Assembly: GCA_021797355.1 (NCBI GenBank)
Contig: JAJZZX010000001.1
Coordinates: 1 to 64,000, forward strand
DNA: 64,000 nt
Reading direction: 5' to 3'
From: Thermoplasmata archaeon
GTDB lineage: Archaea; Thermoplasmatota; Thermoplasmata; Thermoplasmatales; Thermoplasmataceae
Made by a program: the position numbers and the translations under genes. The notes under the pieces are model-generated. The model was not told the DNA's origin. It worked only from the letters and a program-made list of their open reading frames with translations, and made no database searches. The number at the start of each line of letters is the position of its first letter. Within the stretch, counting starts at the first letter, position 1. Shown piece after piece: positions 1 through 64,000 of the stretch.

Positions 1-108
1 AAGATGGAGAGGATTGTTGAGAAGAGCGGTGCAGAATACTTTGCAGCAGTTCCAAAAAAGGTTGAGAAGATTGTTGATCTGTTCAAGGACATGATACCTA
101 TGGGTTAA
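1..108 (+). CDS. C-terminal end of an unknown protein (5' partial)
   Basis: An open frame runs from the first base to a TAA at 106-108 and gives 35 residues ending in FKDMIPMG. It is rich in Lys, Glu and Val and reads as an amphipathic helix. The gene begins outside the window and I do not recognise the family. It is followed by about 90 AT-rich bases before the opposing toxin gene. Confidence 0.5.
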   Translation, partial: KMERIVEKSGAEYFAAVPKKVEKIVDLFKDMIPMG

Positions 109-155
109 ATTAGGGGGAGTTCAGGTAAGTTATATCCTTAGAACATTTAGTGTTC

Positions 156-188
156 GTTTAAAATATTGATCAAGACCCGACCGGCCCA
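156..188. repeat. Degenerate 33-base repeat, copy 1
   Basis: Shares the pattern G-Y-TTAAAA...TTxATCA...CC-ACCGG-CC with copies at 958-990 and 2460-2492. It matches the 2460 copy at about 23 of 33 positions without gaps. It lies 10 bases beyond the stop codon of the first vapC gene. Role unknown. Confidence 0.45.
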
Positions 189-197
189 TTCGGCAAA

Positions 198-605
198 CTA
201 TATCTCAATGACTTGAATACCAAGCTTTTTGCATTTCTTTTGCAGTATTTTATCAAAAGTGACAAAAGGTACCTTTCTCAAATTTGCATCATACTCTATT
301 ATCCAGTCATTGAAATCTCTGAAACTCAGCTTGTTTTCGACCATGAAAGAGGATGCCTTTTCCATCATCTTTCCAGAAAGCCATGAGACTGTGAAATAAT
401 CACTTTGCAATAATTCCTCTATTTTCATTCGAACACTTTTATTATCTATTCCATACCTTGGAAGCACAAAACCAAGTTCAACAATTGACAGCGAATTTAT
501 TATGGGGTCTTCCGACTCGTCGATAAGCTCACTTGCAATATCATGATGCGGGGAATTCTCTATGGTATCATACACCAGAACATTGGTGTCGACTAGGACC
601 GTCAT
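198..605 (-). CDS. vapC: PIN-domain ribonuclease toxin (VapC family)
   Basis: A 135-residue PIN domain. The N-terminal strand with Asp6 (VDTNVLVYD), a central Glu in the SIVELGF helix, and Asp residues in the FRDFNDW and TFDKIL segments match the acidic metal site of VapC endoribonucleases, which cut tRNA or rRNA. The ATG overlaps the stop of the upstream antitoxin frame by 4 bases (ATGA), the usual vapBC coupling. The toxin frame is intact, while its antitoxin carries an in-frame stop. Family call is firm; the RNA target cannot be read from the sequence. Confidence 0.85.
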   Translation of the reverse strand: MTVLVDTNVLVYDTIENSPHHDIASELIDESEDPIINSLSIVELGFVLPRYGIDNKSVRMKIEELLQSDYFTVSWLSGKMMEKASSFMVENKLSFRDFNDWIIEYDANLRKVPFVTFDKILQKKCKKLGIQVIEI

Positions 606-838
606 TTATTACTTTCCTCCCATCCCTCCCTTATCTCCTTGTCCGCATCCAGATATGAAAGATTCTCTTTTGCCTTGAAGGTAATTCGCACTTTACGTTT
701 CCCTGTGGTGTTCATCCTGTTCCTGAGGCGTTGGTTAATGATCTTCGACATATTCTTTGTGCTGCCATATTTTTCTATGGATTCCTTGATGATTTCAGCC
801 TAGATCTCTTCGTCCAGGTTTATCGTGGTTTTGACCAT
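602..838 (-). pseudogene. vapB: VapB-type antitoxin with in-frame amber codon
   Basis: Read from ATG at 838, this frame gives 78 residues with a ribbon-helix-helix start (MVKTTINLDEEI), a short helix pair and a charged tail ending EGWEESNK, and stops at 602 overlapping the vapC start. Codon 13 is TAG (bases 802-800). CAG to TAG is the simplest change, since Gln fits there. A restart is possible at ATG codon 30 (base 751), but it would lose the DNA-binding strand. Either a real nonsense mutation or a base-call error. Too interrupted to appear as a normal gene, but the coding pattern on both sides of the stop is clear. Confidence 0.7.
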
Positions 839-855
839 GAATGCTAATCATCATA

Positions 856-882
856 CAATATAAACATTTAACAGTAAACTGT
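856..882 (-). promoter_or_regulatory. TATA box and inverted-repeat operator of the first vapBC
   Basis: On the minus strand a TATA-like stretch lies at about 856-868, 20-30 bases before the antitoxin ATG at 838. Next to it, at 871-882, is the perfect inverted repeat ACAGT-AA-ACTGT, in the position expected for an autoregulatory RHH antitoxin site. Confidence 0.5.
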
Positions 883-957
883 CATGGATACCGTTCAAAC
901 ACTCCCCTTAAAAAGAGCACTATATTTTTTGTCTGAAAATCATATTTCAGAATGTTT

Positions 958-990
958 GCTTAGGACTTTAATCAAATACCTGCCGGTCCG
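958..990. repeat. Degenerate 33-base repeat, copy 2
   Basis: Matches the copy at 2460-2492 at 27 of 33 positions without gaps, including ACTTTAATCA and CCGGTCCG. It lies between the promoters of two divergent toxin-antitoxin modules. Confidence 0.5.
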
Positions 991-1210
991 CTCTGGCTCT
1001 TACTGAATTTGCTTATAGGTAAAAGCATAAGATTGAATGCAGGATTTTCCACGTGAAAGTGTAAGTGATTCAAAATAGAATTTATAAAGCGTGATTTAAG
1101 GAAATCAAGTTACTTGAGATTGGTTTATATTCCATATAATTCAATGATGAGTCTTAATGTACTATATAAGAGAGTATAAATGATTATATACAAAATATAG
1201 ATAACACCTA

Positions 1211-1435
1211 GTGTCGAAATCGGGCATAACAACAATTCAACTGGATAGGTCGGTTGTAGATGAGCTTAAAAAGTTTAAAAGATATCGGCGGGAGACCTAT
1301 AGCGAGATAATTCTTAATCTTATAGAAAGTGTGAGAGAGAGTGGTGAGTTTGAAATGTTTGTGCAGAAGGCCCAGGAAGAGAGGATGAAAGAGCTATGGG
1401 GAGAAGGTGACTACTCTGGGTGGGAACGTGCCTGA
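1211..1435 (+). CDS. Ribbon-helix-helix-like antitoxin of a MazF module
   Basis: 74 residues from a GTG start. The N terminus (TTIQLDRSVVDELKKFKR) has the strand-helix layout of RHH/DUF7557-type archaeal antitoxins, followed by a helix (YSEIILNLIESV) and a charged tail that would wrap the toxin. It overlaps the downstream MazF-like gene by 29 bases. A TATA-like box at 1183-1190 sits about 24 bases upstream of the GTG, so the mRNA may be leaderless. The pairing with MazF is inferred from position and size. Confidence 0.7.
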   Translation: MSKSGITTIQLDRSVVDELKKFKRYRRETYSEIILNLIESVRESGEFEMFVQKAQEERMKELWGEGDYSGWERA

Positions 1436-1745
1436 GCCTGGAGATGTCATATTAACAAGAGTAAAATTCACTGACTCAGATGACTTTAAAATTCGGCCTG
1501 CCCTCATATTATTCGAGGAATTTGGGAACATTGTCATAGCAGGTATAACAACTAACACCAGAATGAGTGGCATAAGTATATTGAAAAGTGAAGGAGCTGC
1601 CCAAGATAGTGTGATTAAATTGAATTATGTCTTTACTATTACAAATGCTGCGATAATCAAAACAGTATTTCGATTATCCCGTGAAAAAAGGAGTTTGGTC
1701 TTTGACGAACTCCTAAAGAAGCTTTCCGCCCTTAAGCCACCATAA
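1407..1745 (+). CDS. MazF/PemK-type endoribonuclease toxin
   Basis: A 112-residue protein with the MazF/PemK fold signature: PGDVILTRVKFTD followed by KIRPALILF, then ITTN and a central VIKLNYVFTIT segment, ending with a helix. MazF toxins cut single-stranded mRNA at short motifs and are neutralised by the protein encoded just upstream. The start is GTG at 1407, inside the antitoxin gene; a second in-frame GTG at 1428 would remove seven residues and leave PEPGDV as the N terminus, closer to most family members. Confidence 0.8.
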   Translation: MTTLGGNVPEPGDVILTRVKFTDSDDFKIRPALILFEEFGNIVIAGITTNTRMSGISILKSEGAAQDSVIKLNYVFTITNAAIIKTVFRLSREKRSLVFDELLKKLSALKPP

Positions 1746-1941
1746 TATATGTACATTGTACTCCAATGACTCTCGTCCTCTAGCTTCACCAATCATACCA
1801 TTTGTACTATTCACACTGGGGCCAGCAAATAATCGCATTATGGCCATCGATTGAAAAATCAACCTTATGCATGAAATGGACTGTTCACCTAAAACGATAA
1901 AAAGTAGGTTTCAGAATCACAGTATGAAGGATATTTTCTAA

Positions 1942-2388
1942 CTAAGAGATTGCTTTTGTAATTAACTCCTTTAACCTCTTACTAACTTCCTGGTTCCATT
2001 CAACTACCGCGAATGTGGTAGGCCATATAGGTCCGTTATCTAATTTCGCTTTATCACTAAAACCTACAGTAGCGTATCTCGTCTTGAACTTACGTCTCTC
2101 CTGGAAAAAGCAAAGAACTGACCCATTCTCTTCATAGGCCGGCATCCCGTACCATGTCCTTGAAGTCAGACCGGGTGCTATCTCCTTAATCATTTTGTGC
2201 AAGTTGGTTGCGATGGTCAGATCAGGCTCATCCATTTGAGCAATTTTGTCAAGTACATCCTTTTCGAAATCCTCAAGTTTAGGTTTTGGTCCCCTCATCC
2301 TTCTGGTATCCAGTTCCTTTGCATGTTCCGCCATAGCCATTTTTTCTTCTTCCGTAAAGCCAGAATTGACATTATCCCTTTTTACCAC
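1942..2388 (-). CDS. DUF1801 / YdhG-like protein
   Basis: The FTEEEK...HAKELDTRR start, the LHKMIKEIAPGLTSRTWYGMPAY core and the KFKTRYATVGFSD...LDNGPIWPTTFAV end identify the DUF1801 (YdhG, CyaY-like fold) family. Members have been suggested to handle iron or act in stress, but the function is not established. The frame can be extended to a TTG at 2415, but a TATA-like box (about 2413-2427 on the minus strand) puts the transcript start near 2395, so I use the GTG at 2388. It sits alone inside the TA cluster. Confidence 0.8.
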   Translation of the reverse strand: MVKRDNVNSGFTEEEKMAMAEHAKELDTRRMRGPKPKLEDFEKDVLDKIAQMDEPDLTIATNLHKMIKEIAPGLTSRTWYGMPAYEENGSVLCFFQERRKFKTRYATVGFSDKAKLDNGPIWPTTFAVVEWNQEVSKRLKELITKAIS

Positions 2389-2459
2389 AGGATCCCTTAT
2401 TTGTAAGTGGCCCAAATATATAATAACATTCTTTCCTTTTGTTATAAATCAATGTATTC

Positions 2460-2492
2460 GCTTAAAACTTTAATCAGTTCCCTACCGGTCCG
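2460..2492. repeat. Degenerate 33-base repeat, copy 3
   Basis: Best-conserved copy (GCTTAAAACTTTAATCAG then TTCCCTACCGGTCCG). It lies about 34 bases past the stop of the second vapC, as copy 1 lies 10 bases past the stop of the first. ACCGGT in it is a 6-base palindrome. Confidence 0.5.
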
Positions 2493-2525
2493 TTATCACA
2501 AGCATGAAAGATAATCCCCACTAAA

Positions 2526-2930
2526 TTATGCACCAGGATATGATTGATATATTTCATGGCTCTTTTCTGTATGCGCCAGCACTCCCGCAGTCTTCTCTAA
2601 TCCAATATCATCCGTAACAAGATGGTAACCTGCATTCATTGCAGACGTTAGATATGACGAATCATAGAGGGTGAGGTTTTTTTCTAATTCTATTGTTAAC
2701 GTTGAAACCGGAACCTGGTTGATCTGTTCCATAGAATCAATCAGATCAGATAAGACCATTCCAGCATCCTTAGCTTCTTTCTTCGAAATTCTATTTCTAA
2801 CTTTATAATTCTTCCATATAACGTTCCCAATTTCAGATTTCGCAAGCGGAATAGTTGCAGAAGACAAAATTACATTGAATTTACCGTTTATGAATAGATT
2901 AAATATTGCAGATGCGTCCAGTAGCTTCAT
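2526..2930 (-). CDS. vapC: PIN-domain toxin (second VapC)
   Basis: A 134-residue PIN domain. LLDASAIFNLF carries the first metal-binding Asp, SEIGN the Glu, LYDSSYLTSAM the third acid and LVTDDIGL the last. These four positions define the RNase active site of VapC. The ATG overlaps (ATGA) the stop of the antitoxin once a single-base frameshift in that gene is allowed for. The frame is intact. It is only distantly similar to the VapC at 198-605, so the two are independent modules rather than a duplication. Confidence 0.85.
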   Translation of the reverse strand: MKLLDASAIFNLFINGKFNVILSSATIPLAKSEIGNVIWKNYKVRNRISKKEAKDAGMVLSDLIDSMEQINQVPVSTLTIELEKNLTLYDSSYLTSAMNAGYHLVTDDIGLEKTAGVLAHTEKSHEIYQSYPGA

Positions 2931-3155
2931 CTTAATCTGTCCTCGTGAATGTCAGATATTATTTCATCCAGATTGGATTTCGATATTACAGGGCGAACTT
3001 TGTTCATTTTTTTCTATCAAGCTTTTATTTTTTGCGTTCCTTATATCTTCATGCACAGCTTTCCTGATAATTTCTGTATGATCTAATCCCAGGTTCTTTA
3101 TTTCCTCCCTTTCTTCTCCCTGGATTTTTGCAGAGACTGTGGTATACTTTTTCAT
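2927..3155 (-). pseudogene. vapB: VapB-type antitoxin, frameshifted in a 7-A run
   Basis: From ATG at 3155 the frame reads an RHH-like start (KYTTVSAKIQGEEREEIK) and then stops at 2964 after an unconvincing tail. On the coding strand there is a run of seven A (plus-strand T at 3007-3013). With six A instead, the frame continues through LDEIISDIHEDRLR and ends in TGA at 2929-2927, overlapping the vapC ATG by the usual 4 bases. The restored protein is 75 residues and has a normal VapB tail. Real mutation, slippage site or homopolymer error cannot be told apart here. Confidence 0.65.
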
Positions 3156-3164
3156 ACTACAAAG

Positions 3165-3197
3165 TGTACTCAGTACATTTTAGTGTTATGTATACAT
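3165..3197 (-). promoter_or_regulatory. Promoter and inverted repeats of the second vapBC
   Basis: Two palindromic sites precede the antitoxin ATG at 3155: TGTAC-TCA-GTACA at 3165-3177 and ATGTATACAT at 3188-3197. The second contains the TATA-like core and is about 26 bases from a transcript start near 3166. The layout suits autorepression by the antitoxin. Confidence 0.45.
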
Positions 3198-3236
3198 CAA
3201 AATGCAGCTTGGCTTGCGACACTGGATGAAAGTGAT

Positions 3237-4199
3237 CTATAGTATTGTTGCGAAGTTATCGGAATACGCATCAGCCATATCAAGAGCGTACTGTATTGCA
3301 AGATACATGCTTCTTTCCCTGGCGATTCCCTTCCCAGCAATATCAAACGCCGTTCCATGATCGACTGATGTCCTGAGAAACGGCAGCCCCGGATTCATGC
3401 TAATGGTTCCATCGAAATCAAGCATCTTGCAAGCGATGTGGCCCTGGTCATGATAAAGAGATACCACGACATCGAACTCGCCCATGTTAGCCCTGTGATA
3501 GATTGAGTCTGCCGGAAAAGGGCCGTATACGTTGAACATTTTTTTGGCCTCCTCTACAGTCGGAAGGATTATGTCCTTTTCCTCTGTGCCTAAAAGCCCG
3601 GATTCTCCTCCATGGGGGTTGAGGGCGGCCACTGCTATCCTCCTTCTTGGCGATCCAAGCAGCCTGAGCGAAATGTCAGCTAGTTCTATGGAATCATATA
3701 CCAGTTCTCCCGAAATTCTTGATATTGCATCCCTCAAAGGAAGGTGTTTTGTGGCGAATGTTGTTGCGAGATTTCCTGCCTTGAACAGAGTTGTCAGTCT
3801 TTTGCCTCCTGTAAGGCGGCTTAGCATGGAGGTGTGATCCATATCGCTTGAGCCGGCCAACCTGATGGCTTCCTTGCTTATTGGGGCAGTGGACATTCCG
3901 CTAACTATTCCGGATTTCCAGAGCTTCACTGCCTCTTCAATTGCCTTAATTGCCACTGCTCCAGCCTCCTTTTGGACTTGCCCTGGAGTAATTTCAGGTG
4001 AATCAATATCTACAAGTTCTACCATATCAATAATGTCAGGCCTTATGCCGCTTTTGTGGCAGACAGACCTGAAATTTTTAACGTTTCCAACAACAATAAT
4101 TCTATTGAGGGCACCATTGAGTTTAGGAAGTGATTTAGCCACAATTTCGGGGCCAATTCCAGCCGGATCGCCAAGCGTGACTGCAATCTTACCATGCAT
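3237..4199 (-). CDS. pdxA: PdxA-type 4-phosphate dehydrogenase (PdxA/PdxA2 family)
   Basis: A 320-residue NAD-dependent dehydrogenase. It opens with AVTLGDPAGIGPEI and has the metal-binding histidine segments MDHTSML and SLYHDQGHIACKML and the closing TSVDHGTAFDIAGKG, all hallmarks of PdxA. PdxA oxidises 4-phosphohydroxy-L-threonine in bacterial vitamin B6 synthesis. PdxA2 relatives act on D-erythronate or D-threonate 4-phosphate. Because this window also encodes PdxT of the other B6 pathway, a sugar-acid role is more likely than B6 synthesis. No neighbour in operon with it. Confidence 0.85.
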   Translation of the reverse strand: MHGKIAVTLGDPAGIGPEIVAKSLPKLNGALNRIIVVGNVKNFRSVCHKSGIRPDIIDMVELVDIDSPEITPGQVQKEAGAVAIKAIEEAVKLWKSGIVSGMSTAPISKEAIRLAGSSDMDHTSMLSRLTGGKRLTTLFKAGNLATTFATKHLPLRDAISRISGELVYDSIELADISLRLLGSPRRRIAVAALNPHGGESGLLGTEEKDIILPTVEEAKKMFNVYGPFPADSIYHRANMGEFDVVVSLYHDQGHIACKMLDFDGTISMNPGLPFLRTSVDHGTAFDIAGKGIARERSMYLAIQYALDMADAYSDNFATIL

Positions 4200-4264
4200 A
4201 CACAGTCATGCCAGCTTGGTATTTTTCTTAATGCTTCATTTCAGCAGCGTGCGGGGCTTCACCC

Positions 4265-4552
4265 TTAGTATATTGATACCCTCCAGAGGAAGAAGTAGCC
4301 CATGAATTCAACTGCCGAAACGCTGAAGAGTGGAATGGACACGGCTGTTCCAAAATTTTTTGCAAAATATATTAGCACGAGGAATACCCACATCAGGGAA
4401 TTGATTGTTATGAATGTTGAGAAAACCAGCAGATTAGCAATAGGCCTCGAACGTTTCCGTATATAAAGAAAGGAATACCTGTATACCATTGCCAGGAACA
4501 GTGCTGCGTTGGCTAAATTTAAAATTGTGATTAGTGTCCAGAATATTGCCAT
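4265..4552 (-). CDS. Small membrane protein, unknown
   Basis: 95 residues with about three hydrophobic helices (roughly 4-25, 38-62 and 68-90) and a positively charged loop (YIRKRSRP) after the first, suggesting that this loop faces the cytoplasm. No known motif. It lies just upstream of pdxA and just downstream of the triple-domain surface protein, all on the same strand. Confidence 0.6.
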   Translation of the reverse strand: MAIFWTLITILNLANAALFLAMVYRYSFLYIRKRSRPIANLLVFSTFITINSLMWVFLVLIYFAKNFGTAVSIPLFSVSAVEFMGYFFLWRVSIY

Positions 4553-4577
4553 TCAGCTACCCTAAAGATAAACCGGG

Positions 4578-6035
4578 TCACACTTTTGACAGTGGACCCT
4601 CAGCGGTGTTGTTAAACACTTCATACAATATCTGGTATGAGAATGTCCCAGTCCTGGCGTTGAATCCGGTGCTGTGGTAGTCAATGGTGTATGTTACGTT
4701 GATGTACTTGAACTGACTGGAATTAGAAGCGTTTTGGACAACAAACTGAATTACTGAATTGACGTATGCATTGCTTCCGGAGATTGTTATCAATGGCTGG
4801 CTCTCGCTGTAGAACCACACGGCGCTCCACAGCCCGAAGAATTTGCTCCATGTACTATTGATCTCTGTCAGGCCCGTATAGTTTCCTGCAAGTGGGCCAT
4901 GAACCCAGTAAAGCGTGGCGTTGGAAGCGTACTGTTCCATAACCGCAGTGACATTCTCTATTGCAATGTTGTTCCAGTGGTTGAATGCAAGTGAGCTTAC
5001 TGTGTTATATTCTGAAGTCTCCTGGGCGAATGATATGAAACCACTTCCTGAAATATCCCAGACCTCGTTGTATATGAGCCACAGTGAACCTGTGTGGACG
5101 AAATCGAGAGTGTAAGTTATGTTTAGGTACTGAACCTGGCTCTGGTTTGAAAACGGAGTGAGGATAAACTGGTTGTCTGAAGTGACACTGGCGTAATTTC
5201 CACTCACCACAACAGATGGCGGCGCGGTGGCATAGAACCATACAGCGCTCCAGAGGTTGAAAAATTTATTCCAGGTTGTGGTTATATTGGATATGCCATT
5301 GTAATTTCCAGTCAGGGGACCGCCCACCCAGCGCAGCGTCGCATTTTGGGCATATTCCGGGGCAAGAAGTGCACTGTCTTCAATTGCGATGTTATTCCAG
5401 TGGGAAAAAGCTGCAGCTGTTACATTTGTCTGGGCTTCCAATGCTGACACCTGTGCTCCAGTGTATGAAACATATCCGGAGCCCACTATATGCCAAATCT
5501 CATTCTGTATGTACCAGTTATCGCCCATCTTGACATAGTTGAGAGTGTAACTAACATTGAGGTATTGAACCTGCTGCTGGTCAGAATATGGAGTAAGCAC
5601 AAACTGGTTCAGAGAGGTTACTGTTGCGCTATTGCCATTTACCACAACTGTCGGTGGGTTTACTGTATAGAACCACACAGCACTCCACAGCCCGAAGAAT
5701 TTGCTCCATGTGCCATTGATCTGGCTTATGCCGTTATAGGTTCCTGTTAGTGGCCCGCCTATCCAGTGCAAAGTTGCGTTGCTGACATACTGCGGCATTA
5801 CAAGAGAAAGATTCTCTATTGCTATATCGTCCCAGTGGGAGAATGCATTTTTCAGCACTACTGAACCCTGGACATTATCATATGTGGTTACAAGGTTCGA
5901 ATATGATCCCTGAAGATTAGAGTAGCTGCCCTGGGTGCTTGAATATGCTGAATATTCAAATGCGAAAAGGCCTGCAAATCCTACGGTTGTCGCAACAAAT
6001 ACTGCAGCTAATATTTTCAAAGCTTTGCTATCCAT
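4578..6035 (-). CDS. Membrane-anchored surface protein with three NTF2/SnoaL-like domains
   Basis: From ATG at 6035 the protein has 485 residues. A signal/anchor helix (ILAAVFVATTVGFAGLF) is followed by a Ser/Tyr/Gly-rich linker and three tandem repeats about 140 residues apart. Each begins AF-HWxxIAIE, runs through SNATLxWxxGPLxGxYxG and KFFxLWSAVWFY and ends in a QYLNVSYTLxY-like strand pair. This is the layout of NTF2/SnoaL-like cone folds. Many NxS/T sequons fit an S-layer or glycosylated surface location. The frame extends further upstream to 6074, but MDSKALK gives the better signal start. Ligand unknown. Confidence 0.75.
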   Translation of the reverse strand: MDSKALKILAAVFVATTVGFAGLFAFEYSAYSSTQGSYSNLQGSYSNLVTTYDNVQGSVVLKNAFSHWDDIAIENLSLVMPQYVSNATLHWIGGPLTGTYNGISQINGTWSKFFGLWSAVWFYTVNPPTVVVNGNSATVTSLNQFVLTPYSDQQQVQYLNVSYTLNYVKMGDNWYIQNEIWHIVGSGYVSYTGAQVSALEAQTNVTAAAFSHWNNIAIEDSALLAPEYAQNATLRWVGGPLTGNYNGISNITTTWNKFFNLWSAVWFYATAPPSVVVSGNYASVTSDNQFILTPFSNQSQVQYLNITYTLDFVHTGSLWLIYNEVWDISGSGFISFAQETSEYNTVSSLAFNHWNNIAIENVTAVMEQYASNATLYWVHGPLAGNYTGLTEINSTWSKFFGLWSAVWFYSESQPLITISGSNAYVNSVIQFVVQNASNSSQFKYINVTYTIDYHSTGFNARTGTFSYQILYEVFNNTAEGPLSKV

Positions 6036-6088
6036 TGTTATCGTGCAAAATATGAAACACCCGTTCATAAGCAAATTTCAAAATTATA

Positions 6089-6125
6089 TGCAAATTTTAT
6101 GCAACTGACTTGCAAATCTATTGCA
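6089..6125. promoter_or_regulatory. Helically phased TGCA motifs upstream of the surface protein
   Basis: TGCA occurs at 6089, 6100, 6111 and 6122, each exactly 11 bases apart; the first three are TGCAA. An AGCAA follows at 6070. The stretch also holds the TATA-like ATATAAT (minus strand, about 6083-6089). The spacing suits a regulator binding one face of the helix between the two divergent genes. Confidence 0.4.
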
Positions 6126-6265
6126 TGAATAACCCATTGGATTCATACCTTGCTTGCGGTTTTTGGTTTAGTTCTCCCCTGAAATGTGCCTTATCGCCGT
6201 TGCGCTCTCCTCCACTAATATTTATGGAATGGGAAATGTATTTTAGCAGAACAAGATGAAGTTCC

Positions 6266-7162
6266 ATGACAAAATGCCCAGTCTGCCTTATGCAGATCAA
6301 TGATACAATAGCCAGGCTTTCAGATCATTTCTACGCCATGCAGCTGAAGAATGATTCAGATCACATAATGTGGCTTAACAGATATATTGGAAAAAGTAAG
6401 ATGGGACAGGACGAGCTTGAACTCCGGTTTGAAAAATTCTTCAGGACAGATTCACTAAAGAAATGGATAATCTCCAGATTCGTAGAAAAGTTCTACAGTG
6501 AGAATGTGCACAGGTTCATACTTGAAATGCAGAGACCTACACCTGCTGTCCTGAAGGGTTATGCATCCGAACATCATCATTTCCTTAAACAGTGGGTTAG
6601 GAGCTGCGCCCAGATAATATCCAACACTGATGAAGAGGACGTGCAGAAGTTTGAGATTGAAAATATAATCTCTGAATGGTATGGCATTCCAGGCAGGCTG
6701 CCATCGCATCATGAACTTCTGATTCGTATGGGAGAATCCTATGGCCTGACGAAGGAAGAAATATATTCATCAGAACCGTTGCCACAGACAAAGAAGGCTG
6801 TTGAGATGTGGGATCGGATATGCAGGGAATCAACATTTGTTGAGGGTATGGCAGCAATGCATTCCCTTGAACTTATAGCAAGCAGGAACATCAAGTCGCT
6901 GGGTGCAAAAATTGGGTACTTTGATCCGGAAATTCTGCATGATGGATCCATAACTGAGGAAGCGGCCGCATTCCTTGGAGAGGGTTATAATGCAGATGTG
7001 TCACATTCGGAAAATGCCCTTGATCTCATGGAAAAATATTCAGCAAAGCTAAGAAATGTGCAGGATTGCCAGGCAGTATTCCTTAAGTCAATTGAGTTGT
7101 TTGATGATTATCTCAATGCGAGGTTGGAGAGGGGGGTTTTGCTTGAGAACAAACAACACTGA
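6266..7162 (+). CDS. CADD/TENA-type heme-oxygenase-like protein with N-terminal zinc motif
   Basis: 298 residues. The N terminus has a CPVC...H-H zinc-finger-like segment (residues 4-20), then an all-helical domain. VLKGYASEHHHFLKQW, the LPSHHELLIRM helix and EGMAAMHSLELIA resemble the Glu/His metal ligands of the TENA/PqqC/CADD superfamily. CADD-like members are diiron enzymes; some make p-aminobenzoate from their own tyrosine. The substrate here is unknown. The downstream Ta0938-type gene overlaps its end by 20 bases, so the two are translated together. Confidence 0.65.
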   Translation: MTKCPVCLMQINDTIARLSDHFYAMQLKNDSDHIMWLNRYIGKSKMGQDELELRFEKFFRTDSLKKWIISRFVEKFYSENVHRFILEMQRPTPAVLKGYASEHHHFLKQWVRSCAQIISNTDEEDVQKFEIENIISEWYGIPGRLPSHHELLIRMGESYGLTKEEIYSSEPLPQTKKAVEMWDRICRESTFVEGMAAMHSLELIASRNIKSLGAKIGYFDPEILHDGSITEEAAAFLGEGYNADVSHSENALDLMEKYSAKLRNVQDCQAVFLKSIELFDDYLNARLERGVLLENKQH

Positions 7163-7436
7163 AGGTTGCGCACTGTGCAATGCAACATGGGGCCAATACT
7201 GGAGAGAAATTGATGGGGAAAACATGTTCTTCTGCTGCAATATATGTGCAGACATATTCGAAGAAATGGTCAGAAGGGTAAAGGAAAACACAGGATGGGG
7301 GAAAATAGATTATATAGAACTTATTGGGAATTACTCTAAGGGGAGAAACTGCACTGCAAGACGGGGGGATGAAGAATTTAAATATTATTTTAGAACTTAT
7401 TCAGACGGAAAATTCATCAGCTTTGAGAAAAAATAG
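7143..7436 (+). CDS. Ta0938-family zinc-binding protein
   Basis: 97 residues with CALC near the N terminus and FFCCNICADIFEEM following, a four-Cys zinc site as in the Thermoplasma acidophilum Ta0938 family, then a mixed helix/strand region ending in YSDGKFISFEKK. The frame is open upstream, but homology begins near 7143, where TTG follows a strong G-rich ribosome-binding stretch (GAGAGGGGGG). It overlaps the CADD-like gene by 20 bases. Function unknown; coupling suggests that the two proteins work together. Confidence 0.65.
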   Translation: MRTNNTEGCALCNATWGQYWREIDGENMFFCCNICADIFEEMVRRVKENTGWGKIDYIELIGNYSKGRNCTARRGDEEFKYYFRTYSDGKFISFEKK

Positions 7437-7455
7437 GGGGAGAGGGGTACACTTC

Positions 7456-8547
7456 CTATGGAACCATCTTTGGCCTGGATACCTCAGCAGGCAGATACCT
7501 GTCCCTGATTCTTATGGTAACATTTGTTCCTGGCTTGGAATATTCCCTGTCTATGAAACCAAGAGCAATTGATTTTTCAAGTATTGGGGAAAGGGTTCCG
7601 CTAGTAATTGTTCCGATAGTGATATTGCCATTATGAACTGTGTTCCCTGATCTTGGTATTATTTTTCCATCAATGATGAAACCCCTGAAAACCTGTTTTC
7701 CCTTTGTCAATGAATTCTTGCCTATGAATTCAGTGTCATTATTAACTATGAAAGAAATAGCACATTCATGCGGATTCCTGTCCCCATGAAAATCCGTACC
7801 TGACAAAAGCATACCTTTTTCCATCCTTAATGTATCTCTTGAACCCAGGCCGCAAGGAAGCCCACTGTGTCTTTTTATTGATTCTAGGGCTGACCTCCAA
7901 ACTCCAACAGCGTCTTCAGAACTGCAGAGAATCTCAATTCCATTCTCACCAGTATATCCAGTTCCTGAAATTATTAACTGTTTGGAGTTGGTGATGCTGT
8001 TGGTTTTTAATGCCATACTGCTGTTCTGCAGAGAAAACTTAAACTGACCGGGATAGGAAATCCCAAGATCAGCCATCACCTTATCACTTTCAGGGCCCTG
8101 GATGGCAATGCATGCTATATCATCAGATACGTTAGTTATCCTAACATCAAAACCTGTTGAATTCTCCTTTACCCAGTTGAAAATAATATCTATCATTGAG
8201 GCATTTGGGACGAAGAAGAATTTATCCAAAGAGAGCCTGTATACAATTGTATCATCTATTATATTCCCATCATTATTCAGGAATGCACTGTAAGCAGCAT
8301 CACCAATTTTCAGCTGTGAAATTTTAGTGGGAAGTATTCTATCAAGAAAAGAAGCAGCGTCCTTCCCCTCAACTATTATGTCACCCATGTGGGAGACATC
8401 AAACATTCCAACATGTCTCCTAACTGCCATGTGTTCATCGAGTATCTTGGTGTACTGCAGCGGCATATCCCAACCATGGAAATCAATTATCTTTGCATTC
8501 AGCCTTACATGCTCATCATAAAGCGGTGTTCTCTTATTCTCTACCAT
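7456..8547 (-). CDS. gcvT: Aminomethyltransferase (glycine cleavage T protein)
   Basis: 363 residues with the family landmarks: TPLYDEHVRLNAKIIDFHGW at the start, MFDVSHMGDI (the catalytic Asp region), SGTGYTGENGIEIL, GLGSRDTLRMEKGM and the C-terminal GTITSGTLSPILEKSIALG barrel. GcvT moves the aminomethyl carbon of glycine to tetrahydrofolate or tetrahydromethanopterin and releases ammonia. It is the third gene of a glyA-pdxT-gcvT operon, 7 bases after pdxT, so glycine/serine one-carbon flow is encoded together. No other glycine cleavage gene is in the window. Confidence 0.93.
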   Translation of the reverse strand: MVENKRTPLYDEHVRLNAKIIDFHGWDMPLQYTKILDEHMAVRRHVGMFDVSHMGDIIVEGKDAASFLDRILPTKISQLKIGDAAYSAFLNNDGNIIDDTIVYRLSLDKFFFVPNASMIDIIFNWVKENSTGFDVRITNVSDDIACIAIQGPESDKVMADLGISYPGQFKFSLQNSSMALKTNSITNSKQLIISGTGYTGENGIEILCSSEDAVGVWRSALESIKRHSGLPCGLGSRDTLRMEKGMLLSGTDFHGDRNPHECAISFIVNNDTEFIGKNSLTKGKQVFRGFIIDGKIIPRSGNTVHNGNITIGTITSGTLSPILEKSIALGFIDREYSKPGTNVTIRIRDRYLPAEVSRPKMVP

Positions 8548-8554
8548 GTTGTCT

Positions 8555-9172
8555 TCACCTTCCAGTGGAAATGTACCTCTCTCCCTCTACAATTGAAATA
8601 AAATATTCATGAATCCTGGTATCATCAGTCAGTTCAGGATGAAATGTCAATCCGATGATATTATCCTGCCGGACCATAACAACCTCTGTTTTCCTCTTTG
8701 CCATGACTTTAGCTGCACCTGGATTTGAAATCACTGGCGCCCTTATGAATACTGCTGGAAACATCCCAATGCCAATTATATCAATATATTCAATGAAGGA
8801 ATCTATCTGCCTTCCGTAGGCATTCCTCTCAATCTCAATGTCTAGAAGACCCATTCCTTTCACCCTGTCATCGTTGGTCTCTCTGGAAATAAGTATGAGT
8901 CCAGCACAAGTCCCCATGACAGGAATCCCAGACATTGCCAGTCTTCTTATTTCATCATAAAGCCCAAACTGTTTTGTAAGCTTGTATATTGTTGTGCTCT
9001 CGCCTCCAGGTAATATTATTCCTGAAGCGTTACTAAGGTCTTCTGCTCTTCTGGCCTGGACCACTTCACCATCAATTTCAAGTTTTCTGAAGGTCCTTTT
9101 TAGCATTGTTACATGTTCAGAGACGTCCCCCTGGAATCCCACGACCGCAACCTTATGGGGCAACAACATCAC
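8555..9172 (-). CDS. pdxT: Pyridoxal 5'-phosphate synthase glutaminase subunit
   Basis: 205-residue class I glutamine amidotransferase-like protein. ILPGGESTT, the nucleophile loop GTCAGLIL and the catalytic pair in TFHPELTDD are all present. PdxT feeds ammonia to PdxS for direct PLP synthesis; pdxS is not in this window. The frame starts with GTG at 9172, giving a GTGA overlap with the glyA stop, or with ATG at 9169. Its position between glyA, whose product uses PLP, and gcvT ties cofactor supply to glycine metabolism. Confidence 0.93.
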   Translation of the reverse strand: MMLLPHKVAVVGFQGDVSEHVTMLKRTFRKLEIDGEVVQARRAEDLSNASGIILPGGESTTIYKLTKQFGLYDEIRRLAMSGIPVMGTCAGLILISRETNDDRVKGMGLLDIEIERNAYGRQIDSFIEYIDIIGIGMFPAVFIRAPVISNPGAAKVMAKRKTEVVMVRQDNIIGLTFHPELTDDTRIHEYFISIVEGERYISTGR

Positions 9173-10452
9173 CTGTATATCTCTACGTATTCATATGGCT
9201 TCATTCTTCCGAAGCAGTATTTTATTTCTGAAAACTTATGTTTCAGATCTGCCATGGCAGATTTTACCTTATCTGAAGGCCCGTTCTTCATTACGTATGC
9301 CATATTTCTGGCCACTTCCCTGCTTTCAGACTCACCGAAACCGATCCTTGTAATCTCCTGTGTGCCTATTCTGATTCCACTGGGATTCTGTGAATTCCTG
9401 TTGTTATCCCACGGCAGAAGGTTCTTGTTAGCAACTATTCCTGATTTTTCCAAGTTCTCTGCCACCAATTTCCCTCCGCCGAATGCCCTGACATCAGCAA
9501 CAAATGTGTGTGACTGTGTGAAACCCCTTGATTCGCCAAGCACATGCACCCCTTGAGAATTCAGCTCTTCAGCCATTGCCCTGGCATTCTTCACTACCTG
9601 CCTGGCATACTGCTCCCCAAAATCCAGAGTCTCCGCGAGCGTAATTCCCAGAGCAGCCATTGCATTCAGGTGATGATTGCTTAGCGTTCCTGGAAATACA
9701 CCCCTCTGTATATCTTTCCATTTCTCATCGGTTGTGTTTCCAAGGATTATGCCATGTTGAGGTCCGGGCAGCGTCTTATGCGTGCTTCCCGTAATAACAT
9801 TCGCCCCCTCCCTGATTGGATCCTGGAACTGCTTTCCAGCGATGAGGCCCAGGACATGTGCTCCATCATACCAAACTGTGCATCCAGCCTCCTGAAAAGC
9901 GTCTGCCATTTCCTTAAGAGGGGCAGGAAACAGGAAAACAGACTGGCCAAAGAGGCATACTTTTGGTTTTTCCCTGATTACTAGCTTTGAGGCCTCATCA
10001 GGAATTATGCTCATGGTCTCCGCATCGTAGGGATAGTTAATGATATTGAGTCCTCTGAGGCCTACTGCCCCAAATTTAGCAGCACTTATGTGTCCGCCGC
10101 CTGAAAGATCAGGTGCCGCAATCTTGTCGCCAGGGTTCAGCAGTCCATAAATCACCGACGTGTTTGCATTTGTTCCTGAGACAGGCCTTGGATCACTCTG
10201 CCTCACACCAAATACTCTGTTGGAAAGCTCAATAACCTTATCCTCAATCTGGTCAACGTAGAAATTACCCTGATAGTATCTGTGGTGAGGAAGGCCCTCT
10301 GCATAACGGAATCCTAGGTCAGTGGTAAGCATCTCCATTGCCAGCGGGCTCATTATATTCTCTGAGGCAATCAGTGGGATGCTTTCCCTGAAGAATTTCT
10401 GATGTTCCATGGCAAGTTTTCTGATATAAAGTGCATCGTCAATTCCGCTCAT
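9169..10452 (-). CDS. glyA: Serine hydroxymethyltransferase
   Basis: 427 residues, the usual archaeal length. LIASENIMSP, YAEGLPHHRYYQGNFYVDQIE, the PLP-binding VWYDGAHVLGLIAG and the Schiff-base lysine in TGSTHKTLPGPQHG are clear. It interconverts serine and glycine with transfer of a one-carbon unit to a pterin. First gene of the glyA-pdxT-gcvT operon, with the pdxT start overlapping its stop. Confidence 0.95.
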   Translation of the reverse strand: MSGIDDALYIRKLAMEHQKFFRESIPLIASENIMSPLAMEMLTTDLGFRYAEGLPHHRYYQGNFYVDQIEDKVIELSNRVFGVRQSDPRPVSGTNANTSVIYGLLNPGDKIAAPDLSGGGHISAAKFGAVGLRGLNIINYPYDAETMSIIPDEASKLVIREKPKVCLFGQSVFLFPAPLKEMADAFQEAGCTVWYDGAHVLGLIAGKQFQDPIREGANVITGSTHKTLPGPQHGIILGNTTDEKWKDIQRGVFPGTLSNHHLNAMAALGITLAETLDFGEQYARQVVKNARAMAEELNSQGVHVLGESRGFTQSHTFVADVRAFGGGKLVAENLEKSGIVANKNLLPWDNNRNSQNPSGIRIGTQEITRIGFGESESREVARNMAYVMKNGPSDKVKSAMADLKHKFSEIKYCFGRMKPYEYVEIYR

Positions 10453-10540
10453 TCAATCACCAACTTGAAGAGTAGTCCTAATGACGATAAGAAATTATGC
10501 AAAAGCGTTAATTCATTATCATGAGAAACGTTCCTTCTGC

Positions 10541-11398
10541 ATGTTCTCGGAGAATCTTCTCAGGGGCAAAACAGTATTGGTAACCGGAGGCGGAACTGGC
10601 ATAGGCAAAGCCATGGCAAGAAAATTCGGCGAACTTGGAGCATCAGTGTGCATTCTTGGAAGAAGGGAAAACGTACTTTCTGATACGGCCTCAGAGCTCT
10701 CCAGGTCAGGGATTAGGGTTGAATACAGGAGATGTGACATAAGGGACCCTGAGGAGGTGAAGGCTGCGGTTGATTACTTCATTGAGAAGCTTGGGCCAAT
10801 CCACATTCTTGTAAACAATGCAGCTGGAAATTTTGTGTCTCCAACAGAAAAGCTCTCCAGCCATGCCATAGATTCCATACTTGGAATAGTGCTGCACGGC
10901 ACACTGTATATGACTCTTGAACTCGGGAAACGATGGATTGCATCTGGCCAGGGTGGAGTGGTGCTTGACATAGTAACCACATACGCCTGGACAGGTTCGG
11001 CATTTGTAGTGCCGTCTGCAGCAGCTAAGGCCGGAGTCCTTGCTGTGGTCCGATCACTTGCCGTGGAATGGGCAAGATACGGCATAAGACATGTTGCCAT
11101 AGCTCCTGGCCCTTTCCCTACTGAGGCCACAAAGAAGAATCTGTTCCCCATACCTGAGGTTGAGAAAATAATAGCTGGAAGGGTTCCAATTGGCAGGGTT
11201 GGCAAGCTTGACGAGGTTGCAAATCTTGCTGCATATCTCATATCTGACCTTGCATCTTTCATAAATGGCGAGGTTGTGACAATTGACGGAGGCGAATGGC
11301 TAAAAGGCGCAGGGCAGTTCAACGATCTCCTGGCGCTGACTGAAAGCCAGTGGGATGCCATAAGGGCAATTTCTCGAGGGGAACCAAAAAAGAAATAG
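10541..11398 (+). CDS. SDR-family reductase, 2,4-dienoyl/enoyl-CoA reductase-like
   Basis: A Rossmann-fold short-chain dehydrogenase. KTVLVTGGGTGIGKAMA is the cofactor loop and NNAAGNF the following strand. The usual Tyr-x-x-x-Lys is modified: AFVVPSAAAKAGV keeps the Lys but has Ser in place of Tyr, as in peroxisomal 2,4-dienoyl-CoA reductases. The C terminus is INGEVVTIDGGEWL. An upstream ATG at 10481 exists, but the fold begins near 10541, giving 285 residues. The neighbouring CoA transferase and thiolase genes suggest an acyl-CoA substrate. Confidence 0.8.
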   Translation: MFSENLLRGKTVLVTGGGTGIGKAMARKFGELGASVCILGRRENVLSDTASELSRSGIRVEYRRCDIRDPEEVKAAVDYFIEKLGPIHILVNNAAGNFVSPTEKLSSHAIDSILGIVLHGTLYMTLELGKRWIASGQGGVVLDIVTTYAWTGSAFVVPSAAAKAGVLAVVRSLAVEWARYGIRHVAIAPGPFPTEATKKNLFPIPEVEKIIAGRVPIGRVGKLDEVANLAAYLISDLASFINGEVVTIDGGEWLKGAGQFNDLLALTESQWDAIRAISRGEPKKK

Positions 11399-11405
11399 TT
11401 GGTTT

Positions 11406-12560
11406 TCAGATAGTCCTCATAAACTTCTCCAGCCTATCCATACCAGCCCCAATTGATTCGAGGCTCCCGGAGTAAGAAATCCTTACGTGGCCCTCCCCTC
11501 TTGAACCAAAGGCAGACCCGGGAAGGATCGCAACATTCTCTTTCTCAAGAAGGAGATTGGCAAGGCGCTTGGATTCCATCTTCTGCCTGAATTTTGGGAA
11601 AACGTAAAATGCACCGTCAACAGCATTGACCGTAAATGAATCAATTTCCCGGAGCCTGGCAAGAATATAATCCCTTCTTTCAAGAAACTGCTCCCTGAAC
11701 CTCTTCACAGCAGTGTCCATGTTCTGGAGTGCAAAGGCGGATGCGTACTGAATAAAAGGGGGAAAGCATGTGAAGGCATGCTCCACAAATTTTAGCACCC
11801 TGTTTATTATGGTCCTGTCAGCAACAATATATCCCGCCCTCCATCCCGTCATTGCGTAGCTCTTGGACAAAGTAAAGATGCTGATGACAGCATCAGGCTC
11901 ATTTTCCAGCGACCCTATGGAAAAATGGCTACCGGAATAAACAAGATCCTCGTACGCCTCATCGCTTATAATGCGAATTCCAGCATCATGGCAAATCTTG
12001 AAAAGTTCAGTAAGCTCATTCCTGGAATACACCTTTCCTGTGGGGTTTGAGGGTGTGTTAATTATTATCCCTGCAGTTCTTGTGGAAATAAGCTTGCGTA
12101 TGGTTCCCATATCAAGAGAATAATCGTCCTTCAGGGGATATGGAACTGGCTTCAGTCCTGCAAGAATAGCAGGCTCCCTGTAGAAATACCCCGGGTCCGG
12201 AATCAGAATCTCATTCCTGGCCCCGGCGTTCAAAGCCATGAAAACGCCATAAATTGCCATCTTGCTTGAGACAAACATGGTGTTGTCGACAAGGCATTTA
12301 ATACCATTTTTCCTTCTCACCTTGCCAACTATGGCTTCTCTCACCTCAGGTATGCCCAGGGATGATGTATAGTGCGTCATTCCTTTCTTCATGCCCTGTA
12401 TAGCAGCTTCCACAATTTCTGGAGGGGTATCAAATACAGGTTCCCCAACAGCAAGGGAAAATACCTGTTCTCCCATTGAAATTTTTCTAAGCACAAGGTT
12501 TACAACCTCCAGTGAGGCAGATTCCTCCAGATCATCTATGGGCATAGCTGGAAATTCCAT
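11406..12560 (-). CDS. Fold type I aminotransferase (aspartate/aromatic class)
   Basis: Class I/II PLP aminotransferase. VFSLAVGEPVFDTP starts the fold, NTPSNPTGKVYS and ISDEAYEDLVYSG hold PLP contacts, and SKSYAMTGWRAGYI carries the Schiff-base Lys and the phosphate-binding Arg. The C-terminal RISYSG has the carboxylate-binding Arg. The frame is open up to 12698, but the first 46 residues do not look like this family, so I start at ATG 12560 (384 residues). Amino-acid specificity cannot be read; the acyl-CoA neighbourhood suggests feeding of 2-oxo acids. Confidence 0.85.
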   Translation of the reverse strand: MEFPAMPIDDLEESASLEVVNLVLRKISMGEQVFSLAVGEPVFDTPPEIVEAAIQGMKKGMTHYTSSLGIPEVREAIVGKVRRKNGIKCLVDNTMFVSSKMAIYGVFMALNAGARNEILIPDPGYFYREPAILAGLKPVPYPLKDDYSLDMGTIRKLISTRTAGIIINTPSNPTGKVYSRNELTELFKICHDAGIRIISDEAYEDLVYSGSHFSIGSLENEPDAVISIFTLSKSYAMTGWRAGYIVADRTIINRVLKFVEHAFTCFPPFIQYASAFALQNMDTAVKRFREQFLERRDYILARLREIDSFTVNAVDGAFYVFPKFRQKMESKRLANLLLEKENVAILPGSAFGSRGEGHVRISYSGSLESIGAGMDRLEKFMRTI

Positions 12561-12713
12561 ATGCCTATATAAAATTGAAACATCTGCACATTTGCTGGAA
12601 TTATTGAGCAGAAATACAGCAAATGGCCCTTGGTGAATGAAAATGACAAGAATGTTGGGATTTAATGGAATCCCCAACCAATGTTTAACAACTCCCATAA
12701 TTATTAAGTTATC

Positions 12714-13940
12714 ATGCTTTCCCAGGTTATGGGACTGCAGGGCCCTTTAAAAGGGGTTAGGGTCATAGATCTTACGCAGGCCATGGCTGGCCCCATGGCA
12801 ACCATGACACTTGGAGATCTTGGAGCTGAAGTAATAAAGGTGGAGCCGCCTTCCGGGGACCAGACCAGATCCTGGGCCCCTCCGTATATAAATGGCATAT
12901 CATCATATTACCTGAGCGCAAACAGGAACAAGAAGAGCATCTCCATTGATCTGAAGAAGCCAGATGGCGTAGCGATACTGAAAAAGCTCTTACTTTCCTC
13001 GGACATCATTATTGAAAACTTCCGTCCGGGGACCATGGAAAAGCTGGGCATCTCATATGAGGAAATTTCGGCAATCAATCCGCGGATAATTTATTGCAGC
13101 CTCTCCGGATACGGACAGACCGGACCGGCAAGAGAATGGCCCGGTTATGATCTTACTGTGCTGGCTTATAGCGGTTTGCTTAGCCTGAATGCTGAGGAGG
13201 GAAGGCCACCAATAAAGTTTGGAGTCCCCATTGCGGACATTACTGCAGGACTGTTTGCAGCCATATCAATACTGTCAGCGCTCTACAGCAGGTCTTACAC
13301 TGGGGAGGGCCAATACATAGACCTGTCAATGCTAGACGCGAACTTCTCCATACTTACACACCAGGCAATGAGTTACTTTGCAACTGGAAAGAATCCAAAA
13401 CATCTTGGCTCAGCACACGCCAGCATCTCCCCATACCAGGTTTTTCCCACCGCTGACGGATATATAGCAATGGCTGTTGGTACGGAAAAACTCTGGGCAA
13501 CTTTCTGTAAGGTGGTTGGGCGTGAAGACCTGCTGGAGGACCCAAGATACAGAACCAACATGGAAAGGGTAAGGAACAGGGAACTGCTGGCGGGGGAGAT
13601 CACAAAGACGTTTTCAGCCTTTAATACAGGCGAACTCTTCAGGAAACTGCTGGATTCCGGCATACCAGCAACCCCCATTAACACCGTCGAGGATGCCATA
13701 AAGAGCGATCAGGTGAAGGAGCGCAACATGGTAACAGAGATCGATTCTCCATATGGCAGGATACCTCTGCTAAACACTCCTTTCAGGTTGTCTAAAACTC
13801 CAGGATCTGTAAGACTGCATCCGCCAGCTCTGGGGGAAAATTCAATTGAGATACTGTCAGCCGCCGGATTTTCAAGAGAGGAGATTGAAAAATTCATCAA
13901 GGATGGAACAGTTATAGCCAGCAACGGAACAGACGCCTGA
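12714..13940 (+). CDS. Family III CoA-transferase (CaiB/BaiF)
   Basis: 408 residues. GVRVIDLTQAMAGPMATMTLGDLGAEVIKVE, RNKKSISIDLKKPDG, NFRPGTMEKLGI and the YIDLSMLDA segment with the catalytic Asp are canonical for CaiB/BaiF enzymes, which pass CoA between carboxylic acids. It is divergent from the aminotransferase and tail-to-tail with the thiolase pair. The acid handled is unknown; formyl-, carnitine-, bile- and aryl-acid CoA transferases share this signature. Confidence 0.9.
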   Translation: MLSQVMGLQGPLKGVRVIDLTQAMAGPMATMTLGDLGAEVIKVEPPSGDQTRSWAPPYINGISSYYLSANRNKKSISIDLKKPDGVAILKKLLLSSDIIIENFRPGTMEKLGISYEEISAINPRIIYCSLSGYGQTGPAREWPGYDLTVLAYSGLLSLNAEEGRPPIKFGVPIADITAGLFAAISILSALYSRSYTGEGQYIDLSMLDANFSILTHQAMSYFATGKNPKHLGSAHASISPYQVFPTADGYIAMAVGTEKLWATFCKVVGREDLLEDPRYRTNMERVRNRELLAGEITKTFSAFNTGELFRKLLDSGIPATPINTVEDAIKSDQVKERNMVTEIDSPYGRIPLLNTPFRLSKTPGSVRLHPPALGENSIEILSAAGFSREEIEKFIKDGTVIASNGTDA

Positions 13941-13942
13941 AA

Positions 13943-14233
13943 CTAAGCCTTTCGGCAGACCGGGCCAAGTTCCAGATCTTCAATGACAACGGTGCTTCCC
14001 CGGGCTATTTCCTTATCCGATCTGCAGAATACCGCCACACCATCGACAGTTTTTGCCAGCACAAGAAAGTACCTCTCAGGATAAGGATCTGGAGTGGCTA
14101 TGATCTCAATGCAGTCGGAAACAACACCCTCATTGACCACAACTTCATCGAAATTTTCCCCAAAGCATTTTGGGCACCTGACTCTGGGAACAAGGAAAGT
14201 TTCTCCGCAATTGCCGCATCTTCTGAGTATCAT
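13943..14233 (-). CDS. DUF35-family zinc-ribbon/OB-fold protein, thiolase partner
   Basis: 96 residues with an N-terminal rubredoxin-like ribbon (CGNCGETFLVPRVRCPKC) and a C-terminal OB fold. DUF35 proteins form complexes with thiolases in archaea and bridge acyl-CoA intermediates. The ATG overlaps the thiolase stop by 4 bases, which supports a joint complex. Confidence 0.88.
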   Translation of the reverse strand: MILRRCGNCGETFLVPRVRCPKCFGENFDEVVVNEGVVSDCIEIIATPDPYPERYFLVLAKTVDGVAVFCRSDKEIARGSTVVIEDLELGPVCRKA

Positions 14234-15372
14234 GACGCACCTCCGTACACAACCGCCGTAGCGTTATTTCCAAATCCAGCCATGCTAAGGGAGAACCCTA
14301 TGCGGGCATCTTTCACCTGCCTCCTTCCGGCACCTCCCGTTATCTGAAGAAATATCTCAGCGGCCTGTGCGACGCCGCTGGCACCTATTGGATGCCCCTT
14401 GGAGTTGAGACCACCGCTTGCATTTATTGGAAGCGATCCGGTGATTTCTGTCTCGCCGTTCATGACAGCTTCCCAGCCATGTCCTTTTCTGAAGAAGCCA
14501 GCATCCTCACTCTCCACAATCTCAAGTATGGCTGCCATGTCATGGAGCTCTGCGACATCTACATAGGAAGGCTTTACTCCAGATCTTCTGAAAGCCAACT
14601 CCGAAGCCCTTTTTACGCTTTCTATTGATGTGAGACTCTGCCTGGCTGAAATGGATGAGGTTCCTGAAGCTGCTCCAGTTCCAAGAATCTCAACATAATT
14701 GCCAGACATGGAAGAGGCGTTCTCCTCAGAGGTCATCATTATGGATACTGATCCGTCGCTTACGGGGCAGAATTCATATATCCTGAGCGGGTCCGCTATG
14801 ATTCTTGAATTCATGACCTCATCAAGGCTCACCTCGGACTGGAAATGGGCATACGGGTTCAGAGAGCCGTTGTGATGATTCTTCACCGCAATCCTTGCCA
14901 CACTTTCCCGTGGGGCACCAAATTCCTGGAGGTAAGCCTTGGTCATGAACGCAGCGAGAGATGGAAGGGAGAGCCCAGCGGCTCTCTCCTCAGGATGAAG
15001 AAGGGAAGCAATTATGCTGGTGGACTTTCTGGTCGGATAAGATGTCATTTTTTCAGCTCCTATGACCAGAATATTCTGGGCCACACCAGCTTCAATCATG
15101 GAGTGGGCCATCAGGATGGCGCTGCCCCCGCTACCGCTTGTGTTATCCACTCGAACCGAAGGGATACTGTCCAGCGACAGCCGGGTTGAGACAAGGTTGT
15201 TAATGCCGGAAATGCCATTGTATTCTCCAGAATAGGAGTTTGAAACTATTATGAAATCTATGTCCTTCCCATATTTTCTCACAAGAGGAAGGGCGGATTC
15301 CGCGGAGAGATCTATTATTCCCTCTACCCTTTTTCCGAATCTTGAGAATGAGGCATCAAAGATCACTGACAT
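14230..15372 (-). CDS. Thiolase-family acetyl-CoA acyltransferase (SCP-x/archaeal type)
   Basis: 380 residues with thiolase layout. VRVDNTSGSGGSAILMA takes the place of the usual nucleophile-Cys strand; the expected Cys is Ser/Gly here, so activity is uncertain. VAELHDMAAI holds one catalytic His and NASGGLNSKGHPIGASG the second. A final GFG segment is present, but it reads MAGFGNNA and lacks the usual second Cys. Such Cys-poor thiolases with DUF35 partners occur widely in archaea. It starts 37 bases after the opposing SDR gene's stop and is coupled to DUF35. Confidence 0.8.
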   Translation of the reverse strand: MSVIFDASFSRFGKRVEGIIDLSAESALPLVRKYGKDIDFIIVSNSYSGEYNGISGINNLVSTRLSLDSIPSVRVDNTSGSGGSAILMAHSMIEAGVAQNILVIGAEKMTSYPTRKSTSIIASLLHPEERAAGLSLPSLAAFMTKAYLQEFGAPRESVARIAVKNHHNGSLNPYAHFQSEVSLDEVMNSRIIADPLRIYEFCPVSDGSVSIMMTSEENASSMSGNYVEILGTGAASGTSSISARQSLTSIESVKRASELAFRRSGVKPSYVDVAELHDMAAILEIVESEDAGFFRKGHGWEAVMNGETEITGSLPINASGGLNSKGHPIGASGVAQAAEIFLQITGGAGRRQVKDARIGFSLSMAGFGNNATAVVYGGAS

Positions 15373-15409
15373 GGTTGGAATAAGAAAAAGCCGTATAATA
15401 AGAAATTTG

Positions 15410-16108
15410 TCAAAGGCCGTCAGGTAGCTGCAGGTTGAATCCAGAATCTACTGTGACCACCTGCCCTGTTACCGCCTGGCCAGATATAAGCCAGTGAACG
15501 GTCATTGCAACTGGGATCGCCGGATGCCTGCCCTTGCCAAGGAGGGTCTCCTCAGCACCAGATCCGCAACTCTCTTTGGAAATGAACCCGGGAGCCACAG
15601 CATTTACCCTTATGTTAACCGGGGCAAGCTCCTTTGCCATCTCCTCAACCATCAGGTTAATGGCGCCTTTCCCGGCAGCATAGCCAGGGTTGCTGTTGAT
15701 ATATACATGCCTGGCAGCCGATACTGCAGTTATGCTTCCCCACTTCCCCTTCATCAAGGGGACCGCAGCCTTAACAATATTGAAGAAAGTGGCAGCATTG
15801 TTCATCACTGCGTCAGCAAAGAATTGAAAATCGGTTTCCGCAATACTTGCTTTCCTGAAGTATCCACCAGCAGCATGCACCACGTGATCCAGTGATCCGC
15901 CCCTTCCAGTGAATATGTCAAGCGCCTCCCGCACAGAATCCGGATCCCTGAGATCACAGCGCAGAAAATCCGCCCCGATCATATTGGCCACATGCTTTCC
16001 TCCATCACTTCTTGACATAACAGCCACCCTGAATCCCTTCTCACTCAGGTATCTGGCTATTGCACAGCCCATGCCGTTTCCAACGCCGCTCACAATAACC
16101 CCTTGCAT
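15410..16108 (-). CDS. SDR-family oxidoreductase
   Basis: From ATG 16108 the protein has 232 residues. VIVSGVGNGMGCAIARYL is the nucleotide loop, HAAGGYF the next strand, and SAARHVYINSNPGYAAGKGAI carries Tyr-x-x-x-Lys. GQVVTVDSGFNLQ ends the fold like an enoyl or 3-oxoacyl reductase. The frame is open up to 16327, but that extension is non-homologous and would run into the region upstream of the divergent old-yellow-enzyme gene. It is probably co-transcribed with the thiolase pair downstream. Confidence 0.8.
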   Translation of the reverse strand: MQGVIVSGVGNGMGCAIARYLSEKGFRVAVMSRSDGGKHVANMIGADFLRCDLRDPDSVREALDIFTGRGGSLDHVVHAAGGYFRKASIAETDFQFFADAVMNNAATFFNIVKAAVPLMKGKWGSITAVSAARHVYINSNPGYAAGKGAINLMVEEMAKELAPVNIRVNAVAPGFISKESCGSGAEETLLGKGRHPAIPVAMTVHWLISGQAVTGQVVTVDSGFNLQLPDGL

Positions 16109-16188
16109 GAAGGAATATGGCAACATCCAGATATTAATTAAACGATGGGCAAAGCTAGTATTATGAACGATGCCATATTCACCGAAGC

Positions 16189-17850
16189 ATGAGAGCGGAT
16201 CAGCCCGGAAAGATAGGGGACCTTGAAATAAGGAACAGAATAGCAATGGCACCCATGATATCCAATCTGGCCGATCCTGACGGGATGACCAATGAAAATC
16301 ACATTGCGTACCTAGAGGAGAGAGCAAAGGGCGGAGCTGGCCTGATAATTACGGAATATACCTACGTAGACAACAGGAATTCCAGGGGTTCACGAAATGA
16401 ATCCGGTGCCTACAACTACGATTTTGTTCCCAAGTTCAGGAGACTGACGGAGCGTGTACATTTTCATGGTTCAAAGGTGTTCATGCAGCTCGTGCATGCA
16501 GGCGGAAAGGCCTTCCTTGATACGAATAAGGAATCTCCCATGGCACCGTCTGCTGTGGATTACGTCGGATATACGCCCAGGGAGATGACGGTCAACGACA
16601 TTGATACAGTGATATCTTCTTTCGCAAGGGCAGCCAGGTTTGCCAGGCATTCCAATTTTGACGGCGTAGAGCTGCATGGAGCGCATGGATACCTGCTGCA
16701 GGAGTTCCTATCCCCTTCACTTAATCTCAGATCCGACAGATATGGCGGCTCATTCGAGAACAGGCTAAGGGTTGTCCAGGAGATCATAGATGCAATAAGG
16801 GAGGAGAACAGCTTTGCCCTGGGAATAAGGCTCAGCCTGTATGAAGACGACCAGGACGGGTACGGGCCAGATTACGGCCTCAAGATTGCAGAGTCCCTGA
16901 TGGGACTGGATTACGTCCATTTCTCGGCTGGCAGATTTGCACCACCAGGATCATCATCGTCCTTCTACAGCCCAAAGACACACATACTGAACAGGCTCCC
17001 GCGGAAACCTGGACTGACAACAATGGTCGTTGGTTCAGTAACCTCCCTTGAAGACGCTGAAAAGGTCCTGGAGATGGCAGACTTTGTCTCCGTAGGGAGG
17101 GCTTTGCTTGCTGATCCCTATTTTCCAAAGAAGATAATGTCCGAACCAGCAACTGTGAGGCCCTGCATAAGGTGCAACCAGGCATGCCGGGATCTTGGCT
17201 ACGGAGAGGTGAGATGCACGGTGAATCCATCAACCGGGCTGGAGAACTCATTGAGGCACATCCCGAAGTTAAAGGGGGAAATTGCCATAGGCGGGTCCGG
17301 AGTAAAGGGGCTTGAAGCAGCCCTGCAGGCAGCAAGAGCTGGGCTGCATGTAATTATATACGAGAAAAACGGCAGTCTTGGGGGGCAGATAAATGCAATA
17401 TGGGATCAATGGAAAAGGAGGGAGTTCGTAGCACTGGTTGACTACTACAGAACTGTCCTTACAAGGATGGGGGCTGAATTCAGGCTGGGGGAAAACCTGA
17501 CAGGGGACGGCATACTCTGCCTGCCTGACCGGCTTTACCCAGACCTGGCAGCAAAAGGCAGGATCGTTATTGATTCCAACATTTACAGGTATCACGATGA
17601 TGCGCTTCGCCTCTCTGAAGAAAATGAAGTCATAATCACAGAAAGAAGCCTTACGAGCCTGGATCGTGTCCGGCAGGCCGCATTCAGGCGTATTGCAATT
17701 GAAAAGGGAATAAGTATCGTGAAGGAATCCAATGAAAAACCAGACGTATCCATAATGGAAAGGCATCAGTACGACATTCGTGAGGCAATGATATCTGGAA
17801 GGGAGGCTTTCAGGAGATTTGCAGAAGGAAGGTCAATGGATTTCCTCTAG
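16189..17850 (+). CDS. Old-yellow-enzyme family NADH:flavin oxidoreductase, FadH-like, with eroded C terminus
   Basis: 553 residues. The FMN barrel is intact: MAPMISNLADPDG, MQLVHAGGKA, VELHGAHGYLLQEFLSP, SDRYGGSFENR. A cysteine cluster CIRCNQAC...RC (C-x2-C-x3-C-x9-C) would bind one [4Fe-4S], as in 2,4-dienoyl-CoA reductase FadH. The dinucleotide domain starts (GGSGVKGLEAALQAARAG), but its glycine loop is altered and the protein ends about 100 residues short of FadH, without a clear NADPH-binding part. Likely an enoate reductase taking electrons in another way. Divergent from the SDR upstream. Confidence 0.8.
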   Translation: MRADQPGKIGDLEIRNRIAMAPMISNLADPDGMTNENHIAYLEERAKGGAGLIITEYTYVDNRNSRGSRNESGAYNYDFVPKFRRLTERVHFHGSKVFMQLVHAGGKAFLDTNKESPMAPSAVDYVGYTPREMTVNDIDTVISSFARAARFARHSNFDGVELHGAHGYLLQEFLSPSLNLRSDRYGGSFENRLRVVQEIIDAIREENSFALGIRLSLYEDDQDGYGPDYGLKIAESLMGLDYVHFSAGRFAPPGSSSSFYSPKTHILNRLPRKPGLTTMVVGSVTSLEDAEKVLEMADFVSVGRALLADPYFPKKIMSEPATVRPCIRCNQACRDLGYGEVRCTVNPSTGLENSLRHIPKLKGEIAIGGSGVKGLEAALQAARAGLHVIIYEKNGSLGGQINAIWDQWKRREFVALVDYYRTVLTRMGAEFRLGENLTGDGILCLPDRLYPDLAAKGRIVIDSNIYRYHDDALRLSEENEVIITERSLTSLDRVRQAAFRRIAIEKGISIVKESNEKPDVSIMERHQYDIREAMISGREAFRRFAEGRSMDFL

Positions 17851-17861
17851 ATACATGGATT

Positions 17862-18599
17862 TCAGGTTGTGGAATCCCGCTTCATCCTTCTCTCCATCCT
17901 TTCCCTGACCTGAGCCACCTCATCCTTCTCCTCTGGAGTCAGCTCAAAGCGTTCCTCAATCCTATTGCCCACAAATTCCGGAGGTATCTCCTTCACAAGG
18001 AATACCTCGTCTGTGGCCCTGTAGACATGGATGCCAGCATTATTCAGCCCGGCCACGTCTATTTCAACCACTGCCGGGGAATCTATGTGGAAAAGCCCTG
18101 AAACATAAGCCTGCCTTGGAGTCAGGGAAAGATGAATCCAGCTCTTGTCGGAGGGGCTTATGCCAGTTTCTCTGATGAATTCCAGCTCCTCATCAGTTGT
18201 CTGATAATATAGCTTGTCAGGGGCATCCTCAGGCATGTCATCAACATTGATGGGTATTGTATGGCCATATGACGCTCTGATCTCTCCCCTCTCATTTATC
18301 TGGTAACGTCCCTTTGGGTCGGTCATAACAAGCGCCTCTATATGGTAAGGCGTTAGCCACCAGAAGTTCCTCTTTTGTGCCCTTATGACAGGTATTATGG
18401 TATATATCTTGACCCAGCCATGGTCATCAAGTCTGATGCCATAGTTCTCAGGGAAGTGCCTTAGCATTCCAGCCAGGATCCTTCCGACACCCTCCACCTC
18501 ATTCTCATGCATCAGAAGTTTGCCCCTGCTTCCGCATACCGGACACTGGCCCCCCCTGAACGGGCCGTCTCTCTGACAAGTCCTGAGTTCTTCCTCCAT
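17862..18599 (-). CDS. kptA: RNA 2'-phosphotransferase (Tpt1/KptA)
   Basis: 245 residues. The C-terminal two thirds carry the KptA features: LRHFPENYGIRLDDHGW, the RASYGHTIPI loop, and WIHLSLTPRQAYVSG. KptA removes a 2'-phosphate from RNA with NAD, and in archaea may act on ligated tRNA or on ADP-ribosylated ends. The N terminus adds a zinc ribbon (CQRD...CPVCGSRG), as in many archaeal members. Two bases separate it from prs upstream, so the two are probably one transcript. Confidence 0.92.
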   Translation of the reverse strand: MEEELRTCQRDGPFRGGQCPVCGSRGKLLMHENEVEGVGRILAGMLRHFPENYGIRLDDHGWVKIYTIIPVIRAQKRNFWWLTPYHIEALVMTDPKGRYQINERGEIRASYGHTIPINVDDMPEDAPDKLYYQTTDEELEFIRETGISPSDKSWIHLSLTPRQAYVSGLFHIDSPAVVEIDVAGLNNAGIHVYRATDEVFLVKEIPPEFVGNRIEERFELTPEEKDEVAQVRERMERRMKRDSTT

Positions 18600-18601
18600 A
18601 A

Positions 18602-19453
18602 TTATCCCTTCAGCGATCTTGCAATGGTGCCAGCAGCAGAGACCATGCTGTATGGCCCGTCAATGGTGTCTGAGACAACAAGATCATCCACAGACGACGA
18701 AATGATCCGGTCAGATTCACGGGCGAAGACACCATGGACAGCACTTACACTGATCCTGGCAGCACCTGCCTCTCTCAATAACTTAACTGCCTTTATAATT
18801 GTTCCCCCAGTTGATATTATATCATCAACCAGCAGTATTGATTTTCCTCTGAAATCCAGATCGGGAAGCTTCATGTCTACCGTGCCGGCATCGATCCTTT
18901 TCTTGTTTATATAAGCCGATTCAGAACCCATGATGGACGCCATTGAATGAGCCCTTTCGTACCCTCCATCATCAGGAGAAATCACGTAGTCTATGGCTTT
19001 CTTCCTGAAATGATCTGACATATCCTCTATAAGGCTCAGATTAAGAAAGGGATGCGCAGAGAAGCCAAGAGTCTCTGTATCATGTATTTCAACGCAAATG
19101 ATCCTGTCGCACGTCGTGTCGAGAGCCTTTGTAATAGCCTTGGAAGAAACTGGCTCGCCTTCCCTGTATTTCATGTGCTGCCTGGCATAACCGAAGTAAG
19201 GTATGACGGCCGTGACCTTTGAAGCCCCACCCTCCCTTGCTGCGTTCAGAAGCAGAAGCATCTCAAGGATCTCGGAATCGAACCTGGTATTTCCAAGGAC
19301 CGTAACATCCTGCCCGGAAAGATCTGACAGGATCCGAATGTACATTTCTCCATCAGGAAAACGCTTTCTTTCAACGTCTGAGAGTTGGGAAGATGTCAGC
19401 TTTGCCACAGATCCGGCAAGTTTGAGGGATGATGACGACGGAACTACTATCAT
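18602..19453 (-). CDS. prs: Ribose-phosphate pyrophosphokinase
   Basis: 283 residues. KRFPDGEMYIRI, the catalytic loop region GYARQHMKYREGEPVSSK, the SPDDGGYERA segment and the PRPP-binding loop LLVDDIISTGGTI are diagnostic. Makes PRPP from ribose 5-phosphate and ATP for nucleotide and cofactor synthesis. The length fits the compact archaeal type. First gene of a prs-kptA pair. Confidence 0.95.
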   Translation of the reverse strand: MIVVPSSSSLKLAGSVAKLTSSQLSDVERKRFPDGEMYIRILSDLSGQDVTVLGNTRFDSEILEMLLLLNAAREGGASKVTAVIPYFGYARQHMKYREGEPVSSKAITKALDTTCDRIICVEIHDTETLGFSAHPFLNLSLIEDMSDHFRKKAIDYVISPDDGGYERAHSMASIMGSESAYINKKRIDAGTVDMKLPDLDFRGKSILLVDDIISTGGTIIKAVKLLREAGAARISVSAVHGVFARESDRIISSSVDDLVVSDTIDGPYSMVSAAGTIARSLKG

Positions 19454-19513
19454 TACGCCATGGTTATAGCAGAGGTGTTAAAATTTTTGCCCAGAAATAA
19501 GTTTCAGGATAAC

Positions 19514-20899
19514 CTATCCGATGTACGTTCTCATTATTTCTGGGACAGCGGAAATCATGTCAGATACAGTATACCAGTAGGATTTCTGGTGCATGCAGAA
19601 GTCGCCGGCGCTCTTGTTGAGGAATGATGCAATGCAGGCCGCCCGGAAGGCATTCCCGCTTCTAGCAGCCATTCCAGCTGCCAGGCCCGCAAGCAGGTCT
19701 CCAGTTCCACCCATGGTCATCCTGGGATTCCCTCCTTCAGTATACCTTGTCATTCCTGGCGCACATACCACGTCCACTTGCCCCTTCAGAATGACGCATG
19801 TTCCTGTCCTTTCCGCAAATTCCCTGGCATTGGCCTCAGAAGCCTCCTTACCGGCAATCCTTGTGAACTCCCTGCTATGGGGCGTGAGTATTAATTGGGC
19901 CCTGGGTACTGCGGCCTTGACGTCATTGAGCAGATCCAGGCCTTCCGCATCCAGAACAATGATTCCCTTGAAGCCCGCCAGCTCGCTGAGAATGTTTCCA
20001 AGGTCCTGCCCCTTGCCTAGCCCTGACCCAATCAGTATGGAATCGTTGCTGGCTAGTTCCCCCTCATCGAGGCCCTCATCCACGTTCCTCACAATTATGC
20101 CAGGATCAAAGGAACCTATCAGAGAATAGTTTCTGGAAGTTGCATACACCTTCACAAGATCAGTTCCAACTGCCATTGCACCCCTAGCAGCTATCACTGC
20201 CGATCCATGGAAGGTCCAGCCTCCCACAACTGCAACCCTCCCATTCATTCCCTTGTGCGAACCAGCCCTGGCTCTCCGGTAATAAACAAACTCGCCAGGT
20301 CCGTTGTGGGTGAACACCTTTTCAGGTATCCCAATGTCAGCCACAACTATCTGGCCCGAATTGTCCTCCGTCATCCCCTCCTTGACATCAGTGAATGTCA
20401 CGGTAGCTTCGGGGTGGACAGCTAACCTGCTGCCAAGGGCTGAAGGAACATCTACTGACACTACGTGCCTGCCAGACCCATTTATCTCAGATATTACAAA
20501 ATCGTAAGGAGGCCTGGGATCACCGGAAAATCCTGAACCGAAGATTGCATCTATGATAATGTCCGCAGAATGTGCCTCATCCTGAAAACCAGCGGAATCG
20601 CAGAATCTTCCCCTGAACTGCCTTATTGCCTGTCTGGCCTCCCTGGTTTTCATTCCCTGCACCCCTGGAACTGCGTAAAGGACAACATCATTGCCCTGAA
20701 GCAGGTATGTGCCGGCAACAATGCCGTCACCGCCGTTATTTCCGCTGCCGGCAACAACGAGTATTCTCCTGCCTGATCCGTAGGACCTGCTGATGAACTC
20801 GGCCACCCTGTATCCGGCATTCTGCATCAGTTTCCACAAATCACCGAAAAAGAACTCATAATTCCGGTCTGCCCTTGCAACATCATCATAGGACATCAT
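19514..20899 (-). CDS. nnr: Bifunctional NAD(P)H-hydrate epimerase/dehydratase
   Basis: 461 residues. The N-terminal YjeF-type epimerase domain has VAGSGNNGGDGIVAGTYL and a DAIFGSGFSG loop. The C-terminal ADP-dependent dehydratase, a ribokinase-like fold, has AVVGGWTFHGSAVIAARGA and the NPRMTMGGTGDLLAGLAAG end. It repairs hydrated NAD(P)H, a heat- and acid-driven damage product. It is a single gene between prs and the DNA repair gene ogg on the same strand. Confidence 0.94.
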   Translation of the reverse strand: MMSYDDVARADRNYEFFFGDLWKLMQNAGYRVAEFISRSYGSGRRILVVAGSGNNGGDGIVAGTYLLQGNDVVLYAVPGVQGMKTREARQAIRQFRGRFCDSAGFQDEAHSADIIIDAIFGSGFSGDPRPPYDFVISEINGSGRHVVSVDVPSALGSRLAVHPEATVTFTDVKEGMTEDNSGQIVVADIGIPEKVFTHNGPGEFVYYRRARAGSHKGMNGRVAVVGGWTFHGSAVIAARGAMAVGTDLVKVYATSRNYSLIGSFDPGIIVRNVDEGLDEGELASNDSILIGSGLGKGQDLGNILSELAGFKGIIVLDAEGLDLLNDVKAAVPRAQLILTPHSREFTRIAGKEASEANAREFAERTGTCVILKGQVDVVCAPGMTRYTEGGNPRMTMGGTGDLLAGLAAGMAARSGNAFRAACIASFLNKSAGDFCMHQKSYWYTVSDMISAVPEIMRTYIG

Positions 20900-20942
20900 G
20901 GCATGCCATGGACTAGGTGCTAAAAGGCATTTACCATTCCCC

Positions 20943-21599
20943 CTATTTTATCATTTTTCCAGTGGCAATCTTCCACATGTAGAGATCGAGTATCCCAGGC
21001 TCCATCCCAAGGTGATCAGATATTTTAAGAAACCTCCTCTCCATTTCAAGGTAACGTTTTGGTGAAGTGATCTTCTGTATCTCTCCGCTACCTCCCTGGG
21101 AAAGCATACGAACGATATGCTTGTCGAGTATGGCAAACTTGAAAACCCCCACATTCCTGAGGAAATGTGAAGCCTCTTTGTACCCAATCCCCATTACATT
21201 GTCCACAAGGAACTTTCTGGCATAGTCGGCATCGCCGGCCCTTACTATTGAAGGCAGCTCCCTGGCAATCTCCCTGGCCTGGACAATGAACTTGCTGCGA
21301 AGGTTGTAAAACCTGTATTTCACAAATTTCAGTCGATCCCTGAGGATATCCTGAGGCAGCTCCAAAAATCCTCTTATGCCTATGGAATTCTGAGTTCTAA
21401 GCCCCATTTCAGCGGAAGTGTTGGCAGCCAGAATGCAGAAGCAGAGTTCCCCGAAGAGCTTCTCATATCCTTCACGCCCCATGGCCCTGAATTCATTTGC
21501 CCTGCTTTCAACCTCAAAGGAAAATGGAGATAAAGAGAGTTCCCTGACCGTGGCTAGCACTGAATCAAGTTCAGTGTAGGCATTCCTCAGCTCTTCCAT
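20943..21599 (-). CDS. ogg: 8-oxoguanine DNA glycosylase/AP lyase (archaeal Ogg2 type)
   Basis: 218 residues, helix-hairpin-helix GPD fold. FCILAANTSAEMGLRTQ starts the fold, VMGIGYKEASHFLRNVG is the hairpin with the catalytic Lys, and AILDKHIVRML has the catalytic Asp. The short length and lack of an N-terminal TBP-like domain match the Ogg2 family of archaea. It removes 8-oxoguanine and nicks the AP site. Confidence 0.9.
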   Translation of the reverse strand: MEELRNAYTELDSVLATVRELSLSPFSFEVESRANEFRAMGREGYEKLFGELCFCILAANTSAEMGLRTQNSIGIRGFLELPQDILRDRLKFVKYRFYNLRSKFIVQAREIARELPSIVRAGDADYARKFLVDNVMGIGYKEASHFLRNVGVFKFAILDKHIVRMLSQGGSGEIQKITSPKRYLEMERRFLKISDHLGMEPGILDLYMWKIATGKMIK

Positions 21600-21637
21600 T
21601 GGTTAGGTAATTTTTTCAAAGCTATAATTCTGTTGCT

Positions 21638-21644
21638 AAAAAAA
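21638..21644 (-). terminator. T-run terminator after sod
   Basis: Seven A on the plus strand give a T7 run on the transcript strand, 4 bases beyond the sod stop codon. U-tracts are the main archaeal termination signal. Confidence 0.5.
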
Positions 21645-21648
21645 GAGA

Positions 21649-22263
21649 TCACTTGAAGATCTCGTACATTTTCTTGGCTTTCTCAAGTCTCTGCTCAACG
21701 TCCTGCCACTTTACATTCTTCAGGAAAGCGTCGAGATAAGGGGCTCTCTTAGGGCCATAATCTGTGTAGTACGCATGTTCATAGACATCGAGGGCTAGGA
21801 CAACAATGGCGTTCCATATTCCATTGGTATTGTGCACATCAGCTCCGATATTCCTCAGCCTTCCAGTGTTAAGGTCATATACGCAGAGACTCCAACCTCT
21901 GAATGCTATTCCGGTGGCCTTAAAATCCTCAACCCATTTCTCATAGCTCCCGAAATCCTTCTCAACCTGCTTCTTGAATGTCTCGGGAACTGGAACATGA
22001 TCCTTTGAGAGATTGCTGAAATATATCTCGTGGAGCAGCGATCCGTCATAGTTGAATGTCTCCTCCAGTTTCAGTTCCCTGAACTCACTGTAGTTCTGGT
22101 TCGCCTTGCTCCTGTCCGCGTTTGGGAGCTTCTCCCAGATCTCGTTTAGCTTATTTACATAGCCCTTGTAATGGGTTTCAAAATGGTAATCTATCTGCTT
22201 GTCAGAAATTCCATCCAGCCCATTGGGCTTCAGTTTATCCTTTGCCTGCCAATTTTCAGCCAT
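21649..22263 (-). CDS. sod: Iron/manganese superoxide dismutase
   Basis: 204 residues. Metal ligands are visible: His in YHFETHYKGYV, His in LLHEIYFSNL, and Asp and His in LALDVYEHAYYTDYG. GWSLCVYDL marks the core. Converts superoxide to oxygen and peroxide in the cytoplasm, which fits an organism using oxygen. The metal, Fe or Mn, cannot be fixed by eye. It has its own promoter gap upstream and a T-run terminator downstream. Confidence 0.95.
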   Translation of the reverse strand: MAENWQAKDKLKPNGLDGISDKQIDYHFETHYKGYVNKLNEIWEKLPNADRSKANQNYSEFRELKLEETFNYDGSLLHEIYFSNLSKDHVPVPETFKKQVEKDFGSYEKWVEDFKATGIAFRGWSLCVYDLNTGRLRNIGADVHNTNGIWNAIVVLALDVYEHAYYTDYGPKRAPYLDAFLKNVKWQDVEQRLEKAKKMYEIFK

Positions 22264-22333
22264 TTTTTCACCTGTTTCTTCATCGGCTCTTCGTATAAAA
22301 TCTTAATGACCGCTGTTCACTAAAGTTTTTATG

Positions 22334-22555
22334 TCAATAATCTCCGCTGAAAAGAGATGAAAAACGATCAAGAATCATGCAGCTTCTGGCATAGTCCATT
22401 GCAATGATCTTGTATGACCTGGTCCTGTCAACCCACTCCTCCAGGGCCTCCTCATCAAGGGTACGGGCGCGCCCTATCTCCCTTGAACAGGATGAGCAGT
22501 ACATGCCACTGTAAATGAGGTCACCGCATATGATACAGTGGTGCTTAACTGACAT
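22334..22555 (-). CDS. Small zinc-ribbon protein, unknown
   Basis: 73 residues from ATG 22555. HHCIICGDLIYSGMYCSSCSRE is a C-x2-C...C-x2-C ribbon, followed by a helical tail with an unpaired Cys (ARSCMILDRF). No enzyme motif. It lies between sod and the GPN GTPase on the same strand with separate spacing. A nucleic-acid-binding or assembly role is possible but not shown. Confidence 0.6.
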   Translation of the reverse strand: MSVKHHCIICGDLIYSGMYCSSCSREIGRARTLDEEALEEWVDRTRSYKIIAMDYARSCMILDRFSSLFSGDY

Positions 22556-22688
22556 CAACTCAGCATAGGCTGGAGCTTAAAACATTTTGTTCAGGAAAGC
22601 AGCGTTTATATTGTTCCAGCCCCCTGTATTTACACAAGTATAAAAGCAAACAGCCATGGCAATTTTTTAATCATTACAGAATTTTTTT

Positions 22689-23468
22689 TCAGTCATCCCT
22701 GAACATGGTATCAGTATCAGATCCCCCTGTAAAGAAAAGTGACATCTCACCGTATATGTCCTCAAAGCCGTACATGTCCCTTGCGGAGACCTGGAAAATG
22801 CGGTTTACCATCTGGCTCTCCTTGAAGGCATGAAGTATTGATGAGAAATAGTCCTTAACCATTTCCTGCTTCTCCTCAAGAAATGCATCCAGCAAAAGGT
22901 CGGGGGAGTTCTCCCAGCTTACTATGTTGTTTATCTCCTCCTCGCTTATCAGATCGGTCTTGTTTAGCACAAAGAGCATTGGTTTGTAGAATCTTGACAT
23001 GACTGAACCGAATAGCATCTTCTGTGATATGTATCCGGAGGGCGAGGAAGCTATGACCGAATCAGCAATGTAAGCTATCATGGCTTTTCCACCGCTCAGC
23101 CTGTCCACAAGTATGGGGCTTCCAGGCCTGAAGCTAAAAAGCTCAATCTGACCAGGCGTATCGAATATAACATAATAGTCATCAAGTTCCTTGATCATCC
23201 TTGTTATCTTGTCTGCGTTTTCCAGCAGAAGATCCGCGGCCACAATCTGTGCCCCGTTGGGCCCCAGGTTGTATTCAGACATGATCTGGCTCAGGGATAT
23301 TGTTTCCCTGATGTCCACTTCAGCATCGTAGGGTATGTATTCTGAACCCGGATCTAGATTCACGACGGCCGCGTCATAATCATTGGAAATAAGCCACTCC
23401 TTCAAACCGGCGCAAAATGTTGATTTCCCAGTTCCCGCAGGGCCGGTCACAAACAACGATCCTATCAT
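22689..23468 (-). CDS. GPN-loop GTPase
   Basis: 259 residues. Walker A is GPAGTGKST, the defining Gly-Pro-Asn lies in NLGPNGAQIVAADLL, the switch is FDTPGQIELF, and the guanine-specific motif is VLNKTDLI. GPN GTPases form dimers and help to assemble RNA polymerase in eukaryotes; the archaeal role is less clear. Its ATG overlaps the DNA polymerase D gene stop by 4 bases, so it belongs to the pyrG-SCP2-polD operon. Confidence 0.93.
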   Translation of the reverse strand: MIGSLFVTGPAGTGKSTFCAGLKEWLISNDYDAAVVNLDPGSEYIPYDAEVDIRETISLSQIMSEYNLGPNGAQIVAADLLLENADKITRMIKELDDYYVIFDTPGQIELFSFRPGSPILVDRLSGGKAMIAYIADSVIASSPSGYISQKMLFGSVMSRFYKPMLFVLNKTDLISEEEINNIVSWENSPDLLLDAFLEEKQEMVKDYFSSILHAFKESQMVNRIFQVSARDMYGFEDIYGEMSLFFTGGSDTDTMFRDD

Positions 23469-26400
23469 GCCTCTTCCTCCTCCTCATAGCTATCCAGGTC
23501 TGGTGGATTTGGTTCACTGTCAGGCTCCTCCATGTTGAACGTACCCTTGATTGTCCTGACCAGGTTGTCAATCCTGGCGTTGAGGTACCAAGGCAGGTTA
23601 AACTCGCTCGCTATTTTCACTGTTTCATCCATGTATTTTATCACGCTCCCCTTGTGTATTGTGAGTATCAGGTTATGGTTGCCGCAACGCAGGCATCTCC
23701 CGGACAGGGGAACCCTGCGGTATTTTGCATTGCACTTTGTGCATCGGAATTCCTGAGAGAAGAATTTACGGAAGTTGCCGTACATATCGGGCAAAAAATG
23801 CGAATTCAGGACCCTGGCAGCAACATCATTCTCATCCACACCACGAAGCCTTCTGGCAAGTGACAGCTGCCTCTCTATCTTTTCCTGCATTGAATCAATG
23901 GTCTTGTAGGAGCATACAAGGACGCCCGAACTTATGTCAGAGGTGCCCGTTGTGAATCCAGTGCCCATTATGCTGCCGGTTTTCTTGAGCCTGGCGCCCA
24001 TTGTCATCATGGTTTCCTCGATCTCTGCAGGAGCCCTATGTTCCTGCATCGCCTCATAGAAATCAAGTGGATATTCCCAGAGTGTGTCCACATTCATGGC
24101 TTCCTTGTCTACCTCATCCGGATTAAGCTGTACTGTTAGAACAAGTGGAGCATCCATCAAGCCTCCCCTTGTGGAGGGAAGGTATTCCCTTGAGAAGTTA
24201 ATAAGTCCATCCAGCAGAAGAAGTATGCTGTCTTCATCACCGTCACAGTTTCTTCTCTTTGCAGCATGGAAAAAGGGATGGGCGTAGCAGCCGCTAGCCT
24301 CCGAGAAACCAATGATCCGTCCCAGTATTCCTCCGGAAGTGTGTGGTGCCAGGCCTATTACCAGCTTTCCAATAAGGTCTTTTGGCTCGGAGCATAGGTA
24401 AAAAGGAGCCATTCCATAGTACCTTACCAGAAGATCATCAACGAAGGAGGCAACATTCAGCAGATATTCGGCAGACTTCCTTGGGATTATGATGTCCTGG
24501 GGGAATATTTCGTTGAGTTCCTTTTCTGCATCGTAACCCAGTTCGGACAATTTTTCTCTGGGAAGGCCTATTTCCTCAGCCTTGAAATGGGTGATTGGTA
24601 TATCTGACATATCATACCTGCACGTTCCATCCTTGTTTGTGGACACATCGTGCAGCGCACGCAGGAAACCCTTTTCAATGGGTTCGCTGACCTTGTCCTT
24701 CGACATGAGTTTCTTGACACCTTTTATCTCAAGCTTCTCTGGAATCTGTATCCCCAGGCGTGCTATTGAACTCTCCATGATCTGGTCAAGGTCCATGTTG
24801 ATCTTCTTGGTCTTGCCAGTGCTTTTTGTGACAGATCCACACTGGTAACATATGGGCTGTGAGGTTTCAAGGCCGCAGCTCGAGCACACCCTCACACTCA
24901 CCTCTGCCTGGTATCCCCCCTGTGCATTTTTCCTTGCATTTTTTAAAGATCTTCTTGCGTCTCCATAGTTCTCAACAGGAAACAGGACATGCACCTTTGG
25001 CTTCATCTTCCTATCTCCCGCCTTCTCAGGCCTTCCAAGCCTTGATCCTACCCTTGTGGGGGACCTTGAAATGATTCTGAAACCTGCAAGTTCATTCACA
25101 GCCTCCATGATGTCCCTTGAATCCGGAATGCCTCTCCGATGTACAATAGCGCCGTTTTCAATATCCAGGCCAACTGTAGCAATTAGCGGATAATATTCCG
25201 CAAGCACCAGTTCGTTGCCGGAAACAGAGTAGGGAACTCCCAACTTAACTAGTATATCTTTAAGTGAGTTATCTGCCAAAAGATGATCGCCGGAAATTTT
25301 TGAATCGCCTAATTTGCGCCTGAGAAATGAAAGCTCATCCCGGGTTATATCATGCCAGAAGTAGTCATACCTGGGATGGAGCGGGACCCCATGTTTCAGG
25401 GAAAGTTCAACCGCTTCAAACTGATCAGGAACGGAATCCCAGTAAGATGCTCTGAGATCATCAGGCAGGTAAAGCTTCCACCAGTCATGGTTGAACGATC
25501 CAGGGACAAGCTTATAGTTGTTTTCCAGAAAATCGCCATATGCTATAAGAATCTCCCCAAGGTCTGTTATGCTCTCGATCTGGGGGAGGAGCTTTTCAGC
25601 CTCTTCCTGGCTTTCAACCCTAACATGATCACCGCTCTTCAGCAGGACCATGGGACCGTCTATGCCGTCGGATGGTGTGACAGCTGCTGCCTTCCCGGGG
25701 AGCTCCACCTTAATCTGTGATCCTATTGCTATGAACCTGTCAACTATGACCATGCTTGCTGGGTGTATGGAAGCCGCTGCAAGGCCATTCACCCTTGACC
25801 TCCCATATCTCAGCCTGAATCCTCCTGGCCTTCCAGGATGGCCAAATACTGGTCTCCCAGCAACCAGATCCTTGAGAAACTTTTCAGATTTCCCTGCATC
25901 GGCCTTTGCATCACCACCTTTCTGCTCTTGCTTGTTTCCCAGAAAGTTCCATTCCGTAAGCCCGAGCTTTTCTGTGTGTTTCAGAACTTTCTTTGACTTC
26001 TGAATGAGCCCTTCACACAGTACTAGGCACATTCCACCTCTTATTCTGTTGGTCTTGATCCTCTGCATATCCCTGTGCCCGGAAACCTCCTCCTCTTCGC
26101 TCCCTTCACCGTCTATGCAGACAGGAGAATGAACTATTACCTGTCTTATTTCGTCAGGGGTGGGAAGGTATTGCAGGTGCTTTATCCTGTTATAAGCCTG
26201 AATCTCCTCAATATATCTCTCAATCTCGTCTTCAGTTGCCTTGAATGAACCTATACCCAGATCACGCCTGACCACGTCTGCTATAAGAACACTGAGGGCC
26301 TGTGCAGTTCCTCCTGCGCCCCTGATTGGTCCGGAATATACAACAGAAACATAGTCCGTCCCATCTGGGTTGCTATCTATGGATACATCAGCTATGCCCT

Positions 26401-26752
26401 CAAGGGGAGCAACAAGAATGCCCTCAGTGAGGATTGCCAGACCAACTCTGACTGCCTTCTCTACGGCAATCTTCTTGCCCTGGGAACTGTACATCCTTGC
26501 GACAGAACGGGCAATGTCTATGGATACTTCTTCCCTGGATTTCCTGCTAGCCAAGTCCCTTATTTCCTTGGCAATGCCCCTGATCTCGATAAGTTCCTCT
26601 ATTCTGTCAGCCATGTCGGATGCCAGTGGTATTTCTACCCTATCAACGACGTCCCGGCCAAGCTCTCTTGCCTGCCTTGCAATTTCATACTGCAGCTTTA
26701 CCTCTTTCCAGAGGTATTCCCTGTAGGAGGATAGGTCTCCAGTCTTTATCAT
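23465..26752 (-). CDS. polC: DNA polymerase II (family D) large subunit DP2
   Basis: 1095 residues, the catalytic subunit of the euryarchaeal replicative polymerase. The key NCDGDEDS motif (catalytic Asp residues) and the following RGGLMDAPLVL are intact. Zinc ribbons are CSSCGLETSQPICYQCG in the middle and CTKCNAKYRRV...CLRCG near the end. No intein interrupts the catalytic block, a common insertion place in this family. The small exonuclease subunit DP1 is not in the window. Coupled at both ends by 4-base overlaps to an SCP2-like gene and the GPN GTPase. Confidence 0.97.
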   Translation of the reverse strand: MIKTGDLSSYREYLWKEVKLQYEIARQARELGRDVVDRVEIPLASDMADRIEELIEIRGIAKEIRDLASRKSREEVSIDIARSVARMYSSQGKKIAVEKAVRVGLAILTEGILVAPLEGIADVSIDSNPDGTDYVSVVYSGPIRGAGGTAQALSVLIADVVRRDLGIGSFKATEDEIERYIEEIQAYNRIKHLQYLPTPDEIRQVIVHSPVCIDGEGSEEEEVSGHRDMQRIKTNRIRGGMCLVLCEGLIQKSKKVLKHTEKLGLTEWNFLGNKQEQKGGDAKADAGKSEKFLKDLVAGRPVFGHPGRPGGFRLRYGRSRVNGLAAASIHPASMVIVDRFIAIGSQIKVELPGKAAAVTPSDGIDGPMVLLKSGDHVRVESQEEAEKLLPQIESITDLGEILIAYGDFLENNYKLVPGSFNHDWWKLYLPDDLRASYWDSVPDQFEAVELSLKHGVPLHPRYDYFWHDITRDELSFLRRKLGDSKISGDHLLADNSLKDILVKLGVPYSVSGNELVLAEYYPLIATVGLDIENGAIVHRRGIPDSRDIMEAVNELAGFRIISRSPTRVGSRLGRPEKAGDRKMKPKVHVLFPVENYGDARRSLKNARKNAQGGYQAEVSVRVCSSCGLETSQPICYQCGSVTKSTGKTKKINMDLDQIMESSIARLGIQIPEKLEIKGVKKLMSKDKVSEPIEKGFLRALHDVSTNKDGTCRYDMSDIPITHFKAEEIGLPREKLSELGYDAEKELNEIFPQDIIIPRKSAEYLLNVASFVDDLLVRYYGMAPFYLCSEPKDLIGKLVIGLAPHTSGGILGRIIGFSEASGCYAHPFFHAAKRRNCDGDEDSILLLLDGLINFSREYLPSTRGGLMDAPLVLTVQLNPDEVDKEAMNVDTLWEYPLDFYEAMQEHRAPAEIEETMMTMGARLKKTGSIMGTGFTTGTSDISSGVLVCSYKTIDSMQEKIERQLSLARRLRGVDENDVAARVLNSHFLPDMYGNFRKFFSQEFRCTKCNAKYRRVPLSGRCLRCGNHNLILTIHKGSVIKYMDETVKIASEFNLPWYLNARIDNLVRTIKGTFNMEEPDSEPNPPDLDSYEEEEEA

Positions 26753-27072
26753 GATAACAGCTCTGCCATGAGTAACTTATCCATGAGGGAGGATTTAACC
26801 TTCAGCCTGCCCTGTGAATAGGCCTCCATGGGATCCAGGCTCTTCTCCAGGATCGACCTTATGTCACCTTCAGATATGATCAGAACAATGTCTGGTTTCA
26901 ATTCCCCTCCGGCCGGTGAGAGCAACCCATGGTCAAGAATAAAGTTGATCCTGTCGCCTCCAGTGTCAAGTTGTATAATCCTGGTCAGATTCCTCAGCCT
27001 TTCAGCGGCCGGTGTCCTGTCATTAAGTTTCCTGTTGGCTTTATTCAGTATGAGATCCTGGACAGAGATCAA
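26749..27072 (-). CDS. SCP2-like sterol/lipid-carrier domain protein
   Basis: 107 residues. The second half, [19 protein letters not shown] followed by [22 protein letters not shown], is the typical C-terminal half of the SCP2 fold, which holds hydrophobic ligands in a tunnel. The start is TTG at 27072, overlapping the pyrG stop (TTGA), and its stop overlaps the polymerase D start. It is thus locked in an operon of nucleotide and DNA synthesis, an odd place for a lipid-carrier fold. No ligand can be inferred. Confidence 0.7.
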
Positions 27073-28679
27073 GCTGTGGCCTCCAGCAGACGCTGCCTGA
27101 AAAGAAGCGCCCTCATTACAAGGTGCTGGTGGATTCTCGAGGGAGCGAGCGGCCTGGATTTGAACTCACTATGATACTGTGAAGCTATCATGTTTTCGTT
27201 GTCTCTGTACTCTGCAATTTCCATTCTTATGCCCTCTTCATCTGTCCCAGAAAATATAAGACCGGCACTGCTGAAAGCATCTATATAGGCTGGATTAACC
27301 TCATACCTGTGCCTGTGCCTCTCATATATTTCATCCTTCCCGTACACTGAATGCGCCAGGGTGTTTGGCCTTATTAGCACCTTTTTTGATCCGAGCCTCA
27401 TTGTCCCTCCCATATCCTTTACCCCCTCCTGTTCGGGTAGAAGATCAATCACAGGATGGGGAGTGTTCTTGTCAAATTCAGTGCTGTTGGCATCCCCAAG
27501 GTGAAGAACATTTCTGGCGAATTCCATTACCGCAACCTGAAATCCAAGGCAAATCCCAAGGAAAGGCACATTGTTCTCACGTGCATACTTTGCTGCTGCT
27601 ATCTTTCCCTCTATGCCGCGGTATCCGAAACCTCCTGGCACCAGTATTCCATGGACATCGGAGAGCTTATCCTGGCTGTTTTTCAGATCATCAGAATTTA
27701 TCCATTTTATGTCAACAGCTATCCCTGTATTTCCAGTTACATGCAGGAAAGCTTCCTTATGGCTCATGTAGGCATCCTGGAGCTCAGTGTATTTACCAAC
27801 GAGGGCTATCCTCACGCGCTCTTTTGGATTCCTTAGGTTCTGCTTATACTCTGCCCACTCGTCGGTGTATTCCTTGCTTTTCAGGCCCAAACGGTTGATT
27901 ATGAAATCCACTATACCTTCCCTTTCCATTATATCAGGAACCAGATAGGCATTTGGTGCATCACTTATGCTTGCAATGCCCTCAAGGGGCACATCGGTGA
28001 ATAGGGATATCCTCTTTTTAGTCTCAAGGGAAAGCTCATTTTTGGACCTGCAGAACAGTATGTCCGGCTGAATTCCGATTTCCCTGAGTGCCTTGACGCT
28101 ATGCTGAGTCGGCTTTGTTTTCTGCTCGTTCATTGCCCCAACTTCAGGCACAAGTGTTACATGGCCAAAGATAACGGAACCAGGCTTTTCTTCACGATTC
28201 AGCTGCCTCAGAGCCTCGAGGAACGGCATTGATTCAATATCGCCCACGGTACCTCCGACCTCAATCAGGACAACGTCATAATAATCCTTGGATGAAACTG
28301 CCCTTATCCTCCGCTTGATCTCATTGGTAATATGGGGAATTATCTGCACGGTGCTGCCCAAGTATTCACCGCGCCTTTCCTTCTCAATAACCTCCTTGTA
28401 GACCTTTCCGGTCGTAATATTGTTGTCCCCAGTCAAGTCTGTCCCAATAAATCTCTCGTAGTTCCCAAGGTCAAGGTCCACCTCACTTCCATCGTCAAGG
28501 ACAAAAACCTCTCCATGCTGGTATGGGTTCATGGTACCAGCATCATAATTCAGGTACGGGTCTATCTTAAGGGCGGTTACCCTTAGCCCATGAGATTTCA
28601 GAAGATGGCCAAGACTGGAAGTTATTGTTCCCTTCCCAAGGCCAGAAATTACGCCTCCAGTAACTACAACGTAATGCAT
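27069..28679 (-). CDS. pyrG: CTP synthase
   Basis: 536 residues. The synthetase domain has [20 protein letters not shown] and [15 protein letters not shown], and the amidotransferase domain has [18 protein letters not shown] (nucleophile Cys) and the closing His-x-Glu (YHSEF). Makes CTP from UTP and glutamine. First gene of a four-gene coupled operon leading to polymerase D, so CTP supply and replication are co-expressed. Confidence 0.97.
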
Positions 28680-28695
28680 CAGAAGATAGAGAATT

Positions 28696-28711
28696 AAAAT
28701 TAATTAATTTT
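28696..28711. promoter_or_regulatory. 16-base perfect AT palindrome at the pyrG promoter
   Basis: AAAATTAATTAATTTT reads the same on both strands and lies 17-32 bases before the pyrG ATG, overlapping the expected TATA position of a leaderless transcript. It could be the core promoter itself or a repressor site in the divergent gap. Confidence 0.4.
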
Positions 28712-28804
28712 TCTCAGCTTCGTTCCTTACTTTTTTCAACATTAAAACAGCTGAACCATGAAATTCTGGAAATGTTTACAATAGTTGTGGATATCCTTTA
28801 GCAG

Positions 28805-30799
28805 GTGTCGGATATTCCTGAGTTGGAGCTGTCAATTCTCTGGGCCATAATGCTTGCCATGGGCTTCGGCATGGCCCTGATCATAATTCTGGCTAGAAGA
28901 GCATCAAATCCTCTCCAGAAGTTGCTGGTGTATCTTTTGCTGGCAATGATGAATGGCATGCTCGTTGGGCCGCTGATCTATCTCCTTTTTCCCGGAATCC
29001 TGACAGTGGAAGGGGCGGTAGAGGCGTCCCTTGCGCTGATGGCCGTTGAGATGATACCGTTCCTATTTTCCTTCGTGAAAGAAGCATTGTCCGGCAAGGA
29101 GGAGGCAAAGCGTTCATTTCTCCTGCCCTTCACAATATTGTTCGTAATCCTTGATGAAATACTCATGAGCCTGGATTTCAACCTTGTAACCTACGGAGCA
29201 TTTTTCCTCTCCTCTATCCATAAAAATGCTGCAGCTGCTTTTGTGGCCTCACTTTCCAGCTACTGGTTTGTATTCCCAATGAGCATGGAGATGTTCCTAA
29301 GCTCTTTTCTACTGGGAAAAGCTTTGCGACCGGCGGAGAAGGTAGTTTTCTGGGTCCAGGCTGCTCTTATGCTTCTGGCACCGACCGCACTTCACAACAC
29401 CCTATGGGTCGCGCTCACAGTATACCTTTCAGGCGCCGTAATGACAGGATTCTTCGTTTTCCTGTTCGAGCACCTTTACAGGGTGCAGGGCATTGACAGA
29501 AACCTTGGGCGATATATCCTGCTGCTCCTGTTAACCTACACCTTAATGATGGCGGGGGTATTCATTTTTCAGGTTTACTCTATTCAGGCACTTTTTGGGA
29601 TGAGCATGGTACTTGACATGGTCATATATCTAAGAGCCATACTGAGGCCTGAACTCTTCACTAAGGGAGGCAAACTGTACTGGCTGGCCGATCGGCGCTG
29701 GTCCTTCCTTTTCCTAGTTCTGGTTTTCTCTGCCGAATTTTTCATGGGTGCGGCATTTGATGCCCAGTATTATGGGCCAGCAGCTTTCATGTCATCAACC
29801 GGCATTGTTGCCCTGGGCTCAGGGATTCTCCAGGACATTCCCATTGCGGTCTATGATTTTTTTATATTCTTCGCGGATGTAAGTCTTTCCAGCTGGTTTC
29901 TGGTCATGATGGGAATAGAGATGGGATCGCTTGTCGTATTCAAGATACAAAGGACAAGGGATCTGGAAACCAAGATCAGGCTCCTGTTGATGCTTCTTGC
30001 ATATGCAATTTACTCAATACTCCTTCCGTCATTCATACTTCCTGATCCTGCAGCGGTGCCGTTTGTAGGATGGTCCATGGGTATCGGTACGGCCGGGGCG
30101 GTTGCACCTGCACTCATAATTCCCATGATATTGACTTATGCAATAAGTGGCATACTGTCGTTGCTCTTCGGCTCTAGGCAGCTCTGTTCAACGTTCTGCA
30201 CTGCACCCGTCATGTACCAGGGCACTTTTTACGATTCCATGAAGAAGTTCAACAGATCGTCGAAGTTGAGCAAATCTCTCACATCTGCCGATAGGCTCGG
30301 TAATCTAGTGTACAGGGTAGTATCAAACCTGGTATACATATCTGTAATAGTGGCAGCGGCAATATCTTGGCTTGATTCCACTGGCCACCTCCATCTGACA
30401 TTTTACGGAACTGATCCAGAATACATGCTGTATCTCTTCTATTTCGGTTTCCTGTGGTATGCTGTCTTCATCCTTATGCCATATCTTGGTTCTTACGGCT
30501 GTATCAATACGGGATACTGCCAGTGGGGTAATTTCAACAGATTTGTTTCAAGGTTTGGTTTCTTCAGGCTCAAGGTAAGGGATCCGAACCAGTGCCTGAA
30601 CTGTCCCACCAAGGACTGTGCTACAGCCTGTCCGGTTGGTAATTATGGCCAACCAGGAAATTTCATCAGGACAGGGGAATACAAGGATTCAAGATGTGTG
30701 GGTATTGGTGATTGCGTCAATGCATGTCCTTACGAAAACATCTTTTACTACGATGTACGCCATTGGCTGAAGGAAAAGATCGGCAGGAATCAGGACTAA
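28805..30799 (+). CDS. Polytopic membrane protein with C-terminal iron-sulfur motifs
   Basis: 664 residues from a GTG start. About a dozen hydrophobic helices fill residues 1-560, with cysteine pairs in LCSTFCTAPV and GCINTGYCQWG facing a polar loop. The last 80 residues hold CLNCPTKDCATACP and CVGIGDCVNACP, ferredoxin-like but with C-x2-C-x4-C-x3-CP spacing in the first and one Cys missing in the second. It resembles NapH/NosR-type membrane electron carriers in plan only. Probably moves electrons between quinol and a soluble partner. It shares its stop with the convergent neighbour. Confidence 0.65.
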   Translation: MSDIPELELSILWAIMLAMGFGMALIIILARRASNPLQKLLVYLLLAMMNGMLVGPLIYLLFPGILTVEGAVEASLALMAVEMIPFLFSFVKEALSGKEEAKRSFLLPFTILFVILDEILMSLDFNLVTYGAFFLSSIHKNAAAAFVASLSSYWFVFPMSMEMFLSSFLLGKALRPAEKVVFWVQAALMLLAPTALHNTLWVALTVYLSGAVMTGFFVFLFEHLYRVQGIDRNLGRYILLLLLTYTLMMAGVFIFQVYSIQALFGMSMVLDMVIYLRAILRPELFTKGGKLYWLADRRWSFLFLVLVFSAEFFMGAAFDAQYYGPAAFMSSTGIVALGSGILQDIPIAVYDFFIFFADVSLSSWFLVMMGIEMGSLVVFKIQRTRDLETKIRLLLMLLAYAIYSILLPSFILPDPAAVPFVGWSMGIGTAGAVAPALIIPMILTYAISGILSLLFGSRQLCSTFCTAPVMYQGTFYDSMKKFNRSSKLSKSLTSADRLGNLVYRVVSNLVYISVIVAAAISWLDSTGHLHLTFYGTDPEYMLYLFYFGFLWYAVFILMPYLGSYGCINTGYCQWGNFNRFVSRFGFFRLKVRDPNQCLNCPTKDCATACPVGNYGQPGNFIRTGEYKDSRCVGIGDCVNACPYENIFYYDVRHWLKEKIGRNQD

Positions 30800-31692
30800 C
30801 TTGCCGCTGGTTTTGCTACACGTTTTGCCCTCCTGTCGGATACAGGGGTAAAAAATCCCAGGACTATCTCAAAATAGAGTACCATTGATGACATCATGGA
30901 TACTGCAAACAGCAGCCATGAGAGTCCAAATGGGTTATGAATGAAAATGGGTTCTATTATGCCGGCAGTTGACAGTACCACTATGAAAATAAACCAGTTA
31001 ACCATACGTTTCTGAGGCTCCGTTATACTATGCCTGTTGCTGTAAACGAAGCTAAGGGCATAGTAAATTGCCAGTATCATTATTACAGAATAAGCAACCA
31101 GCAGAGGCGTAACAAGCACAGATTTTCCAATTATTGCAGGATCGGCAACCTGCATTAGAAGGAGGGAAACTGACACCCTGCGTTCCATTCCAGGTGTGAA
31201 TCTCAGCCAGATGAAATATATCATTTCGGCCAGCATTGGGGCAAGAAAAAGAAAACTAGTAATTGAAAGGCTGAAGTAAGAAAGATAACCAATGAAGCTA
31301 GAGGGCCCGCTGAAATAATAGGCTATAAGGCGCAGAAGAATGGCCATGGATACTTCATTCCACCCGAGTATTAGGGCAAATGCAAGAACGGTTCCTCCCT
31401 TCATTGAATATATTTTCGATTTAACTGCTGTCCAGAGTATGTAAACAATGGATATTGCCATGGATATCATGGATATATTCACTGCAAAAACCACATTGAA
31501 GAACGTCTTCGGCATGGCAATGTAATAGGCTATCGCATCAAACATGCTGCCCATCATCACAAGTAATATTATTGAGACTGAGAAGCTCCTTAATGATAGG
31601 CTGTCTGCATTTTCCCTCATATAAGCTATGATCCAGACGATGAAGGAAGTCATCACAAGTTCTGTGACCAATACCCATGGAAGGTTAAGCAC
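30796..31692 (-). CDS. Polytopic membrane protein, unknown
   Basis: 298 residues with about eight hydrophobic helices and a basic C-terminal tail (DRRAKRVAKPAAS), expected inside. The start is GTG, preceded by a G6 stretch that can act as a ribosome-binding site. No cofactor motif is visible. The stop is shared, through the tetranucleotide CTAA at 30796-30799, with the iron-sulfur membrane protein that points towards it. Confidence 0.6.
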   Translation of the reverse strand: MLNLPWVLVTELVMTSFIVWIIAYMRENADSLSLRSFSVSIILLVMMGSMFDAIAYYIAMPKTFFNVVFAVNISMISMAISIVYILWTAVKSKIYSMKGGTVLAFALILGWNEVSMAILLRLIAYYFSGPSSFIGYLSYFSLSITSFLFLAPMLAEMIYFIWLRFTPGMERRVSVSLLLMQVADPAIIGKSVLVTPLLVAYSVIMILAIYYALSFVYSNRHSITEPQKRMVNWFIFIVVLSTAGIIEPIFIHNPFGLSWLLFAVSMMSSMVLYFEIVLGFFTPVSDRRAKRVAKPAAS

Positions 31693-32072
31693 ATCCCCCC
31701 ATGTTTTTAATCATTATAATCTTACCCGGCTGGGCAGCCATTCCGGCCAGCTAATTATCCAAGATTCTTCCTTCAGCAGGGAAACTAACACGGCTAATGC
31801 TTGTGCCATTTCCTCATTTGCCTCATTTTCGGCTTAACCCCTCACTGTCTGGTGTAAGAAGCGGTTTAATCCCCAATCTCAGGTTCAAGCTCTTCAGGGT
31901 CAAACGTATTATTGTGATTTAAATGGAAGATTTCTCCAAAGGGAGTCCTGCACCAGAGTATGCATTATTTAACTCAACAAAGCCCATTACATTAATTCTG
32001 CTCCCCCAAAGGAGTGGGCTTTATGCAAGGATGGGCGTAAAATTTATACAGAAAACAGAGTCAAAGAAACTG
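31693..32072. other. Intergenic region, no gene seen
   Basis: Holds a hairpin-forming stretch near 31730-31755 (GCTGG...CCAGC) and, at the right end, a TATA-like AAATTTATACAG at 32040-32051, about 27 bases before the VOC gene ATG. An in-frame extension of that gene back to 31923 is possible but does not resemble the family. Confidence 0.45.
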
Positions 32073-32456
32073 ATGGTAAGCAATGACTACGCATTTCGGG
32101 GCATCGATCATGTTCAGCTTGCAGCTCCCGTGGGATGTGAAGAGAAGGCAAGGCAGTTCTACGTGGATATCCTAGGAATGGAGGAAATACCCAAGCCTGA
32201 AAACCTTAGGAGTAGAGGGGGAATATGGCTGAGATGCGGCACAAACCAGATTCATATCGGTGTCGATGGCAACTTCTCGCCGGCAAGAAAGGCTCATCCT
32301 GCAATTGTAGTTGAAAATATAAATACTCTGAGAAGCCGCCTTGAACTCACAGGCATAGAAACCAGGGATGAAGAGCCACTGCCTGGTGCCACGCGTTTCT
32401 ATGCAAACGATCCTTTTGGCAACAGGCTGGAGTTTCTGGAATGGACCGGATTATAA
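32073..32456 (+). CDS. VOC-superfamily (glyoxalase/dioxygenase-like) protein
   Basis: 127 residues from ATG 32073. IDHVQLAAPVG, YVDILGMEEIPKP, NQIHIGVD, HPAIVVENI and YANDPFGNRLEFLEW form the paired beta-alpha-beta modules of a vicinal oxygen chelate fold; the His residues and the final Glu are likely metal ligands. Typical roles are glyoxalase I-like or extradiol cleavage, and the substrate is unknown. A TATA-like box 27 bases upstream suits a leaderless mRNA and supports this start over the earlier one at 31923. Confidence 0.8.
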   Translation: MVSNDYAFRGIDHVQLAAPVGCEEKARQFYVDILGMEEIPKPENLRSRGGIWLRCGTNQIHIGVDGNFSPARKAHPAIVVENINTLRSRLELTGIETRDEEPLPGATRFYANDPFGNRLEFLEWTGL

Positions 32457-32537
32457 TGCCTGTAACATTCCCACTGATATATATGGCTATGAGGATTTCA
32501 TAATGTATACAAGAAACGTTTATCTTACCACATATCA

Positions 32538-33047
32538 ATGACCTCTGAAAATGAACCAGACCTGCTTTTCACATATCTGAAGGAAGATGATCCTTCGAAA
32601 TCCACCATGCTTAAGCTGAAAAGGATGGGCCTTGCAAGGATGGTCCCCCTGAGAGATATACGCATCTCAATGTGCCTGACGCCATTTGCAGGCTCATATA
32701 TTACGAAGGCTGACAGAAGTTTGGCAATTCGCAGGGGCCTGTCTGTCATAGATGGATCATGGAATCTTATTGGCGGCATTGAAGGCATCAGGCTGAAGTA
32801 TCCGCGCAAGCTCCCCCTTCTTGTTCCCGTAAATCCAGTTAACTTCGGCAAGCCTGGAAAGCTATCCTCTGTTGAGGCAATGGCAGCTGCCCTATACATA
32901 CTAGGCTTCAGGGAAACCGGCCTTGGCATCCTGTCCAAATTCAACTGGGGCCAGCATTTCTACACAGTCAATGCAAATCCACTGCAGGATTATGGAGAAT
33001 GCAATGACCAGGAATGCATTGAAAGGGCCCAGAACATGTATTTCTAA
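32538..33047 (+). CDS. tsr3: rRNA aminocarboxypropyltransferase (Tsr3, DUF367)
   Basis: 169 residues. CTSE-like starts vary, but KLKRMGLARMV, MCLTPFAGSYITKADR, IRRGLSVIDGSWN, RKLPLLVPVNPVNFG and LSSVEAMAAALYILGF are the Tsr3 family signature. Tsr3 moves the 3-amino-3-carboxypropyl group of SAM to a small-subunit rRNA pseudouridine. Its stop codon shares the CTAA at 33044-33047 with the opposing PP-loop gene. Confidence 0.92.
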   Translation: MTSENEPDLLFTYLKEDDPSKSTMLKLKRMGLARMVPLRDIRISMCLTPFAGSYITKADRSLAIRRGLSVIDGSWNLIGGIEGIRLKYPRKLPLLVPVNPVNFGKPGKLSSVEAMAAALYILGFRETGLGILSKFNWGQHFYTVNANPLQDYGECNDQECIERAQNMYF

Positions 33048-34465
33048 TTTACCGGAACCCAGCCGGTTTCTGAAAGGATGAAGACTCCTCCGGAGTACTG
33101 CCTGACTATGCCGAGAATTCCATCCCTGTACTTCTCTGGAACTTTCTGGAACGGAATTTCCTCGTCCGGGAGCATATGAATCCCTGGCACGTGCTGGAAT
33201 TTCTCAGGATTCCTTATCTCAATGAAGCCAAGGTTTGATTTCATGAGATTAAGCTCATCTGGATCAAGTTTCATCCTCTCCTTTTCCACATTCTGCTTCA
33301 GGCTTCTTATGGATTCCTCGGAATATTCTATCTTCCTTGGATCGCCGCCTGCGTTCAGGACGAAAAGCAGAATGCCAAGGCACTTTGAGCAGACCCCGCA
33401 TGGAACTATCCTTCCTCCAACGTTCCTGCAAGAGTGGCAGGATCTCTGCAATCTGAACAGTTCAGGGTAGCGGTTTACAAGGATTTTCTCCACAACTGAT
33501 CCGTTGATGGGATATACCGCGGACCAAACAGTGAAGTCTATCCCTTTTCTGTGAAAATAATCAGAAATAAAGCTGTTGAAATCATGTGTCTGGTCATACA
33601 CTTCATAGTAATGCTTAATGGCATGAAAGGGGGGCATCTCCCTTGGATCGTCAAATTCATCGCCCAGCACAGCGCCTGAGATGCCCGTATTTAAGGCTAC
33701 AGGCACCATCGACATTATGTACACTGGAAAAATGAACAGCTGGACAGGATAGGTATCGGTCTTGCTGTTGACCATTTTCTGGTCTATTATCTTCATGTGC
33801 CTGAGTACAAATCTGTAGAATCGGTCCACATTGGACCAAACCTTGTGCACGTTTTTGAAATGCGACATGTAATAATCGTGGGCAGTCTTGGCGGGGAGCC
33901 AGTGGAAGCCAGATTCATTGAAAAAGAAGGCATGAGTTTCAGGGTCCAGCTCCTTAAGCATCCCGTATGAGAGAAGGCTCTCCTTGCCGCCGGAAGAGAA
34001 TACAGCCGCACTTCCTCCGGCTGGCTTAAACAGCCTATCCGAATAATTCTCATTTGCAACAACCTCTGTGATGCCGTCAGCGTTCTGTGGTGTAATGTCC
34101 TCCTCGGATGGAAGGTACTCCTTGCGGTAAAATTCGTACCGCCTCCTTGCAAGCTTATTTACGAAGACTTCACGGTTATTTATCTTTACAAATTCCCTGA
34201 TCGCATCAAGATCAGCCTTTGAAACAGGGAAATCGAGCGTCAGTTTCATTGAAAAAAGCGTGAAGTTTATGACCGGCATGGTCAGCACAAGACCGGCCAG
34301 GTTCCTGTCAACCTCAATGTCATCAGAATAGGTGAACACGACCCTGAACTCCAAGGGGCCGGAACTGGTTTCCAAGGTTATTTTTCCCGTTATTCTGGAT
34401 TTTCCATACTCCTCAGGCGTCACAGTAATATTGGAGAACTCGGTGATGCGATCCAGATACCCCAT
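33044..34465 (-). CDS. PP-loop ATPase-like protein, possibly MurL-related
   Basis: 473 residues. The centre has a PP-loop-like FSSGGKESLLSYGML, and the C-terminal part has CHSCRN...IVPCGVCSKCLG, a four- to five-Cys metal site. PP-loop enzymes activate carboxylates or carbonyls by adenylation. The plan resembles MurL, which inverts the terminal Glu of a muramyl dipeptide in some bacteria, but this is memory-based and moderate. It is the last gene of an operon after a DUF1611 protein and a PLP enzyme. Thermoplasmatales are not expected to make peptidoglycan, so another acidic peptide or amino acid is the likely substrate. Confidence 0.5.
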   Translation of the reverse strand: MGYLDRITEFSNITVTPEEYGKSRITGKITLETSSGPLEFRVVFTYSDDIEVDRNLAGLVLTMPVINFTLFSMKLTLDFPVSKADLDAIREFVKINNREVFVNKLARRRYEFYRKEYLPSEEDITPQNADGITEVVANENYSDRLFKPAGGSAAVFSSGGKESLLSYGMLKELDPETHAFFFNESGFHWLPAKTAHDYYMSHFKNVHKVWSNVDRFYRFVLRHMKIIDQKMVNSKTDTYPVQLFIFPVYIMSMVPVALNTGISGAVLGDEFDDPREMPPFHAIKHYYEVYDQTHDFNSFISDYFHRKGIDFTVWSAVYPINGSVVEKILVNRYPELFRLQRSCHSCRNVGGRIVPCGVCSKCLGILLFVLNAGGDPRKIEYSEESIRSLKQNVEKERMKLDPDELNLMKSNLGFIEIRNPEKFQHVPGIHMLPDEEIPFQKVPEKYRDGILGIVRQYSGGVFILSETGWVPVN

Positions 34466-34467
34466 GA

Positions 34468-35499
34468 TCAGACACTTTCTGCAATCTCTAGCATCTTTTT
34501 TGCTTCAGCATTCAGCGGATCAAATGCCGGAATGCCGAAACGGCCTTCAAGCCTATCAATCTCCTCTGTAACCTCACTATCTGCCATGTTTTCCCTGTTG
34601 ATGGAGATGGCTATCACTTTCCTGTCAGATAGGAGTTCCAGAATCCGGATGTACTTCTCAAGATCCGGTATCCTGAAGTCAGGGAATCCGTCGAAGAATG
34701 TTCTCCTTGGGGCATGCTGAAGTATGATTGCATCAGGCCTCAGGGCACCTATTATTTCAAAACTGCCCGGATAGGCTGGGTGGAGCACAGAGCCCTGGCC
34801 CTCTATGAACATAACATCCGGCTTTTCCTGTTCCCAGGCTTCCAGTGCAACTTTTTCAAGCCCACCTGGAATGAAGTCATTTATCATTGAATCAACAACT
34901 ACAGTGTGCTCAAAGCCCTGCATCCATGCGGTCTGGCCAGTGCCAATCATTGTTGCCTTCACTCCATTGTTTTTCAGAGTGTTTGTAAGAATCACGGCAG
35001 TAGTTCTCTTTCCTATGGCACTATCGGTACCAAGAACCGCAATTCTGTCCGATCCTATTTCCCTGACACGGCCCGTATATGGTGGTTTAAGGTCTCTGAA
35101 CATCTTCCTGACATCCGTAATTGCGCATCCATTCTTTGAGGCAAGCGAGGCAAATTCAGGATCATCGCTTATAAACTCATGCAGCCCGCTAACTACGTTC
35201 ATCTTCATGGAAAGAGCATCAGTTATGAATTTCCTGTATTCCTGTGGGATGTACCCCCCATCTGTAGCTATTCCAACAACAAGTGTCCTTGCCCCAAGTT
35301 GCCATCCTTCTTTGACAGATTCCACAATTGGAATGTTTTTGGCCTTTCCCGTCAGGACTGTTCCGGCATCCTGGCCTGCCTTTGTGCTGTCTATGACAGA
35401 GGTGACTGTGAATCTTCTTGTGTATCTTACCAGCCCATTTGCCGTCTTTCCGTAGGTTGTGCCAAACACTCCCTCGGCAAGAACTACTGCGTTGTCCAT
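34468..35499 (-). CDS. DUF1611 P-loop protein (DgcN-like)
   Basis: 343 residues. The N-terminal Rossmann-like part has ARTLVVGIATDGGYIP and VVSGLHEFI. The C-terminal part has the P-loop GTDSAIGKRTTAV, then MIGTGQTAWMQG, FIEGQGSVLHPAYPG and ILQHAPRR. These are DUF1611 hallmarks. Relatives called DgcN N-acetylate D-glutamate before racemisation. It overlaps the PLP enzyme gene by 16 bases and precedes the PP-loop gene by 2 bases. The substrate here is not known; an amino-acid or dipeptide role is inferred from the operon. Confidence 0.8.
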   Translation of the reverse strand: MDNAVVLAEGVFGTTYGKTANGLVRYTRRFTVTSVIDSTKAGQDAGTVLTGKAKNIPIVESVKEGWQLGARTLVVGIATDGGYIPQEYRKFITDALSMKMNVVSGLHEFISDDPEFASLASKNGCAITDVRKMFRDLKPPYTGRVREIGSDRIAVLGTDSAIGKRTTAVILTNTLKNNGVKATMIGTGQTAWMQGFEHTVVVDSMINDFIPGGLEKVALEAWEQEKPDVMFIEGQGSVLHPAYPGSFEIIGALRPDAIILQHAPRRTFFDGFPDFRIPDLEKYIRILELLSDRKVIAISINRENMADSEVTEEIDRLEGRFGIPAFDPLNAEAKKMLEIAESV

Positions 35500-36449
35500 A
35501 TTTTGTTCCTTCCCGTAAGGACAACAACTATGTCCCTTGGCTCAGATTTCCTGTTTATTACACGATCTACGGCAGCGAGTGAAGCAGCAGAAGCAGGAAG
35601 AACAGAAAGCATCTCAAAATGTTCAATTAGGGTGCTGTACCTGTACATTTCGTCATCAGCAATGTAGGTTGCAATGCCGTTGCTCCTGTAAAGCGCGTTG
35701 AGGGCCTTCTGCCCATCATAGGATCTGTATGCAACAAGAGGTTCTGATACCTTCGTCTCACGAATGCTTTGAGGTTCGAGTTCAATTATGGTCCGGCTTT
35801 TCCTTTTCCATGAGGCAACAATTGGGTTGCCATTTGGCGTACTGGAACCGATGAATCTAGGCACCCTCCTTATGACTCCCCTCCTCTGCATTCTTTCGAA
35901 CCCGGAATAAATTCCAGCCAGGGTCGTCCCATTTCCAAGCGGGACCGATACATAGCCTGGCGCATGGCCAAGCTGGGAAACTATCTCATAGGCAATGGTC
36001 TCGTATCCCTCAATATCCATTTCAGAATTCTCGGAGCCGGGGCTTGAATCGTACCATGCGTTATCCCTTGACTGATCACGCATATATTCAACGAGATCTT
36101 CGTATTTTGCCGGCATCTCAATAATTTCCGCGCCGTTGGCCCTTATCTCCTCATTACGCTCTCCAGAATAATACTGCGGCACTGCCACAACGGATTTCAT
36201 GCCATATAGGTTTGCAAAATAGGAGATAGATGCGCCATAGTTTCCGCAGGTGGCCAGGGAAACAGTATCATATCCTTTTTCCCGCGCCTTAAGAACATGC
36301 AGCTTGGAAATTCTGTCTTTTTGTGTGCCTGTTAGTCCAGCTCCCTCAAACTTTATATAAAGATTCTTTAATTTGAGGGCACGTTCGAGGTTCTTTGCTC
36401 TAAAAAAAGGTGTCTTACCAGGAGGTTCGTCCTCTTCTATGCCTTCCAT
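35484..36449 (-). CDS. Fold type II PLP enzyme, threonine synthase-like
   Basis: 321 residues. GTQKDRISKLHV holds the PLP Lys (KDR), TCGNYGASISYFANLYG the phosphate-facing Asn loop, and VPLGNGTTLAGIYSGF the glycine loop. This is the threonine synthase/cysteate synthase/dehydratase fold. The N terminus is short (EDEPPGKTPFFRAKNL). First gene of the PLP-DUF1611-PP-loop operon. Specific product unknown: threonine, a beta-replacement amino acid or a D-amino acid route are all possible. A TATA-like ATATAACTT lies about 45 bases upstream. Confidence 0.8.
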   Translation of the reverse strand: MEGIEEDEPPGKTPFFRAKNLERALKLKNLYIKFEGAGLTGTQKDRISKLHVLKAREKGYDTVSLATCGNYGASISYFANLYGMKSVVAVPQYYSGERNEEIRANGAEIIEMPAKYEDLVEYMRDQSRDNAWYDSSPGSENSEMDIEGYETIAYEIVSQLGHAPGYVSVPLGNGTTLAGIYSGFERMQRRGVIRRVPRFIGSSTPNGNPIVASWKRKSRTIIELEPQSIRETKVSEPLVAYRSYDGQKALNALYRSNGIATYIADDEMYRYSTLIEHFEMLSVLPASAASLAAVDRVINRKSEPRDIVVVLTGRNKIWTTQ

Positions 36450-36652
36450 CTTTGTTCACTCAGGACATGTGCCTGATTAGATGAGGGAAGAATTTTCAAC
36501 TATATAACTTTATTCGTGAGTAATCTGAACATTTCTCAAATCTGTCCATAAGCCATTTTCCGAGGTCTATTTTCATCAAAAAGTATAAATAAAATATTAC
36601 ATATATTCTGGAATATATATTGTTAATCAGGTCAACATTTACGCAGTATAAT

Positions 36653-37444
36653 TTATATTTTCAACAGCTCAAGACCCAAGGAATCAGCTACTGATTCCAC
36701 GATCACCCTTGTTTCCGACTTCACACCTTTCCTGTCCACGATAAAGCCCCTGCATCCCGGAGTTTTTTGAACACTTTGCTCAATTATTGAACGGTCTGCA
36801 TGCAGAAGGGAATGCTTTGATATCATGTGTCCCATGGCAACCCCGTTTTCCAGGGAATACTGCGTGATCTTGGGCATGTAGTGTCCCCCTCCTATTCCAA
36901 CAAATGTTCCTGCAAACGATCGCCTCGGAGCGAAGATGCCATCAATTATAAGATCCTGCGCTTCTGGATTTTCCCACTGATCTGCAGTTGTTCCTATCTC
37001 CATATAGAAGTGCGGAATATCAAGTGCAGGCCCATGATGTGTTGCCTCGTAGGTAACGCTGAACTCATTTCCATTGTACCGATCGTGAATTTCCATCAAA
37101 GCTGATGTCATGTCCTCCGGGGCTGTGGGCGAGAGCCTCCCAACAACTCCGCCAAGAACAGCCTCATGAAAATTTCCTGTTGGGTGCACTGTAATACTTT
37201 TTATGTTGGCGGCGGACGAATGCCTGGAGAGAAAGATAACTTCATCCACATCTTTCTGAAATTTCTGGAATTGGCCGTCAAGATTATCCATGAAAAGATG
37301 CCGTTTTTCAATGAAGCCGAAGAGGAATTCCCCATGGATCAGCACACCTTTGGAATCAGTTGGCGAGAAATCCACACGGTCGAGAAGACGTTCAGCAATT
37401 GAGGAACTTGCACTGTCCTCTCTTGAAGCTATTATGAGGCGCAT
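36653..37444 (-). CDS. dtdA: D-aminoacyl-tRNA deacylase (archaeal DtdA/DTD2)
   Basis: 263 residues. EVIFLSRHSSAANIKSITVHPTGNF, TYEATHHGPALDIPHFYMEIG and FVGIGGGHYMPKIT are the conserved metal-rich blocks of the archaeal and plant enzyme. It removes D-amino acids wrongly attached to tRNA, so proteins stay all-L. It is 12 bases after the gene upstream, so they may be co-transcribed. It lies next to the PLP/DUF1611/PP-loop operon, a suggestive D-amino acid neighbourhood, but dtdA is common in archaea generally. Confidence 0.95.
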   Translation of the reverse strand: MRLIIASREDSASSSIAERLLDRVDFSPTDSKGVLIHGEFLFGFIEKRHLFMDNLDGQFQKFQKDVDEVIFLSRHSSAANIKSITVHPTGNFHEAVLGGVVGRLSPTAPEDMTSALMEIHDRYNGNEFSVTYEATHHGPALDIPHFYMEIGTTADQWENPEAQDLIIDGIFAPRRSFAGTFVGIGGGHYMPKITQYSLENGVAMGHMISKHSLLHADRSIIEQSVQKTPGCRGFIVDRKGVKSETRVIVESVADSLGLELLKI

Positions 37445-37456
37445 TTTAAACAGCCA

Positions 37457-37912
37457 TCAGGATACCTTCGATTCTATTAAATCAAAGTATAGGCGATCAG
37501 CCTTTGCAGCTAGTGCAGATTTCTCTGCCCGTATCTTTTCCAGTACACTGGCTGATTTCTCTTCTTGGTTCTTCTGTGCGATCCTATCAAATTCCCTGAG
37601 CGATTCCGCCTCGTTTTTGGTGATAAAGAGTAGCACGCTCTGCAGGTTTCCAAGGTCTATTTGCCTTTTCCATGACAGATGATCTGTGGCATGAATGTGT
37701 CTATACCTGCCAACAACACCGGTTTCACCGGAATGCTTTACGGAATTCTCCCTTATCATTGAAACTATGCCTTCATGACCCTTAGAAAAAGCCTCTAGGA
37801 ACATCTTAACGTTTTGCTGGGCTGCCTGTTCCTCCAGGCTTGAATATATATCTATCAACTTCTCCTCGGAGCGAACAATCTCCTCTATGGCCGAATTTTG
37901 CCGTGAAGACAT
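37457..37912 (-). CDS. Helical protein, possibly ferritin-like
   Basis: 151 residues, nearly all helix. The first half reads EEKLIDIYSSLEEQAAQQN...FSKGHEGIVSMI, an E...E...H pattern that hints at a four-helix ferritin/rubrerythrin-like bundle, and the second half repeats NEAESLREFDRIAQ. The His-rich middle is RYRHIHATDH. I cannot confirm paired E-x-x-H metal motifs, so a metal role stays open. Coupled by position to dtdA. Confidence 0.5.
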   Translation of the reverse strand: MSSRQNSAIEEIVRSEEKLIDIYSSLEEQAAQQNVKMFLEAFSKGHEGIVSMIRENSVKHSGETGVVGRYRHIHATDHLSWKRQIDLGNLQSVLLFITKNEAESLREFDRIAQKNQEEKSASVLEKIRAEKSALAAKADRLYFDLIESKVS

Positions 37913-38009
37913 TTTCAGATCCTAATATTAAATCACACTCTATTAACATTACCCAATCCGGTGAGGGGACAGGAAAATAGTTTTAATCGACAACATCCTA
38001 ACCAATGGA

Positions 38010-40382
38010 ATGGATTTAGATATTCCCGCAATGGAAGAGAAGTGGAAGAGATATTGGGCAGAGAACAGTATTGGATCATTTGATAGGTCCGTTCTGGAAA
38101 GAAACAAATGCTTCTCCATTGATACTCCTCCACCAACAATATCTGGAAAGATGCATATGGGGCATGCGTTTTCCTACCCCCACCAGGATTTTATTGCCAG
38201 GTATAAGAGGATGAGAGGGTACAATGTCTACTATCCTTGGGGCTTTGACGATAACGGCCTGCCAACGGAGAGATTCACAGAAAAAGCTCTCGGAATAAAG
38301 GCGGAGAAAACGGAGCTTGCAGAATTCATAAAGCTATGCATGCAGGAGAGTGCTAAGGCAGAGGAAGAACTGAAGAAGAGCTGGATTGACCTCGGCTTCA
38401 GCGCTGATTTCTCGAATTCATACAGAACATTCTCAGAGGAATCCATGAGGATTTCGCAGTCAATGTTCTTGGACTTGGTTTCAAAGGGGCGGGCATATAG
38501 AGAAGAAGGCCCGACCATAAGATGCCCAACATGCAGGACAGCAATTTCCCAGATCGATCTGAAGGACATAACGCAGAACAGCGAATTTGTTTATGTGAAA
38601 TTCAGGGCAGAGGAATTCGAGGTTATGATAGCAACAACTAGACCGGAGCTTCTGGGCGCCTGTGTCGCTGTGGCAGTAAACCCACAGGATGCGAGATATG
38701 CTGGGGCCATAGGCAAAACCCTTGATGTACCTGTTTATCACAGAAGGGTTAAAATCATAGCCGATGACATTGTGTCATCCGACAAGGGCACCGGAGCGGA
38801 GATGGTCTGCACATTTGGTGATCAGAACGACATATATCTGTGGAGAAAGCACGGCCTCGAAACACGCATAATCCTTGATGACTTTGGGAAATTCAAGGAT
38901 TCAGCTGGGCCAATATCAGGATTGTCTGTCAGGGAAGGTAGAAAGAAAATCATAGAACTGCTGCAGGCAGAAGGAATTGTTGATCACGTAGAAAGAATCA
39001 AGCATTCCGTCAATGCCCACGAAAGATGCGACACTCCTGTGGAATTTGGCATTAGCAAGCAATGGTACGTTAAGGTCCTTGACATCCGCGACGAACTAAA
39101 GAGGTACGCCCACTCCGTGGAGTGGATACCTCAGCATATGAGGGTTAGAATTGACAACTGGATAGACGGGCTGAAATGGGATTGGGGCATATCGCGGCAG
39201 AGATTTCTTGGAGTGCCTTTCCCTGTATGGTACTGCAAGTCTTGCGGCAGTACTGTTTATGCGGATTTGAATATGCTGCCAGTCGATCCAAGAACTTCAG
39301 ATATCCCGGTTAAGTGCAGCAGTTGCGGATCAAACAGCCTTGATCCGGAACGTGATGTAATGGATACGTGGGCAACATCTTCACTTAGTCCCAGATTGGC
39401 AATGATTCATGACGGAATTTTTCCAAAGCTATATCCAATGGACATCAGGTTCCAGGGCCACGACATAATATCTACATGGGCTTTCACAACCATTGTCAGA
39501 TCAGCAATCCATGATAAATTGGCTCCCTGGAAATGGATAATGATAAGCGGCAACGTGTACGATCCGCAGGGGCAGAAAATGAGCAAAAGCCGTGGAAACA
39601 TCATAGAGCCTATAACTCTTATTTCAGAATATGGAGCAGATTCGGTTAGATACTGGGCATCCACGGCTCTTCCCGGAGAGGATATACGAGTACGTGAGCA
39701 GGATTTTGTAAGAGGAAGAAGGACAGTTATAAAAATTTACAACGCCGCCAAGCTTGTATCCATGCTCATAAATTCAATGAATATCCCTGAGTTTATGGAG
39801 CCAGTTTCACCCGTTAATCTGGGTATCCTTGCTCACTTCAATGAATTGATCAGAAATGTTACAGTCCTAATGGAGGATTTCCAGTTCTCAAGGGCAAGGG
39901 CAGAGGTCGATAACTTCTTCTGGAATGTATTTTGCGATAATTACCTTGAAATAGCAAAGGCATCAATGGCCAGGCTCGAAGCTTCATCGCCTCTGAAGAG
40001 GGAGATGGGGTGGACCCTGAAATTTGTCATGATGGGAATCATGAAAATGTACGCTCCCATAATGCCTTTCATTACGGAGGAGGTTTACAGCATGATTGGG
40101 GGCAGACAGAAAAGCATTCACACAGAAACCTGGCCTGAAACAGTCTTGCTGGCAGATGAAGACACTCTTAAAGCAGGATTCCAGGTACTGCTTGAAACAA
40201 TTTCAGCTGTAAGGGCACTTAAATCTTCCAAAAAACTTTCAATGGGCACTCCACTGGAAAAAATTACCATAGAGGGAAAGGCGGCAATAATTTCACAGTA
40301 TGTTGAAGAGATTAGGGCAGTCATGAATATTGCCGACCTCACAGTAAGGGAAGGGCATCAAACTGTTGCTCTGGAAGGATAG
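38010..40382 (+). CDS. valS: Valyl-tRNA synthetase
   Basis: 790 residues. The class I HIGH motif is PPTISGKMHMGHA, and the second signature is KMSKSRGN. GFDDNGLPTERFTEK and the CP1 editing domain (IATTRPELLGACVAVAVNP) match ValRS, with a zinc knuckle at CKSCGS...CSSCGS and another at CPTC. Standard archaeal length. Promoter gap of about 97 bases from the divergent helical-protein gene. Confidence 0.96.
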   Translation: MDLDIPAMEEKWKRYWAENSIGSFDRSVLERNKCFSIDTPPPTISGKMHMGHAFSYPHQDFIARYKRMRGYNVYYPWGFDDNGLPTERFTEKALGIKAEKTELAEFIKLCMQESAKAEEELKKSWIDLGFSADFSNSYRTFSEESMRISQSMFLDLVSKGRAYREEGPTIRCPTCRTAISQIDLKDITQNSEFVYVKFRAEEFEVMIATTRPELLGACVAVAVNPQDARYAGAIGKTLDVPVYHRRVKIIADDIVSSDKGTGAEMVCTFGDQNDIYLWRKHGLETRIILDDFGKFKDSAGPISGLSVREGRKKIIELLQAEGIVDHVERIKHSVNAHERCDTPVEFGISKQWYVKVLDIRDELKRYAHSVEWIPQHMRVRIDNWIDGLKWDWGISRQRFLGVPFPVWYCKSCGSTVYADLNMLPVDPRTSDIPVKCSSCGSNSLDPERDVMDTWATSSLSPRLAMIHDGIFPKLYPMDIRFQGHDIISTWAFTTIVRSAIHDKLAPWKWIMISGNVYDPQGQKMSKSRGNIIEPITLISEYGADSVRYWASTALPGEDIRVREQDFVRGRRTVIKIYNAAKLVSMLINSMNIPEFMEPVSPVNLGILAHFNELIRNVTVLMEDFQFSRARAEVDNFFWNVFCDNYLEIAKASMARLEASSPLKREMGWTLKFVMMGIMKMYAPIMPFITEEVYSMIGGRQKSIHTETWPETVLLADEDTLKAGFQVLLETISAVRALKSSKKLSMGTPLEKITIEGKAAIISQYVEEIRAVMNIADLTVREGHQTVALEG

Positions 40383-40386
40383 TAAC

Positions 40387-40920
40387 ATGTTCAGGCCTAC
40401 AAAGAGGAAGATTGCAAAGATCGCCGCAGCCATTATCGTTGCATCAGTTCTGCTGTTTGGGTTTTCCGTATATTCAATTGAGCACGGGGTCAGAACATAC
40501 CATGATGTAAGGATTCTTTCCGGGCCGGGCTCAAGCTTGACATTCACGGTCAATAATGTTGCAGCGGGAAACGACATTGAATTTTCAGTTTCTGGAACAA
40601 ACTCGTCCCTCATAAATGTCACAGGGTACCTGGTTGCTCCCAATGGAGACAGGATGAATTCCGTATCCTCAGATAACGGCACTTCATTATCCCAGGTAAT
40701 GGTGGCAGGATATTCAGGCAACTGGTCCCTGGTTGTTGTAAATCACGCAAAATCTGCCGCTGTAGTAGACGTAACAATTACAGATATACCTTACCTGTGG
40801 TTACTGGGGGCAATTTTTGGCTTTATACTCCTTATATTGGGAATAATACTTCTTGCTATCAGCTCTTACACAAAATATATGGAAAAAAGAAGAGAGAAAA
40901 ACAGGGGTTTCTCGCAGTAG
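40387..40920 (+). CDS. Membrane protein with extracellular beta domain, unknown
   Basis: 177 residues from ATG 40387, 4 bases after the valS stop. A hydrophobic helix (IAAAIIVASVLLFGFSVY) is followed by an outward beta-rich domain of about 100 residues with NxS/T sequons (GTNSSLINVTG) and a second helix (LWLLGAIFGFILLILGIILL), ending in a basic cytoplasmic tail. A two-helix hairpin with an ectodomain suggests a surface sensor or chaperone-like role, but nothing specific is shown. Confidence 0.6.
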   Translation: MFRPTKRKIAKIAAAIIVASVLLFGFSVYSIEHGVRTYHDVRILSGPGSSLTFTVNNVAAGNDIEFSVSGTNSSLINVTGYLVAPNGDRMNSVSSDNGTSLSQVMVAGYSGNWSLVVVNHAKSAAVVDVTITDIPYLWLLGAIFGFILLILGIILLAISSYTKYMEKRREKNRGFSQ

Positions 40921-40925
40921 AATTC

Positions 40926-42260
40926 TCAGAGAATCGGCAGATACCGGTCTATTTCCCATTTCGTCACATAGGATCTAAAGGCATCCCACTCTCTCTGCTT
41001 CACCGTTATGAAATTCTCGAAAATGTGTTCTCCCAGTATCTCCTTCATGAGTTTACTGTTCCTGAAATGATGAAGGGCTTCTCCAAGGCTTTCAGGCATG
41101 GATTGAATTCCATGTTTGGCCCTCTCTTCCGGTGTCATGTGGAATATATCCCTTTCAACTGGATCTGGTGGGCTAATCTTATGTTCAATGCCATCAAGTC
41201 CTGATCCCAGTATTACAGCAAACTGCAGATAAGGATTGCCTGCAGAGTCAGGGCACCTGAGCTCCATCCTTTTCCTCATCCCAGTCCCAGCGGGAACTCT
41301 CACCAGGGCGGAACGGTTCTTATTTGCCCACGATATGTAAACTGGTGCCTCATATCCCGGAATAAGCCTCTTGTATGAGTTTACCCAAGATGCCAGGACC
41401 GCTGAAGCCTGGTTTATATTCTTCAATATACCTCCAAGGTAGTTCATTCCTAGCTCGCTCAGGCCATATTTTGTGGAAGCATCATAAAAGAGATTCTCCT
41501 TTTCTCCCATGGTCATAATGCTCTGATGAACGTGCATTCCTGATCCATTAACACCATTGATCGGTTTAGGCATGAATGTTGCGTACATCCCGTGCCTCTG
41601 GGCTACGTTCTTTATGATGCTCTTAAGCATGGCTACACGGTCAGCCATGGCGAGGGCTTGCCCATATCTAAGGTCTATCTCATGCTGTCCATAGGCTACC
41701 TCATGGTGTGCAGCCTCAGGCTGGTACCCTAGATCGAAGAGGTATCTGAGAATATCTTGTCTTATCTCGTTTGCTGCATCTATGGGGGTATTGTCAAAAT
41801 AACCACCGTAGTCACTGGGTATAGCTGTTGGATTTCCCTGGCTGTCTCGCTTGAAAACAAAAAATTCAAATTCAGGCCCCACAAAGAAATCCATGTTCTT
41901 CTTGTGGAGTTTTTCAAGGATTCTCTCCAACGCAAATCTTGGGTCGCCAGGAAACCTGGTTCCTTCTGGCGTATAAATATTGCATATGAATCTGGCAGTC
42001 CTTACATCTTTTGTGCTTTCAGGAAGTATTGCATAGGTGTTAAGATCAGGATGAGCCCGCATATCTGATTCCTCAATTTGGGCATATCCTGCTACAGAGC
42101 TCCCATCGAATACAACACCCTCAGAGAGGGCACTCTCAAACCTGTTCTTAGGCACTGTTAGTGTCTTTACAGCACCGACTATGTCAGTGAACTGCAACTG
42201 CAAAAATTCAATGTTGTCTTGCTTGAGCCGGTTAAGGGCGGATTTTACATCCTCTTCCAT
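40926..42260 (-). CDS. glnA: Glutamine synthetase type I
   Basis: 444 residues from ATG 42260 (the frame extends to a TTG at 42266). Landmarks are QLQFTDIVGAVKTL, VVFDGSSVAGY, GPEFEFFVF, HHEVAYGQHEIDLRY, NGSGMHVHQSIM and NKNRSALVRVPAG. The C terminus WEIDRYLPIL lacks the Tyr-rich adenylylation segment of the bacterial GSI-beta type, so regulation by adenylylation is unlikely. Makes glutamine from glutamate and ammonia. An inverted repeat near its TATA box may be the control site. Confidence 0.96.
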   Translation of the reverse strand: MEEDVKSALNRLKQDNIEFLQLQFTDIVGAVKTLTVPKNRFESALSEGVVFDGSSVAGYAQIEESDMRAHPDLNTYAILPESTKDVRTARFICNIYTPEGTRFPGDPRFALERILEKLHKKNMDFFVGPEFEFFVFKRDSQGNPTAIPSDYGGYFDNTPIDAANEIRQDILRYLFDLGYQPEAAHHEVAYGQHEIDLRYGQALAMADRVAMLKSIIKNVAQRHGMYATFMPKPINGVNGSGMHVHQSIMTMGEKENLFYDASTKYGLSELGMNYLGGILKNINQASAVLASWVNSYKRLIPGYEAPVYISWANKNRSALVRVPAGTGMRKRMELRCPDSAGNPYLQFAVILGSGLDGIEHKISPPDPVERDIFHMTPEERAKHGIQSMPESLGEALHHFRNSKLMKEILGEHIFENFITVKQREWDAFRSYVTKWEIDRYLPIL

Positions 42261-42266
42261 GCTCAA

Positions 42267-42600
42267 GCTAATTTTAGGTGCGCATAAATAACTTTAGTTA
42301 TGCAAGACATCAATTTTATAACAATAAGGGAAGATTGGCGACACTTTATGATTTCACGCCGACAATTGAAATTCCTTCAGCTTTAAGCACATAATCATGT
42401 ATTTGGTTGTAAAGCGAAATTTCTGTTCACAGCGCAAAAGTTAATGTAATTTACCTGCGATAAATTGTGATAATAGCCTCATTATTTTTTTCGCACCTAC
42501 ATAAGCTATCAGATGAAGCAACGGAAATCTGATTGGAAGACAATCACTAACAGGCAAAGCTTTTCCCAATGAGCGTTAATCTAGATTTGAGGGAACAAAA
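42267..42600. other. Intergenic region between glnA and a small peptide gene
   Basis: 334 bases without a longer gene. Left end: the glnA promoter with its inverted repeat. The middle is AT-rich and has no convincing frame or RNA fold by eye. Right end: GAGGG at about 42585-42589 precedes the small ATG at 42601 and could be its ribosome-binding site. Confidence 0.5.
42283..42301 (-). promoter_or_regulatory. glnA TATA box with perfect 6-2-6 inverted repeat
   Basis: ATAACT-TT-AGTTAT lies at 42288-42301. The minus-strand TATA-like TTATTTATG (about 42283-42290) is about 26 bases before the glnA ATG at 42260, as in a leaderless promoter. A repressor bound here would block TFB/TBP. Confidence 0.45.
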
Positions 42601-42696
42601 ATGTTTGGAAAACTGAAATTGAAAGTAGATGAGATAGACATACAGAAGATAAAAGTCAGGACAGAGCTGGCTGGAGCTTCGTATTGTGTTGATTAA
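42601..42696 (+). CDS. Candidate 31-residue peptide gene
   Basis: ATG at 42601 opens a 31-codon frame. The peptide starts MFGKLKLKVDEIDIQKIKV and ends RTELAGASYCVD, an alternating charged/hydrophobic lead and a small tail with one Cys, a look shared with precursor peptides. A GAGGG stretch lies about 11 bases upstream. Its TAA shares the TTAA at 42693-42696 with the opposing TPR gene, just as two certain gene pairs in the window share YTAA. No modification enzyme is adjacent. Could also be chance. Confidence 0.4.
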   Translation: MFGKLKLKVDEIDIQKIKVRTELAGASYCVD

Positions 42697-44003
42697 TCTT
42701 TCCTAATTTCCAAATAATGTTTGAACTGTTCATATATACCCAACTTTTGCGTTAGTTTTGTTATCTCTTCTTGTTTCTTTGAAATAATGTTCTCATTGTA
42801 ATGATACTGCCTCATTAGTTTTATATATACACTGAGTGCCTCGGCAATAAGTGATTTCTGTTTTTTCACCATATAATTCTGTATCATCTTTTCTCTGTTC
42901 TTATCAGCAGATTCAAGAGACTTCGTAGCTATGTCATAAGCCATGAAGGCATGATAAGAGTAACCCAACCCGTTATTGTCAAAGTTCTTCCTGAAGTAAT
43001 CAAATGACTTTTGTATGTATTCATAAGCGTCTCCAGGCCTGTTTGTGTAGACGTATATCATTGCTATGTTTAGGCCGGATAGATGCTGCACCCTCTCATT
43101 TCCAGTTTTCAAAGCAAGATGGTGTGCCTCTATAACTGCTTCTATGGCGGCGTCGTACTGTCCCATTGCCAATAACACTGAGGCTTCGTTCTGGTAACAG
43201 TATTGAAGATGATGCTCGTCTGAACTATCCGTAAAGAAGTCTATGGCTTCATGATTCAAGGAAAAAAATTCCTTCAGGTTTCCCATCTTCGCCAAAGTAA
43301 GGGCTTCATTCATCTTGACCTGGTTAATTCCCCCGTTGTCTCCTATTTCCTTGAACAGCAACAGTGCTCTCTCAAGGTATCTCATGGATGTCTCAAAATC
43401 TGCCTTGTAACCGTAATAGGAACCCATTCCTAGATGGGCCTTGGCAGAAGTCTCTATGTCATCAGCAATATCTGCATAGTGTATCGACTTCTCAAAATGA
43501 TTCCTCGCAAATTCTATATCCATTTTGTAGAGGTTTATTGTTCCATATATCTGGTGTGCCCTGCCAAGCAGTTTGGGATCATTATATCTCCCGCCAAGCT
43601 CTATCAGAGTAGAGCCCAGATCCAATGCACGATTGAAATTCCCAGCTTTCAGGAAATAATCGGCGAGTATGTATGTCTCCTCTGATACCCTGTCACTGCC
43701 TTTCAGGTAGTTTTCAAGATAGTTTTTGACCAGGGTAATTATTTTTCCATTTGCTTTGAGATATTGCTCCGTAAGGCCGCTCTCGAAAATGTCTATTCCA
43801 AGTTTTGTGGGTTTCAGGCTGATCCTGTCACCCTCATCGTAGGATATGTATATCCAGTCAAGGTCCCTCATAAACTGCAGAATGGTCATGGATTTCTGCT
43901 CACCATATATGTTGAAATCCTGTTCTTCCAGGAGTTGGAACTCATCCTCCGGCATGAGGTACTTTGCCAGGATCTTTATTCCTGCTGGGGCTGAAATATA
44001 CAT
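42693..44003 (-). CDS. TPR-repeat protein with N-terminal winged-helix-like domain
   Basis: 436 residues. The first 70 residues (ILQFMRDLDWIYISYDEGD...LKPTKLGIDIF) look like a winged helix. From about residue 105 to 400 follow helical pairs of TPR type, for example GNFNRALDLGSTLIELG, DIEFARNHFEKSIHYA, DFETSMRYLERALLLFKEIG and GQYDAAIEAVIEAH. The tail is coiled coil. The plan recalls peptide-sensing TPR regulators (RRNPP-like) in bacteria, but homology is not claimed. It faces a tiny peptide gene tail to tail. Confidence 0.65.
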   Translation of the reverse strand: MYISAPAGIKILAKYLMPEDEFQLLEEQDFNIYGEQKSMTILQFMRDLDWIYISYDEGDRISLKPTKLGIDIFESGLTEQYLKANGKIITLVKNYLENYLKGSDRVSEETYILADYFLKAGNFNRALDLGSTLIELGGRYNDPKLLGRAHQIYGTINLYKMDIEFARNHFEKSIHYADIADDIETSAKAHLGMGSYYGYKADFETSMRYLERALLLFKEIGDNGGINQVKMNEALTLAKMGNLKEFFSLNHEAIDFFTDSSDEHHLQYCYQNEASVLLAMGQYDAAIEAVIEAHHLALKTGNERVQHLSGLNIAMIYVYTNRPGDAYEYIQKSFDYFRKNFDNNGLGYSYHAFMAYDIATKSLESADKNREKMIQNYMVKKQKSLIAEALSVYIKLMRQYHYNENIISKKQEEITKLTQKLGIYEQFKHYLEIRKD

Positions 44004-44072
44004 AGCAACGTGCAGAACAAGCTACAGGGATAAAAAGATTATCTTTATGAAAAATTATGCATGCGAAATTTT

Positions 44073-46772
44073 TCAGTTTGCCCTGAGAATTTTTCCCAGG
44101 ACATGCTGAAGTATTCCGCCGCTAGCAAGATATTCTGCCTCAACTGGTGTGTCCACCCTCACAATTACCTTTGTGGTTTTCTGTTTAGAGGAATCCTTCT
44201 CGTAGAATCTGAATGTTGCCTGGCCGAGAGGAGTTACCCCGGTGTCAAATATAATGTCCATTGGTTTTGAAAAATCCACTTTCAGGGAGTTATAGTTCTC
44301 ACCGGACTTGAACTGAAGGGGTACCACTCCCATTCCAACAAGATTGCTTCTGTGAATCCTCTCATATCCAGTTGCCAGGACAGCCTTTACACCAAGCAGG
44401 AATGGTCCCTTTGCGGCCCAGTCCCTTGAGCTACCAGTTCCATACTGGTCTCCGGCAAGGACAATTTCCGGGACACCTTCCTTGACGTATTGCATGGCAA
44501 TGTCAAATACAGTACCCTCCTTTCCATCCGGGAAGTGAACAGTAAAGCCACCTTCCTTCTTGACCAGCAGGTTCTTTATCCTGTTGTTTGCAAATGTCCC
44601 CCTCATCATTATTTCGTGGTTTCCTCTCCTCGAGCCGTACGAGTTGAAGTCTTCCGGTTTGACGCCCCGCTCCATCAAGTATCTGCCTGCCGGTGTATCC
44701 TTGCTGAATGAGCCTGCAGGGGATATATGGTCGGTAGTGACGGAATCACCTAGAACTAGCAGCGGGCGGGCGTTTGAAATCTGAGTATATTTAATTTCCG
44801 TGTCTGGGGAGTAGTTTTCAAAGAACGGTGGCTTCCTTATATATGTGCTCTTGTCGTCCCATTCATAGGTCTTGCCGGAAGGTGCTGACATCTCTTTCCA
44901 TTTTGCATTGTAATCGTCAAGGTTGCTGTATTTTTCGACAAACATTTCCCTGCTTATTGACCCCTTCATTGCAGCAAGAATCTCATCTGATGTTGGCCAA
45001 ATATCCCTCAGATATACAGGTTTGCCGTCTTTCCCTGTTCCCAGAGGCTCCCTCTCCACGTCAATGGTTACCTTCCCAGCAATGGCAAACGCAACAACAA
45101 GCGGCGGCGACATCAGGTAGTTGGCCCTTACGTTGCGGTGTATTCTGGCTTCAAAATTCCTGTTTCCGGAGAGGACTGCTGCTGTGCTCAGGTTCTCCTT
45201 AACTATGGCAGCCTCAATGTTTTCATCAAGTGGTCCACTATTGCCAATGCAAGTAGTACAACCAAAGCCCACTAGATCGAAGCCAAGATCATCTAGGTAC
45301 TTTTGGAGACCTGCTTTCTTCAGATATTCCGATACGACTCTAGAGCCTGGGGCTAGACTCGTCTTTACCTTTGGATTTACTTTAAGCCCTTTTTCAACGG
45401 CTTTTTTTGCCAGCAAGCCTGCTCCAAGCATGACGTATGGGTTGCTTGTATTGGTGCAGCTTGTGATTGCAGCAATAACAACATCTCCTTCAGTAAGTGT
45501 TTCCTGCTTTCCTCTAACGCTTACGATTGCAGATTTCAGCATTACCTGTTTTTGGGAGGATCCAGCTCCTGTTGCAGAGCCGCTCTCTTCCATGAAGGAG
45601 AGGAAACTGTCACCTATCCGGTTGAGATCCACTCTTTGCTGGGGCAGCTTTGGTCCGGAAACGCTTGGCTTCACAGAGCCTAGATCAAACTCAATTACCT
45701 TTGTATACTCGACTCCGGACTGGGGGCCAAAGAGCCCCTGGGCCTTGAAATATTTCTCAATGAGATCTACCTGATCTTCCGGCCTTCCTGTGAGCCTAAG
45801 GTATTCAAGGGTCTGTTCATCAACGGGAAACATAGCAACTGTAGCTCCGTATTCAGGGCACATGTTTGAGACAGTAGCCCTGTCAGGGAGAGTTAGGGAA
45901 GAGACCCCATCACCAAAAAACTCAACGAATTTGTCGACAACCTTGCTCTTCCTCAGAAGCTCAGTAATAGTCAGGACCATGTCAGTCGCAGTGACGCCAG
46001 CTTTGAGCTTCCCCGTCAGTTTCACGCCAATAACCTCAGGGGTCTTGAAAGTAACAGGCTGATCCAGCATCGCAGCCTCAGCCTCGATGCCACCAACACC
46101 CCATCCAACTACTCCAAGGCCATCTATCATTGTAGTGTGGGAATCAGTGCCAACAAGTGTGTCCGGAAAAGCCCACAGATCATTTCCGGATTTCTTTGTC
46201 ATAACCACTTTTGCAAGATATTCAAGATTAACCTGGTGTATAATTCCCACGGATGGCGGAATTATCCTCATATTGTTAAATGAATTCTGTGCCCACTTAA
46301 GAAACCTGTACCTTTCAACATTCCTTTGAAACTCCTTCTCAACATTTTCAGACAATGCATTAGGTTCCCCGTAGAAGTCAACTTGAACAGAGTGGTCAAT
46401 AACAAGATCAACAGGGACCTGTGGGTTGATTATCTCAGGATTCTTTCCAGCAGACTTTGCAGCATCTCTCATTGCTGCGAGATCAACAACTGCAGGAACG
46501 CCTGTGAAGTCCTGCATTACTACCCTAGCAACCTTGAACGGTATCTCACTGTCGGAAGGCTTTGAAGCATTCCAGTTAATCAAGTTAATGACATCCTGAT
46601 CGGTTACGGCTTTTCCGTCTAGGTTCCTTATGAGCGATTCCAGGATAATCCTTATTGAATACGGCAATCTGGAAATTTTATGCCCCTGTTTCTCGAGTTC
46701 TTTCAGGGAATAATATTTGTATTCATTCCTACCAGCTTTTAACACGGAGATTTTTTGCAGTTCAGAATTCAT
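44073..46772 (-). CDS. acn: Aconitate hydratase (AcnA/IRP1 type)
   Basis: 899 residues. [4Fe-4S] ligands are the Cys in SCTNTSNPYVMLGAG and the pair in FGCTTCIGNSGPL. GTDSHTTMIDGLGVVGWGVGG and the swivel-domain signature YGTGSSRDWAAKGP complete the active site. Converts citrate to isocitrate in the TCA cycle. Single gene with promoters on both sides; the neighbour across the gap is the gluconate dehydratase-like enzyme, so both belong to central carbon metabolism. Confidence 0.96.
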   Translation of the reverse strand: MNSELQKISVLKAGRNEYKYYSLKELEKQGHKISRLPYSIRIILESLIRNLDGKAVTDQDVINLINWNASKPSDSEIPFKVARVVMQDFTGVPAVVDLAAMRDAAKSAGKNPEIINPQVPVDLVIDHSVQVDFYGEPNALSENVEKEFQRNVERYRFLKWAQNSFNNMRIIPPSVGIIHQVNLEYLAKVVMTKKSGNDLWAFPDTLVGTDSHTTMIDGLGVVGWGVGGIEAEAAMLDQPVTFKTPEVIGVKLTGKLKAGVTATDMVLTITELLRKSKVVDKFVEFFGDGVSSLTLPDRATVSNMCPEYGATVAMFPVDEQTLEYLRLTGRPEDQVDLIEKYFKAQGLFGPQSGVEYTKVIEFDLGSVKPSVSGPKLPQQRVDLNRIGDSFLSFMEESGSATGAGSSQKQVMLKSAIVSVRGKQETLTEGDVVIAAITSCTNTSNPYVMLGAGLLAKKAVEKGLKVNPKVKTSLAPGSRVVSEYLKKAGLQKYLDDLGFDLVGFGCTTCIGNSGPLDENIEAAIVKENLSTAAVLSGNRNFEARIHRNVRANYLMSPPLVVAFAIAGKVTIDVEREPLGTGKDGKPVYLRDIWPTSDEILAAMKGSISREMFVEKYSNLDDYNAKWKEMSAPSGKTYEWDDKSTYIRKPPFFENYSPDTEIKYTQISNARPLLVLGDSVTTDHISPAGSFSKDTPAGRYLMERGVKPEDFNSYGSRRGNHEIMMRGTFANNRIKNLLVKKEGGFTVHFPDGKEGTVFDIAMQYVKEGVPEIVLAGDQYGTGSSRDWAAKGPFLLGVKAVLATGYERIHRSNLVGMGVVPLQFKSGENYNSLKVDFSKPMDIIFDTGVTPLGQATFRFYEKDSSKQKTTKVIVRVDTPVEAEYLASGGILQHVLGKILRAN

Positions 46773-46931
46773 GAATATCCAATCATGATCCTTTCTCTGT
46801 AATTAGTATTTTCCAGTTTCCTTAAAGCAATCAGGATATATCAGATGAGCAAAGCTAAATAATAAGGCATCAACTGATAACATTCCATCAGGTTTATGAA
46901 ACTTTAAGTAGGATTCTGTTGATATCCAACG

Positions 46932-48128
46932 ATGTCAGGAAAGATCAAAAACATAGAAATTCTGGAACTTGGGGAAAAGGGCAGGGAAATATCTTCACCT
47001 TGGAGCTCCACAATTCTTCTCGTGAAGCTGACAAGTGATGATGGCCTCGTTGGTTTCGGAGAGGCTCCGACCACGCTCATGACCCTTCCGGTAAAGGAGA
47101 GCATGAGCGAGGTGAAGAGGGTTTTTCAGGATGCCAATTTTTTTAATGTAGAAAGGAACATAAAGGAGTTCTACAGACACTCATTTTATCTATCAAAATC
47201 CATGGAGGCAACATCTGCACTAAGTGCATTCGAGATAGCGAGCTGGGACCTGATTGGCAAAGCCCTGGGAACCCCAGTTTACAAGCTGATTGGAGGCGAA
47301 TTCAGCGAGGAACTGAGGGCGTATGCAAACGGATGGTATTCCGATTGCGTTACCCCTGAAGATTTTGTAAAGAAGGCGAAACAGGCAAGATCAAAGGGCT
47401 TTGATGCATTCAAGTTCGATCCGTTTGGTGACAATTATGATAAACTCTCGAAAGAAGGGCTGAAAAATGCAGTTGACATTGTTTCTGCAATGAGGGAAGA
47501 ATTCGGGGATTCAGTAGATTTGCTGATTGAGTGCCACGGGCGTTTCTCTACCAGAGCCGCCATAGACGCGGGCACAGCCCTGGATGAATTCAATCCGCTA
47601 TTTATGGAGGAACCCGTGCATCCAGAGCTTGAAGTTGGGCTGGCTGAGGTGAAAAGGTACGTAAGGACGCCAATAGCCCTTGGCGAAAGATTGCTTAATA
47701 AGACAGATTTTGCCAGATACATATCAGAAGGATTGGTTGACGTAATACAGCCTGATCTAACTAATTCCCTTGGGATATTGGAAAACAAGAAAACAGCAGC
47801 AATAGCAGAATCATTTGGAGTTCCGGTGGCCTTCCACAATGCGTTTGGTCCAATACAGACTGCTGCAACGCTCAATGTCGACAAGACTCTTCCCAACTTC
47901 CTTATCCAGGAAAGTTTCGAAGCGTTCTGGCCCGACTGGAAGCGAAATCTTGTCAGCACGGGGTATAAGCTAGAAAACGGTAAATTTACGCTATCTGGAA
48001 AACCGGGGCTTGGAATAGAGGTCAATGAAAAAATACTTGAAAGCAACAGGGTTGAGGGTATGGAGCCTTTCGATCCGGTTGAGCCACCATGGGTGGTTTC
48101 CGGCACATACAGGCATTCGAAGAGATAA
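46932..48128 (+). CDS. Enolase-superfamily sugar-acid dehydratase, gluconate dehydratase-like
   Basis: 398 residues. The capping domain has TILLVKLTSDDGLVGFGEAP; the barrel has AFKFDPFG with the Lys-x-Asp region, LIECHGRF, FMEEPVHPE, GERLL and AFHNAFGPI, i.e. the Asp/Glu/Glu metal site and the catalytic His. This fits the D-gluconate/D-galactonate dehydratase branch used in the non-phosphorylated Entner-Doudoroff path of Thermoplasmatales. Exact sugar acid not provable by eye. The KaiC-like gene follows after 3 bases. Confidence 0.85.
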   Translation: MSGKIKNIEILELGEKGREISSPWSSTILLVKLTSDDGLVGFGEAPTTLMTLPVKESMSEVKRVFQDANFFNVERNIKEFYRHSFYLSKSMEATSALSAFEIASWDLIGKALGTPVYKLIGGEFSEELRAYANGWYSDCVTPEDFVKKAKQARSKGFDAFKFDPFGDNYDKLSKEGLKNAVDIVSAMREEFGDSVDLLIECHGRFSTRAAIDAGTALDEFNPLFMEEPVHPELEVGLAEVKRYVRTPIALGERLLNKTDFARYISEGLVDVIQPDLTNSLGILENKKTAAIAESFGVPVAFHNAFGPIQTAATLNVDKTLPNFLIQESFEAFWPDWKRNLVSTGYKLENGKFTLSGKPGLGIEVNEKILESNRVEGMEPFDPVEPPWVVSGTYRHSKR

Positions 48129-48131
48129 AGG

Positions 48132-49037
48132 ATGAGCCAGGGTGAAATGGAGGAAAATCAGCAGAGCCTAAAAGACCTAATAAGCCTGCGTTCCAAACTT
48201 ATTGATCAGATTAGCCAATCTGCAAAACTGTTGGAGGAGGTGGAGAGGTCAATTTCTGCTATAAAGCCAACGGAAATCATGGTAACCCCGAGCGTTGTCA
48301 AAAGTGATGTGAATCACGCTAAGATCAAAACTGGTGTGGAGAAACTTGATCAGCTTCTAATTGGAGGTTATCCTCCCGGCTCCAATATCACCCTGAATGG
48401 CCCCCCATTCAGTTCAAAGGAGAGATTTGTCGCTGATTTCATAAGGGAATCGCTTTCTGAACACTTTCCAACAATCATAGTAGCAGTGGATCGGGAACCG
48501 GCCGCCATAAAGAATCTTGTTCAATCTCCGGATCTGGTCAGGGAAAGCCAAGAAAAGGGCATCCTCAAAGTTGTGGATGCATATTCAAGATTTGTGCAGT
48601 CTGACCCATCAGATCCGTTGGCTGTAGTCATTGACGGAACATCAAATCTTAGTAATTTTCTCAAAAGCATTGACACAATCTGTGCTTCGACAATAAGGGA
48701 GATGGGAACGTATCGAATGGTGGTTTTTTCACTTACAGGCCTACTCACCCAGACTGATGAAAAGAGCTTCATAAAGGCAATACAGCACTTTTCCCAGAGG
48801 AGGAAGGCGGAAGGTGCCACAACTATATATATGCTGGAATCCGGGCTATTTGAGAGGCGAATATATGAAAACATCAACTATTTTATGGACATCTCTCTGG
48901 ACTTCAGGCTTGACGATCTCAATGAATATCTCAGGGTTAGGGGCCTTAATGAGGTTCGGACAAAAGAATGGGTTGAGGTCATCACTACCGGAGGGAAGCT
49001 GGATCTTGGATCCTTTGATCTGAGAAGGATACGTTGA
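48132..49037 (+). CDS. KaiC-like RecA-fold protein with altered Walker A
   Basis: 301 residues. An N-terminal coiled coil (about residues 10-45) precedes a RecA-like domain beginning KTGVEKLDQLLIGGYPPGS. The P-loop position reads NGPPFSSKERF, lacking the G-K-T/S end, so ATP binding may be lost. The Walker B-like strand is LAVVIDGTS, and GTYRMVVFSLTGLL follows. The C terminus matches the KaiC/RAD55 family (LDDLNEYLRVRGLNE). It follows the dehydratase by 3 bases. Role, regulatory or motility-related, unknown. Confidence 0.75.
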   Translation: MSQGEMEENQQSLKDLISLRSKLIDQISQSAKLLEEVERSISAIKPTEIMVTPSVVKSDVNHAKIKTGVEKLDQLLIGGYPPGSNITLNGPPFSSKERFVADFIRESLSEHFPTIIVAVDREPAAIKNLVQSPDLVRESQEKGILKVVDAYSRFVQSDPSDPLAVVIDGTSNLSNFLKSIDTICASTIREMGTYRMVVFSLTGLLTQTDEKSFIKAIQHFSQRRKAEGATTIYMLESGLFERRIYENINYFMDISLDFRLDDLNEYLRVRGLNEVRTKEWVEVITTGGKLDLGSFDLRRIR

Positions 49038-49155
49038 AATTTTTAGTTCTGCTTGCTTCTTTTTGGATAAATAATCTCGTATACTGTTAATGCAATCAAT
49101 AAACGGCACCTCAGAGGCAAAGCAGCAGATAGGAAGGGCAGTCATATAACACAAT

Positions 49156-49311
49156 ATGTGCAATGTGTATGAAGATCTATCGCAGTATGTTGAAGAGGCC
49201 ATAAAAAGGCATTTCATGAGGATTAAAGTGTGGGAAGATGGGATCCATATTGCACAAAAACGTGGAGTTAAGGATTTATTTTTCAGTAAAGCAGCACAGC
49301 CAGTATTATGA
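49156..49311 (+). CDS. Possible 51-residue peptide, weak
   Basis: ATG at 49156 gives 51 codons (MCNVYEDLSQYVEEAIKRHF, then MRIKVWEDGIHIAQKRG) before TGA at 49309-49311. It has a plausible amphipathic helix but overlaps the end of the opposing NuoN-like gene by 29 bases, and no promoter is placed well. Kept only because the 245-base gap is otherwise empty. Confidence 0.2.
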   Translation: MCNVYEDLSQYVEEAIKRHFMRIKVWEDGIHIAQKRGVKDLFFSKAAQPVL

Positions 49312-51052
49312 CCACCATGAACGCCACTATCATGTACACCATGTACCATGCTATGGAGCTGTTCATGAATTTCCTTGTTGCTATCATGCACATTCTCATG
49401 TAACCTCTTCCAACGGAGTTCATTGCGAACCAGAAGACATCTATTACGGAAACAGGCTGGTTGTCATTTCCAATTCTGGTTCTGAGCAACCTGCGCAGCA
49501 TGAGCCTTATGTTGTTGGCATAGGCAAATGAAGTATACTCGCTGGAGACTGATCTGCCGCTGTTCCATACTTCCGCTGTCCTGGTCTTTGGTTTCCTGAA
49601 AACGGAATAGGCTGCAAGCGAGAATACTGTTATGAGCGCTATGACATAGTCCGGTGACAGCAACCCGAAATCCGCAGCGGAAAACCTGGATTCTATGGTG
49701 AACCCGTTGAATACAAGCACAGACGGTATGCCACCCCTGAATACTTCTGGAACCAGCAGCACAGAAATGACAAAAAGTAACAGTAGTGTGGCTCCCACAC
49801 TGAATACAGTCACTGTCTCAATCCTGCTGGCATGTCCCTTACTGGCCCGGAATAGTGCTGAAAATGACAGTATCTTCATCATGGCGCCAGTTGCCATACC
49901 TTCCGAAATTGCAATAACAGACCCCACTATTATTGATATGATACCAATGTATCCGCCAAGATACGCCTGCATGAAGAAGGATTCAAGAAGCATCCATACT
50001 GCAAGCCCCCCAATGGTGGGAAACAATCCGGACAGGGACATGGTTGAAAGCAGGGTTCCCAAACGCATCCACCTGTCCTCCGGTGCCCTGGCCTCCCCAA
50101 AATACTCACCTCTGGTGCTTCCAATGGAAAGGAAAAGTCCAGTCTTTGACACAGCATGGGACAGTGCGAAGATGATTATGGTAACCAGTACAAACTCACG
50201 AAGGATGCTGTTCCCGGATACAAGGTAGAGACCGAAGGCTGCAAGAATGGCGGCCTGGTTCTCTATGGTGCTGAAGCCCCCGAGCATCTTCATGTTCTCA
50301 GATATGTAGGCATAGATGGATGCAAACAGGATTGAGATGCTTCCTATGATCAGGAAGAGGACTCCTATGTAAACCAGTGCAGGACCTGCTGCACTCAGGA
50401 ATATCATCCTGGTTATGAGGAAGACCCCCATGAGCGTCATTGTTGCACTGAATACGGCCGATGCATTTGCAGGAGCATTCCCATGGGCTATTGGGAGCCA
50501 CTCACTGATCATGAATGGTGACATGCCCATCTTTATGATTGCGCCGAATGAAATGAGAAGGAGCGGGACAAATGTGGTTAAATGGATGAAGCCGAAGGAG
50601 GAATTCCCTGAGGCCACGAATGATGACACTGCACCGGCAATGATCAGGGCGGTGCTGAATTCACTGAATGTCATGAATGTGAATGCCGGTCCCTTCTGCG
50701 ACCTGTTCAGGGCAACTATGGCATATGAGGGCACAGACATTATCTCCCAGCTAGCTATAAGTGCAAGATAATTGTTTGACACCAGTATGATGGACATTCC
50801 CAGAACTGTGAGTGACATCAGTGAAGCCAGCCATCTGCCGTACTTCTCCCCATAAGATAATGAATAGATTCCGGCAAATACCCAGACAATTCCAGCTATG
50901 ACGGAGTAATAGGAAAGATAATCCCCGTACACAAATTGCGTGGCAGCGAATACAATCGATGAAGAAGACAGCATGAGGTACGAGGCTTTCCTGTTGAATA
51001 TCCCTAGGAGGGCTGCAATACCGAATAGCACAGGCCCAAGGTAAGGAAGCAT
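49283..51052 (-). CDS. Proton-translocating antiporter-like subunit (HyfB/NuoL/N family)
   Basis: About 589 residues with some 15 membrane helices. NNYLALIASWEIMSVPSYAIVAL, IIKMGMSPFMISEWLPIAHGNAPANASAVFSA and TLMGVFLITR match the Mrp/NuoL proton-channel block with its Lys and His. An ATG also exists at 51079, but AGGAGGT stands about 10 bases before ATG 51052, so this start is preferred. Last gene of the six-gene complex. Pumps ions coupled to electron flow in the soluble arm. Confidence 0.85.
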   Translation of the reverse strand: MLPYLGPVLFGIAALLGIFNRKASYLMLSSSSIVFAATQFVYGDYLSYYSVIAGIVWVFAGIYSLSYGEKYGRWLASLMSLTVLGMSIILVSNNYLALIASWEIMSVPSYAIVALNRSQKGPAFTFMTFSEFSTALIIAGAVSSFVASGNSSFGFIHLTTFVPLLLISFGAIIKMGMSPFMISEWLPIAHGNAPANASAVFSATMTLMGVFLITRMIFLSAAGPALVYIGVLFLIIGSISILFASIYAYISENMKMLGGFSTIENQAAILAAFGLYLVSGNSILREFVLVTIIIFALSHAVSKTGLFLSIGSTRGEYFGEARAPEDRWMRLGTLLSTMSLSGLFPTIGGLAVWMLLESFFMQAYLGGYIGIISIIVGSVIAISEGMATGAMMKILSFSALFRASKGHASRIETVTVFSVGATLLLLFVISVLLVPEVFRGGIPSVLVFNGFTIESRFSAADFGLLSPDYVIALITVFSLAAYSVFRKPKTRTAEVWNSGRSVSSEYTSFAYANNIRLMLRRLLRTRIGNDNQPVSVIDVFWFAMNSVGRGYMRMCMIATRKFMNSSIAWYMVYMIVAFMVVIILAVLLY

Positions 51053-51054
51053 TT

Positions 51055-51723
51055 TCAGCGTACCTCCTCGCTTCTCCATCCAGAATCCGTGTGGCTGTTG
51101 ATGCCACCTCTTGCAGCGTTGAGAGCAGCCAGCACTGTGTAAGGGGATGGAGGGCAGCCGGCAATTTCCACATGGTATTTCTCCCTGTCCAGCGGGGCAT
51201 CCCCAACAATGCCGCCCGTTACTGCACAGGCTCCGAGGGCTATCACAAGCCTGGGTTCTGGCATTGCCTCATAGGCCCTGTCCAGCGCCTCCTTCATTCC
51301 AGGCGTCATAACCCCCATTATGACAATTGCATCTGCATGCCGCGGCGTGTTCACCATGAATATGCCAAGCCGATTTGCATCATACTGTGGGGAAAATATG
51401 CTGAGAAATTCCATGTTGCAAGAACCGCAGGCACCAGAATCCAAGGGGAAGACATGAAAGGACTTCCTGAAAGCTGTCTCAGCCTTCTTCACTGTGAATA
51501 TGTCCTGTTCTCCAGTTGGCTGGTAATCTGGCAGGCATCTGCGGCAGAATATGCATTTCTCAATGATCCAACCATCCGATGTTATTGCATCAACGGGACA
51601 GTTGCCTGCATCACTTCCGGAAAGGCGTGACGGCCACTGCGGCGCAGCAGCTGGATCAGCGGAAGGATACCTTTCGGTCTTTATCCCCTTTCTCAAGCCA
51701 TTGAGGAACCATATGCTGCTCAC
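51055..51723 (-). CDS. NuoB/HyfI-like small subunit with ferredoxin-type N terminus
   Basis: 222 residues. The first 60 carry CIFCRRC and a lone NCPVDAI, a partial ferredoxin domain for about one cluster. The rest is the NuoB fold: GACGSCNMEF, ALGACAVTGG and IAGCPPSPYTVL supply the four Cys of the proximal [4Fe-4S] cluster. This combines the HyfH- and HyfI-like parts in one chain. Its start overlaps the large-subunit stop, and its stop is 2 bases before the antiporter ATG. Confidence 0.85.
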   Translation of the reverse strand: MSSIWFLNGLRKGIKTERYPSADPAAAPQWPSRLSGSDAGNCPVDAITSDGWIIEKCIFCRRCLPDYQPTGEQDIFTVKKAETAFRKSFHVFPLDSGACGSCNMEFLSIFSPQYDANRLGIFMVNTPRHADAIVIMGVMTPGMKEALDRAYEAMPEPRLVIALGACAVTGGIVGDAPLDREKYHVEIAGCPPSPYTVLAALNAARGGINSHTDSGWRSEEVR

Positions 51724-52826
51724 TGCATCACCACCGCAAGTTCAGATATCCAGATGCCAAAGCTCTCCCAGTTGAAGTGGTAATCAGTGAAGATATTGCC
51801 TGCCATGGATTTCCTGAAGGCATCAATATTCAGCAGCGATGGAGAGGACATCTGAATATCATCAATCCTGCCGTCACTGATTTTGACGTAGTAGAACAGA
51901 TCCCCCTGCGGGCTCTCAATCCTGGCTGCACCTTCACCATTCATTCCAGCAGTATCAACCTCCGTGGAATTTTCGTTGTTATCCAAGGCCTCCAAGATCA
52001 TGTCAGCGGAAGCAAGTATCTCTTGGCTTCTCACATAAAATCTCCCGAATGCGTCGGGCTCATCGAATATGACGGGCCTGAAGCCAAGTTTCCTGTATGG
52101 GATCAGTTTTTCGTCCAGCCTCGCATCCACTTTCATGCCAGAAGCCCTTGCCGCTGGTCCAAGCAGGCTGCCTTCACTGATGTTTCCATTGTTCTGCAGC
52201 CGGTTCAGGAATATCTTAGACTGCAGCAGAGCATCGAAAATCTCCTGGAATTCTTTCCTTACGCCACCGATTCGGGTTTCGATCCCTGATTTGCTGATCT
52301 GGCAGCCCCCCACGGATGAAGCTGAAAAGAAATATCTGTGTCCCGAAAGTCGCGATATGATCCTTGCCACATTCTCCCTGAGGTATGCAATCTGGTTCTG
52401 TGGAACGCCAAAACCGGCAGGTTCACAAACACGTTTCACAACCTCCAGGTTGCTTCTAATCCTCTCAAGTTCAAGCATTATGAGTCTTGAATATTGAACT
52501 TCCTCAGGCACGTCTATATCCAGTGCATCCTCCACTGCCATCTCGAATGCCACAGCGTTTGAGGCTGCATGAAATCCGTTGATACGCTCCACCATCAGGA
52601 GGGCATCCCTCGGTGTGAGGCCCTTCACTTTCAGTCTCCTGGTCTTCACGTAGGGGTCAACCTCAATGTGCTTGATGACTTCGCCAGGGGTATGCATGTT
52701 AAAGGCCACAGATTCCATAAGGCCTCCAGTTGCTGGGCCGTATGCAAAGGTTAACTCTCCTGGGAGGTTCTGGTATGTTTCTGCAGGCATCTCATGCTTC
52801 TGTTCTGATATGACCTTTTCATACAC
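51720..52826 (-). CDS. NuoD/HyfG-like large subunit lacking Ni-Fe cysteines (Ehr type)
   Basis: The fold is that of the [NiFe] large subunit and NuoD: FAYGPATGGL, VERINGFHAASNAVAFEMAVEDAL, ERIRSNLEVV, GVPQNQIAYLRENV and the end FTDYHFNWESFGIWISELA. At the two places where hydrogenases have C-x2-C, this protein has ERINGFH and WESFGIW, with no Cys. It therefore cannot hold the Ni-Fe site. The frame reaches a TTG at 52916 inside the previous gene; GTG 52826 is preferred, with ATG 52790 as an alternative. Confidence 0.85.
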   Translation of the reverse strand: MYEKVISEQKHEMPAETYQNLPGELTFAYGPATGGLMESVAFNMHTPGEVIKHIEVDPYVKTRRLKVKGLTPRDALLMVERINGFHAASNAVAFEMAVEDALDIDVPEEVQYSRLIMLELERIRSNLEVVKRVCEPAGFGVPQNQIAYLRENVARIISRLSGHRYFFSASSVGGCQISKSGIETRIGGVRKEFQEIFDALLQSKIFLNRLQNNGNISEGSLLGPAARASGMKVDARLDEKLIPYRKLGFRPVIFDEPDAFGRFYVRSQEILASADMILEALDNNENSTEVDTAGMNGEGAARIESPQGDLFYYVKISDGRIDDIQMSSPSLLNIDAFRKSMAGNIFTDYHFNWESFGIWISELAVVMQ

Positions 52827-52875
52827 TGAATACTTTTCTGTATTCCCCAGGAATCTGCCCTGGGGATTACCGAAC

Positions 52876-54219
52876 CTATAATATCTCAATGTACACCACC
52901 AGATAGAAAATTCCAATGAAAAGCGGCAAGATAGCAGAAAGCACGGAAAGTGCCGGCATGAGCCGGTCCCTCTCCACGTTGGGCTGGTTTCCGCTGAATA
53001 TCATACCGGTCACGTTATAGTTCATTGATATGAAGGCAGCGGCCAGGGATATGATCACTATTATGAACTGCGCATACATGTGAAGCGAGAGTATATCGGC
53101 AAGGATCAGGAACTCACCAAAGAATGTCCCGAAGGGTGGTGCACCTGTAACAGCCAGCGACGACATCAGCAGGGAAGCGGATGTGTAAGGCATTGAAGTG
53201 CCCATCCCGCTGATCTCTGCAATTTTCTTCTTTCCCGTGAATCTGAGCACATTTCCTGATGAATAGAAAGCCCCTGCCTTTCCGAAGCTGTGAGAAAGCA
53301 GTAGCAGCAAGGCTCCGGTAATTCCAAGCGGTCCGCCGGCAGCAATCCCGAGAAGTGCAAGATTCATGTTCTCCATCGTTGAATACGCGAACATCCTCTT
53401 GTACCTGACCTGGTAACCCAGGAATATTGACGCAGCCACTATGGATAAGACGGCAAACCAGACATACAGGTCCCTCACCGGCTCGATTTCGTATACTCTG
53501 TAAAGCACGTAGAGTGCTGTTGGTAGCAGTACCCCCGAGAACATGGCACTCACAGGGGATGGTGCCTCGCTGTGTGCATCCGGAAGCCATGTATGGACAG
53601 GGAAGACGCCAACTTTCGTGCCGAATCCTATGAGTGCCAACGAAACAGCAAGGACCATTATCCTGGAATGCACATGTGAGGCTATGGCAGCTGAAACGGA
53701 AAGAGTGCCCAGAATATAATATATGAGAATTATCGAGATGAAGGCAAAAGTGACTCCTGCTGAAACTATCACTATATATCGCCACGTTGCCTCAAGGGAA
53801 GTTTCTGTTTTCTCCGTGATTAGGAGGAGAGCGGATGAGATTGTGGTGGCCTCTATGCCAACCCACATCAGTCCATAGTTGTTTACCTCCAGTGAGAAAA
53901 GCATTGAAACAGTGAAGAGGTTAAGGAGAAGGTAGTAGGTCGGTTCGCTGATGCCCATAACCTCCACACCCTTCAGGTATCTCGTGGAATATACTGTTGA
54001 CAGTAGATATACTGCCAGAACCATCACTATGAAGACCATGGTGGAATTCTGGATAAAGAAAAAACCCACCTGAGGGCGGATGAAATACATTATGCCCGCA
54101 ATGGCCAGATCAACTGAGCCCCCAATGATGGAAGCCTGCTTTATGCCAGTGCGGTACAGGATGCCGGCAGCTCCCGGTATCAGTATGATAAGCACTGCAA
54201 GTAACTGGCCAAGAATCAT
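52876..54219 (-). CDS. Proton-translocating antiporter-like subunit (HyfF/NuoN family)
   Basis: 447 residues, about 13 membrane helices. GLMWVGIEATTISSALLL, LIGFGTKVGVFPVHTWLPDAHSEAPSPVSAMFSGVLLPTA carries the key Lys and His, and STMENMNLALLGIAAGG and HSFGKAGAFYSSGNVLRFTG follow. Typical of hydrogenase-4/complex I antiporter subunits. The ATG overlaps the HyfE-like gene by 4 bases. Confidence 0.88.
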   Translation of the reverse strand: MILGQLLAVLIILIPGAAGILYRTGIKQASIIGGSVDLAIAGIMYFIRPQVGFFFIQNSTMVFIVMVLAVYLLSTVYSTRYLKGVEVMGISEPTYYLLLNLFTVSMLFSLEVNNYGLMWVGIEATTISSALLLITEKTETSLEATWRYIVIVSAGVTFAFISIILIYYILGTLSVSAAIASHVHSRIMVLAVSLALIGFGTKVGVFPVHTWLPDAHSEAPSPVSAMFSGVLLPTALYVLYRVYEIEPVRDLYVWFAVLSIVAASIFLGYQVRYKRMFAYSTMENMNLALLGIAAGGPLGITGALLLLLSHSFGKAGAFYSSGNVLRFTGKKKIAEISGMGTSMPYTSASLLMSSLAVTGAPPFGTFFGEFLILADILSLHMYAQFIIVIISLAAAFISMNYNVTGMIFSGNQPNVERDRLMPALSVLSAILPLFIGIFYLVVYIEIL

Positions 54220-54869
54220 CCCCTCAGCTCCTCCACCGGCTCGTGGGTGAATTTCTCCAGTACAACTATTGATGATATGACAACAAGGGCAAGCACATCA
54301 AGGAACACGCTGGCCTCAATTATGATGGGTATGGGAAGAAGAAACATTGCAAAGAGAACCAGGGAATTCTCCTCTTCAACGTAGCCTATTATCTGTGTGA
54401 ATGTTGTCCTGCGCGAGGCTATGAGAAAGAGCCCCTGGAAGAAGAGTGTGAGTGGGAAAACAAGCACAGCGGAATTCCCAGAATTTCCGAGGAACGAATG
54501 CAGGACTATTCCGGAGAATGCTATGGAGTATATTATGAACACAGATATTACGATGAATATGAGGTCAAGCAGGAACAGGTATGAGAGGCTCACCTTCCTC
54601 TCATATAGGTAAACCTTCTCCTTCGGTATTCTTTTCTGGAGGAAGTAATTGACCAGAAAAGCCCTGAGGACTATTATGAGCGCACCCAGGATGAAGAAAT
54701 CATAGGATCTCTCCTGCCAGCCTATTATGAACGCAACAACTGCTATGAGCACTGACTGGACGGACTGCCCCCTTATCATTGAAACGATGAATTCCTGGCC
54801 TTGGATGTAAAATGCTGAAATCGCAATCAGGCTGGAGATAAGGTAAACCACAGTGTCGACGCTGTTCAT
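54216..54869 (-). CDS. HyfE/NuoK-like membrane subunit
   Basis: 217 residues with six or seven hydrophobic helices. The N-terminal half (IGWQERSYDFFILGALIIVLRAFLVNYFLQ) and VEEENSLVLFAMFLLPIPIIIEASVFLDVLALVV match HyfE, the fused NuoK-type subunit with an intramembrane Glu. Overlaps its neighbours on both sides by 4 bases, showing strict co-translation. Confidence 0.8.
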   Translation of the reverse strand: MNSVDTVVYLISSLIAISAFYIQGQEFIVSMIRGQSVQSVLIAVVAFIIGWQERSYDFFILGALIIVLRAFLVNYFLQKRIPKEKVYLYERKVSLSYLFLLDLIFIVISVFIIYSIAFSGIVLHSFLGNSGNSAVLVFPLTLFFQGLFLIASRRTTFTQIIGYVEEENSLVLFAMFLLPIPIIIEASVFLDVLALVVISSIVVLEKFTHEPVEELRG

Positions 54870-55810
54870 GGTATCACCTCAGCAAAGATGAGGAAAAGTA
54901 TGGAAAAGGTGAATGCAGTGGCAAGATAGTCCAAGACCCTGAAGAGCCTCAGCTTTGCCAGCGTTGTTTCCACCACAAGGACAATCAGTATGAGGAGAAC
55001 CCATTTTGCAATCATGACCGGAATGTCAAGCAGGAAGTACGGTGATGAGGAGAACAGTCCCCATGGCAGAAGGAAAACATTCAGGAGGACGGAACCCAGC
55101 AGGTATTGCTTGATGTAAGATGACCACCTGTTTATGGCCAGGAGCTTGCCACTGTATTCGTAATTCAGCCCCTCATCTATCATTCCAAGCTCCTGCACAC
55201 CCGGGCTTTCCAGTGGTATCTTCCCAGTTTCGTAGAAGAAGAGCATGAAGAATGCCAGTGTTGAGAATATATGTGCAAGGGACAGATTCTCAAGGGAATG
55301 GGATACAAGGAACGCATTTGTTGTATACGGGTTATTTGTTGCAGTCAGGAGTGACACGGCAATGAAAACCGTTATGAGAGTGCCTTCCGAGAGGAAATTG
55401 AATGACATGGATCTGGAGACGCCAAGGGCCACATAATTGCTCCCGGAGTTCATGGCTGCAGCGGTCTTGAGGAACGCTGCAAGTGAGAAAAGTATGGCAC
55501 CGCTGAGAAAATCACCGGAGGCAGTGAAATATATGGGTACGGGAACAAGTACGGGTATTATGAGTGCAATCAGAGAATAAATGCCGAAGATGACATAGGG
55601 AATATATTTGAAGAATACGCCTGAACCCGCAGGAATTATTGTAACTTTCCGGAAAAGTTTCCAGAGATCATAGTATGGCTGGAATATACTGGGACCCTGT
55701 CTTGATTCAACCATGCCCTTGAGCTTAGCAAGTATCCCCGCGTATAACGGTGCACTGAGAACAACAAAGAAGTACTGCGTTAAGGTCTCTGCCAGTGTGA
55801 TCATGTCCAT
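54866..55810 (-). CDS. NuoH/HyfC-like membrane anchor subunit
   Basis: 314 residues, about eight membrane helices. KLKGMVESRQGPSIFQPYYDLWKLFRK is the NuoH/HyfC signature for the loop that holds quinone in complex I, and ETGKIPLESPGVQELGMIDEGLNYEYSG the acidic loop. It anchors the soluble arm to the antiporters. First gene of the six-gene operon; on the minus strand an AT-rich TATA-like stretch lies about 100 bases upstream (55905-55922). Confidence 0.9.
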   Translation of the reverse strand: MDMITLAETLTQYFFVVLSAPLYAGILAKLKGMVESRQGPSIFQPYYDLWKLFRKVTIIPAGSGVFFKYIPYVIFGIYSLIALIIPVLVPVPIYFTASGDFLSGAILFSLAAFLKTAAAMNSGSNYVALGVSRSMSFNFLSEGTLITVFIAVSLLTATNNPYTTNAFLVSHSLENLSLAHIFSTLAFFMLFFYETGKIPLESPGVQELGMIDEGLNYEYSGKLLAINRWSSYIKQYLLGSVLLNVFLLPWGLFSSSPYFLLDIPVMIAKWVLLILIVLVVETTLAKLRLFRVLDYLATAFTFSILFLIFAEVIP

Positions 55811-56193
55811 GTTTAACCACCAGTTTCAAGCAGGCGTCATCAGCCAGCCTCAGCCGGCGGTTTAAACTAGTGGAAACGCCATTCCACGGACATCAGGATA
55901 TTTTGATGATTTATTTAAATTCATCTTCAAGCGCATAAAAAGGTACCACTCAGTCTGCCCGTCGCTCATCACATATCAGACAAGGCTGAATTCATCACAG
56001 TGGCGGACTATTATCATGGAAGACTATTTCTTAATTTCCATCTGGTAATTCTTACAAAGGTGCATTGCCCTGCGGATGGCTATGATCATAATGCCAGTGC
56101 CAGAAGGTATTTATCAGGTAAAAATTGAGGCCGCATCTAACACGGCAGTTGCGTTAAATTTTTATCCGTACAGTGATGTACTGATTCCACCAG
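55811..56193. other. Divergent promoter region between the Ehr operon and tRNA-Pro
   Basis: No gene seen. A TATA-like TTATTTAAATTC at about 55911-55922 could serve the Ehr operon on the minus strand, and AAATTTTTAT at 56156-56165 lies about 30 bases before the tRNA. A 91-codon frame at 56076-56351 runs straight through the tRNA and is not believable. Confidence 0.55.
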
Positions 56194-56266
56194 GGGGCTG
56201 TGGGGTAGCTTGGTATCCTACGGGCTTTGGGAGCCTGAGACTCCGGTCCAAATCCGGGCAGCCCCA
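56194..56266 (+). tRNA. tRNA-Pro (anticodon TGG)
   Basis: Acceptor stem GGGGCTG pairs with CAGCCCC, with discriminator A at 56266. The anticodon stem is CGGGC/GCCTG around the loop TTTGGGA, anticodon TGG. The T stem is TCCGG/CCGGG. No intron. CCA is not encoded. A TATA-like AAATTTTTAT stands about 30 bases upstream. Its 3' half from 56218 on is also the end of the integrase gene, marking an attachment site. Confidence 0.9.
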
Positions 56267-57198
56267 TGTGATCGAGGTCCGGATTCATCCATTTGCACGG
56301 ATTCGGTCATTTTCTGACTTCCCTGAAATATCTCCCCAATGCGGGATCTGACCACCTCCGCAACTTCCTGCTGTGACACATGTGTGTATCTCTGTGTTGT
56401 CCTCAGCGACCGGTGGCCGAGATGGATTTGGACCATGCGTATGTCCATTGGTTTTGCTCCCCGGTAGCCCTTCAGCAGGGCCGTGGCACACCAGTGCCTC
56501 GCCGCATGCCAGTGGAACTTCTTTATCCCGGTGAAAGCCCCGATCCTTTTGGCCAGATTCCGTACATAGTCATAGGTCATCCTTCCCCTTGGCGTTGTGA
56601 AAAGTGCGGTTGGATCTGAATTGGGCCTGTAGTCCTCTATGTATTTCCTCACATCTGCAAGTATCTCGTCGGGCAGGCCTATGATCCTTTCTGCTTCTCC
56701 CTTCTCCGATCTTATTCTTATTCCATGATCCATGACATCGTTCACGTTGATCTGCACTATCTCACCAACCCTGGCACCTCCAAAGAATGCAATGTATGCG
56801 ATGATGGAGTTCCTCAGGTTGACCTCCCTCCTCCTGCTGAGTTTCGATGCGGCGTTGAGGAGGGCCATTGCCTCCTCATCCGAAGGTATCCATGGATCAG
56901 GAACTGGCGGCTCCCTTATCTTGGGCATCTCAATGTTTATGTTAAGGAACCTGAACCATGCCGCCAGATCCTTCCTCTGGTTGTTTATTGTGTGCGGTTT
57001 CACGCCCCTCTCTATCTCGGAGGCAAAGAAGTTCAGGAGTTTCTCCTGGTCAGGATTGAACACGTCCATTATCCTGGAGAAGCTCCTGATCCTCCTGACT
57101 GCCCTCTTTACCGTCGAAGGCCTGTACCTTCCAAGGGTGAGGGCCCATATCCTGAACTCCTGAATCCTTGAATCCAGGGAATCCCTTCCAGGGTTCAT
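56218..57198 (-). CDS. Tyrosine recombinase (integrase)
   Basis: 326 residues. An N-terminal SAM-like core-binding domain (TLGRYRPSTVKRAVRRIRSF) is followed by the catalytic domain with Arg in GGARVGEIVQ, His-x-x-Arg in HWHAARHW, His in HLGHRSL and nucleophile Tyr in TTQRYTHVS. The last 15 or so codons, AARIWTGVSGSQSP, are read from the antisense of the tRNA-Pro gene, so the stop lies in the attachment site. The gene is intact. It is the last of eight genes with 4-base overlaps. Confidence 0.92.
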   Translation of the reverse strand: MNPGRDSLDSRIQEFRIWALTLGRYRPSTVKRAVRRIRSFSRIMDVFNPDQEKLLNFFASEIERGVKPHTINNQRKDLAAWFRFLNINIEMPKIREPPVPDPWIPSDEEAMALLNAASKLSRRREVNLRNSIIAYIAFFGGARVGEIVQINVNDVMDHGIRIRSEKGEAERIIGLPDEILADVRKYIEDYRPNSDPTALFTTPRGRMTYDYVRNLAKRIGAFTGIKKFHWHAARHWCATALLKGYRGAKPMDIRMVQIHLGHRSLRTTQRYTHVSQQEVAEVVRSRIGEIFQGSQKMTESVQMDESGPRSHGAARIWTGVSGSQSP

Positions 57199-57596
57199 TT
57201 GACATCCCTCACGAATGAACGATCCTTTGATTCGTAGCGGTAGCCTGCAATCCTCATGTTCTCCGACAGCCTTTTGAAGTCCTCTGATTCCAGCCTCGAG
57301 GTTATCAGGAATTTATCCTCCGAAACCTTGAGTTTGTATTTTGCGGCCAGGGACTTCAGCAGTGTCATTTTCTTCTCGTCGCTCATTCCTGGCTCATGTT
57401 TCTCGGAGTTTTCCTTGAGCCAGTACACATACGGCGACACGGTCCTGTCAAACATGAGTTCAAGCTTCTGCGGATTTACCGATCCATCCTGGATCTTCAG
57501 GTAGTCCCATATCTCCCTGTATATCGAGCTTAGGTAGTCGTAGTACCTCTTCCTGTCACCGTCAATACCGCTTATTCCAGCCTCTGTTGCAATCAT
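57195..57596 (-). CDS. Element protein, unknown
   Basis: 133 residues, mostly helical, charged, with no Cys or membrane part (IYREIWDYLKIQDGSVNPQKL, SDEKKMTLLKSLAAKYKLKV). No recognised family. It overlaps the integrase start and the zinc-ribbon gene end by 4 bases each. Being the gene just before the integrase, it may act as an accessory excision or DNA-binding factor, which is inference from place only. Confidence 0.6.
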   Translation of the reverse strand: MIATEAGISGIDGDRKRYYDYLSSIYREIWDYLKIQDGSVNPQKLELMFDRTVSPYVYWLKENSEKHEPGMSDEKKMTLLKSLAAKYKLKVSEDKFLITSRLESEDFKRLSENMRIAGYRYESKDRSFVRDVK

Positions 57597-57802
57597 TCAA
57601 TCTCCTCCACTTCCACCTTATTATTGCATGCATAGCACCTCAGAGTGCCGGCGGATCTTGTCCTCCTCTCCCAGGCGTTTCCGCACCTGGGGCATACGAC
57701 AAAGACGCCGGTAGCCCTGGGCCTCATCCTTCTCCTGACGTTTGAGAACTCCATCCTTGCACCCCTTGGCAGCACGAGGTTCCCGTCAGAATCAAATATC
57801 AT
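57593..57802 (-). CDS. Small zinc-ribbon protein of the element
   Basis: 69 residues. VCPRCGNAWERR...LRCYACNNKVEV forms a C-x2-C...C-x2-C ribbon after a basic arm (RRRMRPRATG), as in small transcription factors of archaeal viruses. Overlaps both neighbours by 4 bases. Confidence 0.65.
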   Translation of the reverse strand: MIFDSDGNLVLPRGARMEFSNVRRRMRPRATGVFVVCPRCGNAWERRTRSAGTLRCYACNNKVEVEEIE

Positions 57803-58128
57803 TCCTCAACAATCCTCCTTATCTCCCTCTCAACGGCATTACTTGTGATCCTCCGGAGATCATCGCTCACCCTTTCCTCAAGATCCACGCGGTGCATTCC
57901 GTCCGAATGCCACCTGATCCACATGTCCCTGGTTTCGGACGGGCTCAGGGGCTCGTAGCTGTCCGGAACGTATCCGATCTTACCGGCATGCTTCCCCTTG
58001 AGGTGGGCTATGCGTGTTGCCCTTGCCACCCTCCTTGAGCAGAATATGCATTCCCATCTTGTGTGCCCCTTCTCCCTGACCGGCCTGAAATAATCCCTAG
58101 CGTCTATGTCACAAGATCCTGCCTTCAT
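57799..58128 (-). CDS. C2H2-type zinc-finger protein A
   Basis: 109 residues from ATG 58128. The finger is WECIFCSRRVARATRIAHLKGKH, C-x2-C-x11-H-x4-H. The tail is helical (TRDMWIRWHSDGMHRVDLEERV). The frame extends to 58170, but ATG 58128 gives the same 4-base ATGA overlap seen at every other join of this operon. It shares its plan with the next gene, so the two are probably an old duplication. Confidence 0.65.
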   Translation of the reverse strand: MKAGSCDIDARDYFRPVREKGHTRWECIFCSRRVARATRIAHLKGKHAGKIGYVPDSYEPLSPSETRDMWIRWHSDGMHRVDLEERVSDDLRRITSNAVEREIRRIVEE

Positions 58129-58400
58129 CTCCTCACCTCCGTCCTGTTCCATCCGGATGAGTTGTACCATTCCACAACCTGAAGCCTCATCCTCCTTAGT
58201 TCCGCCCTGCTGTACCTTGTCACCCTGGGTTCTGTTTCAGGCTTCTCAAGGCCGAAAACATCAGGATGCGCCATGGTGAGGTGTGTTGCCCTCCCCCTCT
58301 GGCTCCTTATGATCTTCCTGCAGATTATGCAGACATAGCGGTTCTGATCATCGAGGGTGTAGAAGTCGAGCTTGTTGCACTGGGTTCCCTGGACAATCAT
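58125..58400 (-). CDS. C2H2-type zinc-finger protein B
   Basis: 91 residues. The finger is YVCIICRKIIRSQRGRATHL then TMAH, C-x2-C-x12-H-x4-H, followed by a basic helical tail (RYSRAELRRMRLQVVEWYN). Paralogue-like to protein A, with both carrying one finger and a similar tail with a Trp. DNA binding is likely. Confidence 0.65.
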   Translation of the reverse strand: MIVQGTQCNKLDFYTLDDQNRYVCIICRKIIRSQRGRATHLTMAHPDVFGLEKPETEPRVTRYSRAELRRMRLQVVEWYNSSGWNRTEVRR

Positions 58401-58786
58401 GGGGACGCCTCCAGAATACGAAGCTTTGCTATCCTGTTCTCAACCTTCCACCAGGCAGTCTCGTAGCTGGAATGGGTGCACTTCTGGTATGCCCACCACT
58501 TCCTTCCTGTGGAATCGGAAATACCGCCGGAATGGGGATATCCGTACCATGTGCCCACAGCCTCGACATGGCCATAGGATCCGCCGATGCACTCGAATGA
58601 CTTTCCCGATGTTCTCCCGATGAGATCTTCAATCTCACCGCCCATGTCAGCAGTGAGTATGATCTCATCCTGGAGCCGGTCCTGCTTCTTCTCCTCCCTC
58701 TTAATATGGGAAAGGCATACCGGCCCTATTCCCCTGTCAACGGATTCAGGATCCGTGAGTTCCCTTCCGCAGTTTATGCACCTCAC
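58397..58786 (-). CDS. DUF6011-like phage-type protein
   Basis: 129 residues from a GTG start. MRCINCGRELTDPESVDRGIG followed by PVC is a zinc-binding motif seen in DUF6011 proteins of phages and mobile elements. The second part is rich in Gly, Trp and Tyr (GTWYGYPHSGGISDSTGRKWW) and may be a separate beta domain. Function unknown. GTGA overlap with the gene upstream. Confidence 0.6.
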   Translation of the reverse strand: MRCINCGRELTDPESVDRGIGPVCLSHIKREEKKQDRLQDEIILTADMGGEIEDLIGRTSGKSFECIGGSYGHVEAVGTWYGYPHSGGISDSTGRKWWAYQKCTHSSYETAWWKVENRIAKLRILEASP

Positions 58787-59076
58787 TGCTCTCCCTCCGG
58801 AAGGTCGTCCCAGCAGTTGTAGCAGATGTGCATATTGTTTGGCTTTCCATCATAGGACTTGCCACAGGCTATCCAGTGATCAGTGTCGAAGGGGTTATCG
58901 CATATGCCGCAGTGGTTCAGCACCTCACCGCACATGGGACATTTCAGTTCAATGTGTTCAGGCAGGTTGAAATCTGACCTTGTGAAATCCGGTATGTCAT
59001 CCAGGGGATCATCAGGCTCATACCAGGATGAGGAATGAGTTACAGTGTGGTTATGGCCACTCCATATTGCACTCAT
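58783..59076 (-). CDS. Multi-Cys zinc protein of the element
   Basis: 97 residues. KCPMCGEVLNHCGICDNPF and HICYNCWDDLPEGEQ give three C-x2-C pairs plus His residues (DTDHWIACGKSYDG), enough for two zinc sites. The N terminus is His/Ser-rich. It overlaps the AbrB-like gene stop by 4 bases. Confidence 0.6.
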   Translation of the reverse strand: MSAIWSGHNHTVTHSSSWYEPDDPLDDIPDFTRSDFNLPEHIELKCPMCGEVLNHCGICDNPFDTDHWIACGKSYDGKPNNMHICYNCWDDLPEGEQ

Positions 59077-59249
59077 CTGATCACCCCGTCAGCCCTGAGC
59101 AGCAGTTCGTTTCCCTGAACATAGATCACAATTTTCTGCTTGTCTGCCCACCCAATCTCCTCAGTAACGCTCTTTGGCACCCGTATAATGAGACCGGGAG
59201 ATTTCCTGTCCATGTGGACCCTCGTTGTGGCTATCATTTGATCCTCCAT
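59073..59249 (-). CDS. AbrB/SpoVT-like DNA-binding protein
   Basis: 58 residues from ATG 59249 (ATG 59237 would also work). ATTRVHMDRKSPGLIIRVPK, SVTEEIGWADKQKIVIYVQG and NELLLRAD give the swapped-hairpin beta fold of AbrB-like proteins. First gene of the eight-gene minus-strand operon, and likely its regulator. Its promoter lies among TTTCGTATGAAA repeats. Confidence 0.6.
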   Translation of the reverse strand: MEDQMIATTRVHMDRKSPGLIIRVPKSVTEEIGWADKQKIVIYVQGNELLLRADGVIR

Positions 59250-59258
59250 TTCATCACC

Positions 59259-59315
59259 TTTCGTATGAAACTGTATGAAATCAAACGTATATTAATCTTA
59301 TGATTTCGTATGAAA
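59259..59315. promoter_or_regulatory. Repeated operator TTTCGTATGAAA between two AbrB-like genes
   Basis: The 12-mer TTTCGTATGAAA occurs at 59259-59270 and again at 59304-59315, with a partial copy (GTATGAAATC) at 59273-59282. The unit is close to an inverted repeat (TTTC-GTAT-GAAA). It fills the gap between divergent AbrB-like genes and frames AT-rich promoter DNA. Confidence 0.5.
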
Positions 59316-59353
59316 TTGCCATTTATTATTAACATTCTGTATATTTCACATGA

Positions 59354-59512
59354 ATGGAAAAAAGGGGAACCGGGAGTTTTCACATCGGAACTAGAGGGGA
59401 GGGGATCATCTACGTGTCCAAGCGTCTCCTCAGCGATTTTCCGCTTGCCAGCGGCGATCAGGTCAGGATTACTGTAAAAGAGGATGGAACCATAATTGTG
59501 GAAAAGCTCTGA
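59354..59512 (+). CDS. Second AbrB-like small protein
   Basis: 52 residues: MEKRGTGSFHIGTRGEGIIY, then VSKRLLSDFPLASGDQV and a strand RITVKEDGTIIVEKL. This is the AbrB/MazE swapped-hairpin pattern (basic strand, short helix with SGD, two strands). It is divergent from the other AbrB-like gene across the shared operators, a two-way switch layout. Confidence 0.55.
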   Translation: MEKRGTGSFHIGTRGEGIIYVSKRLLSDFPLASGDQVRITVKEDGTIIVEKL

Positions 59513-59514
59513 AT

Positions 59515-59799
59515 TCACTCCTCCACCTCCACAACCGTGAAGGGAAACTCCCCGTATCTCCTGGTATATTTTTCAAGTAACCGGCTCTGTATCCTTGCCG
59601 AATCCCTGATCAGGGATTCAAGGTAGATGTTGTCCTGGTTCTCCCTTCTGATCTGAAGGAGATAATTCAGTGTGTCATGTATGTCCAGGATCATCTCCAT
59701 GGTCCTGATCTTTCTCTCATACTCCCTTGTCAAAAGTCTTTTTAGCCTGCCCAATATTATTGGATGGTCTCGCAAACCATTCATTTTTTCCGTATTCAT
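59515..59799 (-). CDS. Helical protein paired with an RHH gene
   Basis: 94 residues, long helices with coiled-coil character (LLTREYERKIRTMEMILDIH, RENQDNIYLESLIRD), ending in a short strand. No motif known. Its ATG overlaps the stop of the RHH gene by 4 bases, giving a toxin-antitoxin-like pair of small genes, though no toxic fold is recognisable. Confidence 0.5.
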   Translation of the reverse strand: MNTEKMNGLRDHPIILGRLKRLLTREYERKIRTMEMILDIHDTLNYLLQIRRENQDNIYLESLIRDSARIQSRLLEKYTRRYGEFPFTVVEVEE

Positions 59800-59945
59800 T
59801 TAGACACCTCATTTTTCAGAAAATCTCTTGTGGCCTGCCTTATCAGCTCTGGGACGCTGCTAAATCCCCCTCTGTCTGCAGCTTCCTTGGCTTCCTGATA
59901 CAATTTTGCAGGTATCCTTATGTTAACTGATACTGACCTATCCAT
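59796..59945 (-). CDS. Ribbon-helix-helix (CopG-like) regulator
   Basis: 49 residues. SVSVNIRIPAKLYQEAKEAA then SSVPELIRQATRDFLKNEV is the RHH strand-helix-helix pattern. ATG at 59945, or 59951 with two extra residues. It is divergent from another RHH gene, with an inverted repeat between them. Likely represses itself and the coupled helical-protein gene. Confidence 0.65.
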   Translation of the reverse strand: MDRSVSVNIRIPAKLYQEAKEAADRGGFSSVPELIRQATRDFLKNEVSK

Positions 59946-59958
59946 CTGCATCTAGCCT

Positions 59959-59985
59959 AACTTGGTATGTTTATGCAACCAAGTT
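59959..59985. promoter_or_regulatory. Inverted repeat between divergent RHH genes
   Basis: AACTTGGT (59959-59966) and ACCAAGTT (59978-59985) are perfect arms around an 11-base spacer. A second small palindrome, TAACGTTA, is at 60023-60030, directly before the plus-strand RHH gene. Probable RHH operators. Confidence 0.5.
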
Positions 59986-60037
59986 ATAACATATAGGTTT
60001 ACCTAATTAATAAATCTTGTTGTAACGTTATGGTTTC

Positions 60038-60217
60038 ATGCCTAAGCAACCATATGTGAAAACTGTACCTGTGAATCTGAGGCTTCCAGAGGGACTTTAC
60101 GACGAGATCATGAAGATCATGGAGAAAGATAAAAAATGGAACTCACCTCAACAGTTCATACAGGATGCACTGAATGAAAAGATAGATCGATGGATAAGGG
60201 ATCATTCGGTGGGGTGA
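60038..60217 (+). CDS. RHH-like small regulator upstream of tcmP
   Basis: 59 residues. VKTVPVNLRLPEGLYDEIMK is an RHH-type strand and helix, and SPQQFIQDALNEKIDRW the second helix. It ends with TGA at 60215-60217. The TcmP frame overlaps its end: ATG 60190 lies inside it and GTG 60214 makes a GTGA join. The two are thus co-translated, as with antitoxin-like or regulator genes. Confidence 0.6.
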   Translation: MPKQPYVKTVPVNLRLPEGLYDEIMKIMEKDKKWNSPQQFIQDALNEKIDRWIRDHSVG

Positions 60218-61350
60218 TTAATGCGAATGATGATACCGTTTGGGAAATATCGCCGCATACAGCAGCAAAGCATAGTATTTTGAAAAAATATATTCAGGCA
60301 TGGGCCCCAATTCTTGCACAGGGTTCTTATCATCGGAGATTGGTATACATAGATGGTTTCGCTGGACCGGGAGAATACAAAAACGGAGAAGATGGCTCTC
60401 CTATTATTGTATTAAAGGCCATTAAGGAGCACCAGCTCAGAGGTAATTTCAGAAATACTGAATTTGTTAATATCTTCATAGAGAAGAGGGATGACAGGGC
60501 GAAAAACCTTGAAAGAGTGATAAAGGAAAGGGTCGGCACTCTACCCAGTTGGATTAAGTACGAAATCAAGCATTCAGAGTTCAATACAGAAATGAAACAG
60601 ATTTTGAATGAACTTGAATCTGAGGGGAAAAATTTGGCACCCTGTCTGTGTTTTGTTGATCCCTTCGGCTGGAACGATATCGATTATGAAATACTTTCAA
60701 ATATTATGAAGTATGAGAAGGCAGAACTTTTAATTACATTTATGGCAGGTTACTTGGAACGTTTCGTTTGGGACCCTATCCACATTTCATCAATCAAGCG
60801 ACTTTATTCTGACGAGCAGATACAAAAAATCAGAGAAAGCAGTAATGAAGAAAACCTTGTTACAAAATATTTCTTAGAAAATCTTACTGAAAACATCAGA
60901 AAATTAGGAATAAAGGACCGGCTTTTTAACATCTCGTTTGCGACTTATAATAATCACAATAGGCTAGAATATTATCTTATTTATCTTACCAAAAGCTGCA
61001 AGGGCCTGGAGGTCATGAAATCGGCCATGTTTTTCTCAGCGAAAGACGGTTCTTATAAGTTCAGTGACTTCGACTTCGATCCAGCTCAGAAGACACTTAT
61101 TGATTATGGGCAGGAATCAGACTGGGTAATAGGGGCTTCAGAAGAAATTTACCAGTTACTCTTAACTCGATTTGGGAAAGGAAGAAGTATACCAATCCCT
61201 ACCGTGAAAAGCATAGTAAAATGCGAATCCAAGTGGATGTTTAAAAATGATATCCTTGCGGAAATGGAGGATTCAAAGAGAATAAACGTATTCGTTGATA
61301 AAAGAAGAAAAAGGACTTTCCCAGACAGAGGTTACATCACGCTAAATTGA
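60190..61350 (+). CDS. tcmP: Three-Cys-motif partner protein TcmP
   Basis: 386 residues from ATG 60190; GTG 60214 is an alternative. WEISPHTAAKHSILKKYIQAW, VYIDGFAGPGEYKNGEDGSP, a CFVDPFGWNDIDYE segment and LLITFMAGYLERF define TcmP. The DGFAGPG and DPFG blocks look like motifs I and IV of a class I SAM methyltransferase, so RNA or DNA modification is possible. TcmP genes usually lie next to a three-Cys radical SAM-like partner; here the neighbour facing it tail to tail is a radical SAM gene. Confidence 0.85.
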   Translation: MDKGSFGGVINANDDTVWEISPHTAAKHSILKKYIQAWAPILAQGSYHRRLVYIDGFAGPGEYKNGEDGSPIIVLKAIKEHQLRGNFRNTEFVNIFIEKRDDRAKNLERVIKERVGTLPSWIKYEIKHSEFNTEMKQILNELESEGKNLAPCLCFVDPFGWNDIDYEILSNIMKYEKAELLITFMAGYLERFVWDPIHISSIKRLYSDEQIQKIRESSNEENLVTKYFLENLTENIRKLGIKDRLFNISFATYNNHNRLEYYLIYLTKSCKGLEVMKSAMFFSAKDGSYKFSDFDFDPAQKTLIDYGQESDWVIGASEEIYQLLLTRFGKGRSIPIPTVKSIVKCESKWMFKNDILAEMEDSKRINVFVDKRRKRTFPDRGYITLN

Positions 61351-62359
61351 TTCTTTTATGCTCTTTCCACCATCTCCCTGTCATACCGTATTTTAGTAGC
61401 AGTGCGTGGAATTTCTTCTCTATTGCTGCATCAAAGTTCTCAAGAAATATGGGCTCTCCCAGTGCAACCTCCAATTCCTTGATGTTTGATCCCCTGGTAT
61501 GCAGAGATTCCCCGTAAATGAAGTCCGGCTTTATGTCGGAAATGCTCCTTACAATTGCATCCATATCAGCCGACACTGAAGGCCTTATTTTCAAAGGCGG
61601 CATAACAGGCGCGATGATGATACCAGCCCTGAGCCCAAGCCTCTTTGCTTCTCTTATTATATCTATCCTTGCCTCAGGAGTTGCCACCCGAGGTTCCATA
61701 ATCCTTGAAAGTTCGTGATTCATTGTGGCCACCGAGACCTGTATCCTTACCAAGTCAGGGTATCTGGTGAATATATCAAAGTCCCTTTTGACTAGCGGAG
61801 ATCTCGTCTGAATGCATAGCCTCACCCCGTTCTCAAGAGCTTTCGTTATGATTTTCCTGGTAACTGAAGCCAGCTGAGGCAGGTATGGATCATGAGTTGA
61901 TGACATCATGACCTCTATACCCTTCCAGCGTTTCCAGTTGGTCTTTTCAATCGCTTCGTCAATGTTCTCAGGGGAATAGAAGTAATTTCCCCAGGCCCTA
62001 TTGACGAGGGGACCGGTTCTTCTGGTGCCGTACCTCTTGTTAATGTTATCAACGTAGCAGAATCTGCAGGCATGTGTGCATCCAACCGCATAATTCAGTG
62101 CCCAGCCATCGGACAGTTCCTTTCCAACCCCGCCCTTCTCAATCCAGGTGAGCTTGGAAGGCTTGATCAGGGGCGGGTTTATCCGGTATGTGCCAAATGC
62201 TACCTTTCTCATGTCAGGATCGAACAGATAATCATCGACGCTTTCAGTTTCAGACTTTATTTTCTCAATCTTCAGCCTGCGCATTGTTTCCCAGGCCTTC
62301 AGAGCAGCCATCCTGTGTTTTTCTTTCTCAGGATCTGCAGTCTGGTTTATACTTATCAT
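61337..62359 (-). CDS. Radical SAM protein, SPL-like/three-Cys partner of TcmP
   Basis: 340 residues. The cluster-binding motif is CTHACRFCY (C-x3-C-x2-C) after LNYAVG, followed by a TIM-type barrel (IEVMMSSTHDPYLP, RLCIQTRSPLVKRD, RIQVSVATMNHELSRIMEP, AGIIIAPVMPPL). This matches the spore-photoproduct-lyase-like radical SAM group often seen with mobile elements. It overlaps the tcmP end by 14 bases tail to tail, not an operon but a close pair. Substrate unknown; nucleic acid repair or modification is inference. Confidence 0.8.
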   Translation of the reverse strand: MISINQTADPEKEKHRMAALKAWETMRRLKIEKIKSETESVDDYLFDPDMRKVAFGTYRINPPLIKPSKLTWIEKGGVGKELSDGWALNYAVGCTHACRFCYVDNINKRYGTRRTGPLVNRAWGNYFYSPENIDEAIEKTNWKRWKGIEVMMSSTHDPYLPQLASVTRKIITKALENGVRLCIQTRSPLVKRDFDIFTRYPDLVRIQVSVATMNHELSRIMEPRVATPEARIDIIREAKRLGLRAGIIIAPVMPPLKIRPSVSADMDAIVRSISDIKPDFIYGESLHTRGSNIKELEVALGEPIFLENFDAAIEKKFHALLLKYGMTGRWWKEHKRINLA

Positions 62360-62425
62360 TTCTACCTCTCGTTAATATGATATACAATCATGTCCATAAT
62401 TTTAACTGAGTTGGGATAAATGGAG

Positions 62426-62602
62426 TTAAAGGTCTCCCATGGTTTCTTCAAGTTTCTTTATTGCTCTCTCCTCCATCTCCTCGGCTATCTGCTTGGCTTC
62501 CTCGAGAGTTTTGGCTTTCTTTACCTTCCTTGCAAGCCTCAGGGTTGACTTGATATAACCGTTGTAAAATTCCATGTCGAACCTGTTCATTGTTTCACTC
62601 AT
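62426..62602 (-). CDS. Small helical protein, unknown
   Basis: 58 residues from ATG 62602 (ATG 62590 possible). MSETMNRFDMEFYNGYIKS then a Lys/Glu-rich coiled coil (AKTLEEAKQIAEEMEERAIK). It overlaps the end of the gene upstream by 8 bases. No family recognised. Confidence 0.45.
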   Translation of the reverse strand: MSETMNRFDMEFYNGYIKSTLRLARKVKKAKTLEEAKQIAEEMEERAIKKLEETMGDL

Positions 62603-62789
62603 CCAGCAGCTCCATTCTCTCCCTGAGCGCAGCAATGAACTCCCTGTAGTTCCTTGATTCCCTGAGGCACTGCTCTATTATGCCGGAATCATGCATCCTC
62701 CTGTCATCCCATCCCTTCCTGTAGCCCTCGCTCCTTGCCGCATCAATGACGGCTTGATCAATATCAACAAGTGTTCCCCTGATGTTCAT
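62595..62789 (-). CDS. Small helical protein, unknown
   Basis: 64 residues from ATG 62789; the frame is open to 62906 but that part is not coding-like. GTLVDIDQAVIDAARSEGYR and ESRNYREFIAALRERMELLDE are amphipathic helices with several Arg-Glu pairs. Coupled to the next small gene by overlap. Function unknown. Confidence 0.45.
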   Translation of the reverse strand: MNIRGTLVDIDQAVIDAARSEGYRKGWDDRRMHDSGIIEQCLRESRNYREFIAALRERMELLDE

Positions 62790-63024
62790 TGTACTGCAGT
62801 CTATTCGATATGGTATATAAAGCAGCCACATATGCCCCTGCAAAATGACAAAATGAGAAACTACAGCTAAAATGTTATGCTGGCGCGAACTTGATAAAAC
62901 ATTCAAAGTACAAATCTAATTCACAATCTGCAATGGACTAAACGTTACAAGGTTCATGAGCCAGCCATATGCTATCTAAAACATATGGAAGCAACACATA
63001 GAAAACAACCTTAAATTATATCAA

Positions 63025-64000
63025 ATGTTATTGGTGCTGTTGGAGAGAACAAATTCACTTTTCATAAAATATATTAATGAACTTCGCGGTTTGCAGGATC
63101 AGGGCACTGAGCATTCTTACCGTGCTTCACTCATATGGCTAATATCGCAGATGTTTGAAGGTAGTCAATTGATAAATGAGCCAAAGGCAGAGAAAAATGA
63201 CCTGAGAATCGACATAAGGGTCCTGCAGAATAATAAAAAAATAGGATATATCGAAACCAAGGATTTGGGCACAGACCTTGATAAAGTATTGGAAAAAGAG
63301 CAACTCAAAAGATATGTTTCATCAGTTCACAACCTGGTACTGACAGATTACATTAGCTTCACCCTTATTCGTGATGGGGTCAAGACTATGACCGCAACTC
63401 TTGTTCATACGGCGCTGAATGCACCGGGAAAGATAGACTTACATGCGGCGGACGCTGTAGCAGTGAAGGAACTCCTTGAATCTTTCATGGAGTACGAGAT
63501 ACCAGCGATCACCAGTGCAAGCGAGCTTGCCGATTACCTCTCGAAGAAAGCAAGGCTGCTTAGGTTCCTATCACAGAAAGGAATTGAAGCAGCACTTCAG
63601 AACAAACCAGCTCCGCCTCCTCTTAAGGATTTTGTGGTTCTGGTCTCGCCCCTTTTGTCGGATGCCCCGGGTGAAGAATATGTGGATGCCTACGCACAGA
63701 CTATGACATTTGGAATCCTTCTTGCCAGGTCTCTTGGAAAGAACAAGATACTGAACAGAGACAACGTTGCTTCTGTAATTCCCTCCTCTGTGAGGATCAT
63801 TAGGCGTATCCTGATGAATATAATTGAGCCGGATCTCCCAGCCAATGTAGGATGGATAATAGATGATATTATTGAGGTTGTCAACAAATCTGATATGGAC
63901 GAGATTCTGTCAGAAATAAAGGATAAAACTGGTGCGGTTCAGGATGCATTCCTGTTGTTTTATGAAGATTTCCTGGGCAGTTACGATCCCGAAAAAAGGC
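63025..64000 (+). CDS. Type ISP/IIG-like restriction-methylation enzyme, N-terminal part
   Basis: The frame runs to the window end with no stop, giving 325 residues. The PD-(D/E)xK-like nuclease core is LRIDIRVLQ...IGYIETKDLG, followed by DLDKVLEKEQLKRYVSSVHNLVLTDYISF, typical of the N terminus of large single-chain restriction enzymes with an N6-adenine methylase. FYEDFLGSYDPEKR at the window edge is the usual lead-in to the methylase motifs. Starts ATG 63025 or TTG 63040; a TATA-like AAATTATATC at about 63012-63021 suits the latter. The C terminus is outside. Confidence 0.75.
   Translation, partial: MLLVLLERTNSLFIKYINELRGLQDQGTEHSYRASLIWLISQMFEGSQLINEPKAEKNDLRIDIRVLQNNKKIGYIETKDLGTDLDKVLEKEQLKRYVSSVHNLVLTDYISFTLIRDGVKTMTATLVHTALNAPGKIDLHAADAVAVKELLESFMEYEIPAITSASELADYLSKKARLLRFLSQKGIEAALQNKPAPPPLKDFVVLVSPLLSDAPGEEYVDAYAQTMTFGILLARSLGKNKILNRDNVASVIPSSVRIIRRILMNIIEPDLPANVGWIIDDIIEVVNKSDMDEILSEIKDKTGAVQDAFLLFYEDFLGSYDPEKR

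Follow-up and report, generated by a model that had tools for sequence, protein, structure and literature searches.

Six overlapping genes on the minus strand (55810 to 49283) of a 64,000-nucleotide stretch of DNA, hereafter the window, encode what is, judged from sequence, a complete complex of the Ehr (energy-converting hydrogenase-related) kind, which descends from group 4a-type hydrogenases. The source archaeon belongs to the Thermoplasmataceae, a family of acidophiles. The assignment draws on the lack of NiFe cysteines, the presence of proximal-cluster cysteines, the NuoH-like and antiporter-like subunits encoded in the same operon, and a place in the tree with group 4 hydrogenases. By its predicted residues, the complex cannot act as a [NiFe] hydrogenase. 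The Ehr family is already known, and the complex in the window is an ordinary member of it. With a probability of about 0.5, we propose that it works as a proton-pumping ferredoxin:menaquinone oxidoreductase with two clusters.

Operon and membrane arm

The original prediction placed a six-gene hydrogenase-related complex at 49283-55810; all six ORFs were found there, and they matched the expected families. They encode, in order, HyfC/NuoH-, HyfE-, HyfF-, large, small, and HyfB-type subunits. The operon's first gene (54866..55810) encodes a HyfC/HycD/NuoH-like membrane subunit of 314 aa (PF00146, E 3e-29). It is overlapped by 4 bp by the gene for a HyfE-like, NuoK-related membrane subunit (54216..54869; 217 aa), which matched NCBIfam NF008556 (hydrogenase 4 membrane subunit E) at E 1.1e-5. 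The HyfF-like antiporter subunit (52876..54219; 447 aa) scored 670 bits against NF005042 (hydrogenase 4 subunit F; cut-off 437). The Ehr large subunit, a homologue of HyfG/HycE/NuoD (51720..52889; 389 aa, PF00346/PF00374), and the small subunit, a HyfI/NuoB homologue with an N-terminal ferredoxin domain (51055..51723; 222 aa, PF01058, E 9e-24), are followed by a HyfB-like antiporter subunit (49283..51052; ~589 aa), which scored 768 bits against NF005046 (hydrogenase 4 subunit B; cut-off 460). The profile search also assigned Proton_antipo_M to two ORFs (E 2e-46 and 2e-15) and returned Complex1_49kDa/NiFeSe_Hases and Oxidored_q6 (E 9e-24).

Comparison with relatives corrected the start of the large subunit from 52916 to a TTG codon at 52889, because the relatives' stop codons sit just upstream of that point. 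Recoding at internal stop codons in the relatives' large subunits was considered and rejected, as all of the stops lie just upstream of the true start. For the HyfB-like subunit, the start is probably 51052 rather than the ORF start at 51079, based on a same-genus homologue of 589 aa.

Profile matches bear out a membrane arm made of two antiporter subunits plus NuoH- and NuoK-like anchors. The HyfC-like subunit has a set of Glu, Arg, and Lys residues conserved in 26 homologues, and the HyfE-like subunit conserves E165-E166-E167, E185, and D191. E123, K202, K274, H310, and K314 of the HyfF-like subunit are invariant or nearly so in 27 homologues; E112, E140, K183, K312, and K402 of the HyfB-like subunit are invariant. 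There is no NuoC gene in the six-gene operon. This absence had been pointed out and holds for the operon, but it is not peculiar to the genome, whose sole NuoC is a member of a separate nuo operon.

Former nickel site and iron-sulfur clusters

Alignment with HycE, HyfG, MBH, and real group 4 hydrogenases puts the four ligand positions at N104, H107, W380, and E383 of the 389-aa large subunit. Both C-x2-C pairs are gone, and no Ni-binding cysteine is left. The former L1 pair reads N104-G-F-H107 (52569..52580) and the former L2 pair W380-I-S-E383 (51741..51752), both on the minus strand. The loss itself had been predicted correctly, but the L2 site had not been placed exactly: it falls at the end of, and just past, the WESFGIW stretch marked for it.

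In clade A, to which the window's protein belongs, N104 and W380 are each kept in 60 of 62 sequences and H107 in 49 of 62. Across Ehr sequences, the positions vary (N/A at 104, H/F at 107, W/S/V at 380) with no constant metal-binding set, and only 3 of 93 carry any cysteine at the four positions. Position 383 is acidic in 93/93, as in NuoD. Counts over the same 93 sequences define a signature, E375-S-F-G378 (51756..51767, minus strand), with G378 in all of them and E375 in 90, Asp taking its place in 2 more; hydrogenases and NuoD carry a small residue at 375 and Asp at 378. The variable ligand positions together with the always-acidic 383 fit a small-molecule pocket better than another metal. 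A substitute metal site built from N104, H107, W380, and E383 was judged unlikely, since Sulfolobales and Micrarchaeota have Phe in place of H107, and neither N104 nor W380 is constant beyond the window's clade.

The large subunit retains the hydrogenase glutamate E59. Its best PDB sequence match is MbhL of Pyrococcus furiosus MBH (6cfw), its best structural match is HycE of E. coli FHL, and its predicted model (pLDDT 91) matches HycE as well as the 49-kDa subunits of complex I. This strong overall similarity to MBH and FHL would suit a true hydrogenase with its cysteines misread or located elsewhere, but the sequence refutes that reading and we regard it as practically excluded: there is no cysteine at the four positions, a search for HypD in the genome, which is 95.6% complete, gave nothing at E ≤ 1, and a search of the genome with PF00374 and PF00346 for a second, cysteine-bearing large subunit, a gene that would have counted against the original prediction, found only a canonical NuoD. 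HypD also scored over its cut-off in 0 of 61 family genomes, while the positive controls gave matches.

Among the PDB sequence matches of the large subunit is chain 6u8y_L (E 7e-11), which we take to be from a Thermococcales MBX/MBS-type complex. The match, and a modular scheme that is the same as in MBS/MBX, point to a ferredoxin-fed reductase of sulfur compounds or NADP+, like those Thermococcales complexes. However, 6u8y_L scores far under MBH (MBX/MBS being absent from our tree) and the relatives' operons have no linked sulfur or NADP enzyme, and we consider a reductase of this kind improbable.

The small subunit keeps all four proximal-cluster cysteines, as predicted. C99, C102, C166, and C190 (51154..51429, minus strand) have the hydrogenase-type C-x2-C spacing and are invariant in the alignment; in place of C-x2-C, the NuoB of the same genome carries the CC motif of complex I. 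The top PDB matches of the small subunit are MbhJ (MBH) and HycG. Residues 1-85 (51469..51723, minus strand) form a HycF/HyfH/NuoI-derived domain (hhalign against NuoI/HyfH/HycF: probability 94.7, E 5.6e-8). It is a shortened ferredoxin domain that has lost the first three cysteines of motif 1 and the last cysteine of motif 2, and it retains cysteines for one of two clusters. These four (C42, C57, C60, and C63), invariant in 22 homologues, provide one [4Fe-4S] site and are the ones that bind one cluster in 2[4Fe-4S] ferredoxins. The single cluster presumably corresponds to N6b, which adjoins N2. The complex would thereby hold two clusters only, the proximal one and the single ferredoxin-domain site. 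The fusion singled out in the original prediction is real, but it is not an oddity of the window, as every small subunit examined in the clade has the fused domain and the one-cluster cysteine set. This fusion, the ‘ESFG’ signature, and the acidic residue conserved where the last cysteine stood are possibly unreported.

Across 22 small subunits, with identities as low as 36%, none of the eight cluster cysteines varies. This invariance speaks for electron transfer and against a proton/cation antiporter with a merely structural hydrogenase-like part. Such an antiporter would be consistent with the key residues kept by the two antiporter-type subunits, but we find it very unlikely.

Relatives and known systems

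The same gene order is found in Thermoplasmata, Nitrososphaerota, Micrarchaeota, one Sulfolobales genome, and Bacteroidales. Dozens of genomes preserve both this order and the substituted residues, so the feature is more than chance. Many of the relatives belong to acidophile genera or are MAGs close to such genera; they include Ferroplasma, Acidiplasma, Metallosphaera, and MAGs binned as Micrarchaeota. The large inward proton gradient of acidophiles could supply the energy for the reverse direction, in which quinol oxidation and inward proton flow reduce ferredoxin; this would also explain why the family keeps a separate Nuo alongside. Against it, the relatives extend to Nitrosocosmicus-type Nitrososphaerota and Bacteroidales, and the genome's 2-oxoacid:ferredoxin-type enzymes already make reduced ferredoxin, leaving little evident need. 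We rate the reverse direction as unlikely.

In the large-subunit tree, which took in two Bacteroidales MAGs as the sole bacterial Ehr and left out MBX/MBS, the family adjoins E. coli HycE/HyfG with support of 98/93, away from Nuo/Fpo; the Fpo references are Nuo/Fpo-like NuoD, no class member having passed the FpoD cut-off. An AU test for grouping with Nuo gave P = 0.066, so that the Nuo placement stands without formal rejection. The predicted Ehr type agrees with this placement, and the strong grouping with Fpo/Nuo that had been named as contrary evidence did not appear. The complex lacks the two C-x2-C motifs and the Hyp maturation (HypD) of group 4 [NiFe] hydrogenases, as well as the tandem CC proximal motif and the separate NuoC and NuoI subunits of complex I/Fpo, with NuoI reduced to the fused domain. 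It shares the fold of complex I/Nuo and Fpo, and the acid at the last ligand position with NuoD, but differs in its C-x2-C proximal site, in E59, and in having no quinone His/Tyr.

E. coli formate hydrogenlyase-2 (Hyf) and -1 (Hyc) lie nearest among the references in the tree, and each of the six subunits (B, C, E, F, large, and small) has a Hyf counterpart; in contrast to these hydrogenlyases, the complex has no NiFe site, HyfA, HyfD, HyfJ, or separate HyfH. Compared with P. furiosus MBH, it has lost the NiFe site and has no separate two-cluster ferredoxin subunit. The proximity to HycE/HyfG, together with two molybdopterin oxidoreductases in the genome, favors the membrane part of a formate-oxidizing complex, as has been suggested for Ferroplasma and some bacteria in passages proposing an FDH-Ehr (PMC6349859) or a formate hydrogenlyase (PMC3750248). 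But neither molybdopterin gene is on the operon's contig, a HycB/HyfA-type linker is missing from the six conserved genes, and the AMD relative Gplasma is described as having the cluster without formate dehydrogenase (PMC3750248). This origin of the electrons seems quite improbable to us.

Passages on Ehr complexes (Marreiros et al. 2013, via PMC6349859, PMC10284858; PMC10432482) describe group 4 hydrogenase-like subunits and antiporter subunits with no NiFe ligands, and two of these sources still call the function unknown (PMC10284858, PMC10432482). The archaeal clade departs from the Ehr described there: a single ferredoxin cluster, fused in, takes the place of a separate HyfH/NuoI protein, and genes for formate dehydrogenase or NuoEF do not accompany the complex. 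A hydrogenase-4-like cluster without Ni-binding motifs was noted in relatives by Yelton et al. 2013 (PMC3750248), whose relevant passages list putative group 4 hydrogenase or ‘hydrogenase 4’ clusters in Fer1, Eplasma, and Gplasma; the F. acidiphilum counterpart is FAD_0579-0584 (PMC5473848). The passages on these clusters leave the fused one-cluster domain undescribed and give the function only as ‘some other function’ (PMC3750248, PMC5473848). The literature searched contained no experimental work on the archaeal clade.

Ehr complexes have been discussed as linking hydrogenases with respiratory complex I. The archaeal clade is unusually clean, with six genes, no conserved partners, two predicted clusters, and a genome without HypD. 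Cultivated or fully sequenced relatives exist, such as Ferroplasma acidarmanus Fer1, whose large subunit is 49% identical to the window's. This combination makes a practical system for asking what has taken the place of the NiFe site and whether quinone reductases arose from hydrogenases on more than one occasion.

A putative ferredoxin:menaquinone oxidoreductase

In the proposed ferredoxin:menaquinone cycle, the 2-oxoacid:ferredoxin oxidoreductases of the cell would supply reduced ferredoxin, which would pass electrons to the [4Fe-4S] cluster of the fused domain, from there to the proximal cluster, and finally to menaquinone bound in the ancestor's NiFe pocket. The redox reaction would drive the HyfC/HyfE junction and the two antiporter subunits, so that protons would be exported. 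We infer the ferredoxin donor, the quinone acceptor, the direction, and the proton pumping.

Four POR_N matches in the genome offer a ferredoxin source, and two MqnA/MqnD-type matches offer a quinone source. Passages on Ferroplasma acidiphilum describe ferredoxin enzymes in place of pyruvate and oxoglutarate dehydrogenases (PMC5473848). No conserved operon partners were found in the relatives, where flanking genes differ between genera, and no neighbor gene supports any donor or acceptor; the conserved gene set has no flavin or NADH module.

In complex I, the quinone head is bound by a His and a Tyr of Nqo4. Their positions correspond to M58 and ~G105 in the window's large subunit and are not conserved as His/Tyr, which counts against a quinone. 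The role of the complex may also differ, because the genome's nuo operon has no obvious NuoEFG and could itself oxidize ferredoxin, and NuoC is present in all 32 good genomes of the family. The fused domain, for its part, could be a docking site for another protein.

A more specific and tentative reading, which we doubt more than we believe, is that of a minimal two-cluster ferredoxin:quinone pump whose evolution from a hydrogenase of the formate-hydrogenlyase type ran separately from that of complex I. HyfH would have been shortened to a single fused cluster, the bridging cysteine would have become an acid as in NuoD, and a quinone site of its own would have formed around the ESFG loop. If true, a hydrogenase would have given rise to a respiratory complex a second time, by a route of its own.

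A six-gene operon of the Ehr class

The minus-strand genes at 55810-49283, mostly overlapping by a few bases, encode in order HyfC/NuoH-like, HyfE-like, HyfF-like, large, small and HyfB-like subunits. Pfam and NCBIfam searches recovered all six genes and the families expected of a hydrogenase-related complex. The predicted membrane arm, two antiporter subunits with NuoH- and NuoK-like anchors, was also found; assignments were firm for five genes, including HyfF, HyfB and the HyfC/NuoH-like subunit, and weak for the HyfE-like one. Both antiporter genes scored far over the curated cut-offs of the NCBIfam hydrogenase 4 subunit F and B models. Comparison with relatives moved two gene starts: that of the large subunit to TTG 52889 (389 aa), since stop codons directly precede that point in many relatives, and that of HyfB probably to 51052.

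The original prediction assigned the operon to the energy-converting hydrogenase-related (Ehr) complexes and proposed a phylogeny with Ehr, Fpo, Mbx and Hyf. In a tree of 47 sequences, which left out MBX and MBS, the Ehr group joined E. coli HycE/HyfG (98/93) and then MBH, with Nuo/Fpo-like NuoD outside. Constraining Ehr to group with Nuo lowered the likelihood by 13.3 (AU p = 0.066), so this grouping is disfavoured, short of formal exclusion. The operon is a further member of Ehr.

The same gene order occurs in Thermoplasmata, Nitrososphaerota, Micrarchaeota-binned MAGs, a Sulfolobales genome and Bacteroidales MAGs, and two Metallosphaera genomes have the order F-large-small-B-C-E. Among the relatives with a species name are Ferroplasma acidarmanus Fer1 and Acidiplasma aeolicum. 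Two genomes, G294 (loci L052/L053) and G162 (L070/L071), each carry two divergent copies of the operon; in G162 the large subunit of one copy is split in two frames, and that of G148 is likewise interrupted.

Earlier papers describe putative group 4 hydrogenases without either Ni-binding motif in acid-mine Thermoplasmatales and propose another function as possible (Yelton et al. 2013; PMC3750248), and list six F. acidiphilum genes, FAD_0579-0584, as Mrp/hydrogenase-type subunits (PMC5473848). We infer that these are the same six genes. The Ehr class is traced to Marreiros et al. 2013 (as cited in PMC6349859 and PMC10284858), and later papers still term its function unknown (PMC10284858, PMC10432482).

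The former NiFe site and the iron-sulfur clusters

Alongside HycE, HyfG and MBH, the alignment of the large subunit (51720-52889) included real group 4 hydrogenases from the same class. The Ni-ligand positions are occupied by N104, H107, W380 and E383. Both C-x2-C sites had been predicted to be replaced; neither holds a cysteine, but the proposed replacement WESFGIW only reaches the first cysteine position of the second site. Position 383 is acidic in 93/93 Ehr sequences and also in the aligned NuoD sequences (Glu in this genome, Asp in E. coli). G378 is invariant in the 93, with Asp there in hydrogenases and NuoD, and position 375 has Glu in 90 sequences and Asp in another 2. E59, a Glu that the aligned hydrogenases share at this place, is kept in 92/93. 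Within the clade of the window's sequence, N104 and W380 are conserved in 60/62 and H107 in 49/62. By these counts the site has been replaced and held constant and is not decaying; judging from the alignment, the replacement residues do not form a constant set of metal ligands. Structure prediction, also proposed originally, was run on the whole large subunit: an AlphaFold2 model from the family alignment (pLDDT 91) best matched E. coli HycE, with the 49-kDa subunits of complex I and MBH next. The pocket was assessed by alignment alone.

The small subunit (51055-51723) retains the four predicted proximal-cluster cysteines (C99, C102, C166, C190) with the hydrogenase C-x2-C spacing, whereas the genome's own NuoB has the CC form of complex I. 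Its model (pLDDT 82) best matched HycG and MbhJ. The suspected ferredoxin-like fusion proved to be a shortened relative of HycF/HyfH/NuoI at residues 1-85 (hhalign probability 94.7). Cysteines 1-3 of ferredoxin motif 1 and the final cysteine of motif 2 are missing from it. C42, C57, C60 and C63 remain; in two-cluster ferredoxins their equivalents bind a single cluster, the counterpart of N6b, which neighbours N2 in complex I. All eight cluster cysteines are invariant in 22 homologues, and the complex thus appears, from these two sets, to have two [4Fe-4S] clusters. The one-cluster fusion may be unreported, as may the signature made of ESFG and acidic 383; neither was found in the excerpts consulted.

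Two MAGs labelled Bacteroidales (L147, L149) share the six-gene order and have a 168-aa small subunit, which seems too short for the fused domain. A related six-gene cluster in G033 (L069, 1870-3975) has a small subunit without proximal-cluster cysteines (DTGSDNSPEIEL, GDDACDG, GNPP) and a large subunit also missing the NiFe cysteines, apparently a hydrogenase-like complex without the proximal cluster.

Putative function and genome context

PF00374 and PF00346 searches of the genome, which could have revealed a second, cysteine-bearing large subunit, returned no further hydrogenase-type large subunit, only canonical NuoD (C4:466 kb). The genome's single NuoC adjoins it within a run of nuo-like ORFs (L056), in keeping with the predicted lack of a separate NuoC-like gene in the operon. 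NuoC is present in 32/32 well-assembled family genomes; therefore, the complex accompanies Nuo and is not a substitute for it. In one genus, the complex is present in G075, and only the NuoD-level match was seen in G043, G082, G138 and G202, so it is easily gained or lost. HypD was not found in the source genome and was over cut-off in 0/61 family genomes.

The best reading is ferredoxin:menaquinone oxidoreduction, in which reduced ferredoxin would be the donor, menaquinone the acceptor and proton export coupled to the redox reaction; we infer donor, acceptor, direction and pumping alike. This reading draws on the two predicted clusters, the lack of HypD and of an NADH/flavin module (no flavin subunit is among the genes encoded with the complex) and genes for reduced ferredoxin and menaquinone: four POR_N and two menaquinone-pathway matches indicate where the reduced ferredoxin and the quinone, respectively, are likely to come from. 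The genome also has two molybdopterin oxidoreductases, on contigs other than the operon's. Conserved charged residues occur in all four membrane subunits, including E123, K202, K274 and K314 of HyfF and E112, K183, K312 and K402 of HyfB. What speaks most against this reading is that the large subunit does not conserve the quinone residues of complex I, and the pocket would therefore need its own mode of quinone binding.

Flanks of the operon

Genes flanking the operon vary from genus to genus. Directly upstream, at 56194-57198, a tRNA-Pro (TGG) and a tyrosine integrase gene lie on opposite strands, with the integrase 3' end overlapping the tRNA. The arrangement resembles one boundary of an integrated element; the tRNA-Pro 3' end is not repeated elsewhere in the 64,000-nt window. 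Small minus-strand ORFs follow at 57195-59799, several rich in paired Cys and one with a match to phage families whose function is unknown (phrog_636, E 2e-10). At 60190-62359, TcmP, a three-Cys-motif partner protein (TIGR04474, 182 bits; also PADLOC candidate family PDC-M30A), is convergent with a radical SAM protein gene, possibly a defence or mobile pair in or beside the element. On the other side, gluconate/galactonate dehydratase and KaiC-like ATPase genes (46932-49037) are convergent with the operon. The same-genus locus L036 also has tRNA-Pro (TGG) upstream of the operon. Its ORFs on the other side match this last pair in order and in size (301 and 398 aa), which is not uniformly so in other genera.
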